64,000 nucleotides of DNA from Vandiemenella viatica (Eukaryota; Arthropoda; Insecta; Orthoptera; Morabidae). The translations under genes were made by a program, and so were the position numbers. The stretch is from assembly GCA_031002005.1 (NCBI GenBank), contig JARYHS010004247.1:1-64000 (forward strand), in the 5' to 3' direction. The notes under the pieces are model-generated. The model worked only from the letters and a program-made list of their open reading frames with translations, was not told the origin of the DNA and did no database searches. Shown in pieces: positions 1-64,000 of this stretch (position 1 is its first letter; each line of letters starts with the position of its first letter).

Positions 1-56
1 TTGAAGTCCACAGTTTTTGGAATTGAAATGCTGTTTGCGAGGGAAGGCAGCTAGAG

Positions 57-260
57 TGTAAATATGGTGATATCTTTCTTTCACTCGTCTGTCTGCGTGT
101 AGTGTGTGTAGTTAATTTCCACCACTAATGTGTGTGTGTGTGTGTGTGTGTGTGGCGCGCGCGCGTCTTTCAATGTATGTCTCTCTCTGCGTAAATATGG
201 TCAGACCTTCCTTTAACTCGTTTGTCTGGATGTAGGATGTGCGGTTCATCTCCTCCACTA

Positions 261-313
<53 letters not shown>

Positions 314-545
314 CGTCTTTCAGTGTATGTCTCTCTCTGCGTAAATATGGTCAGACCTTCCTTTAACTCGTTTGTCTGGATGTAGGATGTGCGGTTCATC
401 TCCTCCACTAATGTGTGTGTCTGTGTGTGTGCGTCTTTCTGCGTATGTATGCGTAAATATGGTCAGACCTTCCTTTAACTCGTTTGTCTGGATGTAGGAT
501 GTGCGGTTCATCTCCTCCACTAATGTGTGTGTCAGTGTGTGTGTT
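57..545. repeat. TG-rich minisatellite, four units
   Basis: Four imperfect units begin with a GTAAATATGGT-like block near 57, 191, 341 and 453. Each continues through a shared segment ending CTCCACTAATG and then runs into a TG dinucleotide tract of varying length. Unit length is about 100-150 bp, set mostly by the TG tract. The apparent reading frames on the minus strand (repeated MNRTSYIQTNELKEG) are a by-product of the repeat and are not a gene. Confidence 0.9.
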
Positions 546-1119
546 TTATGACGTATGTAGCTGTGAGTGAGGATCCACAGTACGACATTGCAGCCTGTGT
601 TAAGAAATGCTCTTGAATCTACTCATGCCTTTGTGGTACTAGGTGCACATGTTACTAGATGGCTTGTTGTTATGTGGGTGATATGAGATGATGCTGATGT
701 GCACAGTTTCATGCTTGTGAACATGCTACTAGATGGCAAAGATGGCTCATGTGTGTGAGAGGCGAGGCGATACTAATGTGAACAGTGTGGTACCTGGTAG
801 CTATTACTGATGGATTTTTTCTGGTTCCAGGGATAATGATACTATAGAAAAAGTGTGTATATATCCTCATCAAGTATTCTCACTGTTTGCTGTATATTAT
901 TTCCAATTACCACTCGTGTTTCACCTACAGTGCCCATAGCTACATCCATTTGCCTTATACCTACCCAAATCCTTCCTAAAACTTATCCTTAATGAGTGCG
1001 GGTGTGTTTTTTATGTATAGAGCAATATGTTGAGCTCAGAGACAAGAGACGATTGTGATATTAAAATTGTTCAACCGACTGGCTGACTGTTTGCTCCTCC
1101 CCCTCAATGCAGTATGAAT
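546..1119. other. No recognisable feature
   Basis: AT-rich sequence with no convincing coding, tRNA or transposon signal. Confidence 0.5.
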
Positions 1120-1356
1120 GCTAGTTTAGGTCACGTTAGGCCTTCGTCTGATTTGAATCTTTGCTTTTGAAAGTGTACACAACCATAGTTGTTATCCTTA
1201 GAAGAGACCTACAGTTTAACGTGGAATCAGAGCCACAGAAGCGTTCTGTACCAGAGGTGAAGGTGGGTTCAGGGCTTATGAAAATCACCGCCCAGACAGG
1301 GATTCGAACCGAAGACCTTTCTATCTCCGGTCAGACGCCTTATAACCACTGTCGAG
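1120..1356 (-). mobile_element. tRNA-derived SINE (family 2)
   Basis: Read on the minus strand, the head at 1356-1275 resembles a tRNA promoter: AGTGGTTATAAGGCGTC as a box-A-like block, followed by GGTTCGAATCC as box B. The body continues to about 1120. A second copy of the body, lacking the head, lies at about 50845-50985 in the same orientation and shares the stretch around GTGACCTACAGTTTAAC. The tRNA resemblance is too weak in the arms for a functional tRNA gene. Ends are approximate and no target duplication was found. Confidence 0.65.
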
Positions 1357-1389
1357 ATTTGATGTTTATACGAATTCTTTCTTCCCTCG

Positions 1390-2480
1390 TGACATTCGAG
1401 TTTGAGATACACCCGTAAGTTGCATGTCTATGTTATTCACAGCAATGTGTGACAGAGAGTATGTGTCACCCACATAAATACATTTTTCATCTCATAAACA
1501 TTAGCAACGTTTTTAAAAGGTATACATGCTTTTTGGCATGGAATTTCATAACGTGTAAGGCAATAAATGGATATTAAGTGAAAACTCAGGAAAAAATTGG
1601 GGGGGGGGCAGGATGTGAATGCAAGAGAGGCCTATGACACACATGGAATCATAAGTATTGAATGATGTATTATATTGCAATAAAATGTATTTTAAAATTT
1701 CAATAAATCTGTAACATTTATCAAGAAATTATGTTTTTTATTTAACGAATCCCCTACCCAATTTTTTTTTATATTCCTTGGATTAGTATAGTATTTTTAT
1801 TACGAGTATGAAATACTAGAAATAAAAAGAGAACAGCGTTTAAAACTGACATATCACAAAAGGCGTGTTGAGGTAATAAGTGGTATAAAAAAATGGCAGC
1901 TACAAATAAATGACCTTACATAATGTACAACGAACAGGACTTGTTATTTGAACCAATAATACTGTTTGCAGAAGGCAACAATATGTTTTAGAAGCTAATT
2001 TTATGGTAACCAAATAATTAACGAATTATAATGATTCGAAATATCAATAAGACCTGAAAAAATGCTCCTCGAAGGTCCTAGGAAGAAAATTATAGGTTTG
2101 GTAATAACGATTGTTGAGGGATCTATCATTTGTACCAGCTAGCAGTGTATAACATGACGCGCACATTCCACGGCAGAAAATCACGCTCGAAATAGCGTAT
2201 GCTGCATGTTCAGACGAAAATATTCTTGAAAGACGTGTACAGTCTAACGGGACCAACGCGTCACCCACGCCGAGTTACAGTACACCCGGAAATAGCGCTG
2301 CGCTAGGAAAGTACGCACTCCAGGAATAGCGTATAACGGTACCCGTTGCTCGCCGACGCGTCATGTGTGGCGCGCGCTGGGAATAGCAACAACCGTTGTT
2401 GCTGCGGGGGTATGCGCCCGACTAAGCTCCATAGAATACTCAGATAAAATTCAGGTTACCGCTGCACAGTGCTGCCGCCT
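1390..2480. other. No recognisable gene
   Basis: AT-rich to about 2040, then more GC-rich to 2480 with an imperfect palindrome CAACAACCGTTGTTG near 2386. A 74-codon minus-strand frame at 2044-2268 resembles nothing I know. Confidence 0.4.
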
Positions 2481-2489
2481 GGTGATTGG

Positions 2490-4380
2490 CGCGGCGGGGA
2501 GGGGAGGGAGGGTCCCCCCCACCACCTCGTGACTCATGGGTTTTCCCCGGTTTCTGGCTTGAAACGCCTTAGTCCTCCTACTTCCATCGACCTTATTGGT
2601 ATGCTTGAAACCAACACAAAGGCCAATTGTGACATTCTGAAGCAGTTCTTCGAGAAGCTGTACAACTGTGAACCACCTACAGAGAAACTCCATTATCAGA
2701 TACCCTCCCCAAACCACCGACTCAGCTCCACCAACACTGGGTGTGATCCAAAACATCATACTTTCAGTTGAAAAATAACAAAGCACCAGGGAAGACGGAG
2801 TAATAGGCGAGCTACTGACTGACCGGCTGCACGATACTATTTCAAATCTATGGGAGACCGAAATGATACCTGTAGATTGGAAAATTGCATTAATTCACCC
2901 CGGTAATAAAAAAGGAGACAGGACACATCAAACAATTTTAGAGGGATTTCACTTCTGCCAGTCGCTTACAAAGTACTTTCTTGTGCCCTCCGGTCAAGGT
3001 TGGAAAAACAGACCAGAACACAAGATTGGTGAAACACCGAGCAGGATTCCGACCACACCGATCATGTACAGAACAGATCTGGGACCTAAAAATGATACTC
3101 CAAACATCGTCAGTAAACCCGCCACATTGGAAACTTTTGTAGACTTTAAGAAAGCATATGATTCGATTGACCGCACTACGCTGTTCAATATACTACGTGA
3201 ATATGGAGTAGATAATAAAACAACTATTTTAATTCAACAAACTTTGACAAATACAACTTCAAAAGTGAAATTTATGGGCGAAATCTCTGAATCTTTTGAA
3301 ATTAAAACTGGTGTAAGACAAGGGGATGGGTTATCACCACCCCTGTTCAACATGGTATTAAACAAGATCATTAGCATATGAAAACAAGAAATACTGTATC
3401 TGGAATATATATGGGAACAAAGGATAAACGAATCAACACAAAACGCCTGCTTTTGCGGATGATCTAACAGTAATTTTCACGAACTGTTGAGGAAGCCAAA
3501 CATGCTGTTGAGAAGCTTTCATGAGATAGCTATCAAACAGGACTCCGAATCTCTTTTGAGGAAAACGCAATGTATGTACCCCAAAAACAAAAACCTGAAG
3601 ACACTCGTGACCAAATATGGCACTATCAATCAATTTAAACACTTTAAGTACTTAGGGGAAATTATTGGGAATACTGGAACTGAGAAAAGCCCACAAAAAC
3701 CGCGCTAAAGAACTGCAATAAGCATATGCAATTTCTTGAAATTAGTTACAATAAGAAATCACTTTCCACAAAGACAAACTCCATCACTACCACTCCGTCG
3801 TTCTTGCAGGAGAACTATATGAGACAGAGACATCATCATTAACGGTAAATGTGAAAGGAATAGCAAAATAGAATGACAGATACTGAGAAAAATTTCGGCC
3901 CCAAAATCCAAGATCGCATCTGGATGCACAAAGCTCAGAAGAAACTGTATTTACTGACCGAAAGATTCACCTCACTCGCACGGAAAAGACGTATGAAATA
4001 TTAATTTTATGGACATATAGCACGAATGGATGACTCTGGACTTCCCAAAAAAATATTCCACATCGTCAACGGTCCCCGACAAAACAAAGCACGCTGGTTT
4101 GTAGCAACCCAGAAGGACCTCGCAGAAGCCAGCCTTGATCCACTGACATCCACACGCAGTAAATATAGACAATTGATCACCTCACATAAATTTTCACCAA
4201 AGAGCCCAACATAAAAAAATCTGAAACTCAGAAATGCATGGACACAAGGGAGACGTCAAGCCCACAGCGAAAGGTTTTGGGAAAATATGAAGAACAGCAA
4301 GAAGAATAAGAAGGACAATGGAAATTAATGGTTCCACGCGCTCCTTAGTGGGCTAAACGATATAATAATAATAAATAAAT
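2490..4380 (+). pseudogene. Decayed non-LTR retrotransposon (LINE), RT part
   Basis: Reverse-transcriptase motifs appear in order but in shifting frames. A linker with LILKQFFEKLYN-like sequence is near 2630, DGVIGELLTDRLHD near 2797, FVDFKKAYDSIDRTTLFN near 3136 (first catalytic region), GVRQGDGLSPPLFN near 3310, and AFADDLTVIF at 3449-3478 one frame away. KTQCMYPKN and FKYLGEIIG follow near 3568-3665. The 3' part encodes a C-terminal region (near 4010-4210). The element ends in an ATAATAATAAATAAAT tail at about 4358-4380, as expected for target-primed insertion. At least one frameshift lies between 3381 and 3449, and several stops are present. Clade uncertain; the endonuclease is missing, so it is probably 5'-truncated. 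Confidence 0.8.
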
Positions 4381-4644
4381 ATATGATACAGGCTGGTGCC
4401 CACCTCGTGATTAAAAATAAATTTGATTGATACTGGTTGCTACCGAGGTGTAACCACCACTGGGCACGATGGAAGGCTAATACCACACACAATGTTCAGT
4501 GATCTGCTCACGGTGTTTATAGCTGTAAAGTGAAAAAATAGGTACATAAATGTCTTAGGTCGAAATATAAGAATGTTATCCATTGACCAATTTCAACCAC
4601 CATATCTCCCACACCGCATAGCTACATATCGCAGACGACTAGTG

Positions 4645-4864
4645 TTGTATGTGGTAAAGGCCTCGGGTCTCCCATTGTGCACTATGATGGTTACATAACG
4701 GTAGATGTGGGGGTTTGAGAAATATGGTGTTTAGCCTGTGGCATTTTCACATTTCGACAAAATTCATAATGTCCTCATATTTCTTTTATAGCCGAAACTA
4801 CCTAGCACAGACCACTGCCGCTTTTTATGTAACAATAACAGGGAGTCACTGATCGTTCGCAACA
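4645..4864. repeat. Left arm of inverted repeat inside satellite
   Basis: This stretch is the reverse complement of 5404-5631. The inner ends are CTGATCGTTCGCAAC (4850-4864) and GTTGCGAACGATCAG (5404-5418). The outer ends match around GTATGTGGTAAAGGCC and GGCCTTTACCACATAC. The arms are about 220 bp and the spacer about 540 bp. Confidence 0.85.
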
Positions 4865-5403
4865 CCAAGGGAGACTTCAGGATAATGCCACACACAATCA
4901 TCAGAAGTAGACTGCGCTAGGTAGCACTGGCTGTAAAGTGAAATATGTGGACACACATGTATATTTTTATGTCAGGCCCATGACTTTCCACCACCATATC
5001 TATCAAACCTCCACAGCTACCGACATGCAATTACCATAGTGCACGACGGAATACTCCAGGCTACTACCACACACACATGCCTGTGGTCTGCGGTTGGTAG
5101 TTCTGGCTGCAAGGTGAAATATAAGGACACAGACGTCTTTGGTAGAAATAGCAAAATGTCCCACGTCTACCACTTTCAACCACCATATCGCCAACTCCCC
5201 ATAGCTCCCGACAAGTAACCAAAACTATGGAAGACTCTATGTTACTACCACAAACAAACACCAATGGTCTGTGTTATATAGTTGTGGCAAGAAAGAGGAG
5301 TATGGGGACACGCAAGTCATTAGTCGAAATTTAAAAAATACCTACATACACCAATTGTAACCACGTTTCTCCCACACTCCCACAGCTGACGGCATTCGGA
5401 AAA

Positions 5404-5631
5404 CGTTGCGAACGATCAGTGACGCCGTGTTATTGTTACATAAAAGCGGCAGTGGTCTGTGCTAGGTAGTTTCGGCTATAAAAGAAATATGAGGACATCA
5501 TGAATTTTGTCGAAATGTGAAAATGAAACAGGGTAAACACCATATTTCTCAAACCCCCACATCTACCGTTATCTAACCATCATAGTGCACAATGGGAGAC
5601 CCGAGGCCTTTACCACATACAAACACTAGTC
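5404..5631. repeat. Right arm of inverted repeat inside satellite
   Basis: Partner of 4645-4864. This arm is in the normal satellite orientation (GTGGTCTGTGCTAGGTAGTT), so the left arm is the inverted one. Confidence 0.85.
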
Positions 5632-5759
5632 GTCTGTGATTTGTAGTTATGATAACTAAGTGAAATACATGTGAGTAGATGGAGTTTGGGGCTCTTATGG
5701 AGGGGGCTGACGGCTGGACCAAAAAAGTGTAATCGCTAGCCCCGCCCCCTTCCCTCCTT

Positions 5760-6300
5760 GTAACTTATATCCCCCTCCTCCCCCTCCATGTAACCTGATA
5801 CCCTCCAGTCGACCTTGAAACACCTACCTCCCCTCTCCACTAACCTCAGTTCCCCCTCCTTGTAACCTGATACCCAACCACTGACCTTGAAACCTCAGTT
5901 TCCCCTCCTTATAACCCGATACCCTGTCATTGACCTTGAACCCTCTGTTTCCCCTCCTTGTAACCTGATACCCTACCATTGACCTAGAAATCGGGCAGGT
6001 GTTCCACTGTAACCTGAAACCCTACAGTTGGCCTTGAAACCTGATACTCTATGCAGGAGTTCCTTACCTGTTGTAACCCGATATTCTATGCAGGTGTTCC
6101 ACTGTAACCTGAAACCCTGCCGTTGGCCTTGAAACCTGATACTCTATGCAGGTTTTCCACTGTAAACTGAGATCCTGTAACCCGATAACCCCCGGTGTAA
6201 CCGGATATCCTGCATATGACCTTGAATTCGAAACCGCGGGCAGGTAAAAAAATGTTGTAACCTGATAACCCGCGCAAGAAACCGGTTTATAGAGCGGGCG
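5760..6300. repeat. Short tandem units at left arm tip
   Basis: Repeated phrases GTAACCTGATACCC, TTGACCTTGAAACC and ACTCTATGCAGG recur with a period near 86 bp in the clearest part (TTCCACTGTAACCTGAAACC at about 6001 and 6087). The mirrored array is at about 9960-10460. These resemble subterminal repeats of foldback elements. Confidence 0.7.
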
Positions 6301-7384
6301 GGCGAACAAAAACCGGTTCTCGCTACCTGGAAACGTGCTGGGGTAAGACGTTCACGTATTTACGCTTGGCTAGTCGACTCGCTCTCTTTGTTTGATGTTA
6401 GGACATTCATGAATTGAAGTTTAATAATAATAAATTTAGGTGTTTGTTTAAATAAAAATACATTGTATTTAATTTGATTTGTTTTTTATTTCTCCTACCA
6501 TTGGGCAATTAAAAATACATTTTCAACGGCACATACAGCATTGCAAATATGTGTCCTTCACAAAGTTTTGTCAAATTATTTTTCTTGAGTTCTCGTAGAG
6601 GCGAACACACTAAATCTTCAATATTGTAGGAGACAATAGTCTTATTACAATTACAGAGACATTTGGTGTCGTAAAGATGTTCCTCGATATTAAATTATTT
6701 TTAAACTCACTTCTTTCTGATCTTTGTCTGCATACGTTAGTCAATATTCCACATATAAATTACAACCATTTGAACTAGGTGGGTGAGCATTGAAGTCTTA
6801 GTTAGGTGTTCGGGAGGTTCCGGGTTCATTTCTAGACTATTCATATTTTCCGAAACCACGCTATGGAAATGCTGCGGTGGTTCCTTTTATAAAGGCACAC
6901 TTTGTTAGAAGTAGTGAAGAATATGTAATGTACCCAAAAATTAATGAAGAACGTTATGATGCGTCCATGCTTTGGATTCCTTTTAGTTTTTCCTTGGCTC
7001 AGTGCTTTATGCTTCGCGGCCAGGAGACAGAGTTTGTGGGAATGTTCGAAGTTAGTAACACTATCATAGTTTATTTATTTAAAGATGAATGAGATTAAAA
7101 ATAACGATAACAACGCCAACCTGGACTACACTGCATGCATTTTCATTGAGTTAATGAAATTCACTTTCATCTCTCGTAGTTCTAGGGTATAAAATATATT
7201 TAAGGATAGTACAACTTTCCTAACAGTCATCATATAGCTAGGTGAAACTTTCTGACGAATTTTTATGACTAGTTACGTATTGGGGATTTCATTTTAATGT
7301 CTCCATTTTATTCCTCGATAGTTCTTAACTCATATGGCATTTACTTTCTGTTACTGTAAAAGCATCTTAAGTAATCACAGATCT

Positions 7385-7620
7385 TTTAGCGCCAGAGCGA
7401 CTTAGAGGTTAAAGCATCTCACTGGAGACTGAAAGGTCCCCGGTTCGAATTTCCGTATCGGTGGTGTAGATGATGACCGAGCCTGGTGAGTGCTGCCTTG
7501 TGTTGGGATAAGAACTGTCCACATCACGTTGTTCGCTATGTGCCCTATGGGGTTTGTACACGAGATCCGTTTAGACTTCGGAACAGACTCGTACACTGAC
7601 ACTGATGAAAAATTTAAAAA
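7385..7620 (+). mobile_element. tRNA-derived SINE (family 3) at palindrome centre
   Basis: The head contains GACTTAGAGGTTAAAGCATC as a box-A-like region and GGTTCGAATTTC as box B (7440-7451). A body of about 150 bp follows and ends in an A-rich GATGAAAAATTTAAAAAATGA tail. A mirrored, partial copy of the head lies at 8311-8410 on the minus strand. Homology with that copy stops inside the SINE body just after ACCGAGCCTGGT. The SINE therefore appears to predate the inverted duplication, whose inner breakpoint falls inside it. Confidence 0.65.
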
Positions 7621-8310
7621 ATGATCTAATATTTTCTACAACATTGAGGACGTTATCTCCGGCGAATTCCTGTATTGCGACCGTAGGGCTTTTTAAATCG
7701 GTGTAAAGTGAGCGAATTTTTACGCGTTTGACAGTCTGCTAGCTGAAGAGTGAAGATCAAATGACCCGTCCACAAAAACGAAATTGTTTAAGGGCTTCTC
7801 TGCCCATCCCGAAACACATTACTGTAGGCTTGTTAGCCACGACATAGACGGAGCGCGTGGTAAATCGAAACTCCATTACTTTCTAATGTGAATTGCTATT
7901 CGAGGTCTCCCGACCAAATAAACAAAGAAACATTGTCTCAAATGGCTATGAATAAAAAAATCATCCCTTCCTGCCGACACAAACACAACTAAACCCATTT
8001 TTCGTTGTCAAAGTGATCGCAGTGACTCTAGGCGAAAAAAGGCTATTTGTGTTTAAAGTACTACTACAACATATAATAATAAACATTCGGACTGGGAATT
8101 GAGCCTCCCACATGACATTCCCGAACGTTAAAAACTAGCCCATCATGCCCGTTATTTAGGTCAGCATTTAAAATAACAACTCTGAAAGCACGACGAATAA
8201 CTCATGCACTCGCCTGATGTGATTTTTGGGAAACAGAAAGAAAACCTGACTGTAATACTGTGCTGCATATCCTCGCCAACTACAGATCCGAACGCTACTG
8301 CTCACCAACC
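7621..8310. other. Unique spacer of palindrome 1
   Basis: Single-copy centre between the arms. I see no protein motif or RNA gene. Confidence 0.5.
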
Positions 8311-8410
8311 AGGCTCGGTCATCATCTACACCACCGATACGGAAATTCGAACCGCGGAACCTTTAAGTCTCCAGTGAGATGCTTTAACCTCTAAGTGGCT
8401 CTGGTGCTAA
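8311..8410 (-). mobile_element. Partial mirrored copy of the family 3 SINE head
   Basis: Reverse complement of roughly 7388-7491, including the box B equivalent (GAAATTCGAACC at 8341-8352). It lacks the SINE body and the A-rich tail. Confidence 0.7.
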
Positions 8411-10543
8411 AAGATCTGTAATTACTTGAGATGCTTTTATAGTAACAGAAAGTAAATGCCGTATGAGTTAAGAACTATCGAGGAATAAAATGGAGACATT
8501 AAAATGAAATCCCCAATACGTAGCTAGTCATAAAAATTCGTCAGAAAGTTTCACCTAGCTATATGATGACTGTTAGGAAAGTTGTACTATCCTTAAATAT
8601 ATTTTATACCCTAGAACTACGAGAGATGAAAGTGAATTTCATTAACTCAATGAAAATGCATGCAGTGTATTCCAGGTTGGCGTTGTTATCATTATTTTTA
8701 ATCTCATTAATCTTTAAATAAATAAACTATGATAGTGTTACTAACTTCGAACATTCCCACAAACTCTGTCTCCTGGTCGCGAAGCATAAAGCACTGAGCC
8801 AAGGAAAAACTAAAAGGAATCCAATTCATGGACGCATTATACCGTTCTTCATTAATTTTTGGGGACATTACATATTCTTCACTACTTCAAACAAAGTGTG
8901 CCTTTATAAAATGAACCACCGCAGCATTTTCATAGCGTGGTTTCGGAAAATATGAATAGTCTAGAAATAAACCCGGAACCTCCCGAAGACCTAACTAAGA
9001 CTTCATTGCTCACCCACCAAGATCAAATGATTGTAATTTATATGTGAAATATTGATTAACGTATGCAGACAAAGGCCAGAAAGAAGTGAGTTTAAAAATA
9101 ATTTAATATCGAGGAACATCTTTACGACACCAAATGTCTCTGTAATTGTAATAAGACTATTGTCTCCTACAATATTGAAGATTTAGTGTGTTCGCCTCTA
9201 CGAGAACTCAAGAAAAATAATTTGACAAAACTTTGTGAAGGACACATATTTGCAATGCTGTATGTGCCGTTGAAAATGTATTTTTAATTGCCCAATGGTA
9301 GGTGAAATAAAAAACAAATCAAATTAAATACAATGTGTTTTTATTTAAACAAACACCTAAATTTATTATTATTAAACTTCAATTCATGAATGTCCTAACA
9401 TCAAACAAAGAGAGCGAGTCGACTAGCCAGGCGTAAATACGTGAACGTCTTACCCCAGCACGTTTCCAGGTAGCGAGAACCGGTTTTTATTCGCTACCTG
9501 CTCTTCAAACCGGTTTCTTGCGCGGCGTATCGATTACAAACCGGTTGCCGGTGAGGGGTTTCGAATTCAAGGTCAGAGGCAGGTATTTTGATGTTTTGCC
9601 GTTGAGACAATTTATATAATCCTCCATCTGCAGCTTTCAATTGACGGAGCACGTGACACCTTTAGCCCGTCTAAAGATTGAAGATTTGGGATGTCCACCT
9701 CTACGAGAACTCAAGAAAAGTAATTTAATAACACTTTGTAAAGGATACATATTTTGTAATGCTGTGGGTGTGCCGTTGAAAATGTATTTTTAATTGCCCA
9801 ATGGTGGGTGAAATAAAAAAAAATCAAATTAAATACAATGTGTTTTTATTTATACCAACACCTAAATTTATTATTAAACCTCAATTGATGAATGTCCAAG
9901 CCAAGCGTAAATACGTGAAAGTATTACCCCAGCACGTTTCCAGGTAGCGTGAACCGGTTTTTTCTTCGCCCGCCCGCTCTACAAACCGGTTTCTTGGTCG
10001 GGGTATCAGGTTGCAACAGGTTTGTACCTGCCCGCGGTTTCGAATTCAAGGTCAGAGGCAGGATATCAGGTTACATCGCGAGGAATCGGGTAACAGGATC
10101 TCAGGTTACAGTGGAGCACCTGCATAGAGTATCAGGTTTGAAGTCCAACGGCAGGGTTTCAAGTTACAGTGGAACACCTGCATAGCATATCGGGTTACAA
10201 GGCCAACGGAAGATTTTCAGGTTACATTAGAACACCTGCAAGGAGTATCGGGTTTCAGGCCAACGTCAGGATCTCAGGTTACAATGGAACACCTGTCCGA
10301 TTTCAAGGTCAACGGTAGGTTTTCAGGTTAACAGGGGGGGGGGGACTGAGGTTAATGGAGAGGGGAGGTAGGGGTTTCAAGGTCGACGGGAGGGTATCTG
10401 GTTACATGGAGGGGGGGAGGGTGATATCAGTTACAAGGAGGGGAGGGGGCGGGGCTATCGATTACAATTTTTTGGTCCAGGATACTAGCCGTCAGCCTTC
10501 TCCAAAAGCGCCTATGTAGCCGTCAGCCGCCAACTCCATCTAC

Positions 10544-11540
10544 TACTGTGGCATATGTCTTTGGTCGATATACGAAAATATCCCTGATAGCCCATTTTAA
10601 CCACCAAAGATCCCACACGCTCACTGATACCAACATTCGACCAACGTTGTGCATGTTGGGTGACTCCACGCTATTACTATATTTAATCAAGAGTGGTCTG
10701 CATTAGCTAGTTTTTTATTAGAAGTGAACATAGGGGCACACACGTTTTTGGTCGAAATATGAAAGTCGGCCATTTTCAACCAACATATATCCCACGGCCC
10801 CATAACTACTGACATACTGCCACCATGGTGCAAAATAGAAGACTCGACCATACTACCACACACAAACATAAGTGGTGTGCGCATTGAAGTTGTCACAGCA
10901 AAGTGAAATTTACAGACACACATGTCTTAAGTCGAAATACCAAACTGTTCTTGATTGACCACTTTCAACCACAATATTTCCCACATCACCACAGGTACCG
11001 ACATTAACAATGCGCTGTGCATGATCTGCGACTCCATGCTACTACCACACAGAAACAGCAGTGGTCTGCGCTATGTAGTTATTGCTGCAAAGAGAAATAG
11101 TTGGACACACATTTTATTGGTGGAACCGAGTGTGGTGTAGCGGTTAGCGTTCTGGCCTCGCCTTCGGTAGGACGGCGGTTCGAATCCCCGTCCGGGCATC
11201 CAGATTTGGGTTTCCCATGGTTTCCCAAATCACCCCAGGGGAATGCTGGGATGCTTCCTTCAAAAGAACATGGCCGAATTCCTTCCCATTCATTGCCCCC
11301 CATCCTTACCCGTCTCTAAAAACCTCGCTGTTAAGAGAAGTTAAGCAATTAAAAAAATATATATTGGTGTAAATATTAAACTATCCCAGCACAACTATTT
11401 TCAACCACCGTATCTCCTACACCCCCGATTGCTACCGGCATTCGAAGAATGTTGTGCATGATGGGAATCTCCATACTACTACAACACACAAACTTCAGTG
11501 ATCTGCACTAGGTAGTAGTGGCTGCAGAGTGAAATATACC
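10544..11540. repeat. Satellite array, ~185-bp monomer, right block
   Basis: Continuation of the satellite at 4437-5672 in the same orientation. Monomer landmarks are at about 10598, 10788, 10968 and 11402 (TTTCAACCACCGTATCTCC). The larger gap between the last two is explained by the SINE at 11123-11361. Confidence 0.8.
11123..11361 (+). mobile_element. tRNA-derived SINE (family 1), intact copy
   Basis: The head carries GAGTGTGGTGTAGCGGTTAG (box A region) and GGTTCGAATCC (box B, about 11179). The body contains the GGGTTTCCCATGGTTTCCC module, and the end is AAGCAATTAAAAAAATA. An 8-bp target duplication, TATTGGTG, flanks it at 11115-11122 and 11362-11369. Two more copies lie at 21908-23286 (split) and 22420-22625 (minus strand). 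The body is shared with the 3' region of LINE-B at 26615 and 33110. Confidence 0.85.
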
Positions 11541-13728
11541 GTCTATTTTTATATATGTCGGATATGGAGTACGGAGCAACTCTATTAGATGGCGCCACAT
11601 ACGCAGCGAGTAGGATGCCAGCACCACAGCGACTAGAGAGTGATCTACCAGTGGGTGCTTAAGAGCAGCGCACGTCACACGGAGTGCTCTTCATGCCTGA
11701 CCACCGAGGGATATCCATAACCTATCTTCGCTAGTGAGCCAGCTACTTTGATCCGGGAACTCCATTCAACCCGCCCGACTCATGATCTTTCCCGGATGGA
11801 TTCGACACATATATATTAGCATTAGATAAGAATTTAGGTGTTAGTTATGTGCTTTCAGTATCTAAGTTTATTGGTGTGATTATGGTGGATGTGTGGTCAT
11901 AGGTTCACTGCTAGTTGTGTAAATTAAACTGGAATAATTAATTAAAATTGGCTCATTGGCCGAAGATGTTGCATGAAGCTGCTGAGGTTCTAAGAATTGG
12001 AAGGGAGTGGGACTGGTGAGATGTGTAATATACAGTAGCTGCGATGCAGCAATCGGACAGTAGTGTTGTAATAGTATGATAACATCGTAATTACATTATT
12101 TGTTTAGTGCGGTTATATGCAACAGGTAACAATTATTGTCTCGGCCGACATAAACTGCCAATGATAGGGCAGTCGGTTTGTTACTTATCTCAGCCCACTT
12201 CCAGGAAGCCAGGGAGGCATTGTGCCCCTAACAAGACGACCGACCCTCGTCTAATGTCACCCTGTAAATGCCCCAACAGAGACTCTCAAAGCGTCATATT
12301 TATGTGGCTCCAACACTCACAGCATTAATTTATGCAGTCGTGCCAATTTACAGTTTGCGCGGATTTATGCAGACAAACCGTAGCGAAATGCACACATGGC
12401 GTGTTGGCATTTCCTCAGTAACAATGAAAAAGCCAGGGAAGTGCCGATAAAATGCAATTCCCAAAAACTGAAACTCGCGGCCAATCAGGGGATTCTGATT
12501 GAAGAGAGGTCGTGTGTGGGGACGACTGTGACACTCCAATAACAAAATTAGTTATTATCTTACTTAAAACATTTCTTTCATGTCTGGAAGTATCCGGAAA
12601 TGGCAGAGCCGAGTATGAGCCTGGATTGGCAGAACCGACGTCCAGGGGTCTCCCGATCTGTGGAAGCGAGCGGCGATGATGGCAACGAGGACTCTACCGA
12701 AAGATCTCGATGCGAGAGGTCACTGATGTGAGCGGGTAGCCGGCAAGGGGTGACGGGTATAAAGTCATATGTGTTTGTTTCCGCTCGGACTATTATTACT
12801 TGCGGAGGCTTACGTGAAGACAGAGGTGCTGGCGTGTCTTCCCCTCTGATGACTCAGGTAAACACCCACGTTATAAAAGTGCACTAAAATTCTAAGGCGC
12901 TCTTTCACCCAAAATAGCGATCTTGGCCAGAAAAACGCAGATAATAGTCTCAGTCTGCGAAACTGTAATGAGTTTTAGCCGGAGCAATAAATTCAAAGAA
13001 GTTCTTGTTTACAACAAAATCAATGACATGCTTTTGCTTTTATTTATTTTTATTTTTTTTATTAGTCAACTTGTGCGTATGTGGTAAATATTTGATTGAT
13101 GACAGAAATTATATGTTCCCTTTAAATGCCTGAATAAATGTCCAGGTTATTGAAGCTTTTGTTGATTAGTCATGATGTCAATTATTTTAATTAATTATGA
13201 ATCATTTCTCATTTGAAATGATTTTAATAAAACTTTACCTGAAATTAAATCTAAATTCGTCTGTATCATTAATTAATAAGGCACCCAGACCCGTACGTTA
13301 CAGTGTGGAAAGGTCAGAATTATCTATAAGAATTTATTACGGTTAGGTGTTCGCATTAAAGTGGAAGAAGTAACGCAATTGATCGATATCACGCCAAATG
13401 AAAGTTGTAATCTGGTCATGCCACTTTAACTAAGTGTAGTGCTAATTTGTCTGAGTAGAATAAATACTTGTAGAATAATCAAGAAATTTTTCCTTTCTTC
13501 AATTCGAGTGGAACGACAGTGTTTTAGGTCTGTTGTATTAGTAGTAGTTCAAGAAAGTATATAGATTGGGGCAGTAACTATTTCAACACAGTGTATACGC
13601 TGATTGTATGTATCAAGCATACTTTTGGTGACATTACCAAATTTTCATCTAACACTGTGTTACGTCATCCAAAAACCTTATAAAATTTTTTCGTCAGTGA
13701 CTATTAAATCAACTGATATGGGGAGGAG
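11541..13728. other. No recognisable gene
   Basis: GC-balanced stretches (11560-11820, 12590-12860) alternate with AT-rich sequence. GGGTATAAAGTC near 12759 could be a TATA-like element, but no start or coding region follows. Short frames at 12107-12545 look like chance. Confidence 0.4.
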
Positions 13729-15764
13729 TTTTTTTTTTTTTTTTTTTTTTTTGCTGTCGTCAGTCTTTCGACTGGTTGGATGCATTCCTCCATCCTTTCA
13801 TATCCTGTGCTAACCTCTTAATTTCTACACACCCCTTGCAGCCCACGTCCTCAATTATCTGCTTCATATATTCTAATCTCTGTCTTCCTCTACAGTTCTT
13901 ACCTTCGACTGTTCCCTCCACTAACAAATTAACCAATCCAGTATGTCTAAAAATTTGACCTACCAGCCTGTCTCTTTTTTCCATAAGCATCTTCCACAAA
14001 CTTCTTTTCTCACCCATCATTTCCAAAACTCATTCAATTCTTATTTCTTCTGTCCACTTAATTTTCAGCATTCTTCTGTAGCACCAAATTTCAAATGCTT
14101 CAATTTTCTTTCATTCCGGTATTCCTGAAGTCCACGTTTCGCTACCATAAAGAGTTGTGCTCCACACAATGAGTTTCAAAAAGTTCTTTCTAATTCCTAG
14201 GTCAATATTTGAAACTAAAAGGTTTCTCTTTTTCATGAAGGCTCTTTTTGCTAGTACTATTCTGCTTTTGACATCATTCCTGCTTCAGCCATCGGTTGTA
14301 ATTTTATTTCCCAAGTAACAGAATTCTCTTACTTCTCCTATTGCATCCGATCCTATTTTTATATTTAATCTACTAGTATTGGTATCATTTTTGCTACATT
14401 TCATCACTTTTGTCTTGCTTTAATTTATATTCAGTCCAAAATCTTCCTTCAGTATTTTGTTCACGCCTTTCAGTAACTTCTCAATATCCTCAGCCCTCTC
14501 TGCTAACAAGACAATGTAATCAGCAAATCGTAGCATACTGATTTTTTCTCCCTGAAAACTTATGCCACATGGAAATTTTTCTTTGACTTTCTTCATTGCT
14601 TCTTCTACGTACAAGTTGAATATTAACGGGGATTGACTACAACCTTGTCTACTTTACCTTCAACCATTTCCTTTTCAACTTCTTCAGATTTTTCTTGTAG
14701 CCATTATTCTTTTGTTAATTTGCATTTCCTATTTATTTGATTTCTAAATTGCCTGTACTGCTCTCTTCCTGCTTCATCCTGAGCATTTATGTACCTTCTC
14801 CTCTGATCCATCAGCTCCAAAATTTCATCTGTGATCCATGTTTTTTGGGCAGATTGTTCCCTAAAGCCTAATGTTTCTTTACCAGCTTTCATTATTTCAG
14901 TCTTTAATGCATTCCATTCGTCCTCGGTTGAGCTCCATTCAGAGTTACTTCTTAGACCCAAGTCTACTATTTCTGCAAATTTTTATCTCGTGTTAGATTG
15001 TTTCAGTTTATTCACTTCCAGTCTGTTCTGCTTATACTGCTTCCTTATTCGCTTAAATTTCATCCTGTACTCCATTATTATCAAATTATGGTCCGAGTCT
15101 ATGTCTGCCCCTGGGTACGCTTTACAGTCTAGAACTTGATTCCTGAATCTCTGTTTGACCATGATATAATCTAGCTGATATCTGCCTGTATCCCCAGGAC
15201 GTTTCCAGGTGTAAGTTCTTCTGGCATGGTTCTTAAACAGTGTGTTTCCCACTACTAGCATATATCTTTCACAAAATTCTAGCAACCTGCTTCCTCGTTC
15301 ATTTCTTTCTCCTAGACCAAAATTTCCTACAGTATTCCCATCTTTTCCTTCTCCCACTATTACATTCCAATCACCCTTGATTATTAGATTTTCCTCCCCC
15401 TTCACATTTTGAATTAATTCTTCAATTTCAGCGTATATTTTTCCTATTTCTTCGTCATCTTCCTGTGATGTTGGCATATACACTTGTAATAATGTTGTTG
15501 GGACGGGCTTAGTTTCTAACCTAATCAAAATAATCCTGTCACTAAACTGTTCATAATAAATCACCCGTTTCCCTACTTTTTTGTTCATTACAAATCCTAC
15601 ACCAGTGACTCCATTGACAGCTTGTGTGCTAATTATCCTGTGTTACCCAGACCAGAAATCCTGTGCGTCCTTCCATTTAATCAAACTTAAGTTGTTCCAT
15701 CTCTCTTTTTAAGTTTTCTAACCTACCTGCCCTATTCAGACTTCTAACATTGCACGCTCCGCCC
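13729..15764 (-). pseudogene. RTE-like LINE, endonuclease and RT remnants
   Basis: On the minus strand the order is: NVRSLNRAGRLENLKREM (about 15740), then an endonuclease frame at 15588-14983 with LIIKGDWNVIVGEG, LLEFCERYMLVVGNTLF, TYTWKRPGDTGRYQLDYI and DSDHNLII. These are typical of apurinic-type endonucleases of LINEs, with the GDWN and SDH motifs intact. A linker follows (14961-14704). The RT keeps only its second half: SPLIFNLYVEEA near 14630 and LRFADYIVLLAE near 14540, where the usual second aspartate of FADD is tyrosine. Most of the RT N-terminal half is deleted near 14700. The C-terminal end near 13880-13760 reads RGRQRLEYMKQIIEDVGC and is followed by a poly-T run (13730-13752), the poly-A tail of this reversed element. 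It is dead. Confidence 0.85.
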
Positions 15765-15779
15765 AGGCATTTTAGGTTT

Positions 15780-16850
15780 TAACCTATAAAAAAAAAATGT
15801 AGAGCTGAAATTTGGCTCAGACGTTCCTTAGTACCTTAGAAACAAGTCATCAAAAGTCCCCACAACTAGGGTGTCCGCGTCATAGTTTTTTTTAGGTCAA
15901 AAGGGCTTAAATAGGGATTGAGTGCCAAATCTGTATAAACTCATTGTAAAATTTAAAATGTCAGACTCTGTAACGTTTTATTGAACCCTAGGTAATTAGG
16001 ATAGGCTAACCACTGCATAAAAGTGTAATATCGGCACTATTATTATTTAGAAGTAAAAGTATAGTCACATTTTATCATGAAGGCAGTACGAAACATAACT
16101 TTCTTTTTTCAATTTCTCTGCATTGCGGAATAACTGTCAAAGTTACCAGGTCGGGACCTATGATAAAAGTTGTAGTACACACTTTCAGCATTAAAATGGT
16201 ATATCGTTCATCCCTCTGCGACATATGGTTGTCGAGATACACGTTGAAACAAGCACACGTGAGTCAACGCTGGGCCGAGAGCTCCGCGCACCGCTCCCCA
16301 GCCATTATGGGTATTAACGTGAAAAAAATATAATGTAGACCTGAAAATCGGTACAGATATTACTTAATACCTAAGAATCATGTCTTGAAAAGTCTCCATC
16401 TCTGAGGTGTCCTGTTCATAGTTTTATTAGGGTAAAAGTTTTTAATTAGGGCTTAAATGTAATAATCAGTATAAACGTCTTGTAGGTCTTAAAATATCAC
16501 CTTTTGTATCATTTAATTGCACTATAAGTAATTGGAAAAGCTAATTACTGAAAGACGGCGTAGTTTCGGACGTAATTATTGGACGGAAGTAAAAGAATCT
16601 CACATTTGATAGTGAAACAGGTACGAAATATGACTTGTTTTGTAACAAAGTCAGATTTGCTAAAAACTATCGAAGGCCTATTATCAAAGTTACATAACGC
16701 AGTTTCAGCATTGAAATGGTGTATTCATCATGTTTTTGTGACAAAACGGTTGGTGAGATATCATCGAAACATTCGAAACAACGCGCAGAGCTAAGCATAA
16801 GAGCCGTTCCACTTACCCTTCCTCGTCTGTCTGCATCATTCTAATCTCTT
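15780..16850. repeat. Two diverged ~540-bp direct repeats in left arm
   Basis: Unit 1 (about 15780-16310) and unit 2 (about 16318-16850) share, in order, AATGTAGA.CTGAAA, TAATACCTA/TAGTACCTTAG, GTGTCC.....CATAGTTTT, AGCATT.AAATGGT and a GAGATA block. Identity is moderate by eye. The mirrored pair occupies about 18700-19760. Confidence 0.7.
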
Positions 16851-16979
16851 CGAACAGTGCGCTGAGATTTTGTGCCCTTGGCATTATATCTAAACTGACA
16901 GAAAGAAACCTTGAAAATGACGAAACATTTTGCAAAATTGTAAATTATACAAATTTTTATTAAAATCTTTGAATGAAAT

Positions 16980-18060
16980 TTAAAGTTCAGCTTCATCATC
17001 ATACTCATCATCTGAACTATTATAGGTGACTTTATCGCATGCAGATCCTTCGACAATGTCCACACATTAGTTAACACTCCAGCCCACAACGCACACATTC
17101 AAATCTATTTCGCAGATGTTCTTACAATTGCAGGGCACCAAATTGAGGAGATGTTCCGGAGTAGGTGCAAGTCGATTAGTCACTAGCACAAGAGCTCCAT
17201 TCTGAATTTTCCATCCCAAATCTTCAGGACCTAAAGAATTTCCTAGCCATTCTTGAGTCTGTAAGTATATTCGTAGAGAATGGATGGCCAATATACCATA
17301 TATTCGTAGAGAATGTCGCTCACATGCTGCATATGTTGGTGGAAGGGACGCAAGCTGGAAGGATACAGTGACTGGTTGGGTTGCGAACTTACGACTGTAT
17401 TTTATTTCCAGAAGTTCATGGATATTTTGACACAGAGATATAAAATTGTCATAGAGGGCAACGGCAAACGTCTTTCTTGCGTATATTATGTCTTCTTTCT
17501 GTGCGTTGGGATGTTCGAATGTTTCCACTTTGTCATGCAGTACTGCAGAACCCTTCAATAACTTTCAGTCTTGTTTCTTTCCTTTGCCGAAAAGAACGCT
17601 GGCAGTATCCCACCCAGTGAATGCACGACTCTAGGGTGCAGAGTTTTTCATCTTTGTGATGGATTTGCAGAGTTCTGCCACGTTGAAGACCTTGCTAGCA
17701 GTTTTGCTTGTGACAGGTTGAACTACATTTATACGACTGCTTTCACTAAGTCTTGCTACCAACGAGGACATCCGTATCGTTGGAAATGACCGCTACCTCT
17801 TGACCCCTGCATTAATCAAGTGCAAACGATGCAATGCCGGCATCCGCATCTCCTTTACACTGAATGTCATGATGACCCGCAGTCTTCAATTTATTTACAA
17901 GTAATTCGACTAGCTCATTTATGTAATAATAGTTTTTCAAAAGCTCAGCTTGGAGTGAAGTGACAACCGTGTTGTGGTGACCGAAAACATTGGCAGATGT
18001 TTTCCCCCCGGCACATCGACGACGCTCCTCTCTTTCCGTTGCCATGTGTTCAGATCCATC
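16980..18060 (-). pseudogene. Decayed FEN/PIN-like nuclease with TSO1-like Cys-rich tail
   Basis: Minus-strand remnant in at least three frames. Near 17900-17830 it reads LLVNKLKTAGHHDIQCKGDA followed by DAGIASFALD. Near 17810-17760 it reads EVAVISNDTDVLVGSK. Near 17630 it reads AFTGWDTASVLFGKGKK. These three blocks match the acidic motifs of FEN1/XPG-type PIN nucleases in order (D.D, DTD, TG.D followed by a helix-hairpin-helix-like GKGK). The C-terminal half (17558-17067) has LPPTYAACERHSLRIY, EWLGNSLGPEDLGWKIQNG and PAPEHLL-like APTPEHLLNLVPCNCK. A frameshifted CGHCR and an acidic tail, NSSDDEYDDEAEL, end at stop 16982-16980. Cysteine pattern and order fit proteins labelled TSO1/tesmin-like CXC, often transposon-borne. 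The N-terminus is cut at the palindrome spacer. Assignment is from memory of the family. Confidence 0.7.
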
Positions 18061-18061
18061 G

Positions 18062-18572
18062 TTTGGCGTTGCCCTCTATGACAATTTTAAATCTCAGTGT
18101 CAAAATATCCATGAACTTCTGGTAATAAAATACAGTTCGTGAGTTCGCAACCCAACCAGTCACTGCATCCTTCCAGCTTGGGTCTCTTCCACGAACATAT
18201 ACAGCATGTGAGCGACATTCTCTACGAATATATAGTATATTGGCCATCCATTCTCTACGAATATACTTACAGACTTCAAGAATGGCTAGGAAATTCTTTT
18301 GGTCCTGAAGATTGGGGCTGGAAAATTCAGAATTGAGCTCTTGTGCTAGTGACTAATCGACTTGCACCTACTCCGGATCATCTCCTCAATTTGGTGCCCT
18401 GCAATTATAAGAACATCTGCGAAATAGATTTGAATGTGTGCGTGGTGGGCTGGAGTGTTAACTAATGTGTGGACATTGTCGATGATCTGCATGCGATAAA
18501 GTCACCTATAATAGTTCAGATGATGAGTATGATGATGAAGCTGAACTTTAAATTTCATTCAAAGATTTTAAT
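18062..18572 (+). pseudogene. Mirrored C-terminal half of the same gene
   Basis: The right palindrome arm repeats the C-terminal half on the plus strand: EWLGNSFGPEDWGWKIQN (about 18280), then a stop, then APTPDHLLNLVPCNYK and, in another frame, CGHCR with a stop, ACDKVTYNSSDDEYDDEAEL. Several differences from the left copy (GNSF vs GNSL, EDWGW vs EDLGW) show the arms have diverged since duplication. The nuclease half is absent here. Confidence 0.7.
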
Positions 18573-19776
18573 AAAAATTTGTATAATTTACAATTTTGCA
18601 AAATGTTTCGTCATTTTCAAGGTTTCTTTCTGTCAGTTTAGATATAATGCCAAGGGCACAAAATCTCAGCGCACTGTTCGAAGAGATTAGAATGATGCAG
18701 ACAGACGAGGAAGGGTAAGTGGAACGTCTCTTATGCTTAGCTCTGCGCGTTGTTTCGAATGTTTCGATGATATCTCACCAACCGTTTTGTCACAAAAACA
18801 TGATGAATACACCATTTCAATGCTGAAACTGCGTTATGTAACTTTGATAATAGGCCTTCGATAGTTTTTAGCAAATCTGACTTTGTTACAAAACAAGTCA
18901 TATTTCGTACCTGTTTCACTATCAAATGTGAGATTCTTTTACTTCCGTCCAATAATTACGTCCGAAACAACGCCGTCTTTCAGTAATTAGCTTTTCCAAT
19001 TACTTATAGTGCAATTAAATGATACAAAAGGTGATATTTTAAGACCTACAAGATGTTTATACTGATTATTACATTTAAGCGCTAATTAAAAACTTTTACC
19101 CTAATAAAACTATGAACAGGACACCTCAGAGATGGAGACTTTTCAAGACATGATTCTTAGGTATTAAGTAATATCTGTACCGATTTTCAGATCTACATTA
19201 TATTTTTTTTCACGTTAATACCCATAATGGCTGGGGAGCGGTGCGCGGAGCTCTCGGCCCAGCGTTGACTCACGTGTGCTTGTTTCAACGTGTATCTCGA
19301 CAATCATATGTCGCAGAGGGATGAACGATATACCATTTTAATGCTGAAAGTGTGTACTACAACTTTTATCATAGATCCCGACCAGGTAACTTTGACAGTT
19401 ATTCCGCAATGCAGAGAATTTGAAAAAAAAAGTTATGTTTCGTACTGCCTTCATGATAAAATGTGACTATACTTTTACTTCTAAATAATAATAGTGCTGA
19501 TATTACACTTTTATGCAGTGGTTAGCCTATCCTAATTACCTAGGGTGCAATAAAACGTTACAGAGTCTGACATTTTAAATTTTACAATGAGTTTATACAG
19601 ATTTGGCACTCAATCCCTATTTAAGCCCTTTTGACCTAAAAAAAACTATGACGCGGACACCCTAGAGGTGGGGATTTTTTATGACTTGTTTCTAAGGTAC
19701 TAAGGAACGTCTGTGCCAAATTTCAGCTCTACATTATTTTTTTCGAGGTTAGCCCTAAAATCTGTCTAAAATGCCT

Positions 19777-20220
19777 GTACTAATGTTTCTATAAATTCTG
19801 ATGACTCTATCCATTCTGATGACTCTTCCCTGAGCAGTCCCCACCCGGAGATTTGATTGGGGACTATTTTACCTCCGGAAAATTTTATCCAGGAAGAAGC
19901 CATCATGATATATGAAATTTGAGAAGATTACATGTCCTCGGGATATCCTTTGGGTCTTTAATGCAATTGTTTCCCGTTGCATTCTGCATCTCCATGCCGT
20001 TGATCATTTCTGATTCATCCGCCTTTAGGGGCCTTTTCCAACCCCAAGGGCAAGAGGGTGCCCTGAACCGCTCCCCGCTCATCCGCCCTCCTTTCAGAGG
20101 CCGTTGTCAAGCAGTGGGTGATTCCTTATACCGGGGATCTTTCAGTCGCCAGAGCCTCGTCCGTGCAAACAGGGTGCACCACGTGAAGGAGAGGTTGACA
20201 TTTGGTTGGAAAAAGGAGTA
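19777..20220 (-). mobile_element. Possible 5' part of the RTE-like LINE
   Basis: GC-richer block with CCCCACCCGGAGATTTGATT (19839), GCCTTTAGGGGCCTTTTCCA (about 20021) and CACCACGTGAAGGAGAGG. I associate such sequence with repeated insect DNA near RTE-like LINEs, but I cannot prove it. If correct, palindrome 2 inserted inside that LINE. The plus-strand 100-codon frame here is probably a shadow. Confidence 0.35.
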
Positions 20221-20680
20221 AAAGGTGCCAAAAATCTTTTAGTTAAAAACTAGCAAAAATAATTCGGAAAAAATACGAATAGTTGGGATAGTACGAAGGT
20301 TATATCGATACTTACTTTACTTGTGTCCAGAAAAAAAGACCTCAGATTCTCTTCTCCCAGAATTCAGTAGTTTTAATCGCCTTGTCATTTGTTTCAAGCA
20401 GATCTTTGTTTAAGCAGACTGTTCCAGTGATGTTGCATCAGAGCAGGTGCTCATGATGCTGCAACTCATGAGAAGCAGCATCACGATGATTCATCGAGGG
20501 TCTGTCATCGTCCTCGTATTCCCATTTCACCACAGGTATATCAATAATATGCTTGTATACAACTACACCGAATAATTTGACGCTATACGAGGAAAGTTTG
20601 TGAAAACACATACAAGTAGAAACAAAAATAAACAAAACTTCCGTGTTTTGAGCAACTAAGTTATGATAGATTTCCGATGG

Positions 20681-20711
<31 letters not shown>

Positions 20712-21107
20712 CACTGAATAAACAAAATTAAATAAAGTTGTACAATCTGGCCGAAAATAATTGCTGTAATTGTTTAAGTTCGACAGATTAGATTTTAGAA
20801 AATTCCAAGCAAGTTGGATATCGAAAGCGACTCAAGCATTAACTAACGGGATGGCTTTTTCAAATGCTAGACTGCGATAAGTTAATATAACATGCTTAGA
20901 AAATATTCACAAGTAGAAAACGGATGTATAGCTCCACAAATTCCGTCATTAATTCTGAATCCCAATAATGTCAGCAATTCTTTTTGAGCAGACAAACTAA
21001 GTAGCGTGTCGCTAGCTGCGTTGTAAACGTCTTATCAGTACGACAGTACCATGTAGCTGCATTATGTAGAGCTGTCTGTATTGTTACTATTTAGGTACTG
21101 TACTCAC
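20221..21107. other. AT-rich sequence with a poly-A run
   Basis: An A-run of about 27 lies at 20681-20708. A minus-strand frame near 20555-20438 ends in IDIPVVKWEYEDDDRPSMNH and a stop. It looks protein-like in composition but I do not recognise it. If the dipeptidase gene is real, this stretch is intronic or lies 3' of that exon. Confidence 0.35.
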
Positions 21108-21183
21108 CCAGCTTGTCCTTGGTAGCCGCCTCCGATTCCCACGTGCTCCACTCCAATCATCTCCTTGATGTGGTTAATGTGTG
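21108..21183 (-). CDS. Internal exon of a membrane dipeptidase
   Basis: On the minus strand, a TTTTTTAG acceptor (just above 21183) and a GTGAGTAC donor (just below 21108) bracket 76 bp. Read with 2 bases completing a preceding codon, the exon encodes HINHIKEMIGVEHVGIGGGY plus QGQAG. This fits the renal-dipeptidase (M19) family region usually written HLDHIKEVAG..AVGFGGDFDG, near the active site. The family hydrolyses dipeptides at the cell surface as a zinc enzyme. Residues that are acidic in the vertebrate enzyme (DFDG) are GYQG here, so this may be a divergent paralogue. Other exons were not found in the window. A chance ORF is unlikely given the two splice signals, but one exon only is weak proof. 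Confidence 0.6.
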
Positions 21184-21901
21184 CTAAAAAATAAAAAAAG
21201 AGCACTCAATTACAATGGTTGTTGTAGGTAAATTCCGTCGAAACTAAACATCATCTGCTTTTGGAGTTTTCTATAAAACAGATATCAGACATTATTAGAG
21301 AAAAAAAAATCGTTCAATCTTAATTATATTCTGACAACTTTCATTTAGCTCGGGGTTAGCACCGTGGAAAAGACCTTGATTGTTATAAATCGCAGCAGGA
21401 AATTCTTGTCTTCTTTTGACTCTCCATTGTAATAAATGTGCTGTCATAAAAATTGTCTCACCTAGAATGAATGATTCGCAAGCGACTGAAGCTGATACTC
21501 AATACCATCATCGATAATATTCCCACAGAATTTACTCTGGTTGTAATAGATACATACGCGGTAAGACTCGGCGATAGATTCGAAACAGTTATGGAGAGTT
21601 GGGGGTTAGTTTCGTCAAAGTTCCCGTCACTTTTGCAACTGTGCGAACATGATCTTTAGGAAGCAATAGAACAGTAAGGGTATTCATACAGTACGGGAAG
21701 AATCTGGGTGATGAGCAAAGATCACCTGAAGAGACGACCATTTGACAAGTGCGAACTTAAAAGGAAATATCTGTTTCCATCTACCACAGTAGTTGAGGAA
21801 GACCACTTCAAAGCCAAGTGTGGGGATATAAGTCGTAAAGCACATTAATTACATGAGAATTAGGTGACCTCTCGCTAGAAGATGTTTACACGCTAAAGGA
21901 T
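21184..21901. other. Probable intron or intergenic DNA
   Basis: AT-rich. A 62-codon plus-strand frame at 21471-21659 is not recognised. No further exon of the dipeptidase is convincing. Confidence 0.4.
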
Positions 21902-22129
21902 AAAGCTACCGAGCTTGGTGGGTGAACGGATAATGTTCTGGCCTCGCATTCGGGGTGACGCAGGTTCGAATCGCCGTCCGGGCATCCAGATTTGGGTTTC
22001 TATGGTTTACCCAAATCAATCCAGGCAAACTCCGGGATGCTTCCTTCAAAAAGACAATAGAAGAATTCCTTCCTGTTCCTTGTCCCCAGTCCCATCCCGT
22101 CTCTAACCCTTTGACTGCTGTAGACGCGT

Positions 22130-22270
22130 TAACGCGCATGGCTACTACTGCGCCCAGGTGCTCCAGACGTGTATACACGCGCCGCCTTGCCGCTCTGTCT
22201 CTGCTCCAGACGTGTATACACGCGCCGCCTCGCCGCCCTGTCTGTACTCCAGACGTGTTAACACGCTAGC
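22130..22270. repeat. Subterminal tandem palindromes in piggyBac-like element
   Basis: CCAGACGTGTATACACGCGC recurs at about 22161 and 22204, with GACGTGTTAACACGC at about 22251 and GACGCGTTAACGCGC at 22122. Each is a small perfect or near-perfect palindrome, a plausible transposase binding array. Confidence 0.7.
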
Positions 22271-22419
22271 CTCTTAGCGGCCTGGCTATGAAGCCATATT
22301 TCCACCCAGGGTGGTTAGTTGTTTTCCTCATTCGGCCCTTGAGCATTGGCAGCTGCGATCTAATTTGTGTTGCTCTTTTCCTTTTAGTTTTCGCTGAGAA
22401 AATGGCATACAGTCATTAT

Positions 22420-22625
22420 TTTTTTAACTGCTTAACGTCTCTTAACAGCGAGGTTTTTAGAGATGTTAAAGAATGGGGGGCAAGGAATGGTAAGGAATTC
22501 GGCTATGGCCTTTTGAAGGAAGCATCCCGGCATTCACCTGGAGTGATTTGGGGAAACCATGGAAAACCCAAATCTGGATGCCTAGACGGGGATTTGAACC
22601 ATCGTCCTCCCGAATACGCCGTCGT
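22420..22625 (-). mobile_element. Reversed SINE (family 1) inside the piggyBac-like element
   Basis: The reverse complement contains GGTTCAAATCCCCGTCTAGG (box B side), the CATGGTTTCCCCAAATCACT module and AACCTCGCTGTTAAGAGACG near its end, matching the intact copy at 11123. It has lost its 5' head at about 22625. Confidence 0.8.
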
Positions 22626-22629
22626 GTTT

Positions 22630-22768
22630 GTACCGCGGAAGAAATCATGGAGATTATTACTAGAAGCGACAGTGAATATAATCACTTTAATATGGATGAC
22701 AGTGATAACCCTTCGACAGGATCTCGATGTAATTTTCCTACATCAGCTAGTGGAAAATGACCATTTTT
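22630..22768 (+). pseudogene. Possible piggyBac transposase N-terminal remnant
   Basis: From the AAGAAATC near 22639 the frame reads EEIMEIITRSDSEYNHFNMD, then DSDNPSTGSRCNFPTSASGK, and stops. An acidic, serine-rich start is common in piggyBac transposases, but no catalytic motif is present. Weak. Confidence 0.3.
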
Positions 22769-23296
22769 CAGAGTTTGAAGCTACAGATTGTTCGAGCGAA
22801 ATGTGTGGAAAAAGAGAATGCTTTAGTGACGTGTTTGACAGCATGTGCTTGTCGATTAAGCTGCAGGACACAAGTGTGGATTACGTTAACATTCCAGCAG
22901 TTTGTCATTTTTCCTGATATTTCTAACGGAATATCATATGATATCTAATGCTGATGAGACCAACAGATACGCGAGAATCAATTCACACTATATTTTCACT
23001 ATGAAGTGGTTTAAAAACTTTAGATGTTATATTAACTGTATTTATTTTGTATCTGCGGTTTCAAATCGCAGAGCGACAGCAGAAGAACTCCACACACAAC
23101 GCTCCAGATGTATTCAGCACACAGCGGTCCGGTCTAATGTGGCATTCCAGCGCAGGTAAACAGCTTAGGCGTAAACAAAGCCGCACTCAGCGAGGGCTCG
23201 GCCGGCCGAACCGTAGCAGTTAAAGGGCTAATGACCTTAGCAGTCGATGAGGCGTAAAGCAATCAGTAAACAAAAAAAAAAAAAAAGGCCAAAGCT

Positions 23297-24465
23297 TCAT
23301 TGATAACAACACCACCCGGAGCACATTCACCACCAGTTTTTATAAAACAATTTAATTAATCCTTAAAGGTATAAAGTTAAATACTTTGAACTTGAAATAA
23401 TTTTTATTTATCTCTAAATACACAAAATCAATATATTATACTCATTAGCATGGAGAACAATTTTTAACAACTCAATGAGAAACATGACATAAAACGATTA
23501 TTCTTACTGACTATGCCTCGCAGTTCAAGGTCTTTGCATGTGCGGAATAGTAACAACGCACATGCCTCTCGACATCTTTGATGTCACTTCTCTGGCAACA
23601 ATATGGGACTGTTTTATAATGGAGCTTATTAATCGCAGAAATCTCAACCGTATTTCGCTATCTGTTATCAGCCTGGCAACATGGGTTCAGCGATAGCCCA
23701 ACAGAAAGGCCATACATTTATTAAGAACGCTTTATGCTGGGGAGAAACGTTATCAAAGTTTCTATAAATTCGGTTTTAAACCATCAAATCAAACTTGTCA
23801 TTTCAGATACGTGGTTTTAGACAGTAAATTCTCTCATTTAATACAATTATCAAAATGTTTGATGCCGTAGTTCGGGCACATAAATAATTGAAATATCTAA
23901 TTGGTTATCGGTCCCTCAATACTTATCGTGTACTAAATTTTTAAACATCTGTTTGATCGCAATTAAACAATATACATATCCAAAGAATCAGATTTACAGA
24001 AATATGTGGCGATTTAATTTTGAGTGGCAAGTAACTGTCCTTATGTACGTACTCCATGAGCGGATAAATACTCAAATAGTTGCAATGCAGTGTGGTGAAT
24101 TCATGATGCCACCGTCGCTTGCAAAAATAAAACTTGAAATATTTATCATGTAATTACTGGCACAATATTTTTAGTACGGTGTCAGAAATATAAAATCACT
24201 TTCTGCTTCTCAATTTGTTGCTCTTTATAACTATCATACTGTATTTTATGATATTTTTAATGATGTATCTGTCGATGCCCACTTGCCACTACCTATGTTG
24301 TCTCTTTCAGAGTAATACTGGCTCACCTTTTCAGACAGCAAACTCATGACGATGCGATCAGATGACTTCAACCAAACAGACTCTATGCGGCTAAGTTTGC
24401 ATGGGACCTTACTTTAGTTAGCTTTGATAAGTGAATCGCTTTAATATTCCTTCCCGTTTTCTCAT
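23297..24465. other. No recognisable gene
   Basis: AT-rich. A TCTTTCAG|AG acceptor-like site near 24308 is followed by a broken frame; not supported as an exon. Confidence 0.4.
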
Positions 24466-24726
24466 ATGTTGAGCCCGTTTAAAGCAGATTACGTTTCTAG
24501 TTGGGGGATCAGATTAAACAAAACGGACTATCCAGTAGGTATTCTCATAAATTCGACCACAGAATTGGGAAAATGGATTGTATATAGTGTGTCATTTACT
24601 AGAAAACTTTGGTTTCCTTTGGAGATAAAAGTCACAGATGTGCAGTATTTACCCACGGACAGCTACAGGTGTGTAGAGGCATACTTTAGGAAGAATGGCC
24701 GTAATACAGATTTGTTACCGCCATGA
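24466..24726 (+). other. Unidentified 86-codon ORF
   Basis: Starts MLSPFKADYVSSWGIRL and ends NTDLLPP just before the LINE-A remnant. Composition is protein-like but I recognise no family; it may be chance. Confidence 0.2.
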
Positions 24727-24734
24727 TTGACCTA

Positions 24735-27700
24735 CAGCGGGAGGTGGTACTGCGGTTTATGTAAAGAACACGATTAAACATTATCTGATCAATTTGCCAC
24801 CTTTGGAGGAAATCGAAACCGTTGAGACTTCCCGAAGGAGACAGACTCTGCAGAAACCTCAATTACATAGACTGGGACATCTTCAAGGACCTCCTCTCCC
24901 AGCGCATAGCTCAGGCACCGCCATCGTCTGTCTCTGGCCCCTCTACCGCTCTGGCCGCCTTGGTATTGGATCAGTGAGGCATAAGATGCCGCTACCTGGC
25001 CAAGACGCAACCAACCGTCCCACTGGCGGCAACTCTCTCCGCAAATCAGAGAGGCTATTATCATCAAAAATCAACTGACTAGGATCTGACACAAAGAGAG
25101 CAATAAGTCGCATTCAGCGAGAAATTAATGATGAAGTGAACAAGCAAAGGATCTCGTACTGGTCCAACTTTATTTCCAACATGGACATAGAGGACGGGCC
25201 AGCATGGTGCACGACGTAGGCCCTTCTCCAGCGGAGCCATAAGATACCGCCGCTGGTGGTCGGAAATAACTACATCTGAGAGCCAGAAGAGAAGGCACTG
25301 ACTGAAACTTTTGAGGCAAATGTTTAGCCAATCAATGAATCCAAGGATGACGTCATCATACGTCTCGTGGAAGAACCACTGCGGTGGATCCTCGAAGCCG
25401 TCACCCCGGAGGAAGACCGCATCGACGAGATCACTACACGAGAGGTTGCGTCAACATGGATTCAGAAAAGGCCGATGCTGCGAAACACAACTTGCACTTC
25501 TAATTCATGACTTGTGCCGAATTATAGATGAGCAATCCCAGGTTGTTTTGGTTCTATTAGACTTTAAAAAAGCTTTCGATACTGTGCCTCACACTAGGTT
25601 ACTTATGAAACTTCGCGGTTACGGCATATCTAGACAAATATGCGACTGGGTTGCAGACTTCCTGAAGGGCAGAACACAGTGTGTAGTTCTCGACGGTGAG
25701 CGTTCATCACTTACTGAAGTGGGGTCTGGAGTTCCCCAGGGAAGCGTGTTAGGGCCACTGTTGTTTCTCATATACATCAATGATCTATGCGACATAATAG
25801 GGGGGATGAAAAGATTATTTGCCGATGATGCTATAATTTATCGCGAAATCAAAACCCAGGACGACTGCGCTTTGTTACAAGACGATATTATGAAAATAAT
25901 TGCGTGGTGTAAAGATTGGCAGTTGGAGTTAAACGCTAAAAAGTGCCAAGTCATGCGTGTAAGTAAAAAGGTGACACCATTTAACTATGAATATACGATT
26001 AATGACACTGTCCTTAGAACGGTAGATTCTGCTAAATACCTAGGGGTAACAATTCGTAATAATTTGTCGTGGAATGAGCATATCGAGAATGTAATGGGAA
26101 AAGCAAATCGTATGCTCCGATTTCTAGGTCGTAATTTAAATCAATGCACCCAGGAAGTTAAATCGATTGTATACAGGTCACTAGTACGTCCTTACTTAGA
26201 GTATTGTTGTTCTGTATGGGGTCCCCATCAAAAGGGGTTAATTGAGGCATTAGAGATGGTCCAAAGAAGAGCCGCCCGATTCGTGACAGGTATATATAGT
26301 TGGAGGGAAAGCGTAAGTGCGATGTTGAAGGAGTTAGGTTGGGAAGACCTGGAACACCGAAGGCGTTGCTCTCGACGGAAGCTAATTGAAAAATTCAAGA
26401 CAGATGTATTTCGGAATGACAGTCAGCAAATATTGCTACCAGCAACATTCATATCTCGAAATGACCATGAAAACAAGATAAGAGAAATCAGGGCCAGAAC
26501 CGATTCATTTCTGTACTCATTTTTCCCACGAGCGATTAGGGAATGGAATAGAAAGGATTTACCGGGCGAGTAAACTTAAAATCCGACAGGAGTAGCTTTC
26601 GATAAAGCACTCCAGCCATCCTGATCTGGGTTTTCCATGGTTTTCCCAGATCACTCCACGCGAATGCGGAGATGGTTCCTCACAATAGCCCATGGGCGCC
26701 TCTTGCCATATCCCTTATAACCCTTCCAAACCATAACCCTTTTCGATAGGTGCAATGCACACTCCGCCACACACTTTTAGTGAATCGCGGAGTAACAATA
26801 ATAATAATAATAATAATATTCTCGAGCCTCATAGTAAAGAGATCAGCAGGACAAGATGGCATCGGTGGAGGTATCCTTCGTCAAATGCCTCAAACTGCTG
26901 TCTAATTTATAACAGACGCCTTCAATGGAGTTTTTCAAAAGGGTGAATATCCAACTACATGGAAGCACGCTACTATAATTCCGATTCCGAAGTCGGGCAA
27001 GGACCGGAGATCCCCAAGTCGTACCAGCCGATTAGTCTTCCGCCGACGCTCTTCAAAGTTTTCGATTGACTTAACGTCAAGAGGCTACACGCGGTCATTG
27101 CCAGTGAGGCGCTGCTGACTGGTGAACAATTTGGCTTCTGTAAACACCACTCAACCCCACAGCAGCTGCTCCGTCTCACTGAAGAGGCTTTCTTTGCCTT
27201 CGAGCGCCAGGAATTCGTCGGTGCAACTCTGCTTAATGCCAGTCAGGCCTTTGACTCCGTCTAGCATCAGGGACTCCTTTACATGCTGCTTAAGCAAATG
27301 TTAAGCTTCTGAAGCACTACCTCGAAGGAAGGCCTTGTGAGTTGTCATAGAAGTTGGCATCTTAACTATCAAGAACATCTCGGCAGGGGTCCCAAAAGAG
27401 TCAGTCATTGGATCAGTGCAGTACAGCTTGTATACGGCGAAACCCCCTCTACAAAACGTGTGCAAAAAGTTCCATACCGCCCTATATGCAAAGAGCCTTA
27501 ATGCTAACATCCCACGCAGAAGGCTACAGCAGGCCTGCGAAAACATTTAACAATGGGATACCAAATGGTGGCTAGCTTACAATATTCTCAAGAACTAGGC
27601 CACTGTCATCACTAAGACCTTTGACTGTCTTCGGCGAAAATATAAGCTGGATGAGGACGGCAAAATACCTCGGGGTCAAACTTGATAAAAGGATGACGTG

Positions 27701-28380
27701 GAAACCACACGTTACCAGTCCCCGTGGCAAAGCAACAGGAAGACTAGGCGTACTTTACCATTTTCTCAAATTCACATCCATCTAGGAATCCGTCTATACA
27801 TCGCTCTGGTCAGACCGAATTTGGAGTACGCGGCGGTAGTTGGGGTTAATACGGCGCACTCACACCTTCAGCTGTTACAAACAGTACAAAATAGAGAAAT
27901 TGGATTCGGCCACCACCTGCTGACGCAGACGAGGGCAGATGACCTACACCGATTTAGAGGACTACCTACTCTTCGAGTCAGATTTCAACAGCTGGCAAGA
28001 AAACTCTATGAAAAGGCTGAGCAATCAAACAACCAACCTGATCTCTGTACTGGGAGCCAAGCCCACGTATAATGACAGATTAAGGTGTCCATAGAAACTA
28101 CTTGACCACCAATACGGAAGCTACAATTACCGGTTATGACAAAACTTGATCATGACCCATAGATTATGGCAACCCGATAAATTAACTGAAAGGTGATGCG
28201 TCCACCACGCACACCCTCCACCACAACCAAGTACTAATGTTTTCCCTGTAACTGACATCTGTCTATCTATCCAAAAGCTTGAGACGGGAGGCGGCGCGCG
28301 CAACTCTTCCTACCCCCCCCCCCCCAACCGCCGAGCTTGGCCTCAAGGCACGAACCATCAGGTGATGATGATGATGACGA
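24735..28380 (+). pseudogene. LINE-A: jockey-like retrotransposon, split
   Basis: Part 1 (24735-25440) has an endonuclease remnant, GGGTAVYVKNTIKHYLINLP, then RNLNYIDWDIFKDLLSQRIA and ISRIQREINDEVNKQRISYW. The continuation after LINE-B (26821-28080) begins VKRSAGQDGIGGGILRQMPQ and contains TTWKHATIIPIPKSGKDRRS, TGEQFGFCKHHSTPQQLLRL, a broken TLLNASQAFDSV, KYLGVKLDKRMTWKPHVT and a C-terminal LPTLRVRFQQLARKLYEKAE. The A of the catalytic YADD box is not seen. Frameshifts and stops are frequent, so it is dead. A C-run (28311-28324) and a GATGATGATGATGAC tail (28363-28380) close the 3' end. Confidence 0.8.
25441..26818 (+). mobile_element. LINE-B: CR1-like retrotransposon, 5'-truncated
   Basis: Inserted in LINE-A. 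The coding part (to stop 26571-26573) starts about LRQHGFRKGRCCETQLALLI and keeps RT motifs VLLDFKKAFDTV, GVPQGSVLGPLLFLIYIND and RLFADDAIIYR, then AKYLGVTIRNNLSWNEHI, YRSLVRPYLEYCCSVWGP and VQRRAARFVTG. About 375 codons are open, so it is young. The open frame extends upstream to 25311 only because it runs out of frame through LINE-A; that part is artefact. The 3' region (26610-26760) carries GGGTTTTCCATGGTTTTCCC, shared with SINE family 1. It ends GAATCGCGGAGTAACAATAA and an AATAAT run. A second copy is at 32780-33310. Confidence 0.85.
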
Positions 28381-28384
28381 GGGA

Positions 28385-28530
28385 TTCACAGTCGGTGCTG
28401 TGTCGACGCTGTGTCAGCTTCAATATGAAATTTCACCTGATAAAGGCAGCGGACGTTGCTGCCGAAATATTGTGGAAAAGAAATTATCCGGCAGAAATCA
28501 CGTGAAGAATTCATGTATTCTTCTAGGTTA
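28385..28530 (+). mobile_element. Penelope-like module, diverged fragment
   Basis: Contains CCTGATAAAGGCAGCGGACG, TTGCTGCCGAAA, then CCGGCAGAAATCACGTGAAG and AATTC. The order core, 6-bp stem (GGCAGC/GCTGCC, 28445-28450 and 28458-28463), GAAA, then CGGC.G.AAA..CG.GAAGAATT matches the copies at 30311 and 57452. Stem base pairs differ but pair in both, which is covariation. Ends unclear. Confidence 0.55.
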
Positions 28531-28689
28531 CTCGCCGTCCGGCGGTCTTCTTCCCGTCATTGTGAGGTCTTGCACCCACCTCATCCGTGAATGTGTGCCG
28601 AATGTTGTTGTTTGTCTCTTGTATCTTGCGCCATCATTCCTCTGGTGTTTAAACGGTACTTCCCTTTTCTTATGTCTTCTGTTCACAGT

Positions 28690-29395
28690 TCGGCGCTAGA
28701 CACCGAGGCGACAACTCCCTCGTAGAGCTCGTGAACGTGTTACTGTCGATTTAGTATCGTGTTGTATCGTGTGCGCGCTCTAAGCGTTTGGAAGTACGCG
28801 AGGCTGCAAAAGCGATTTCTTTTCGTAATATTTTAGTTTATTATCTTTAGTGATACAATTAGAATTAATTAGTGAAACTAGTGGTACAACCAAATTATGG
28901 CCGACCCGCCGGATACGGGTGAGACGATTAAGATGGCACTAGAAACGTGCTACACCAGCAGTCAAATCCCAGCCTCACCATCAGGGAACTACATCACGAG
29001 AGAAAGACCACACCCTCAGGAAGTATCCCCAGCAAGTGAGCAGATAATCATCTCTTACCAAGCAGAAGAGGAGTAATTAATATATCAAAACACCCAACAT
29101 CTTCAACAGCAACCAGAACAGCAACAACAACAACAACAACAGCATACCTTACAGAAACAATATCAGATAATACAACAGCATCATCAGCAACAACATCATC
29201 AACAGCAACACCCTCTGGAGATGGAAACTGGACCGGTAGATGACCCGTCACAGGAACGTCATGCCTCCTCAGAAGTAGCTGTTCACCACTTAGCTCGGAG
29301 AGGAGACAAACCTACAATTATGACCTCAAATTATAATCACATTGCAACCACTATGGCAATTTCAACGGCTATGATTCCCAATCGATCATCATAAG
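28690..29395 (+). pseudogene. LINE-C segment 1: 5' region and start of gag
   Basis: After a probable 5' untranslated region, an ATG at 28897 opens MADPPDTGETIKMALETCYT. A stop follows near 29073, after which the same frame runs through a glutamine-rich stretch encoded by CAA/CAG repeats (29105-29205). It is cut by LINE-D at about 29396. The gag-like ORF1 continues at 31112. Confidence 0.6.
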
Positions 29396-30310
29396 AAGAT
29401 TTAATTTAATTTAATTGCAATGGAGCACACGCTCCGGTGGCAATTTTCCTACACACCCAACTTCCCCCTATCCTACACTCACCTACACCTGCCCTCTACA
29501 AATTTTAACTTTAAATTCTTTTAACGTTTTAGGTAGGTTATTCATCATTCCCCTCGGTAACTCATTCCAATCCCTGACACCCTTACCTAAGAAAGAAAAT
29601 CTTCCCAGAACCTTGTGCCTGAAATCGAGTGCCAGCTTGTGGTCATGGTCATCTTTTCCCTTCCATAAACTACTTTTCATACCTACTGCAATATCTTTCC
29701 ATGCCTCATCGCCAGTATACGCCCTGTACACTCCCATTACCCTCCTCATCCTCCTCCTGTCTTGCAATGAATCCCATTCAAGCTCCTTTATCATGTCTGT
29801 CACTGATTGCATTCTGCGATAATTTCCAGAAACAAATCTAGCAGCCCTTCTTTGCACCTTCCCCAACTCCTGTATTTGATACTCAAAATGTGGGTCTCAT
29901 ACTACACTACCATATTCGAGCAATGGCCTTACTAAAGTTTTGTAACCCAATTCCTTTACTTCTCTCGTGCATCCCCTCATCACTCTCTCCAACAATGCAG
30001 AAGTTTGAAACCTTTTCCTACCACCTTTCCAATGTGTCCTGCCCAGTTAAGCTTGTTATCAAATGTAATACCAAGATATTTACATTTCAAGTCTTCAGCA
30101 AGCAATTCTTTCCCCACCTTATATTCATAATTAACCTTTTGTTTTTTATTTGTGTATCTAATTAGCTGACTCTTCTTTGCATTTATCTTCATCCCATGTT
30201 TACCAACCCAACTAGATATCCTGTCCAGATCATCCTGCAACTGTTTACAGTCCTCTATCGTTTTGATCCTTTTATACAGCATTATGTCATCTGCAAACAA
30301 TCTAATTTCA

Positions 30311-30559
30311 TATGAAAGATAAGTCTTTCCCGGCGTATTATTGATACAAATTCTTCGCGGGTTTGCCGCCGGATCACATTTTCTAACCACAAGCTTTCGG
30401 CGACTTGCACTGCCGCCATCATCAGGTCTGTTTTAACTGAAGGAACAGTTTTCGTTGTTCCTTCAGTTACAACAGACCTGATGATGGCGGCAGTGCAAGT
30501 CGCCGAAAGCTTGTGGTTAGAAAATGTGATATGGCGGCAAACCCGCGAAGAATTTGTAT
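30311..30559. mobile_element. Penelope-like inverted module with 13-bp target duplication
   Basis: Sits in LINE-D between duplicated CAATCTAATTTCA at 30298-30310 and 30560-30572. The two halves are near-perfect inverted copies of one ~100-bp module, joined at about 30450. Each half holds CCTGATGATGGCGGCAGTGC, AAGTCGCCGAAAGC and later GGCGGCAAACCCGCGAAGAA. One end has an extra 30 bp with a GATACGCCGGGAAAGAC-like segment, seen also at 58300. Class inferred from 13-bp target duplications and the hammerhead-like core; no protein is present. Confidence 0.65.
30478..30508 (+). ncRNA. Hammerhead-like core in Penelope-like module
   Basis: CTGATGA (30478-30484), one T, stem GGCGGC (30486-30491), loop, stem GTCGCC (30499-30504), then GAAA (30505-30508). 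The stem pairs fully with one G-U. This is the order of a hammerhead core, but the T before the stem and no clear cleavage-site strand make activity doubtful. Equivalent copies: 28437-28467 (CTGATAA, G to A in the core) and 58223-58254. Confidence 0.4.
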
Positions 30560-31111
30560 CAATCTAATTTCAGATAGTAAACAATCAACACAATTATTCA
30601 TTAGAATAATGAATAGCAATGGTCCCAATACGCTACCCTGCGGCACTCCCATTTTTACTTCCACTTCCTTTGATACCGCATTTCCCACACTAACTTTCTG
30701 TTTTCTACATTTTAAAAATTCTTCTACCCAGCAAATCACTTTCCCATCAACTCCAATAGTTTTTACCTTATTTACTACCATTTTGTTGCTTACTCTGTCA
30801 AACGCCTTTGAAAGATCTAGTGCTACAATATCAGTTTGGCCTCCCAAGTCCATTTCATCTGAAATATCTTGCATATATCCCACCAACTGAGATTCACATG
30901 AATATCCTTGCCTGAACCCATGTTGCCTACTTGAAAACCACATACGTTCTTCACATACATTTCTGATGTGGTTGCATATCAATCTTTCCATTAATTTACC
31001 TACCACTGAAGTCAAACTGATTGGCCTGTAATTTTCGACTCTATTCCTCACCCCTCCTTTATCTACCGGTACTACTATTGCACTTTTCCAGTCTTGTGGT
31101 AAGATGCTCAT

Positions 31112-32779
31112 CCGTCACCATGCTGACTCCGTGCGTTCCTGTATCAGATGATCCGATGTGTGCACCCAATCCATCAGCTTCAAGACGACCAATCGCCAAG
31201 TACCAGAAGAAGAGGAGGCAAGAGGATTGACGCGATCATCAGAAAAGATGGCAAGACTATCGGCAGATGGCGCTACAACAGCTTACTCAACAGCTCTCTG
31301 CAAGACGTCACCAGCAGCCACCAGCGCCAAGTCAAACAACACATTCACGACTACAGGTGAGCAGGTAGCGCCACATACCGACCAAGCGCCCGCCGACTGT
31401 AGTGTTACTAGTGCGCAGGATAAGGCCGGAACCAGTGTAAATAATAGATTCACTGAAACTGACAGAGGCCCGTTTATAGTAATAATAGAAAAATTTGACA
31501 AAAACGTTGGAAATTGGCACCCCGTGGCCATAGGTAAATTCCATTTTTGTAAATAATACCGCCTCAAACAAAACCTTATTAACATTTCTCACGCAGGTAG
31601 AAACAAAGTTAAAGTAGAATGCAGATCTGGTGAATCAGCTAACCAACTAGCATACCTAGGGACCCTCCAAGAAATAGGTCTAAAAGCATCTATCCCCATG
31701 TACTTGACTTCAAACCAGGGAGTTATTAGAAATGTCGACACAAAATTAAGCATAGAGGAAATCTTGGAAAACATGAAATCTCAATACAAAGTGACTAGCG
31801 TTAGAAGATTTACAAAAAAAAGTCTTCAAATGGAGAGATAAATGCAAGAAATGTTCCCGTATGCCAACAATCATTCAGATCCCAGGCCCTCCCAGAAGCA
31901 GTGTATATGTTTGCCATGCGTTGTAAAGTAGGACCATATATTCCCCATTTAATACAATGCTTATAGTGTTTAAGATTTAACCATGTCAGTGCACAATGTA
32001 GAGGTCAGAAAAAATGTAGTAAATGCGCGGGCCCACATGACCTAACCCACTGCTCTCCCAGGAAAACACATGCTGTCTGTTCTGTGGAGGAAACCACCTA
32101 GCAACGGACAAAAACTGCCCCGAACATCTTAGCAGACGATTTGAAAAATCTAGTAGAGTTCGGCCATTTCACTACAACTCAACCTTCCAGATGCCTAACA
32201 GCTACGCAAAAGCCGTGGCCGAACCACCCAGATCCTGGCATCCACAGTCAGAAAACACAGACATTAATCAGTACGATACAAAAACCACCCCTCAGCAATA
32301 CAGAGTCAATCCCCCAAACAGATGTATCTGGACAAAAGGACCTAAATGTTATTAGAATGCCAAATATACTACAGATAACCCATCCTTCAATACAACACAA
32401 CTACAATACACATACAATGGGCCTATGTCTCCTATCAATGCATGCTTGATCCATCCTGCAGCAACAGGAAACTATACGGAAATCCCACAAGTACCCAATA
32501 AGCCCAGGGAGAATACACAAACACTCCTGCACGCGCAATCTGCTAAATTAAAACAGTTAAACTATGACAATAATCCCACTAAGAGTCCACAATCCCTAAA
32601 TTGCATTTTAATAGAAAAAATAGTAAACTTAATCATTATTCTAATCAAAGAAGCAAAATCACAATCAGAGGATCTTTTAAACCCTACAGAGATACTGGGA
32701 ATGGTAACCAATTTCCTCCAACAATACGGCCAAAATTAAGTGTTTACAGTGGAATGCATGATCAATAACAGCGAATTGA
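31112..32779 (+). pseudogene. LINE-C segment 2: gag-like ORF1 with zinc knuckles
   Basis: Resumes after LINE-D with VSDDPMCAPNPSASRRPIAK. In shifting frames near 31960-32130 the knuckles QCRGQKKCSKCAGPHDLTHC and CLFCGGNHLATDKNCPEH are typical CCHC nucleic-acid-binding motifs of LINE ORF1 proteins. The C-terminal part runs to NFLQQYGQN, stop at 32739. Frameshifts make it non-functional. Confidence 0.75.
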
Positions 32780-33310
32780 TCTGTATGGGGTCCCCATCAA
32801 TAGGGATTAATGGAGGCATTAGAGATGGTCCAAAGAAGAGCCGCCCGATTCGTGACAGGTATATATAGTTGGAGGGAAAGCGTAAGTGCGATGTAGAAGG
32901 AGTTAGGTTGGGAAGACCTGGAGCACCGAAGGCGTTGCTCTCGACAGGAGCTAATCGAAAAATTCTCGACTGATGTATTTCGGAATGACATTAAACAAAT
33001 ATTGCTACCAGCAACATTCATATCCCGGAATGACCGCGAAAATAAGATAAGAGAAATCAGGGACAGAACCGATTCATTTCTGTACTCATTTTTCGATAAA
33101 GTACTCCGGCCATACTGATCTGGGTTTTCCATGGTTTCCCCAGATCGCTCCATGCGAATGCTGGGATGGTTCCTCACAATAGTCCATGGGCGCCTCCTGC
33201 CATATCCCTTATATCCCTTCCAAACCATTACCTTCCCGGATAGGTGCAATGCACCCTCCACCACACACTTTTAGTGAATCGCGGAGTAGTAGTAATAGTA
33301 ATAGTAATAG
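32780..33310 (+). mobile_element. LINE-B second copy, strongly 5'-truncated
   Basis: Starts CTGTATGGGGTCCCCATCAA, matching 26214 onward. It keeps VQRRAARFVTGIYSWRESVS, the GGGTTTTCCATGGTTTCCCC module and the ending GAATCGCGGAGTAGTAGTAA with a TAATAG tail. It interrupts LINE-C between ORF1 and the endonuclease. Confidence 0.85.
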
Positions 33311-36012
33311 GGAATCTTTACAAAGATAACTAGACTTAAACATCATAACGATAGCTACTATAGCAGAAACTTGACTGAAACCGGATACTAATATCTCATT
33401 TAAAGGATTCCATATATTACGAAAAGACAGGGAAGATGGAAAAGGTGGAATGGCAATATTAATTAAAACATCTATACCATTCGCAGCTGTATACATCGAT
33501 CATACAAACATGAAATCTTTGCAGGTTGTAGCAGCCAAAGTGCACAGCCAAAATATGAATCTAACCTTAGTCTCAATATACTGTCCTCCCAAAACAACAA
33601 TCAGAATAGATGAATGACGAACACTCCTCCATCAAATAGAGGATCCCTACTTAATCTGTGGAGACTTTAACGCTCACCACACCCTATGGGGATGTGAACT
33701 GAACGATGCATGTGGGGAAGCGATGATAGAGTTTATAGATGAATTTAACCTATATGTACTCAATGACGGATCTCCAACTCTTATTTCAATCCCAGCCAAA
33801 GGAAATCGGCAATTGATCTATCCATTTGCTCCTCACCCATCGCCACCTAATTTCAATGGGAAAACCTAAGACAGACCTGGGGATTGGACCACCACCCTAG
33901 CCTAGTATCAACAAAACAGCTGAATATCCCACAAACCTTTCAATCGAACAACAAATGGAACATAAGAAAATCAAATTGGATAAAATACAAGAAACACATT
34001 GAAGAAAATATAGGACGCGTCTACTCAGCAAACACAACCAAAAGTCAGTATCAGCTACTGCTAAACGTTATAAACGAAGCGGCAAAATGCTCGATCCCCA
34101 CCTAAAAAACAACATCAAACATAAACGACTACCCTCCACTTGGTGGAACGAGGAATGGTCCAGAAAGATAGCCAAAGGGAAACTAGCCCTGACAGTATAT
34201 AAACGAGATCCCACTTAGGAAAACTATATAAATTACAAAAATATATATTTAATATGGAACATGATAAATCGTTTAAAGAAGAAACCAGTTGTAATAAAAG
34301 CGCCAATGAACTGTATGGAAGAATTCGAAAAAAAGGTAGCCCTTCCATATGTGCCTACAGACCCACTAAAATTAACAAACCAACACACGGAAAATAACCG
34401 ACAAAATATTCTAGCAGAGGAATTTAAACTCAACGAACTGGAACTGGCCCTAAAATTAGCCTCAAATACAACACCAGGAATTGACAACTTTCATTACCTC
34501 ATGCTCCACCATCTCCCACACTGCACCAAGGTAGCTATCTTACAGCTCTTTACTAATGCATAGCCAAAAAGTGAATTTCCAAGAGATTGGACAACACAAA
34601 TAATTATCCCCGTACCAAAACCAGGTAAAGACAGTAAAAATTCAATCTCCTATCGCCCAATAGCCATTTCCTCCTGCATAGGTAAAACGTTTGAACGAAT
34701 CATAAAAATAGGGTTAGAATGGTGGCTTGAATATCACGATTTACTGCCGAGTACTCAATATTGATTTCGGAAAGGAAGAAGTACATATGACCGTCTCAGT
34801 ACGCTCACATTAGACGTAGAACGAACTTTTATCAACAAAGGTTTTCTTACAGCAGTTTTCCTAGACATTACGGGAGCCTATGACAATTTCCAAATTCCGA
34901 TACTAATAGAAAAGCTCAAGGCACTACTCCTTCCTGAGGTATTTGTCTGTGAAATATATAATCATCTCCATAGTAGAACTATATATTTACGGCAACAAAA
35001 CAATTGTCTACATGGACAATTCATAGTTTCAACAGGAATCCCACAAGGAGCAATCCTTAGCCTCTTACTATTCACTATATATATAGGGGAAATAGAAAAA
35101 ATATTCAGTCCCACAATAAAAGTATTACTTTTTGCAGACGACGTATGTATATACACGACACCTACATCCCTAGAAATAATCCTCTGGAGGTTAAAAGAAG
35201 CTGCAAAGATATTATACGATTGGGCACAACATCTAGAACTGACCATATCAACATCGAAATCTGCAGCAGTGATATTTTCTAGGAAACGAACAATGTATCG
35301 GGAGACTGAGCTTCATCAGGGACCCTACTCCTTTCCGTTGTGCACATCTGCCAGACACCTAGGCTTAATAATAGATAGTAAACTAAAATGGACGGGACAC
35401 ATCAACCATATCATAACCAAAACGGAACGCCTCTTGAATATATTAAGATCCGTAACACGCACCTGGTGGGGTGCAGACCCGGCTATAATGCTTAATATAT
35501 ACAGAGCACTAATCCGTCCCATATTCGATTATGCAAGTATCTGTTACGGGAATGCTTCTGAGTATAATCTCCGAAAATTGGACATAGCACAACAACGAGC
35601 TATTACAATATGTATTGGAGCAATGAAATCTACAGTATCAAATGCGCTATTAGTTGAAGCTAGAGAAATGCCTCTAGAAACGCGGCGACAGCTCCTATAA
35701 AATAACTACCTAATGAGACGCGCCTCACTCACCAACCATCTAGTGACTCAGAAGGCAAAGGGACTTATAACAATAATTGAAAGGAGGGGAAACATCCCTC
35801 GCCACTCCACACCGTTATTCGTCACTAGTTTCAGCCAAATAAAACACAAAATACCATTAGTGATGCAAGAAAGGATTCTTCCCTTTTTCACAAAAAATAC
35901 GATATCATCAGATTTAAACCAAATGTCTTCTATCTCCCAGAATGGATTATAAGAAGCAACAGGACAAATAACTTGACAGAGAGATTTCTATCTTCAACTT
36001 AGCCGGACTTTA
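33311..36012 (+). pseudogene. LINE-C segment 3: endonuclease and reverse transcriptase
   Basis: Endonuclease: AIIAETWLKPDT-like ATIAETW near 33355, KDREDGKGGMAILIKTSIPF, YLICGDFNAHHTLWG (about 33655) and a broken SPAKGNR. RT: NTTPGIDNFHYLMLHHLPH, DWTTQIIIPVPKPGKDSKN (about 34590), AVFLDITGAYDNF (about 34855), GIPQGAILSLLLFTIYIG (about 35035) and LLFADDVCIYTT (FADD at 35131-35142). Then HLGLIIDSKLKWTGHINHI and YRALIRPIFDYASICYG. Catalytic aspartates remain. Several stops and frameshifts are visible. With the RNase H further on, this fits the I-like group of LINEs. Confidence 0.85.
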
Positions 36013-38061
36013 CACAAATATATACCGACTAGACGACTCGTGCGAAAATTTCGCGAATAAAATGCGATGAACAGTGAGGTTGAATGCTTGTAATATAATG
36101 AAAAGTAGAACCGTACTATTGTAGCAATTTTTGTTTGTTTGTGTGTGTGTTTGTGTGTGTTTGTGTGTGTAATAGGTACACATCAAAATACTCGCAACAT
36201 ATTATGAAACAGTTAGGAAAATTTAAAAAAAACTCTGTATTTATGACAAACTGTCACTGACCTTAGCAGAATAAATTGAACCTGAACAAAATGATGCACA
36301 GAACGTATCAATATCTCTGAAATATTTGTTGCTGTGCGAGGTAAATTAATACCTGATGACAGAAAAATGCGTTGTAAAAATACTAATACTTTTGCCCTCT
36401 AAGGTCAGAATTTTGAAAAATTTCTTTCTTAAAATGTGATAACGGAACCGAAGACATTACAAAAACCTCAATCTTTAAAACGATACCTCTTTTATCATTT
36501 TGTTTAATTGTTAAGGGAGATAAATGCTCCAGATACAAAAAACGCATTTTAGAAAAATTGACATGTTTACCCTTTAAGGTTCAAATTACAAAAAATTCCT
36601 TTCTTAAAATATAATGTTACCACGGCGGTGACCTTATTCTTTTATATGATACCTCATTTATCTACATCTGTTAGATACTAAGGGAGATAATCGCTAGTGA
36701 CACAAAAATGCGTTATAGAAAAATTTATACTTTTTCCCTTTATGGGATGAATTCAAAAAACATTCTTTCTTAAAATATGATGTCACAAAGCTGAAACATT
36801 ACTCCTTATAATCCTACTTTATTTATCGATTTTGGTTAGATATCCAGGGAGATAAATGGCTCGAGATACAAAAAACACATTTTAGAATAATTGACATTTT
36901 TTCCCTTTATGAGTCGAATTACGAAACATTCCTTTCTTAAAATAAAATGTTACCACGGCGGATACCTTATTCTATAAAATGATACCTCATTTATCTATAT
37001 CTGTTAGATATTAAGGGAGATAAATTGCTCGTGACACAAAAATGCGTTATAGAAAAAATTATACTTTTTCCCTTTAAGGGTTGAATTCCAAAAACTTTCT
37101 TTCTTAATATGTGATGTCATAAGGCTGAGACAATATTTTTCATAATCTTACTTGATTTATCGATTTTGGATAGATATCCAGGGAGATAAGTAGCGCGAGA
37201 CACAAAAAAAACCTATTTTTGAAAAATTGACAGTTTTGCCCTTTAAGTATCGAATTACGAAAAATTCCTTCCTTAAAATATAATGTTACCACGGCAATGA
37301 CCTTATTCTTTAATATGATACCTCATTTATCTATATCTGTTAGTTATTAAGGGAGATAAATCTCTCGTGATACAAAAATGCGTTATAGAAAAATTTATAC
37401 TTTTTCCCTTTATGGGATGAATTCAAAAAACATTCTTTCTTAAAATATGATGTCACCAAAGCTGAGACAATATTCCTCATAATCCTACGTCATTTATCGA
37501 TTTTGGTTAGATATCCAGCAAGAAAAATGGCTCGAGATACAAAAAACGCATTTTAGAAAATTGACATTTTTGCCCTTTAAGGGTCGAATTATGAAAAATT
37601 CATTTCTTGAAATGTAATGTTACCACGGCGGAGACTTCAGTCTTTAATATGAGACCTAATTTATCTATATCTGTTAGATATTAAGGGAGATTAATCGCTC
37701 GTGACACAAAAACGCATTTCAAAAATATTGATACTTTTGCCCTTTAAGGGTCGAATTCCGAAAATTTTCCGTCTTAGTATATGAATTCACTAAAGCGGAG
37801 ATCTTAATCTTTAAAATGATACTTCATTAAACGATTTCAGATAGGTATCCAGGGAGATAAATGATTCATAACACAGAAAACAGCATTATAGAAATATTGA
37901 TATTTTGCCCTTAAAGGTTCTAATTCCGAAAACTTTATTTCTTTAAATATGATGTAACCAAAGTGGAGACCATATGCTTTAAAATGACACCTCATTTATT
38001 GATTTCGGTTAAGTATGAAGGAAGATACAGGCTTGTGACAAAAAATACCTTATAGATATAA
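36013..38061. repeat. Satellite inside LINE-C, 168-bp monomer
   Basis: A monomer mark (TTAAGGGAGATAA or CCAGGGAGATAA) recurs at about 36512, 36677, 36846, 37012, 37179, 37348, 37517, 37682, 37850 and 38018, spacing about 165-170 bp. TTAAGGG and CCAGGG types alternate through most of it, so the real unit is a dimer of about 336 bp. The first ~300 bp is unlike the monomer and contains a TGTGTGTTTG-like tract. It interrupts the LINE-C coding sequence between RT and RNase H. Confidence 0.85.
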
Positions 38062-39453
38062 TATATATGATGTATCAAGAACAACAAATGGAGTCCAATT
38101 CGCCTACTACTGTCCACTCACGCAAGAACACTAGAAAATACGCTTGCCAACAGAGGCCTCGGTTTACACGGCAGAGGCTGTGGCTATTAGACAGGCCATT
38201 CAATACGGATATAACCGATATAATAAAATACTAATAGTTACGGATTCGAAAAGTGTAGTACAAAGGTTGGAGAATATTAAAAGACAAAATGAAACGAATA
38301 AAATTTTATATGATATATTACAAATGATGTACATAGCCTCCACAGAAGGAAAAGAAATTAATTTATTATGGCTCAAGGGCCATTCGTCCATGCAATACAA
38401 CGAGACGGTCGACAAAATGGCAAAAGAAAGCACTCTGGAAGGGCAGTAACAATACACACAACTCCCTCACAATTATTTCATAAAAACTATAAAAGAGAGG
38501 CCCTCGCAAAATGGGACTTTATCACAAGTATACAAAGAGAAACAGTATGCATCGATCCAACCCCACATACCACACAAAGCATTGTTCGAAGAAAAAAAAA
38601 TTGGAAAAAAATGCATAACATCTATCAGTCGCATAAGATTGGGACAGGGATGTTATCACAAACACCTCCATTGAATTGGCACAGCAAACTCCCCATTCTG
38701 CCCGGTCGGCAACGAAGAAATAGCAGACCTAAATCACATAATACTGGCATGCACCCTTTACCAAATTCCACAAAATAACATATATAATAGACTGACTAAG
38801 CTAAAATCCCACTGCCTACATCAATCATCTCCCTTATGAGAACGGAACGACAGGACGTGCATCAAGCGATAGTTCACTTCTTAAGGGACGCAGATATCAC
38901 TATATAACCCAGACCATTCAAGAGACCCATCATAGCTAAAATGCCCTAAAAACAGAACTAATTCAGGGATACAAAGTTTTGCGCTAAAATCCACAATTAC
39001 CAAACATACAATACGGATTTCACCACATAGATGAGGTTTATTATCTAAAATTAATATTATTAAAGCACCAGCTGTTAGTAAACTATTCGCTCCGCTGGTA
39101 TTAAAATGTCTATTATGTCAAATAATACGTTAACATAACTAACAACTGACACCACACCATCTTCACTATTGGTATTAGAAAAACTTGTCCAAATATAGTA
39201 GCAAAACAGAGTTACTGTACCACCTGCACTATCAGTATTATTACAACGGTATAGAACTAATATGCCGAATAATAACGTAACATAATCATCAATGGTCACC
39301 TCAACATCTTTACTATGTTACTAATAAAAATTGTTTAGAACTATTATGTCAAAATAATACTGTATAGAACTATTACGCTAAAATAATATTGTATACAACA
39401 ATTGTAATCTGGCTGTATGGCCGTTAGACCAGAAGCCATACAAATAAATTTAA
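38062..39453 (+). pseudogene. LINE-C segment 4: RNase H, C-terminus and 3' end
   Basis: RNase H: ASVYTAEAVAIRQAIQ, ILIVTDSKSVVQRLENI and INLLWLKGHSSMQYNETVDK (38144-38449), with the E, D and C-terminal D motif in place. The preceding TDGS part is altered (YDVSRTTNGVQFAYYC near 38070). A cysteine-histidine end, PFCPVGNEEIADLNHIILAC near 38700, closes the ORF2. The 3' untranslated region ends ATGGCCGTTAGACCAGAAGC and ATACAAATAAATTTAAA at about 39453. Confidence 0.8.
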
Positions 39454-41315
39454 AAAAATTTCTTCTGTTTTCCTTGTTCTCTTGGTATTTTGGTTATTGC
39501 CTGTCGCGAGGCAGTCTGACATGTAGAGTATCTTTTCCAGGAGGCACAGAGGATTCCTTGACAGTTTGTAAATTTATCTCTTGTATGTTCATGTAGTTTT
39601 CCTTGTTTATCTGAGTAGTATTTGGCGCATTTTAGGCAATCGTATGGAAGATGGCAATAATTTTTAGTGTCCACTATTCTGCGGTACCTTATGCACTAAG
39701 AAGGTCCTTCTTGGTACCTGTATTTCAATAGATACTCTAGTATAGAGGATTGCTTGTTAATTAAATATCTTCTCTGATGGCGGGCCATGGTTAGGTGATG
39801 TTTTTCACACCGCGAGTGGTGTAAGCTATTTGGTAGTCTCATTTTTCTTCTTGAATTGATGTATATTTTGAATGGGGTAAGCTTTATGTCGTAGTTCTTT
39901 TTCTATGTCTACTCTCTCCACTATAGGTGAATGGTCTTTGAACATTAATTTCAATTGGTAGTGCTTTTTAATCTGGTAGATGTTGTAATGTGATGCCTTT
40001 GTTCACATCACAAAATGTAAATTACTCTGTTCTGTTATTAATTTTATTCTGATATTAATGTCCTAGATTATTTATTACTTTAGATCTTTGGCGATCCAGT
40101 TGATTAAATAATTTATTAATGGGCAAGAGTTTCTTTTTGTTAGAGGTGGCAGTGTAAATACGAAATTCAATTTAATAAGGATATACGGCGAAGATAGCAT
40201 TGGTACAAAAATGTTAAAATCAGCGTTCTGCTAGGCAGGAAGGGCAGCTCATTTACGGTGCTCCCAGATATCGTTAGCCGAGTCCGACACTCTGACGCCA
40301 CTTTGGGGGAAGAGTGAGCCGATGGAGGCTCTTGTTTGCCCCAACGTCAAGTCATCGTACCTAATGGACTGGGCAGCCGGCTGTCACCGAACCGCCGACG
40401 AACATATGATGGGTGATCTCGAATGAACCTTGGGTGGTGTATCACGTGATTTCAGCAAACAGGCCTCTCGCCAATGAAATGAGACATCTGGGCCAAAGTA
40501 TTCCTGAGGGTGAAACAACGAATGGTCAAGAACTGCTTGGCTGATACCGAAGGAGAGAATTACAAGGCTCCAGCTTCCGACACGGCGATTGCAGCCCGGA
40601 CTGAGGCGCATTGAGCGCTACCTGACCGGCCGCCCTCGCTTGCATTCCATCACCGAGCATCGAAGCTGATAAGAATTAATGAAGTGTTACTCAACCAGGC
40701 CAGAGTGTACGTTTCTTGTGACTAGTCCCTATGACTAGAAATTTCTGCTCTAACTGCGAAAACCTGCCACTGAGCTATTGGCGCTATTTTCCAGACACTT
40801 TGTGTTATTACACAAGCCACCTTGTTCCCTAAACTCTGTTTTCATAACATTGTATGTTAATTTTTCCTATTCATGGCGCCCAAGACAATTCTTTTGATTG
40901 TTTAAAGACAAAAAATCATAATGCTGATGTTAATTGCCATGCTCTATAAGATGTAATATTCTAATTGCTTTCCTTCATTCAATTTTGACCATTAAACTGA
41001 AATAAAGTTGAATTCAACCATTGTTTGCTTTGATTACCGGGCTAACTGTGAGGCTAGACATTGCTTTAATATATTACATAATTATATATTCACAGTAACG
41101 TAAATTTGCCTAAACTGTAAACGCCAGAAGCACCAATAAACGCTAATTATATTTTATCTGTAATCCCGCATAATTTGAGATTCTTACCACTCAAAATTTT
41201 AAATTCATGTATATTAATGAAATTAACTTACGAGAGCACAGTGTAGAATAGTGTTTGGTTTTCCTTTAAAAAAAAATGTTTTTGAAGGTATAGTCTCTGC
41301 TGTTTTAAATATTGT
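39454..41315. other. No recognisable gene
   Basis: A minus-strand frame at 39674-39450 has CHLPYDCLKCAKYYSDKQGK then LHEH, resembling a decayed C2H2 zinc finger. A GC-rich block lies at 40220-40660. AATAAAGTTGAATTCAACC near 40998 could be an LTR polyadenylation region. None is secure. Confidence 0.35.
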
Positions 41316-41319
41316 ACTT

Positions 41320-41582
41320 GAGACAATCTTCAAATTCTCCAAGTAATAAAGGAGAGAAAGAAAAACTGGATGGGGAACTTGTTGAGAGGGGAGTGCCTCA
41401 TAAAAGACGCCTTGGAAGGTCTAGTCTGTGGGAGGAGAATAAGAGGAAGAAGGAGGTACAAAATTATAGATAACATCAAGGAAGATGGCCAACTATATGT
41501 TTCTAAAGAGAAAGGCAGTAAGAACATGGATAGCAGCCAAGTGAAAACCTGCCCGACGGCAGAAAACTGATGATGATGATGA
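41320..41582 (+). pseudogene. 3' end of an RTE-like LINE
   Basis: Reads VIKERKKNWMGNLLRGECLI, KDALEGLVCGRRIRGRRRYK and IIDNIKEDG, the usual basic C-terminus of such polymerases. It stops at the double TGA near 41569 and ends in a GATGATGATGAT tail. Only this tail survives. Confidence 0.75.
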
Positions 41583-42949
41583 GACAATCTTCCCTACAAA
41601 CTATTTTCAGTTTACCTGTTATGTTACCTTTGATTACTAGGTTCATTGGGATGTAGACTGTTACTATTTCATTTACGATCATGGGAGATATTTTTTGCTT
41701 TCTTTTGTAGGTGTCCTTGCTTTCCGAGTGGTCTCAATTTCACTTGCTTTAATTTACTTGTATTATTTCCTGTGATGCTCCTCATAGCCCTCATCGCCAT
41801 TTTATTCCTTACCTTCCTCTTGCTTCCAATCTCCAAGAATTCGGTTTTAGTCTGGCGATGCGTTGCTGTTATTTCAATTTTGTGTCCATTTCCGTATTCT
41901 GTCATTGACACATCAAACACCTTACATTGTCATATTCTGATGTCAATCCATTTCGTCTAACTCAGAACTCCGTGGTGTTTGTATTTCTTTCTTATTTTTC
42001 TGCTTCCATCACAAGATCAACACTATGGTACGAAGACAAGGCGTTTTCACGTGGCACTTAAAGTACGAAATTCCGACAGAGCTAATTGTGATAAATCCAT
42101 GAGTAAAGCAAAGCATATGCCGGGCTCCGTATGATGGTGAGAGAATGAGCTCACCAACAAAAGAATATAAACAAGTAGAGTCATGAAGAGAAATCAGTCA
42201 TATCGTACAGGTAGATATAACGTGGAGTTTGAGGTGAAAGAGATGTCTATATTTCCTCACGGTGGGAGCATTTTAAATGAGTAGATGTCAGAAGTTTCTT
42301 CTGACTACAATAACATCAAATAGAAAACAATTAAGGACTTCCGGTTTACTCATAAATACACATTAACAACTTCTGCCCACCTCCTCAAAGGGAAGCAATT
42401 AGGAACTCCATTAATCATTTCCGGTTTCAACTCGCCTCCCCTCAACCCACTGCACGTGTCATTCCCATCAACCCGGCACATGCGTAGCCACACGTGGCGC
42501 CAACGCGTCGCTGCGTGAGTCACCCTGCATGTGTGATCTCTGCATGAGTCACCAATCACGCGTTCGGCGCATCTCCTCCCAACCCCTCCGCACGTGTCAA
42601 CTGTCAAGGCCCGTCCCAATGACTCATGAACGTGTGAGTTACCCTTCCATCTCCCTCCTCGTTTCTAAGAAGCAACACGTCTGCAGCTCTCTCACCATAT
42701 CTCGCCAAGTACTGCTCTTCGCGTCAGTGTACCAGCTAAACACCGACGATTCCAAGAGATTGACTTTGGGCTTGTCAACCCAACGTGATTTCGAGCCAGA
42801 CATGCATTCCACTCGGAGAGCTTACTGTTTCATGCCGGACAGTGTCGGGGGACGAAAATGTTATGTTTTCACCACAGTGCTCTAATCAGAAAATAGCTCG
42901 TAGCAGCTGATTGTAAACGCACGAGTCAGTACTTTGATACATTGACCAA
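41583..42949. other. No recognisable gene; GC-rich motif cluster
   Basis: Mostly unremarkable. Between 42430 and 42660 the sequence is GC- and CpG-rich and holds the motif cluster listed separately. An 83-codon minus frame at 41920-41669 is lysine-rich and unrecognised. Confidence 0.4.
42453..42626. promoter_or_regulatory. Cluster of CACGTG and TGAGTCA motifs
   Basis: CACGTG occurs at 42453, 42491 and 42591, and TGAGTCA or its reverse at 42516, 42545 and 42620, within 174 bp. These are classic E-box and AP-1 type sites. No transcript or start is visible, so a regulatory role is a guess; it may be part of an unrecognised transposon. Confidence 0.25.
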
Positions 42950-45830
42950 ACTAACGAGAGAGGAGAGGATTTGATGGAGCTGATTCACGAATTACATCTG
43001 CAGTAAGAAATAGACCATACAATTCGCCTACTTTAAAAGACAGATGATGCGCCAACATCAACATAGATGTTAACGCGCACCAGCGAACATGTGGGGAACA
43101 TGCTACAAACTGGAGAGTTCTAAACACACAAACCACGAGTGATCATAATATAATTCTATATGACCTATTCCAGGGATCTAACGGATGTCTGTAGCAGTGA
43201 AAATATCAAACACCGGTACACAATATAAAGAGAGCGGCATGGTCGAGACTGCGGGAGGGCTTACGAACACCAGTGGAACTAATGGAGGGGAATGACGTAG
43301 ATTATATTGCGAAGGAGCTGACCAAATCGATTCAAACAGCAATGAAGGGCAGCATTCCACTGGCGAAAATTAAAATGGTGAGGGGATATACCATAGAACG
43401 AATGGCCTGTATAGACTGAGATCAAATATGCGAAAGGCGAGAAGGGAATACCAACGTTTGCCTTGTGGCGGCTGACAGGTATATTCTTCTCTACAGATAC
43501 AGAGAGAGAAAAGAAGCTTTTAAGCAACAATTGTTTCTGGCGAAAACTCAAAGTTGGGAGGCATATGTTAGAACAAATCTTAGGTCAGACCCCTGGGGAA
43601 TACCATACAAAATAGTTGCAGGTAAAATTAGACCACCGACAACTTTGGATACCGTGAGGAATGAGGATGGGACCATGACAACGAATTGGACCACAATGGC
43701 CGAGGTACTATTGCATCAGCTATTACCCGCCGACGTAGAAAACAATTAAAGAGATACCCATAGAAAAATGCGCAGTGATCAATTACAGTTGTATACGTCA
43801 CATCGGAAGGGAAAACATAACAATAGATGAGGTGATCAGAGCCAATAAACAGTATGGCGAAACATTAAGCCCAAGGTCCGGGACGGAATTGTGGGTGAAC
43901 TTTTGCAGGCTCTCGTGGTCCTGTTAGCTCCTCCCTTATGTAACTTACTAAACAAATGTCTGTTGCAAGGCAGAGTTCCCAACGTGTGGAAACAAAGTGA
44001 AGTGGTAATACAGGGTCTGGCCAATCCAAAATCTTATGGGCCGATCTGCATGCTCAATGTGCTGGGAAAGGTTCAAGAAAAAGTACTGATCGCTAATTGC
44101 AACATCATAGGAGTACATAATGGGTATGAACTTGAACCAATACGGCTTTAGAGCAGGCAGGTCGACCGAAGATGCAATTAACAGTGCAGTAGACTTAGTA
44201 AAAAGTAGTTGTAAGAAATATGTTATTGGAATTTTTGTGTGATATTTGTGGCGCTTTTGATAATCTTTGGTGGCCGATATTGTTCCGGCGCCTAATAGAA
44301 ATGAAGTGTCCAAGCAGTCTTATAACACACTGAAGGACTATTGCAAAAATCGTTATGCCACACTGAGATGCTGCGAGGGAAGGTAGATAAACATTTGACT
44401 AAGGGATGCCCTCAGAGGTCGGTCAGTGGACCGGTTTTTTTTGGGACATAGTTTACGAAAAAGTGATTAATATACTGGAGGGACTGGATGGCTTACTGGG
44501 GCTGGTTGCCTATGCAGACGACTTGCTGTTATTGATTGAGGGTCGGGCCAGACAAGATATAGAGAATATAGCTAAAGTGGTGATTGAAAAACTCCAAGCA
44601 TGGTGCTCGGAGGCAAAGCTTAGTCTCGCGCCAAAGTAAACTCAGATGATGGTATTCAAGGGCAAACTTGAACGTAAACCTACTATCAAAATAAATAACA
44701 TAAACGTAAAGAGAACACGGACAACCAAATATCTTGGCGTCACCCTGGCGAGTCTCTGAACTTTGCATCACACTTTGCTGAGGACGTGCTTAACAAATTT
44801 ATCAGTATAGGGCAAAGGAGATTGCACCTTTCTACCTCTACGACAAGAAGATACCACGATGCTATCCTAGCATCTCTGGTAGGGTATGGCGTCCAGTGTC
44901 TGGGCGCACAGACTTCGACTGGTATAACCTAGGGAGGAGGTCCTAAGAGTGCAGAGAAGTGTGTTGCTGCGATTGAGTGGAGCCTACAGTACTACCTCTA
45001 CAAATGCCCTACCAATTGTCATAGGTGTATGGTCGTTGGGCCTAGAGAAGAAGAGGAGCCTTATACTGGTTACGAAAAGGAAATCAGGCCAGGGTGCAGG
45101 AGATTGTGGGAACAGTTGCACAGAATGCAACAGAAGTTCAGCGCTGCATTTCTCGCTGAATGACAGGAGCGGTGGGACAATAGTGCTACAGGGGAGAAGA
45201 TTGTACAATGTGTTTCCGAACATACAAGAACTGCTGCAACTTGAATACTTTCATCCCACACCAGGCCTTATATATTACGTCAAGGGGCACGGTCATATAA
45301 CAGCCTACTGTGTCAAAGAGGGCTTAAAGAAACGGGCTTATGTGAGTGCGGGGCAGAAGGAACCCCGAATATGTAATGTGGGCCTGTCCGATAACAGAAG
45401 AAGTAAGGACGCCGGATATCAACACAATACGGAGTAGATCAACGCGAGACATAAATTTAGATGAGAGATCATGGATTATTCTAGATAATCTGGCAAACAA
45501 AGTATCTCAACTGCACAGAAAAGATATCTGGACCGAGTGGCAGTCGGGCATGGGGACCGGCCTAGGCGAGTCGCACGGCCAAACATACGGGCATAGGAAA
45601 TTATTCACGGATTGGAGCAAGCAGTATTCCACAGAAACTTCCGGGAGCCGGAAGTTTTGTCCCGAAGTGTCGGTCGATCCTGTCCTACTGGAAATCCAGA
45701 AGGACATGGCTGGCAGACTATCCCGGGATGATGGTTGTGGGTAGATTAGTGTTGATAGAGCATTATAGGTTTAAAGTTAGATTAGAATAGACGTTGTAGA
45801 TAAATTTTTGTAACATAAAAACGGATAAGG
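42950..45830 (+). pseudogene. R1-like LINE, decayed
   Basis: Remnants of the endonuclease end (ERGEDLMELIHELHLQ; SDHNIILYDLFQG near 43140). Linker RYRERKEAFKQQLFLAKTQS and SDPWGIPYKIVAGKIRPPTT (43490-43640), a signature of R1-type elements. RT: LVAYADDLLLLIEGRARQDI with YADD at 44511-44522, KLQAWCSEAKLSLAPK, TTKYLGVTL. Late region: TGHGHITAYCVKEGLKKRAY near 45290, PEYVMWACPITEEV near 45365. Many frameshifts; the finger/palm core (43750-44500) is badly broken. It is not in rDNA, the usual R1 site. Confidence 0.75.
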
Positions 45831-45879
45831 CCTTATAGGGGAAAAGTAGATTATAATTCCAAAGGTGATTATTTCAAAA

Positions 45880-48800
45880 ACAATTCACATGAATAACTAT
45901 TAAATTAAGTAATACTACCGTTGTTAAAACGGAACCGAGCCTACTACAGGCCTGAGTCAGAACGATGGCGTGGCATAATGAGCGACCACAGAAGGGGATT
46001 TTGGTGATAGGTAGCTCCAACGTTAGGCGTTTTATTGAACCCCTTAGGGACATGGCGAATCAGGTCTGGGATGAAGTCCTGTGTCCATTCATTGTGTATT
46101 CCTGGAGGTCTGATCCAAGATGTGGAATCAGGCCATCCCGGATGCCATTGATCGGACGAGGTGTAGCCAGCTGCGGATTGTAGCTCATGTACGGCACCAA
46201 CGATGCTTGCCGCCTGGGGTCAGAGGACTATCCTCTCTTCCTTCCGGCGGCTTGCTCATACAGTGAGCTCTGTGGTTGATGACCGCAAGATTTCGGCTGA
46301 GCTAACCATCAGCAGTATTGTCGATGGAACTGACTGTGGACCTCTGGTTTAGAGCCGAGTCGATGGTCTGAACCAGAGACTGCGTCGTTTCTGCGATAAT
46401 CATGGCTGCAGATTCCTTGATCTTCGCCCTGGGGACGAATCGTGTAGGATTCCCTTGGATAGATCAGGTGTGCACTACACACGTGAATCGGCTACACGGG
46501 TGGCTGGGGCCGTGTGGAGTGCATTGGGGGATTTTTTAGGCTGAGGGAGGAAGACCCGAACCTGGGATTACAGTCACGGGCAGCCCAATTAAATTCGGCA
46601 CCATATGTTAGGAGTAGCGAAAATCAATCTAGACCGTTAAAAGTACTCGTTATAAACTGTAGAAGTGTTTGTAATAAGCAGCCTGAGCTTGAAAGCGTTA
46701 TTAGTAGCTCAGAAGCTGATATTAGTATTAGGTACTGAAAGCTGGTTAAAACCGGATATAAGTTCAGCAGAAATATTTAACCGATAGCATGAATGTTTTC
46801 CGTAAGGATAGGTTGACATTCCTAATGGAGGCGGTGTATTTATAGCTGTTTAGTAAACACCTGTCGTGTAAGCGAAATAAATATCGATACGGTCTAGTGA
46901 AATCCTATGGATTAGACTAAAAGTAGCTAGGACAAAACTTGTAATTAGGGTCTTTCTATCGTCCACCAGATGCAGATGTATCTATTGCTGAGGCCTTAAG
47001 AACTAATGTAAGTAATATAGCTCGTCAATTTCCAGATCATGCAATAATACTAGGAGGTGATTCAACTTTCCGTATATAGACTGGAATAATTACGTCCCAC
47101 GTTACTGGTGGCCGGGATAAAACATCCTGTGAAATTATTCTTGACCTTTTCTCAGATCTTAATCTTGAGCAGCTCGTCACTGAACCAACGCGGTGCCACA
47201 ACGATAACGAAAACATTTTAGATATTCTCGTTACGAATAGGCCTGAATTATTCACGGACATTTCTACCACCATGGGAATAAGTGATCATAAAGCTGTAAT
47301 TGCTACAGTAAAATTAACAGTCGCGCGCAAAAAGAAAAAAGAAAGGGTCGTTTACAGGTTCGAAAAGGCCCCAAAGGAGAGTTTAAGAACGTTTTTGAGG
47401 GATAATTACATTACCTTTATAGAAGGAAGAGGCTCGGTTGAAGAGATGTGGCTTCGATTCATGCATATAGTCAGGGAAGGTATGGACTTACATATACCGA
47501 AAAGGACAATCAGGGATGGGAACGATCCCCCGTGGTATACACGTGAACTTAAACGGTTACTTAAAAAACAAAGGAAGATACATGCACGCTCAAGGACGAC
47601 GATGTATAGGAGTGATTTAGAAAAGCTAGCTGAGACAAGAGAACATGTTAAGAATGCGATGCGCGAGGCTTTTAACGACTTTAGATGCAACTCACTTTCT
47701 AAGAGTCTCAACGAAAACCCAAAGAAATTTTGGTCGTATGTAAAAAAAGTTAGTGGTGGTGACTGTAATATTTCAGTTCTACTATAAAACCATAGGGATG
47801 TTAATGAGAGCCACGACAAGGCTATCGTATTTAACACCGAATGAAAAAATTCTTTCACCGACGAAAACATGGAAAACATTCCAGGTTTTCCACGGCGTGT
47901 AGAATCTGAGATGGATCCTAGTACAAATTGATAGTGTTTGTATTATAAAGGAATTGAAGCTCCTGAAGTGGGGGAAAGCGCCGAATCCCGATGGTATACC
48001 AGTAATAGTATTTTCGGAATACGCGGAAGAAATAGAACTATTTCTGTCAGGTATATTTCGTAAATCTAATGAAGAAAGAAAAGTACCTTCTGACTGGAAA
48101 ATAGCGCAGGTGATTTCTGTTTTCAAGAAAGGAGATCGGAGAGATCCTAGGAATTATCGACACATATCTCAAACATCTGTTTGCAGTAGGATTCAGGAGC
48201 ATGTCATATGATCCAAACATATGAAGTTTCTAAATGAAAACGAGTTACTTACACGGATATCGGAAGAACAGATCGTGTGGAATGCAACTGGTCCTATTTT
48301 CACATGATGTAATGAAAATTATTGATGCAGGTTCTCAAGTTGATGTAATTGCCTTAGGATTTTCAGAAAGCTTTTGACGCTATATCACACAACCGACTTT
48401 TAGCGAAGATTCGATCGTACGGTATATCGAACCAGTTTTGCAAATGGATACACGATTTTTAACCGGTCGGTCACAGTATGTCGTTGTTGACGGGGAAGCC
48501 TCTTCTAAGATAGAGTTTGCTTCGGACGTACCTCAAGGAAGTGTATAAGACCACTTATTTTCCTAATTTTTATAAACGATCTTGGTGACAACGTTAATTG
48601 CAGGATGAGATTGTTTGCTGATGAAGCGCTTATCTATAGTTGAGTACGGTGCTCTGACGATTGCTTAGAAATTCAGTGCCATCTGGATGCTATTTCGGAA
48701 TGGTGCCATAAATGGCAGCTTACACTTAACTGCAAAAAGTGTAAGGCAATGCAAATAAGTAATAAAAAGACCCCGTTTGCTCACGAGTACAAAGTTAACA

Positions 48801-49432
48801 ATTCAGTTGTTGACACGGTCGATTCCCTGAAGTATCTAGGCGTAACAGTACAAAGCAACATGAAATGGGACTTGCACATAACTTCAGTCGTAGGCAAAGC
48901 TAATTCTAAAACTACGTTTTATAGGTCGTATTTTGAGAAGCTGTAATGCTCATACAAAGGAAATAGCGTACAAAACACTAGTGCGTCCGCATTTGGAATA
49001 CTGTTGTGCAATTTGGGATCCGTATCGCAAGGGATTGATTGACACGTTAGAGAAAGTACAGAGGAGAGCCGCTCGATTCGTGACCGCTAGTTACAGTCCT
49101 TATGTAAGTGTCACAGAGCTGATACGTGGGATTAGGCTGGGATTGTTTGGCGGACAGACGACGTCGTTTTCGTTTAAATTTGTTGGAGAATATGCGAAAA
49201 TCTCTAATTTACGAGTGCAACGAAATACTTCTTCCGCCAACCTATTTAGGTCGCAATGACAGGAGGGATAAGATTAGAGAGATAAGATGCCGTACTGATA
49301 CATTTATGTATTCTTTCATTTCCTCGTTCTGTTCGGGATTGGAATACTCTAAAATAGGATTGGTGCTTAGCACCCTCTGCCACCCACAGTAATTGTGAAT
49401 TGCAGAGTATAGATGTAGATGTAGATGTAGAT
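45880..49432 (+). pseudogene. CR1-like LINE with esterase-like ORF1
   Basis: ORF1 starts MAWHNERPQKGILVIGSSNV (ATG 45965); GSSN and a later YGTNDACRLGSEDY near 46190 fit the SGNH-esterase ORF1 of CR1/L2-type LINEs. The endonuclease has AGDF-like GGDS, DILVTNRPELF near 47225 and GISDHKAVIATVKL (47275). RT: WGKAPNPDGIPVIVFSEYAE, DWKIAQVISVFKKGDRRDPR, a broken DAISHNRLL, and RLFADEALIYS at 48611-48643, where the second D of FADD is E. The C-terminus is VQRRAARFVTASYSPYVSVT. Tail GCAGAGTATAGATGTAGATG repeats at 49403-49432. Dead, full-length or nearly so. Confidence 0.8.
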
Positions 49433-50844
49433 ACAACTACAGAAAACAAAGCGCTTCTTCCATAGCCAAAACAATCTAGTTTGTAATGAAGAGGGAATAT
49501 ATCATTGACTTTTGCACAAATACACAATGAATCATAACAATATCTGGGATTTAATTTTCCATATTAATGGTGAGCCGGGATGCTGCAAATGCGAACTGGC
49601 TCAGGATTGTAGTGGCTGAGAACATAAAATTAAGTGAATGTTACTTATAAGCAATTATTATCATCCAGTAATCCGGTATAACTACATGACAGATTACAGA
49701 AAGATACGTGCAAACTGGTTTAACTGCAACTAACTGAATAATGGGATACTATAAGAATAACTGGAATATATCAATAAAAACCAACAGAACTATAACAACA
49801 ATAAGCGATATTTGTGATTCAATATAATATTACAGATTTTAATAGCATCTGTAACTGTTATAACTGTAAGCAAGACCAAATGTAATATTATAGAATTAAT
49901 TAGACAGTAAGTCAAAGTGTAATGGAACTGTATGCCAAATTCCTTGCACGCAAATATTATTTTGTATAAATCTCAAAACACTATGTAATCAACAATGCAA
50001 AAATTAATATGTAGGGCCTAATTTAGCCACTAAGATATTAGGCTGTATAAATGAAAGGTAAATAAATAAAAAAATTACTGTACACAAACGCTGGATTAAT
50101 TCTCTATAAAAGTGAATGTATTTTCTAAGAAGGTGAATGTCAGGAACTGTTATATTCAGCCTGCTGTTCAATGAACTCTATCTGGAAAACTCCTTCCTTG
50201 AGTTAAAGTAGGCCGCAAGTCACACTTTTTTATATGGAGCTCTACCTCCATAAATCGCAGTACATGTTGTTTTGGACTCACTGGTTTTCCGTTGAGTAAT
50301 GAGATTTGAGTGTTCCCTCAGGATTTAGTGGCGCGTTTGTTCTCTTTATCGATTTTTAGATTATAGTTAGAATTTTGTAACCGTGGCATTTGCCTGGACT
50401 GATGTTGTGAAACCGTATTTCAAACCAGTACTCCACAAGTAACCACACTGCACTCCTTCTCCTGTGATATATGGGTTAATACATAAAAGATTTTCAAAAC
50501 CGTTTAATGCTTCCCTGTTCTGCACAGCAAGTAAGTTAAAGCTTAATATATATACTGTATGGCGATCATACCGAGTAAATGTGACGTACAATTTGAAGTT
50601 GGATCCCTACAGTCTTGTGTTTTGGTATGAGCAGATAGGTCCTTATACACATTCGTTGTCTTAAACAAGTGATCTGAACTTCACACTTTATTAAACTAAA
50701 CATGGCATTAGAAAATTTATACACTGGATAAACTTCCACTTTACCGTAAAGCGATTTACGTAACTTTCAACGTGAATAAGGAAACCTATATCCGAGTAGG
50801 AATCTGTTTCTCGCTATCACATTATGTACGTTCATTTGTGCTAT
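49433..50844. other. No recognisable feature
   Basis: AT-rich, no motif or coding signal beyond chance-length frames. Confidence 0.4.
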
Positions 50845-50985
50845 TTAGGATCACGTTAAGCCTTCGTTTTAGGCTTGAATTTACTTTGGAAGTGTACACT
50901 TCCATGTTACAAAACTATGGTTGTTGGCCCTAGAGTGACCTACAGTTTAACCTGGTATCCAAACCACGGAAGCGTTCAGGCGTAC
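50845..50985 (-). mobile_element. SINE (family 2) fragment
   Basis: Matches 1120-1245 through AGGATCACGTTAAGCCTTCG, GTGACCTACAGTTTAACC and GGAAGCGTTC. It lacks the tRNA-like head. Confidence 0.6.
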
Positions 50986-51604
50986 ATTACATTAAACAGC
51001 AAGTTGTGTGAGAGATGAATGTTTGCTTAGGAACCTTTCTGAAAATTCCTGTTAAAATGTAAGGTTTTTTTTTTCATTTTTAATTTCCCGTTCCAAATAC
51101 GTGTGTAACTCTATATTGGGTCAGGGCATTATTGCATTTGCGTTAAACTGCAAGTCTGAGGAAATTTGAGCGGAAGATCTGTTTGGTGAGGTGTGTTCCT
51201 AGATAGATTCTAACTCCAGCGTATGGGTACCAGTTACAAAATACTTATTTCACGTTCTTCGGGTTTACTCTTCATGTTAAAAAGTTCGAAGAATACTGCT
51301 TCCAGGACACAATAAAACAGCTGAATCCTAAACTTCCTCAGCACATTGTATATACGGCTCCCAGTATTTTCGAGGAGTGATTTAGAAGTCAGCATCGGTG
51401 AGCGAGGAATAAAACCGGCATCCTAGCTAATGTCAGACTCAGTCAGTTTTTTCTGTGTAGTAAAAATATACACAACATATCGTAATATTCATTGCTGTAC
51501 TGTAGACCCAACACACAGCTTTAGTCCATATATAAATCAAATTACCTGGGTCAGGACATTATGCATTTGCATTAAACTGAGTCTGAGGAAAATTTGAGGG
51601 GAAG
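50986..51604. other. No recognisable feature
   Basis: Nothing recognised; flanks the 5' LTR of the BEL element. TGGGTCAGGACATTA... -type phrases occur twice (about 51118 and 51550), suggesting a short duplicated segment. Confidence 0.4.
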
Positions 51605-51609
51605 GGTGG

Positions 51610-52184
51610 TGGTTGAGCGATTTCTTATTTTTCTTTCCGTCGGCCGCGGGCAACTATGTTCGCGGCGGAATAAAGGTCAGTTGGCGTAATTCAGACATCC
51701 ACTGGTCTATGCAATATTTGCGTGCCTTGTTCCACAAGGAAATTATATATGTGGGACTTTTCTTGTTTTTATGAGTGACTATTGTTGTTACGATCACGTC
51801 CGCGACGATTAAGCTCGCGTACAAATCATCATAGCGAATTAAGCTATTTATTTGACTGTCGGCGAGTTCTGCCACAAGTTTCGGAGTAAAGTAAAGTTGT
51901 GTTCTATAACTCAGATTTCGGTGCATCCTGGTTGCATCTTGCTGCAAATAATAGCTGGTGTCATGTTATAGTATTAACATGCAAATCGACGCTACTATCA
52001 TAAGGTGAGTGGATTTCTGGTTTTTTTGCGCTATTACTGGCCAAATCGCTGCTGCCGAATTTCGGTGTCTGTGGTCGGCGGAAGTGGAGAGAAATCGCTC
52101 ACCAATTAATTAATCACGGTTATGTTCCCTGCGGGAAGTCACTATTTATACGTGGCTTTCCCAAGATAGATTATCCATCATCTA
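51610..52184 (+). repeat. 5' LTR of the BEL element
   Basis: Starts TGGTTGAGCGATTTC and ends GATTATCCATCATCTA. It matches the 3' LTR with few differences by eye (for example GCAACTATGTTCGCGG vs GCATCTATGTTCACGG), so insertion was fairly recent. A TGGTCCTCCTGGGG segment just downstream (about 52191) is a possible primer-binding site. Confidence 0.95.
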
Positions 52185-52283
52185 TTTTTTTGGTCCTCCT
52201 GGGGTCGGATATGACACGATCAGTTTGATTAATATAATCTTTGTATAAGCAAGTTACGCTATACTTCAATCATATTTTACAAT

Positions 52284-53449
52284 ATGGCTTTTGGGACAAA
52301 TGTTGATTCTGTAGAATTCAAACGGAAGCTAGTGTTATTAACTTCAAAGTCGGATATGATTTTTGAGAGAGTTAATAAATTGTGTAAGATTTCTATGAAC
52401 ATCTCTTCGTTTGATTCCCGGACCAATGAAAGTTTTATGACTGATTCTGAAACAATTGATGACCTTCAGATCAAGTTTGAATCTATGATAGATCAGATTA
52501 ATGATTTACATTTGATTAAAGATCCTGAATATACACCTGATTATACCCCATTAGATGCATTTGAGGATTTGTACACGCGTATTAAACGACCTCGCAACAA
52601 AATTAGTGCCTCTGCTGTGACATTGCCATCGCGTCCGAATGAACGTGAACACATTAAATTGCCTCCTACAGATATTCCTAGCTTTGATGGTAGTATGGAG
52701 AAATGGTCAGTATTTTATGAATCTTTCAAAGCTAATATTCATGATAACGACCAGTTAACTAACTTACAGCGTGTGCAATATCTTGTAAGTAAACTAACAG
52801 ATAATGCATTGAAGTAAACTGCAGGTATTGTACCTACAGCAGAAACATACCAAATAATGTGGGAAAATCTAGTAAAAAGATACCAAGATAAGCGCTTGTT
52901 AGGTACTCAGTATTTAAATATCATTTTGGATATAAAGCCTAGCAACAATAATCCAAACAGCTTGGATACATTTATAGAGAAATATTCGGCAGCAGTTGCA
53001 GCTTTGAAACAATTAGGCATCAATGATCTTACAGATTTTATTTTATTTCAATGTGCATTGCGTAAGATCGATGCTCAAGTTGTACAAGCCTTTGAAATGT
53101 CAGTACGCGATAAAGAAATGCCCACTTACATCGAATTAACTTTATTCGTGAAAGATCAGGTTAAACTTCTAAACATTAAAGCAATATGAACAGTGCAGGT
53201 TCGGGATTATATTCTCGCTCTTTAGATCAAATGAACAAGCGACTGAATGAAAATGTGACACGCGGGCGTACTTCCAAAGCATTTGTTTCTAAAGAAGATA
53301 ACGGAATTGTCAGAGACAATATGGCAACTAAGCTTATCTCTGGATCCTGTGTTTATTGCCAGCAAACAGATCATACATTACTCTATAATTGCTCCCACTT
53401 CAAATCTTTGGGTTCGCCACAGAATAGATATGAATTTGTAAAATCTTAA
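52284..53449 (+). pseudogene. BEL gag
   Basis: Begins MAFGTNVDSVEFKRKLVLLT. Contains LPPTDIPSFDGSMEKWSVFY and ESFKANIHDNDQLTNLQRVQ, the conserved gag segment of BEL/Pao elements (the DUF1759-type region). In-frame TAA at 52815-52817, then continuation to 53189, where a one-base shift moves to the next frame. That frame carries zinc knuckle CVYCQQTDHTLLYNC (about 53349) and stops at 53449. A second knuckle region follows at 53459. Binds the RNA genome in the particle. Confidence 0.85.
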
Positions 53450-53935
53450 AGAGGCTGTGTGAACTGCCTGGGAATTTCTCACACTGTTTCCAACTGCAAA
53501 TCGTCGTCTGTTTGTAAGTTATGCAAGAAACGACACCACAGTCTCTTACATTTAGATAGGAAAAATACGCAGACTCATTCCACTCGTCTCAATATGAGTG
53601 AGAATTGCGCGTTGCAATCCATTTCCGACAACAGTGTAAAAACAGACCGCTTACCTTGCCGTACTGATGTCGACACCAACTGTTCTGGTTCAGTGGTCGC
53701 ATCATCGGCTCATATAAATAAGGCTTCACATAATGAATCTCCGCTTTCCTTGAGCGTTAGTGTAAAGACTAATTTTCATATATTACTTTCCACAGCTCAA
53801 GTATATGCCAAGTCCACTGATAATAATTATCAAATAATTAGGTGTCTAATTGATAATGGATCACAAAATCATTTAATTTCCATCGATTGTTGTAAGTCAT
53901 TGAACCTATAGATAATTCCATTAAATAATTCCTAT
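53450..53935 (+). pseudogene. BEL zinc knuckle and aspartic protease
   Basis: Same frame as the pol frame below. CVNCLGISHTVSNCKSSSVC and KLCKKRHHSLLH continue the cysteine-rich region. The aspartic protease motif is RCLIDNGSQNHLIS (about 53851), with D and G-S in the usual positions. A TAG at 53909-53911 interrupts the frame shortly before the RT. Confidence 0.8.
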
Positions 53936-56900
53936 GTGAAGGGTATAGGTTCGAGTTCGCGACCGATTTATGGTTATGTGAACATCGAAGTACAATCCCG
54001 TGTATTTAAAAGTAACAAATATAACATTCAAGCTCTAGTTGTTGATTCTATTACAGACCAATTACCTTCTCATTTTATAGAAAAGTGTGACATGTCATAT
54101 TTGGACAACCTACCTTTAGCTGATTTAACATGGAATATTCCGGGTAAAATTGATCTTGTGTTGGGTGCTCAGCTTTTTCCGTATATTTATTTCGGAGATA
54201 GAGTTGAATCAGGTACTATGGCACCACCTGCTTTACTGACCGCCTTCGGTTATGTGTTGATGGGAGAATATTCTAGTATTCATACTCACCCTACATCTTT
54301 TACTGCTCTAGCACTCAATGAATTGGTGCAAAAATTTTGGGAATTAGAGGAGATATCTTACAAAAAATTCCTAAGCCCTGAGAATACAGAGTGTGAGAAT
54401 TTATATACTTTATCTGTGAGTAGGAACAGTGAAGGTAGATATACTGTGGCTTTACCGTTCCTTTCAGATCCTAATGAGCTTGGCAATTCTCGTTTCAATG
54501 CTTTACGCCGATTTATGGCGCTCGAAAGGAAATTTAAACTATGTCCCACACTCCGAGAGAGCTATAATAAAGTTATTGAGGAATATATTACAAATGGTTA
54601 CTTAACAGAAGTTCGTGAATCAGAGGTTAGCGATGACGGGTATTATATTCCCCATCATGCAGTCATCCGCCCTGATAAACCCATGCCTCGCATTGTACTT
54701 GATGCAAGTGCTAAAACTCATACTGGTTTGTCATTAAATGACATTTTGCATACCGGTCCTAATTTAGAGGCCGATTTATTCTTGCTTTTATTAAACTTTC
54801 GGTTATTCCTGATTGCTATTACACCGGATATCAAGCAAATGTATTTGCAGATTGGTGTTGTTAATGACCATCGCAAATTTTTGAGAATATTATTTCGTTT
54901 TGATGATAGCGAAATAGTTCGTACATTTCATTTTAACCGTATTCCTTTTGGGTTAAAATCGAGTCCTTTTCTAGCTATGCGCACTTTGCGACAGCTGGCG
55001 GCTGAAGCGAGTTCTCAGTTTCCTGAAGCCTCTGAAGTCGTCGAGACTAAAATGTATATGGACGATTTGGTTCATTCTGTTCCTGGTGAGGAAACAGCTT
55101 TTCGTTTATCCCGAGAACTAATCTCATTATTGAAGTCTGGAACTTTTGATTTAGTAAAATGGTCCAGCAATTCTTCTGGGTTACTCGATATTCTTCCTGA
55201 TTCTCATCGAAGCCCAGTAAACTTTTCAGAAGGAAACGTAGTGACGTCAGCTAAGGTTCTGGGGCTATCATGGAAACCTTCAGACGACGTTTTCTACTTC
55301 ACCACGACCCAAGTCTGCGAAAAGTGCACGAAGCGGAACATATTATCTGTAGTGGCTCGTTTGTTTGATGTTTTGGGTCTGGTTGCTCCGGTTATTTTGT
55401 TAGCCAAGTTGTTAATTAAAGAACTGTGGCTATGTAAAATTGATTGGGATGATACTCCGCCCGAGAGTGTTTTACGCCGATTTGCGGCGCTCACTCAAGA
55501 ATTACCTCTTCTTTCCACTATGGAAATCCCTCGTCATGTAGGTGCATCAAAGGACTGCAAGGCCAATATTGTTGCCTTTTGTGACGCAAGTATGAACGGT
55601 TATGGTTCTGTTATATATTTACATACTACTGATGCGTCTGGCATATCTGTTCGACTATTATGTGCTAAGTCCAAGGTTTCACCTACCAAAATAACGACAC
55701 TTGCGCGTCTCGAGTTATGCGCCGCGCTTCTGATGTCGAAATTAGTTAAATTAGTTAATGAAACCTATCGAGATCGAGTCCATATAGTAGTCACCTATGC
55801 CTTTTCAGACTCTACGGTAGCTTTATCCTGGATTCATTCTTCCCCGCATCGTTGGTCTGTTTTTGTGAGTAATAGGGTCGCTCAATGTCAAGAGAACCTT
55901 GCTCCGCAGAACTTCTTTCATGTTGCGGGAGTCGAAAATCCAAGTGACTGCCTCTCTCGAGGTATGTTACCGTCACAATTAGTTTCTCATAGCTTGTGGT
56001 GGAATGGACCGTCTTGGATGCATCGTCCCACTTCTGAGTGGCCCATTGAAACGTTTTCTCCGGGTGATTGTAAGGAATTACCGGAACACAAGACGAATGT
56101 TTTCACCATTACTACCACTCAACCTGAACCTTCCGTGCTGTATGGTTTATCTCAGCGCGTGTCTTCTTGGGACAAATTATTGAGAGTTGTGATTTACATT
56201 TTTAGATTTATAAAGAAGATTACCCCCTCTGGTGGAGTAAAGAATTTGTTCTTTGCTGAAAGGGCAATAATTCGTGCGGTACAAGATGTGCACTTTGCAG
56301 TAGATATTGTTCTTCTGAAAAAGAATAACTTGCCTTCCAAGAAGCTGCGGAATTTGTCAGTATTTCTTGATGAAGAAGGTATTTTACGAATTGGTGGACG
56401 ACTGTCTAACTCGGACTTACCCTTCGAAGCTAAACATCCAGCGCTACTTCCCAAGTATGACCATGTTGTGCATCTTATTATCAGACATTACCATGTTTTG
56501 AATTATCATGCAGGGGCTGGTCTGTTAATATCGATTTTGCGGCAGCGCTACTGGATTTTAGCTGCGAGGGTTGTTGTTCGGTCCATGGTACGTAAATGTA
56601 ATTTTTGTTTTAGAGTTAACCCTACTCATCCTACTCCTAAGATGGCAGATTTGCCTCCCTGTCGCATATAGGAAGCTAAGGCTTTCGTTCATACTGGAGT
56701 AGATTACGCAGGTCCGATTCCTATAACCCTTACACGACGCCGTGGTCAACACTCTCAAAAGGCATACATTTGTCTTTTCGTGTGCCTTGTCACTAAGGCT
56801 ATACACATAGAGCTGGTCTCAGACTTAACGTCTGATACATACTTAGCCGCATTCAAGCGCTTTATTGCAAGTCGAGGACCTGTTTCTTGTCTATATTCAG

Positions 56901-57440
56901 ACAATGGTACTAATTTTGTAGGTGCCAAGGCTCAGTTAGAAGAGTTGAACAAAGCTCTAAAACCTGAATTAAGTAGTCGCCGTATCGAGTGGAAAATGAT
57001 TCCTCCGCGTGCTCCGCATTTCGGAGCATTGTGGGAGTCTAATATAAATAGTTTGAAGACCCATTTATTTAGAGTGATTGGAAATCAACTTCTCACTTAT
57101 GAAGAACTGCAAACGGTTCTAGTTCAGATTGAATGAGTTATGAATTCGCGACCTTTAAATGTAGTGTCGTCGGATCCATACCCAGATGTTATTACTCCTG
57201 CACATTTTTTGATGTCAACTCCACTACAGTACTTACCGGCCGCTGACATGTCTTGTTCGAATCTAAACCAACGTAAGAAGTTGTTAGATCAGATGGTCCA
57301 GACATTCTGGAAAAAATGGCGACTTGAATATTTGCACACCCTGCAAGTTAGACATAAATGGTCGACACCGGATAACCCTGTTCAAGTGGGTACAGTTGTA
57401 ATCGTGGGGCAAGATGATTCTCCCCCTTTGAACTGGCCCT
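53936..57440 (+). pseudogene. BEL pol: protease end, RT, RNase H, integrase
   Basis: A 911-codon frame (53936-56671) continues after its stop in the same frame to the Penelope-like insertion. RT: YYIPHHAVIRPDKPMPRIVL, ITPDIKQMYLQIGV, GLKSSPFLAMRTLRQL and the catalytic YMDD at residues 374-377 (55055-55066). A Pao-type connection (LSVVARLFDVLGLVAPVIL) follows. RNase H: VAFCDASMNGYGSVIY, ARLELCAALLMSKL, AFSDSTVALSWIHS. Integrase: zinc site HYHVLNYHAG with CNFC (about 56590). Core: GVDYAGPI (56697), YSDNGTNFVGA (about 56892) and HFGALWESNI (about 57019), with the D, D, E residues present. Stops at 56669-56671 and 57134-57136 are the main breaks. Confidence 0.95.
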
Positions 57441-57451
57441 TAGGGGTGATT

Positions 57452-58334
57452 TATATAAATTCTTCTCGGGTTTGCCGCCGAATCACATTTTCTAATGTCG
57501 AGCTTTCGGCGACTTTCACTGCCGCCATCATCAGGTCTGTTGTGTCTGAAGGAACAACAAAAACTGGATTGAATAGCGGAACTGAACCAGACAGGAACGT
57601 TGTCGACTTCCGATTGGCTGACTCCAATGACGTAACCATTCCTTTACTGCGATTGGTCGGTTGCGGAACCAGGCGTAGATATACACCAGCGTTGTACTGA
57701 TTGATAGGCATAGAAGACCGCTCAGCTTACTAACAAATTGACACCCAACAAGCAGACAAATCGATAGCTAACAGAATTGCAACACCTTCGTGATGTGGGA
57801 GGCAATGTCTACGGACAAATACTCCACCCTCCACCTGCCTAAAACCTAAGGCAGTAAAGGTGCAATGGCAGTTGGCTCCACAGCGAAACCAAAGCCGAGG
57901 TTGTTAAAAATAGAAAGACGATGGATTACCTACGTCAATGTTCGCATAACGTCACTGTTCATATTGAATCACCGTTTACATTATTCACCACTATTAATCA
58001 TGATGTTTAAATTCGATAATCCTTAGGGAGCCAAGCGGTATTCTGATTGGCTGACACAATAACTGTCCTCATAGCGTCATCGTTCACATTATTCTCACAC
58101 GAAAGAATCCAAAGACTTCTTTAATGAAAGACCCCACATTATATATTCTTAAAAACATTTACTATCATTAATTATGATGTTTAACTCGATAAATGCATAG
58201 GGAGCCTTCAGACACAACAGACCTGATGATGGCGGCAGTGAAAGTCGCCGAAAGCTCGACATTAGAAAATGTGATTCGGCGGCAAACCCGAGAAGAATTT
58301 ATATCGAAGATACGCCGAGAAAGACTAATATCTC
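57452..58334. mobile_element. Penelope-like element in the BEL integrase end, 13-bp target duplication
   Basis: Flanked by CTTAGGGGTGATT at 57439-57451 and 58335-58347. The ends are inverted copies of the module seen at 30311 (CTCGGGTTTGCCGCCGAATC at about 57466 and GATTCGGCGGCAAACCCGAG at about 58274). The right end adds CGAAGATACGCCGAGAAAGA. Between them lie about 640 bp without a coding region that I recognise. After the duplication, BEL coding resumes (LIKTYPGSDNVTRV-like) and ends about 58455. The class is inferred. Confidence 0.65.
58223..58254 (+). ncRNA. Hammerhead-like core, second full copy
   Basis: CTGATGA, T, GGCGGC, loop AGTGAAA, GTCGCC, GAAA. Identical stem to 30478-30508 with a changed loop. 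The inverted left copy occupies about 57503-57534. Confidence 0.4.
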
Positions 58335-58347
58335 TTAGGGGTGATTA

Positions 58348-58458
58348 TTAAAACTTATCCTGGTTCAGACAATGTCACTCGGGTGGCGATGGTTAAGACA
58401 CGATTCGGCACTTTCAAGCGTCCAGTGGTTAAACTTTATCCCATACCAACACAATAAT
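58348..58458 (+). pseudogene. BEL pol, extreme C-terminus
   Basis: Continues KTYPGSDNVTRVAMVKTRFG then FKRPVVKLYPIPTQ and a stop near 58455. It joins to the sequence before 57439 across the duplicated target site. This kind of basic tail follows the integrase core in BEL/Pao elements. Confidence 0.8.
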
Positions 58459-58658
58459 ATTTTTTGTATCATTCTTTTTAATGGAATCAAATTTATTAAT
58501 AGCCTTTTAATTTAATCTTGCGTCAATCCTACTCTCAACCCCTATCTTCATTATTGCTTTAAATCAGCAAAGTTACTTTAATTTTTATGTCACAACTTAG
58601 AATATCCCATAATGTGAGTGAAAATTATTTTTATTTTTTGAAAGTCCTAAGAACTTTC

Positions 58659-58675
58659 AAGGGGGGGGGGGAGCA
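58659..58675 (+). promoter_or_regulatory. Polypurine tract
   Basis: AAGGGGGGGGGGGAGCA sits directly before the 3' LTR, as expected for plus-strand DNA priming. Confidence 0.85.
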
Positions 58676-59254
58676 TGGTTGAGCGATTTCTTATTTTTCT
58701 TTCCGTCGGCCGCGGGCATCTATGTTCACGGTGGAATAAAGGTCAGTTGGCGTAATTCAGACATCCACTGGTCTATGCAATATTTGCGTGCCTTGTTCCA
58801 CAAGGAAATTATATACGTGGGACTTTTCTTGTTTTTATGAGTGACTATTGTTGTTACGCCCACGTCCGCGACGATTAAGCTCGCGTACAAATCATCATAG
58901 CGAATTAAGCTATTTATTTGTCTGTCGGCGAGTTCTGGCACAAGTTTCGGAGTAAAGTAAAGAGCGTTCTATAACTCAGATTTCGGTGCATCCTGGTTGC
59001 ATCTTGCTGCAAATAATAGCTGGTGTCATGTTATAGTATTAACATGCAAATCGACGCTACAATCATAAGGTGAGTGGATTTCTGTTGTTTTTTTTTGCGC
59101 TATTACTGGCCGAATCGCTGCTGCCGAATTTCGGGTGTCTGTGGCCGGCGGAAGTGGAGAGAAATCGCTCACCAATTAATTAATCACGGTTATGTTCCCT
59201 GCGGGAAGTCACTATTTATACGTGGCTTTCCCAAGATAGATTATCCATCATCTA
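58676..59254 (+). repeat. 3' LTR of the BEL element
   Basis: Begins TGGTTGAGCG and ends CATCATCTA, followed by the GGTGG duplication. Confidence 0.95.
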
Positions 59255-59259
59255 GGTGG

Positions 59260-59953
59260 CTTGGTGAGGCATATACCTGACTAGGTCTAGCGAAATTCTA
59301 AAATTTGAGCTTAACATTTTGATGAAAAATATTGAACAGAATTTCTAATTTTTTCTGTTAGTTTTATAGTAATTGTGTCACTAATCTTTGATGACATAGT
59401 GGTCACCTGAATAAATATGTTTTAAGAGGGGTAGGAGAGTGTTAAAAAATCTGAGAATGAGGGAATGATGACTCAGGTGAGGGAATGACCTTTCAATTCA
59501 TGTATCAACATCCAACAAAAAAGAAGTGTATTTTAATAGAAACTTCTTGTATTATTTTGTATTATAACGACGTAAATTTTTAAAAATAAAACATTTTCAT
59601 AATTATTTATTTTATATAGAAGAATAGTTGGATTTTTTTAAAAAAAATGTTCAGGTGTTTAGCTTCTGGTAAATATCAAAGTTTCACTAATTGCTAGTGG
59701 CTTTATTACTTATTATTACTAAAATAAGAATAGCATTTAATTATTGAAGTAGCTACTTTGAAGACATATTCTTGAAATCAAGACAAATGCCCTTATCAAA
59801 AATTACCAAAACTGTCTCCCAGAGAAAGAACAAAAGACTAGCATCTAATTGAATCAATATAATCTTGCTGTTCAGTCACATTTCAAACTCTTAACTATTA
59901 GTTAACCTCAGATTGTCTATTTCTTGTACAGAACATAACCCTCTTCTTGTTAA
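59260..59953. other. AT-rich flank
   Basis: No coding signal. TGGTCACCTGA at 59400-59410 is mirrored by TTAGGTGACCA at 63530-63540 and may mark one end of the element that carries the next gene. Confidence 0.4.
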
Positions 59954-60959
59954 TTATGGGGCCTTCATCGTCTGTAAAACGTCATCCCATGCATACAGCT
60001 GCTCATTCTTGATTGCTGGCCATCTCCAAACTTTGATTGCTTTTTTCATACATTTTATTAAAATACCTTCCTTAAGCACTGAAGTGATTTCTCCTAGATG
60101 CACTATTTCATTCAATTTGACGAGGATATGGTCCCCTATGTCATAATATGAATTGATTTGAGAGTTTTTTTTTGCTGAAGAACAATCTTTTAAAGATTGT
60201 CCACTATTTGACTCTGACTGCGTTTGCTCTGTGTCTTGTTATGACAAAAGAGTTTCTGGGAGCTGTGTAATATCCAAGATGAAAATGATCACATTTGCCA
60301 ATGCAATCAGAACAAGAAAGTCTTCTGAACTCCAGCAAATCACCAGTGAATACAAATTTGCGAATTTTTTGAGTCCCGTAAAATGCAGTGATTTTTAAGG
60401 TGCCCCCTACTCCATCAGGCGCTCCCTTTCCATGGCCAGGCTCAAAATAGTGCCAAGAAAATAATTTCGTGTCATGAAAGAAAATCGTAAAAGATGAAAT
60501 TTTTCTTATACTGGTTTATAGGACTATCACTCAATATGTGTATTCTCTGAATGTTTAAATTCTGGATTTCAAGCCATTCAAAAGTTGGTTTTAAATGCGC
60601 CCCCACTGCCATTGTGTCATGTCTGCTGTTGTTAGACAATGAGCAAAACGCTTTGTAAGGCCTCGTATCCACTTGAGCACGCTCAGGCGAATGAGCCGCT
60701 CAGTGAAGCGAGCGGCTCAAGTGTGGACGCCTGAGCACGCTCGCAACGAACGACAGCGAGAGCGCTCGGGGCGAGCCGATCGGTTGTCGGTATTTTGGAA
60801 TGCTCAAAGGCGAACCAGTGTTTGTTTGGCGATCAGTGTGGACGGTATTTGGTGGTACAATGAGCGCGAGCACGTGGGACAATGAAACTTGCTTAACTCT
60901 TAATTGATGCCTATGAACCAAAGAGGGTGTTATGGGATAGCTCCAGTATTATAATCGAA

Positions 60960-61100
60960 CTAAAAAATAAGGTGCATGGCGTGAAATCAGCGAGATATTA
61001 AAGTTTAGTATTGATGATGTAAAGCAAAAATAACTAGCCTGGTAGGGTGATTCAAGCGAGAACGATCAAAACAGAAGAGAACTTCTATAACGGGAAGTGG
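60960..61100 (+). pseudogene. MADF/Myb-like DNA-binding protein remnant of Harbinger
   Basis: Reads AWREISEILKFSIDDVKQK (about 60977-61033), followed by stops and, in another frame, fragments like RERSKQKRTS. The W-R-E-I helix pattern is typical of MADF domains, the second protein of Harbinger elements, which helps bring the transposase to the nucleus and DNA. Confidence 0.6.
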
Positions 61101-61326
61101 TAAGTCTATTTTAATAGTATTTCTCACAGCTGAACGGATTGATTGAATTTGGTGTTACGAAATTCAGATCCTCAGTGCCTAAAATCATATTGATTTTGTG
61201 CCAGGCAATATAATTCTTTTACGAATTTTTATTAAAAACTTGAAATCAATAATTAAAAAAAAACATGAAAATAATCTTTAAACCTATATTTGTAAACACA
61301 AATTAAAAATAGGTACCAGCCTTTAT

Positions 61327-61680
61327 TTAATTTTGGAGTGACTCAATAGTGCCATCACAGACTGCCCGTACTAAACGGATGATGCTTTGTTTAAATACTT
61401 TGAACATATACTGCAGGCTTGTGTAGGTACTTCCTGAGGCTAGGAATCTTAAAGTTATTATAAATTTTATCTTCTGGTGGGATCGCCTCACGCATAGGCG
61501 TATCGTGCATTTTAATATGAGGTCCAACTAATGAAAGCAAATGTTCGAAATCGATCTCGCAAAGTTCTGAAATATCTCATTGTCTTTTTCTAAAGTCAAT
61601 TCGCGAATTAAATTATTAAGATAATTTCTTCGCTGACGATGACTTTCTCTAATCCATCAACTTGGTAATTTTCTTCTCTG
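61327..61680 (-). pseudogene. Harbinger transposase N-terminal remnant
   Basis: On the minus strand: DFEHLLSLVGPHIKMHDTPM, REAIPPEDKI, then, after a frameshift, FIITLRFLASGSTYTSLQYM and FKVFKQSIIRLVRAVCDGTI. This is the conserved helical N-terminal region of Harbinger (HARBI1-like) transposases. The catalytic DDE part is deleted. Confidence 0.75.
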
Positions 61681-61940
61681 TTTGACATCGTGTGGATAAT
61701 ATTAAAGGCCGCAGCTACGCGTAACGACACGTCAATAGCCGAGCGTTTTCTGAGCACTGCAACCAGGCTCGTTCGACCAAAATTTCGTTTTCCTTGAGCA
61801 CGCTCGACCGAGCGCGCTCAAATTAATGAGCGGCTCATTCGCCTGAGTGTGCTCAAGTGGATACGAGGCTTTACTGACATTACTGTTGCATCGTAGATAC
61901 AGTACGCTTGTGTGTAGTGTGATTTGTTGTCTGAAAGTAA

Positions 61941-62090
61941 CGAAATGAACTGCCTGAATCTCTTCGTTGTTTTTGCAGGAATAATTTTCACTGAAGTCGA
62001 TGTGGATGAGGACTTCGAAATGAACTGCATGAATCTCTTCGTTGGTTTTGAAGGAATAATTTTCACTGAAGTCGATGTGGATGAGGACTT
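61941..62090 (-). repeat. In-frame 75-bp tandem duplication
   Basis: Two copies (61941-62015 and 62016-62090) begin CGAAATGAACTGC. Each encodes 25 residues around LIHIDFSENYS on the minus strand, so the duplicated segment includes the first putative catalytic motif of the DDE-type gene. The copies differ at several positions (SFKTNEEIHAV vs SCKNNEEIQAV). Confidence 0.9.
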
Positions 62091-63458
62091 CTTCCTCAGT
62101 CAAATACTTTTTAAGTTCAGTAATGGTCTGATACTGATGAGCTATCGTTGCAACATGTCGCAACAAATGCAGGCAGTCTCTTTTCTAAGTGCTGTAACTT
62201 ACAAGTTTTTATAACTGAAATTTTACCTTTTTTTACAGGTTTGAGCACTATTTTCCCATTTCCTTCCTTTTCATATATTAGTTTCGTACATCCACTGATG
62301 CTAGTATACTACTTTGTTTGGTTATGAAAGATAATATTTAACAGACTTACTTTTACAATCTATACATTCTCTAAATAAACATTTTGTGGAATGGACATCA
62401 CATGTTATAGTCGCAAGAAATCTTGTTAGATTGCAATGAGACAATGCTTTATTTTCATGAAATTGTATGTCCATCAGTTCAATATTTGTATGGATAACAC
62501 ATCTGAAAGTGTTCAGTTCTTTATTAATCGCCAGTTACCAAAAATGGTCTGAATTTGTAAAATGTTGCCAAGCATATTTTATACTTGACTGTTGTCAGAA
62601 ATTTTTTGTGCAAATTTTGCATAGTGTCACATAACAAACATTTTTTTTTTATTTGTCCTTTAGATATGACAAAATGGATCTTTCCAGGGCACACCCTTGA
62701 ATTGTCATCATTTCCTAAGAAGACTGTAACATTTTGTTTAATATTCATGGTTTTAACATTTAATTTCCTGCAGCCGCCTTTTTTGTACGTTTCATGTTTG
62801 AAAAACAGTTTCGCCAAATACAGCATTTTATTCTTCTTTAAAATATCCGGCTTTAGGATTTCAAAATATTTCTTCTTCTGCCTATGCTTTTTTATAAGTG
62901 GATTCATGTTGCTGAATAATAATTTCTGAAAAAAAGCTTCATTCTCACAGGTTCTGGTACTTGCACTTTTTTTAAGATTGCTGATGCTTTAGCTTGAGGA
63001 GTTGAAACAACGTTTATAGATTTTCTCTGACATCTTTTACGAAATTTCTCTCCCTTTCTTACTTCATCTTTCAATTTTTTCTGCAATCTGGCCATCCTGG
63101 TATTTTTCTATGTTTTCTTAGTTGCCGCCTTCTATAAGCAGCCATCGCCTCCCTGCGCGCATCATTATTTTGAATAACGGGTTCAACTAAAAGATAGCGG
63201 CTAGGAGGTGGTGTTTTCTCTAATACTCTTTCTATATTCTTGCTCTTTTTTAGCTTTCTTGACCCTGTAAATTTGGCTATGTTCTTTCCACTGCTTCCTT
63301 TTGTGTCTTCTTTCTCCGGAGCTCATGGAAACCACAGGTTTTACTTGACCCTTCGCTTTCTGTTTTAAGTATTTAATCCTTTCTTTTTCATGAAGAATTT
63401 CTGAAGTTTCAGGATCAGCTTCCATTTTTTATCTACGCTTCCTATCATATTCTTACAT

Positions 63459-64000
63459 ATTTAATTTAGCTTCTATTTTTGATAATTCGATTTCTTTTGC
63501 ATTATCTGATTGGTCTGATGCCCTAAAACTTAGGTGACCAAACGTCCCGCTTTTGGCGGAACAGTACCGATTTTTTACAATTTTTCCCGCGTCCCGCGTC
63601 GTTTTAAAAAAGTCCCTCTTTATGGAAAGAATGCACTACAAGTTTGGGAACGGCGCGGCGGGAGAACAGGAAGGGAATATACGGCTTTAGGCGACCATGA
63701 GACTATATCGCCAGATATGAGTTTTATATTATTTTTGTTAATTTTATAATGTTAAACTTTAATAAAAACAAATAATTGTTGAGAACTGATTATCGAGCAG
63801 TGATTATCAAGAACTGTTTATCAAATGCCGCATTGTTGATCAGTTGTTTGCATTCAATCAACATTGTTTATACTTAATGAAAAATTCCTTTTTTCGACAC
63901 GGGCAACGACGAAAACATTGTGACTGTCTCTCAGATGATACACATCGTGCTGCGTGCTAGTGCTAGTTAAACAACTGATGTCAACAAATCAGCTATTCAG
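63459..64000. other. Flank with a possible element end
   Basis: TTAGGTGACCA at 63530-63540 is followed by AACGTCCCGCTTTTGGCGG, a CpG-rich block to about 63600. No gene is seen. The 71-codon frame at 63534 is probably chance. Confidence 0.4.

What the first reader, a model, noticed from the sequence alone, without database searches (positions are those of the whole stretch)
15765..19776. 4-kb palindrome carrying a FEN-like nuclease/CXC gene
Seen: arms of about 1.7 kb with mirrored ends and a ~590-bp spacer. The minus strand shows the ordered blocks GDADAGIA, VISNDTDVLV and AFTGWDTAS, then a WLGN..GPED.GWK region and a C.C..C-rich end with an acidic tail. Known: the ordered acidic blocks are those of FEN/XPG-type nucleases; CXC tails bind DNA. 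Inference: this could be a mobile element that encodes a structure-specific nuclease, which would suit a hairpin-rich palindromic element, or a captured gene. The arms contain only the C-terminal half, so the palindrome formed by inverted duplication of a truncated copy.
Basis: partly seen in the sequence, partly recalled or inferred. Interest (0 to 1): 0.78.

Follow-up and report, generated by a model that had tools for sequence, protein, structure and literature searches.

The report
Dead fold-back transposon with nuclease gene
A stretch of animal (probably insect) DNA holds two mirror-image copies of one end of a dead jumping gene whose relatives make a flap-endonuclease-like protein; it resembles mirror-image elements already known from fruit flies, in what looks like a different transposon family.

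Summary
The palindrome is real: arms 15764-17470 and 18060-19777 (1667 matches, 38 mismatches, 8 indels), 589-bp spacer, identical 12-bp ends, no target duplication found. Each arm also holds two diverged tandem ~520-bp end modules. Raw tblastn with relatives confirms a decayed minus-strand gene whose last ~150 codons recur in the opposite arm (E 8e-72). The long relatives are 1303-1626 aa. The family profile hits human Exonuclease 1 (6e-9), so the FEN/XPG reading holds. The tail is CXC-like, weakly supported. The upstream part matches DUF6589 and keeps invariant Asp/Asp/Glu columns, consistent with a transposase. The gene has 3 frameshifts and 4 stops; three lesions are shared by both arms, so it was probably dead before the palindrome formed. 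Best reading: a dead fold-back derivative of an Academ-like transposon, paralleling Galileo, where ORF ends enter the terminal repeats. Whether one end was copied inverted or two inverted neighbours fused is open.

The parts
15764..17470 (.). left arm of the palindrome (1707 bp): element end, two tandem end modules, 3' untranslated part, last ~150 codons of the gene remnant
18060..19777 (.). right arm (1718 bp), inverted copy of the left arm
17471..18059 (.). spacer (589 bp) holding the middle part of the gene remnant (relative P0001 residues ~125 to ~320)
15764..15775 (+). element end CAGGCATTTTAG
19766..19777 (-). element end CAGGCATTTTAG, mirrored
15764..16297 (+). outer end module A of the left arm
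   Evidence: 68% alike to module B by blastn
16299..16810 (+). inner end module B of the left arm, in direct tandem with A; it begins with a degenerate copy of the element end (CAGCCATTATGG)
18721..19777 (-). mirrored end modules B and A in the right arm (inner edge approximate, from the arm-to-arm register)
16980..18060 (-). decayed gene: FEN/XPG-type nuclease part, conserved linker, CXC-like Cys-rich end, acidic tail, stop codon 16980-16982; 3 frameshifts and 4 in-frame stops; everything before P0001 residue 125 missing
   Evidence: raw tblastn; frameshift-aware alignment; start of remnant; stop codon read
18044..18533 (+). inverted copy of the gene's 3' part (P0001 residues 318-469 by tblastn)
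16956..16961 (-). AATAAA, possible polyadenylation signal ~20 nt after the stop
   Evidence: sequence; meaning of the signal recalled
14983..15763 (-). left flank: LINE endonuclease coding sequence that abuts the element end (Exo_endo_phos_2 match within 14983-15642; the rest up to 15763 judged by eye against a recalled LINE motif); not part of the element

Best explanation
A dead, non-autonomous fold-back derivative of a DNA transposon. Shown: two inverted copies of one transposon end (tandem end modules, 3' untranslated part and last ~150 codons) flank a 589-bp piece of the same gene; long relatives have a DUF6589/Asp-Asp-Glu region, a FEN/XPG nuclease domain and a CXC-like tail; this copy is broken, and three of its lesions are shared by both arms. 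Inferred: the parent was an Academ-type (AcademX-like) cut-and-paste transposon. A break that removed its 5' two thirds was repaired by copying the 3' end in inverted orientation past the end modules into the ORF and joining it at codon ~125 of the P0001 numbering, much as proposed for terminal-repeat extension in Galileo; later exchange between the arms homogenised their middle. The palindrome would be a by-product of repair, not a substrate that its own nuclease serves. My split: identity as a dead derivative of this family about 0.9; this route rather than fusion of two copies about 0.6 to 0.65.
For: Palindrome and ends. Gene identity by raw tblastn, E 8e-72; 0 hits in 200 random sequences. 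Relatives: 122 at E<=0.001 among 7991 scored candidates, 120 listed, 6 of the listed named Dryococelus australis, 2 Frankliniella occidentalis, 2 Littorina saxatilis. EXO1 profile match 6e-9 running from VFDG to the GCD..S..G.GK block; acidic columns kept in 71 to 73 of 73 rows; weak NCBIfam matches to DNA polymerase I (2 of 25, best 8.8e-4), flap endonuclease Xni (2 of 25, best 0.0016) and fen_arch (1 of 25, 0.0055). DUF6589 above cut-off in P0096 and at E<=0.5 in 7 of 25; D421, D588, E833 in 25 of 25. Shared lesions. Uneven arm divergence, reached in 1 of 500 random placements. Galileo precedent (ORF ends recruited into the terminal repeats, internal tandem repeats, repair model). AcademX encodes a nuclease and makes 3 or 4 bp duplications: (passage citing Kojima 2020).
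Against: No target duplication found (exact 4-5 bp, or 6-12 bp with at most one mismatch, over 21 x 21 end shifts; 3 bp judged by eye at 10 symmetric shifts), which an inserted or in-place repaired element should show. Only the left flank looks like LINE coding DNA, so the flanks may not be contiguous (reading; not tested against a LINE reference). No other copy could be examined. The Academ label rests on one passage plus recall; neither an Academ sequence nor the primary paper was available. No structure supports the transposase reading; the profiles found no transposase among the PDB sequences; of the members whose DUF6589 bits I saw, only P0096 passes the cut-off, and DUF6589 itself is of unknown function. 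Shared lesions could also come from an older exchange between the arms.
Confidence: 0.58

Rival explanations
1. Two neighbouring copies of the same decayed transposon lay in inverted orientation, and a deletion or ectopic exchange removed both 5' parts and fused the remainders head to head.
For: Explains exact ends on both sides with no common target duplication, seemingly unrelated flanks (reading) and 38 mismatches plus 8 indels between arms. Galileo chimeric copies also lack matching duplications.
Against: Both arms share a frameshift, a stop and a ~33-bp tandem duplication, so both insertions would have to descend from one already dead copy moved in trans.
Confidence: 0.3
2. One reading: a mobile palindromic element that encodes a structure-specific nuclease to handle its own hairpins.
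For: The protein family does carry a FEN/XPG-type domain.
Against: This copy lacks everything before residue 125 of P0001, first acidic block included, and has 3 frameshifts and 4 stops, with three lesions shared by both arms. Whether any relative sits in a palindrome is unknown: no DNA around a relative could be fetched.
Confidence: 0.05
3. A host FEN-like gene captured by a fold-back element.
For: Only the nuclease and C-terminal part is present here.
Against: The relatives belong to a family whose long members (37 of 121 are 1303-1626 aa) carry DUF6589-type sequence and invariant Asp/Asp/Glu in the 25 aligned, with several distinct members from one species; EXO1 is only a remote profile match.
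Confidence: 0.04
4. Assembly artefact from a fold-back read.
For: Palindromes can arise in libraries (recalled).
Against: 38 mismatches and 8 indels between the arms, unevenly spread.
Confidence: 0.02

Closest known systems
Academ transposons, AcademX lineage (Kojima 2020, known here only through a passage in PMC10045372)
   Same: DDD/E superfamily (passage in PMC9587614) whose AcademX lineage encodes a nuclease; that the nuclease is XPG-type is recalled
   Different: No 3-4 bp target duplication found here; no Academ sequence could be compared
Galileo (P superfamily, fold-back-like; PMC4168063 one section and passages, PMC3573991 passages)
   Same: Long terminal repeats, direct tandem repeats inside them, 3' end of the ORF recruited into both, recombination and conversion between repeats proposed
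   Different: Different protein family (no P-element family among the 25 Pfam families shown for 25 relatives); no 7-bp duplication found
Foldback / Tm1 elements (PMC3169594, passages)
   Same: Composite terminal inverted repeats with internal redundancy
   Different: Tm1 encodes a MULE-type transposase and makes 9-bp duplications
Human EXO1 (FEN/XPG nuclease superfamily)
   Same: Ordered acidic blocks and a GCD..S..G.GK block align over ~200 positions, E 6e-9
   Different: Here a domain near the C-terminal end of a much longer protein; the window copy is incomplete and broken

Membership tests
FEN/XPG nuclease superfamily | ordered acidic blocks plus the block after them, aligned to a solved member | tested here: met
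   Relatives: EXO1 E 6e-9 with A2 and 1.9e-6 with A3; D85 71/73, D125 73/73, D/E195 73/73, D197 73/73, D219 72/73, D221 72/73, D277 71/73
FEN/XPG nuclease superfamily | complete set of acidic blocks in the window copy | tested here: not met
   Remnant starts at P0001 residue 125: the block around D85 is missing and the VFDGY block is cut at its Asp, whose codon straddles the arm/spacer junction
FEN/XPG nuclease superfamily | Pfam XPG_N / XPG_I at curated cut-off | tested here: not met
   Best XPG_I 0.019 and XPG_N 0.18, one of 25 members each; none for the remnant
CXC (TSO1/tesmin-like) | Cys spacing and a profile match to a CXC protein | tested here: inconclusive
   8 invariant Cys in 15 rows; only PDB match LIN54 at E 0.37, 0.0072 with P0002 alone; Pfam TCR 0.45 in P0002, preSET_CXC 0.35 in P0048; neither passes its cut-off
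Academ / AcademX transposons | DDD/E transposase core | tested here: inconclusive
   D421, D588, E833 in 25 of 25 relatives, DUF6589 in 7 of 25 at E<=0.5; no fold available
Academ / AcademX transposons | encodes a nuclease | tested here: met
   In relatives; definition from the passage
Academ / AcademX transposons | 3-4 bp target duplication | tested here: not met
   exact 4 bp at 21 x 21 shifts, 3 bp by eye at 10 symmetric shifts
Academ / AcademX transposons | sequence similarity to a reference Academ element | not testable with these tools
   No reference sequence held; primary paper not held
Fold-back (Galileo-like) element | long inverted terminal repeats with internal tandem repeats | tested here: met
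Fold-back (Galileo-like) element | ORF end recruited into both terminal repeats | tested here: met
Galileo proper (P superfamily) | P-type transposase and 7-bp duplication | tested here: not met
   No P-element family among the 25 Pfam families shown (of 26 matched) for 25 relatives; no duplication

The most novel reading that the evidence does not exclude
Palindromic copies are a regular product of this transposon group because its fused FEN/XPG-type nuclease processes hairpin or flap intermediates at the ends: mis-processing would copy one end onto the other, and such two-identical-end palindromes would then move in trans using the tandem end modules as extra binding sites.
Probability: 0.06. 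Interest if true: 0.65.

Novelty: new member of a known kind. Interest (0 to 1): 0.3.

Why it matters
[quoted passage not shown] A clear case in a transposon group with a different protein would suggest that this restructuring is general, and this locus would make it testable by counting copies with the same junction. It also points to a widespread protein family, many members unnamed or called hypothetical, that joins a likely transposase region, a flap-endonuclease-like domain and a CXC-like tail. For the single copy here the value is modest: it is broken and its genome could not be searched.

Tried and rejected
Pfam and NCBIfam on the remnant gave nothing meaningful. The first protein search found no relative at E<=0.001 among 1152 candidates. 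The second, with an altered and lengthened query, found P0001. P0001's length lay within the filter both times, so why one search missed it is not established; P0002 and P0003 were too long for the first. IMG/VR and bacterial/archaeal genomes gave no confirmed relative, so no DNA around a relative could be read and parent ends could not be compared. PDB searches with the remnant or P0001 alone gave only chance matches. Rfam and tRNA scans of the window were empty. Seven of ten paper searches found nothing usable, among them Academ with XPG, DUF6589, and transposase with flap endonuclease; some searches listed the papers I then opened, apart from PMC3573991, reached by its DOI. Passages on Academ in PMC10799480, PMC9783078, PMC8905726 and PMC9004415 did not describe an XPG domain. 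Considered and rejected: assembly artefact, captured host gene, functional nuclease element (see rivals).
Full report
OBSERVATION. The palindrome is as described, with small corrections. A local alignment of 15701-17600 with the reverse complement of 17901-19850 gives arms 15764-17470 and 18060-19777, with 1667 matches, 38 mismatches and 8 indels, and a 589-bp spacer (repeat finder). The shared ends are 12 bp, CAGGCATTTTAG, and occur exactly nowhere else in the window. No target duplication was found: exact matches of 4-5 bp, or 6-12 bp with at most one mismatch, were sought at 21 x 21 end shifts, and 3 bp were judged by eye at the 10 symmetric shifts printed.

INSIDE THE ARMS. Each arm carries two direct tandem modules: in the left arm 15764-16297 and 16299-16810, 68% alike by blastn. 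The inner module begins with a degenerate copy of the element end (CAGCCATTATGG). Between the arms, 16229-17048 differs at 5 of 820 positions, against 14 of 465 towards the ends and 19 of 422 towards the spacer; the strongest deficit found by the scan (16158-17048, 6 seen, 19.8 expected) was reached in 1 of 500 random placements. I read this as exchange between the arms (inference).

THE GENE. The remnant had no Pfam or NCBIfam match worth using and no relative in the first protein search. A second search with an altered and lengthened query found P0001 (469 aa, E 4.6e-96), P0002 (E 2e-7) and P0003 (a weak row at E 1.1). A profile of these three found 122 proteins at E<=0.001 among 7991 scored candidates, 120 of them listed; P0001 and P0003 score high there by construction. 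Using unedited window DNA, tblastn with the 121 proteins gave 279 matches, from 113 of them, all within 16983-18552. P0001 matches the minus strand at 18060-17764 and 17771-16998 (residues 125-469, E 8e-72) and the plus strand at 18044-18136 and 18138-18533 (residues 318-469, E 2e-19). The spacer and left arm thus carry the gene from residue 125 of P0001 to its end, and the right arm repeats only the last part. The codon that aligns with D125 straddles the arm/spacer junction. Random sequences from a second-order Markov model of the segment gave 0 matches in 200.

WHAT THE PROTEIN FAMILY IS. Of the 121 proteins, 37 are 1303-1626 aa long and 66 are under 700 aa, the latter at least partly fragments (fragments is inference). 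A profile of 73 of these proteins matches human Exonuclease 1 at E 6.1e-9, from VFDG through the DAD and DTD blocks to the GCD..S..G.GK block; a 25-row profile gives 1.9e-6. The corresponding acidic columns are kept in 71 to 73 of 73 rows. Single members reach XPG_I at only 0.019 and XPG_N at 0.18, one of 25 each, and NCBIfam shows a few weak matches to DNA polymerase I, Xni and archaeal FEN (best 8.8e-4, 0.0016, 0.0055; 2, 2 and 1 of 25) among unrelated ones of like strength, so the assignment rests on the profile. The C-terminal tail has 8 invariant cysteines in 15 typed segments; its only PDB match is LIN54, E 0.37, or 0.0072 with P0002 alone, and UniRef names some relatives Tesmin/TSO1-like CXC proteins. 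So CXC-like is likely, not proven. The part upstream of the nuclease matches DUF6589 (P0096 at 31.3 bits against a cut-off of 27; 7 of 25 members at E<=0.5) and holds D421, D588 and E833 in 25 of 25 members.

STATE OF THIS COPY. A frameshift-aware alignment of the unedited DNA with P0001 gives 175 identities in 337 aligned codons, 3 frameshifts (near 17763, 17110, 17046) and 4 stops (17814, 17633, 17567, 17073). The first acidic block and all other upstream parts are missing. The right arm alone shows 3 frameshifts and 2 counted stops, plus one stop in a codon aligned to no residue. It shares with the left arm the frameshift at residue 432, the stop at residue 445 and a ~33-bp tandem duplication. 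These shared lesions lie in the more diverged inner part of the arms, so a recent exchange is a poor explanation for them, though an older one is not excluded; the gene was most likely dead before the arms were made. It therefore is unlikely to have served the palindrome in this copy.

HOW IT AROSE. Two routes fit. (i) The 3' end of one element was copied in inverted orientation, past the end modules into the ORF, and replaced the 5' part. This parallels Galileo, where final pieces of the ORF lie in both terminal repeats, tandem repeats can lie within them, and repair of a broken end using the other end as template is a proposed cause (PMC4168063 section 10 read; PMC3573991 passages). (ii) Two inverted neighbours were fused by deletion or ectopic exchange; Galileo chimeric copies likewise lack matching duplications. 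Shared lesions favour (i); the missing duplication favours (ii). The left flank reads as LINE endonuclease in minus orientation (Exo_endo_phos_2 in 14983-15642; the residues up to 15763 judged by eye against a recalled motif), and I saw no continuation of it to the right of 19777, but I had no LINE reference to test this. I put (i) somewhat above (ii).

WHAT IT IS CLOSEST TO. By mechanism and anatomy: Galileo-type fold-back derivatives. By protein: probably the AcademX lineage, because a passage in PMC10045372 says AcademX encodes a nuclease and makes 3 or 4 bp duplications; that the nuclease is XPG-type is recalled, and the primary paper was not held. Membership in Academ is not claimed as shown: the duplication test failed and no reference sequence could be compared.

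LIMITS. The window's own genome could not be searched (15 of 15 requests unanswered), so copy number, empty sites and full-length parents are unknown. The host is not identified; arthropod origin is inferred from the transposon company and from named relatives such as Dryococelus P0063 (40.5% identity to the read-through, second after P0001, which is unnamed).

Noticed in passing
5690-7509 and 8286-10512: A second, larger palindrome: inner 1139 nt 97% complementary, outer parts about 75-82% with short direct repeats of the CCTTGTAACCTGATACCC kind; none of the 121 family proteins match it by tblastn at 1e-3.
   Followed up: partly
4439-5651 and 10536-11125: Diverged tandem repeats (spacing ~180-190 bp where adjacent) on both sides of the second palindrome, with a further inverted pair 4617-4863 / 5405-5651 (95%).
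   Followed up: partly
51610-59254: BEL/Pao-type LTR retrotransposon: end repeats 51610-52184 and 58676-59254 96.6% identical, with DUF1759, Pao peptidase and integrase matches and a reverse transcriptase match just under its cut-off.
   Followed up: partly
30340-30563: Near-perfect short palindrome (108-nt arms, 97%, 8-nt loop) with related pieces at 57448-57566 and 58205-58337; looks like a hairpin-type MITE.
   Followed up: partly
11125-11319, 21908-22106, 22417-22614, 26611-26693, 33105-33192: Dispersed short repeat with a tRNA-like head (GGTTCGAATCC); probably a SINE (family not identified; ARAGORN found no tRNA gene in the window).
   Followed up: no
36339-38067: Tandem array of diverged repeats (about 69-81% between copies).
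   Followed up: no
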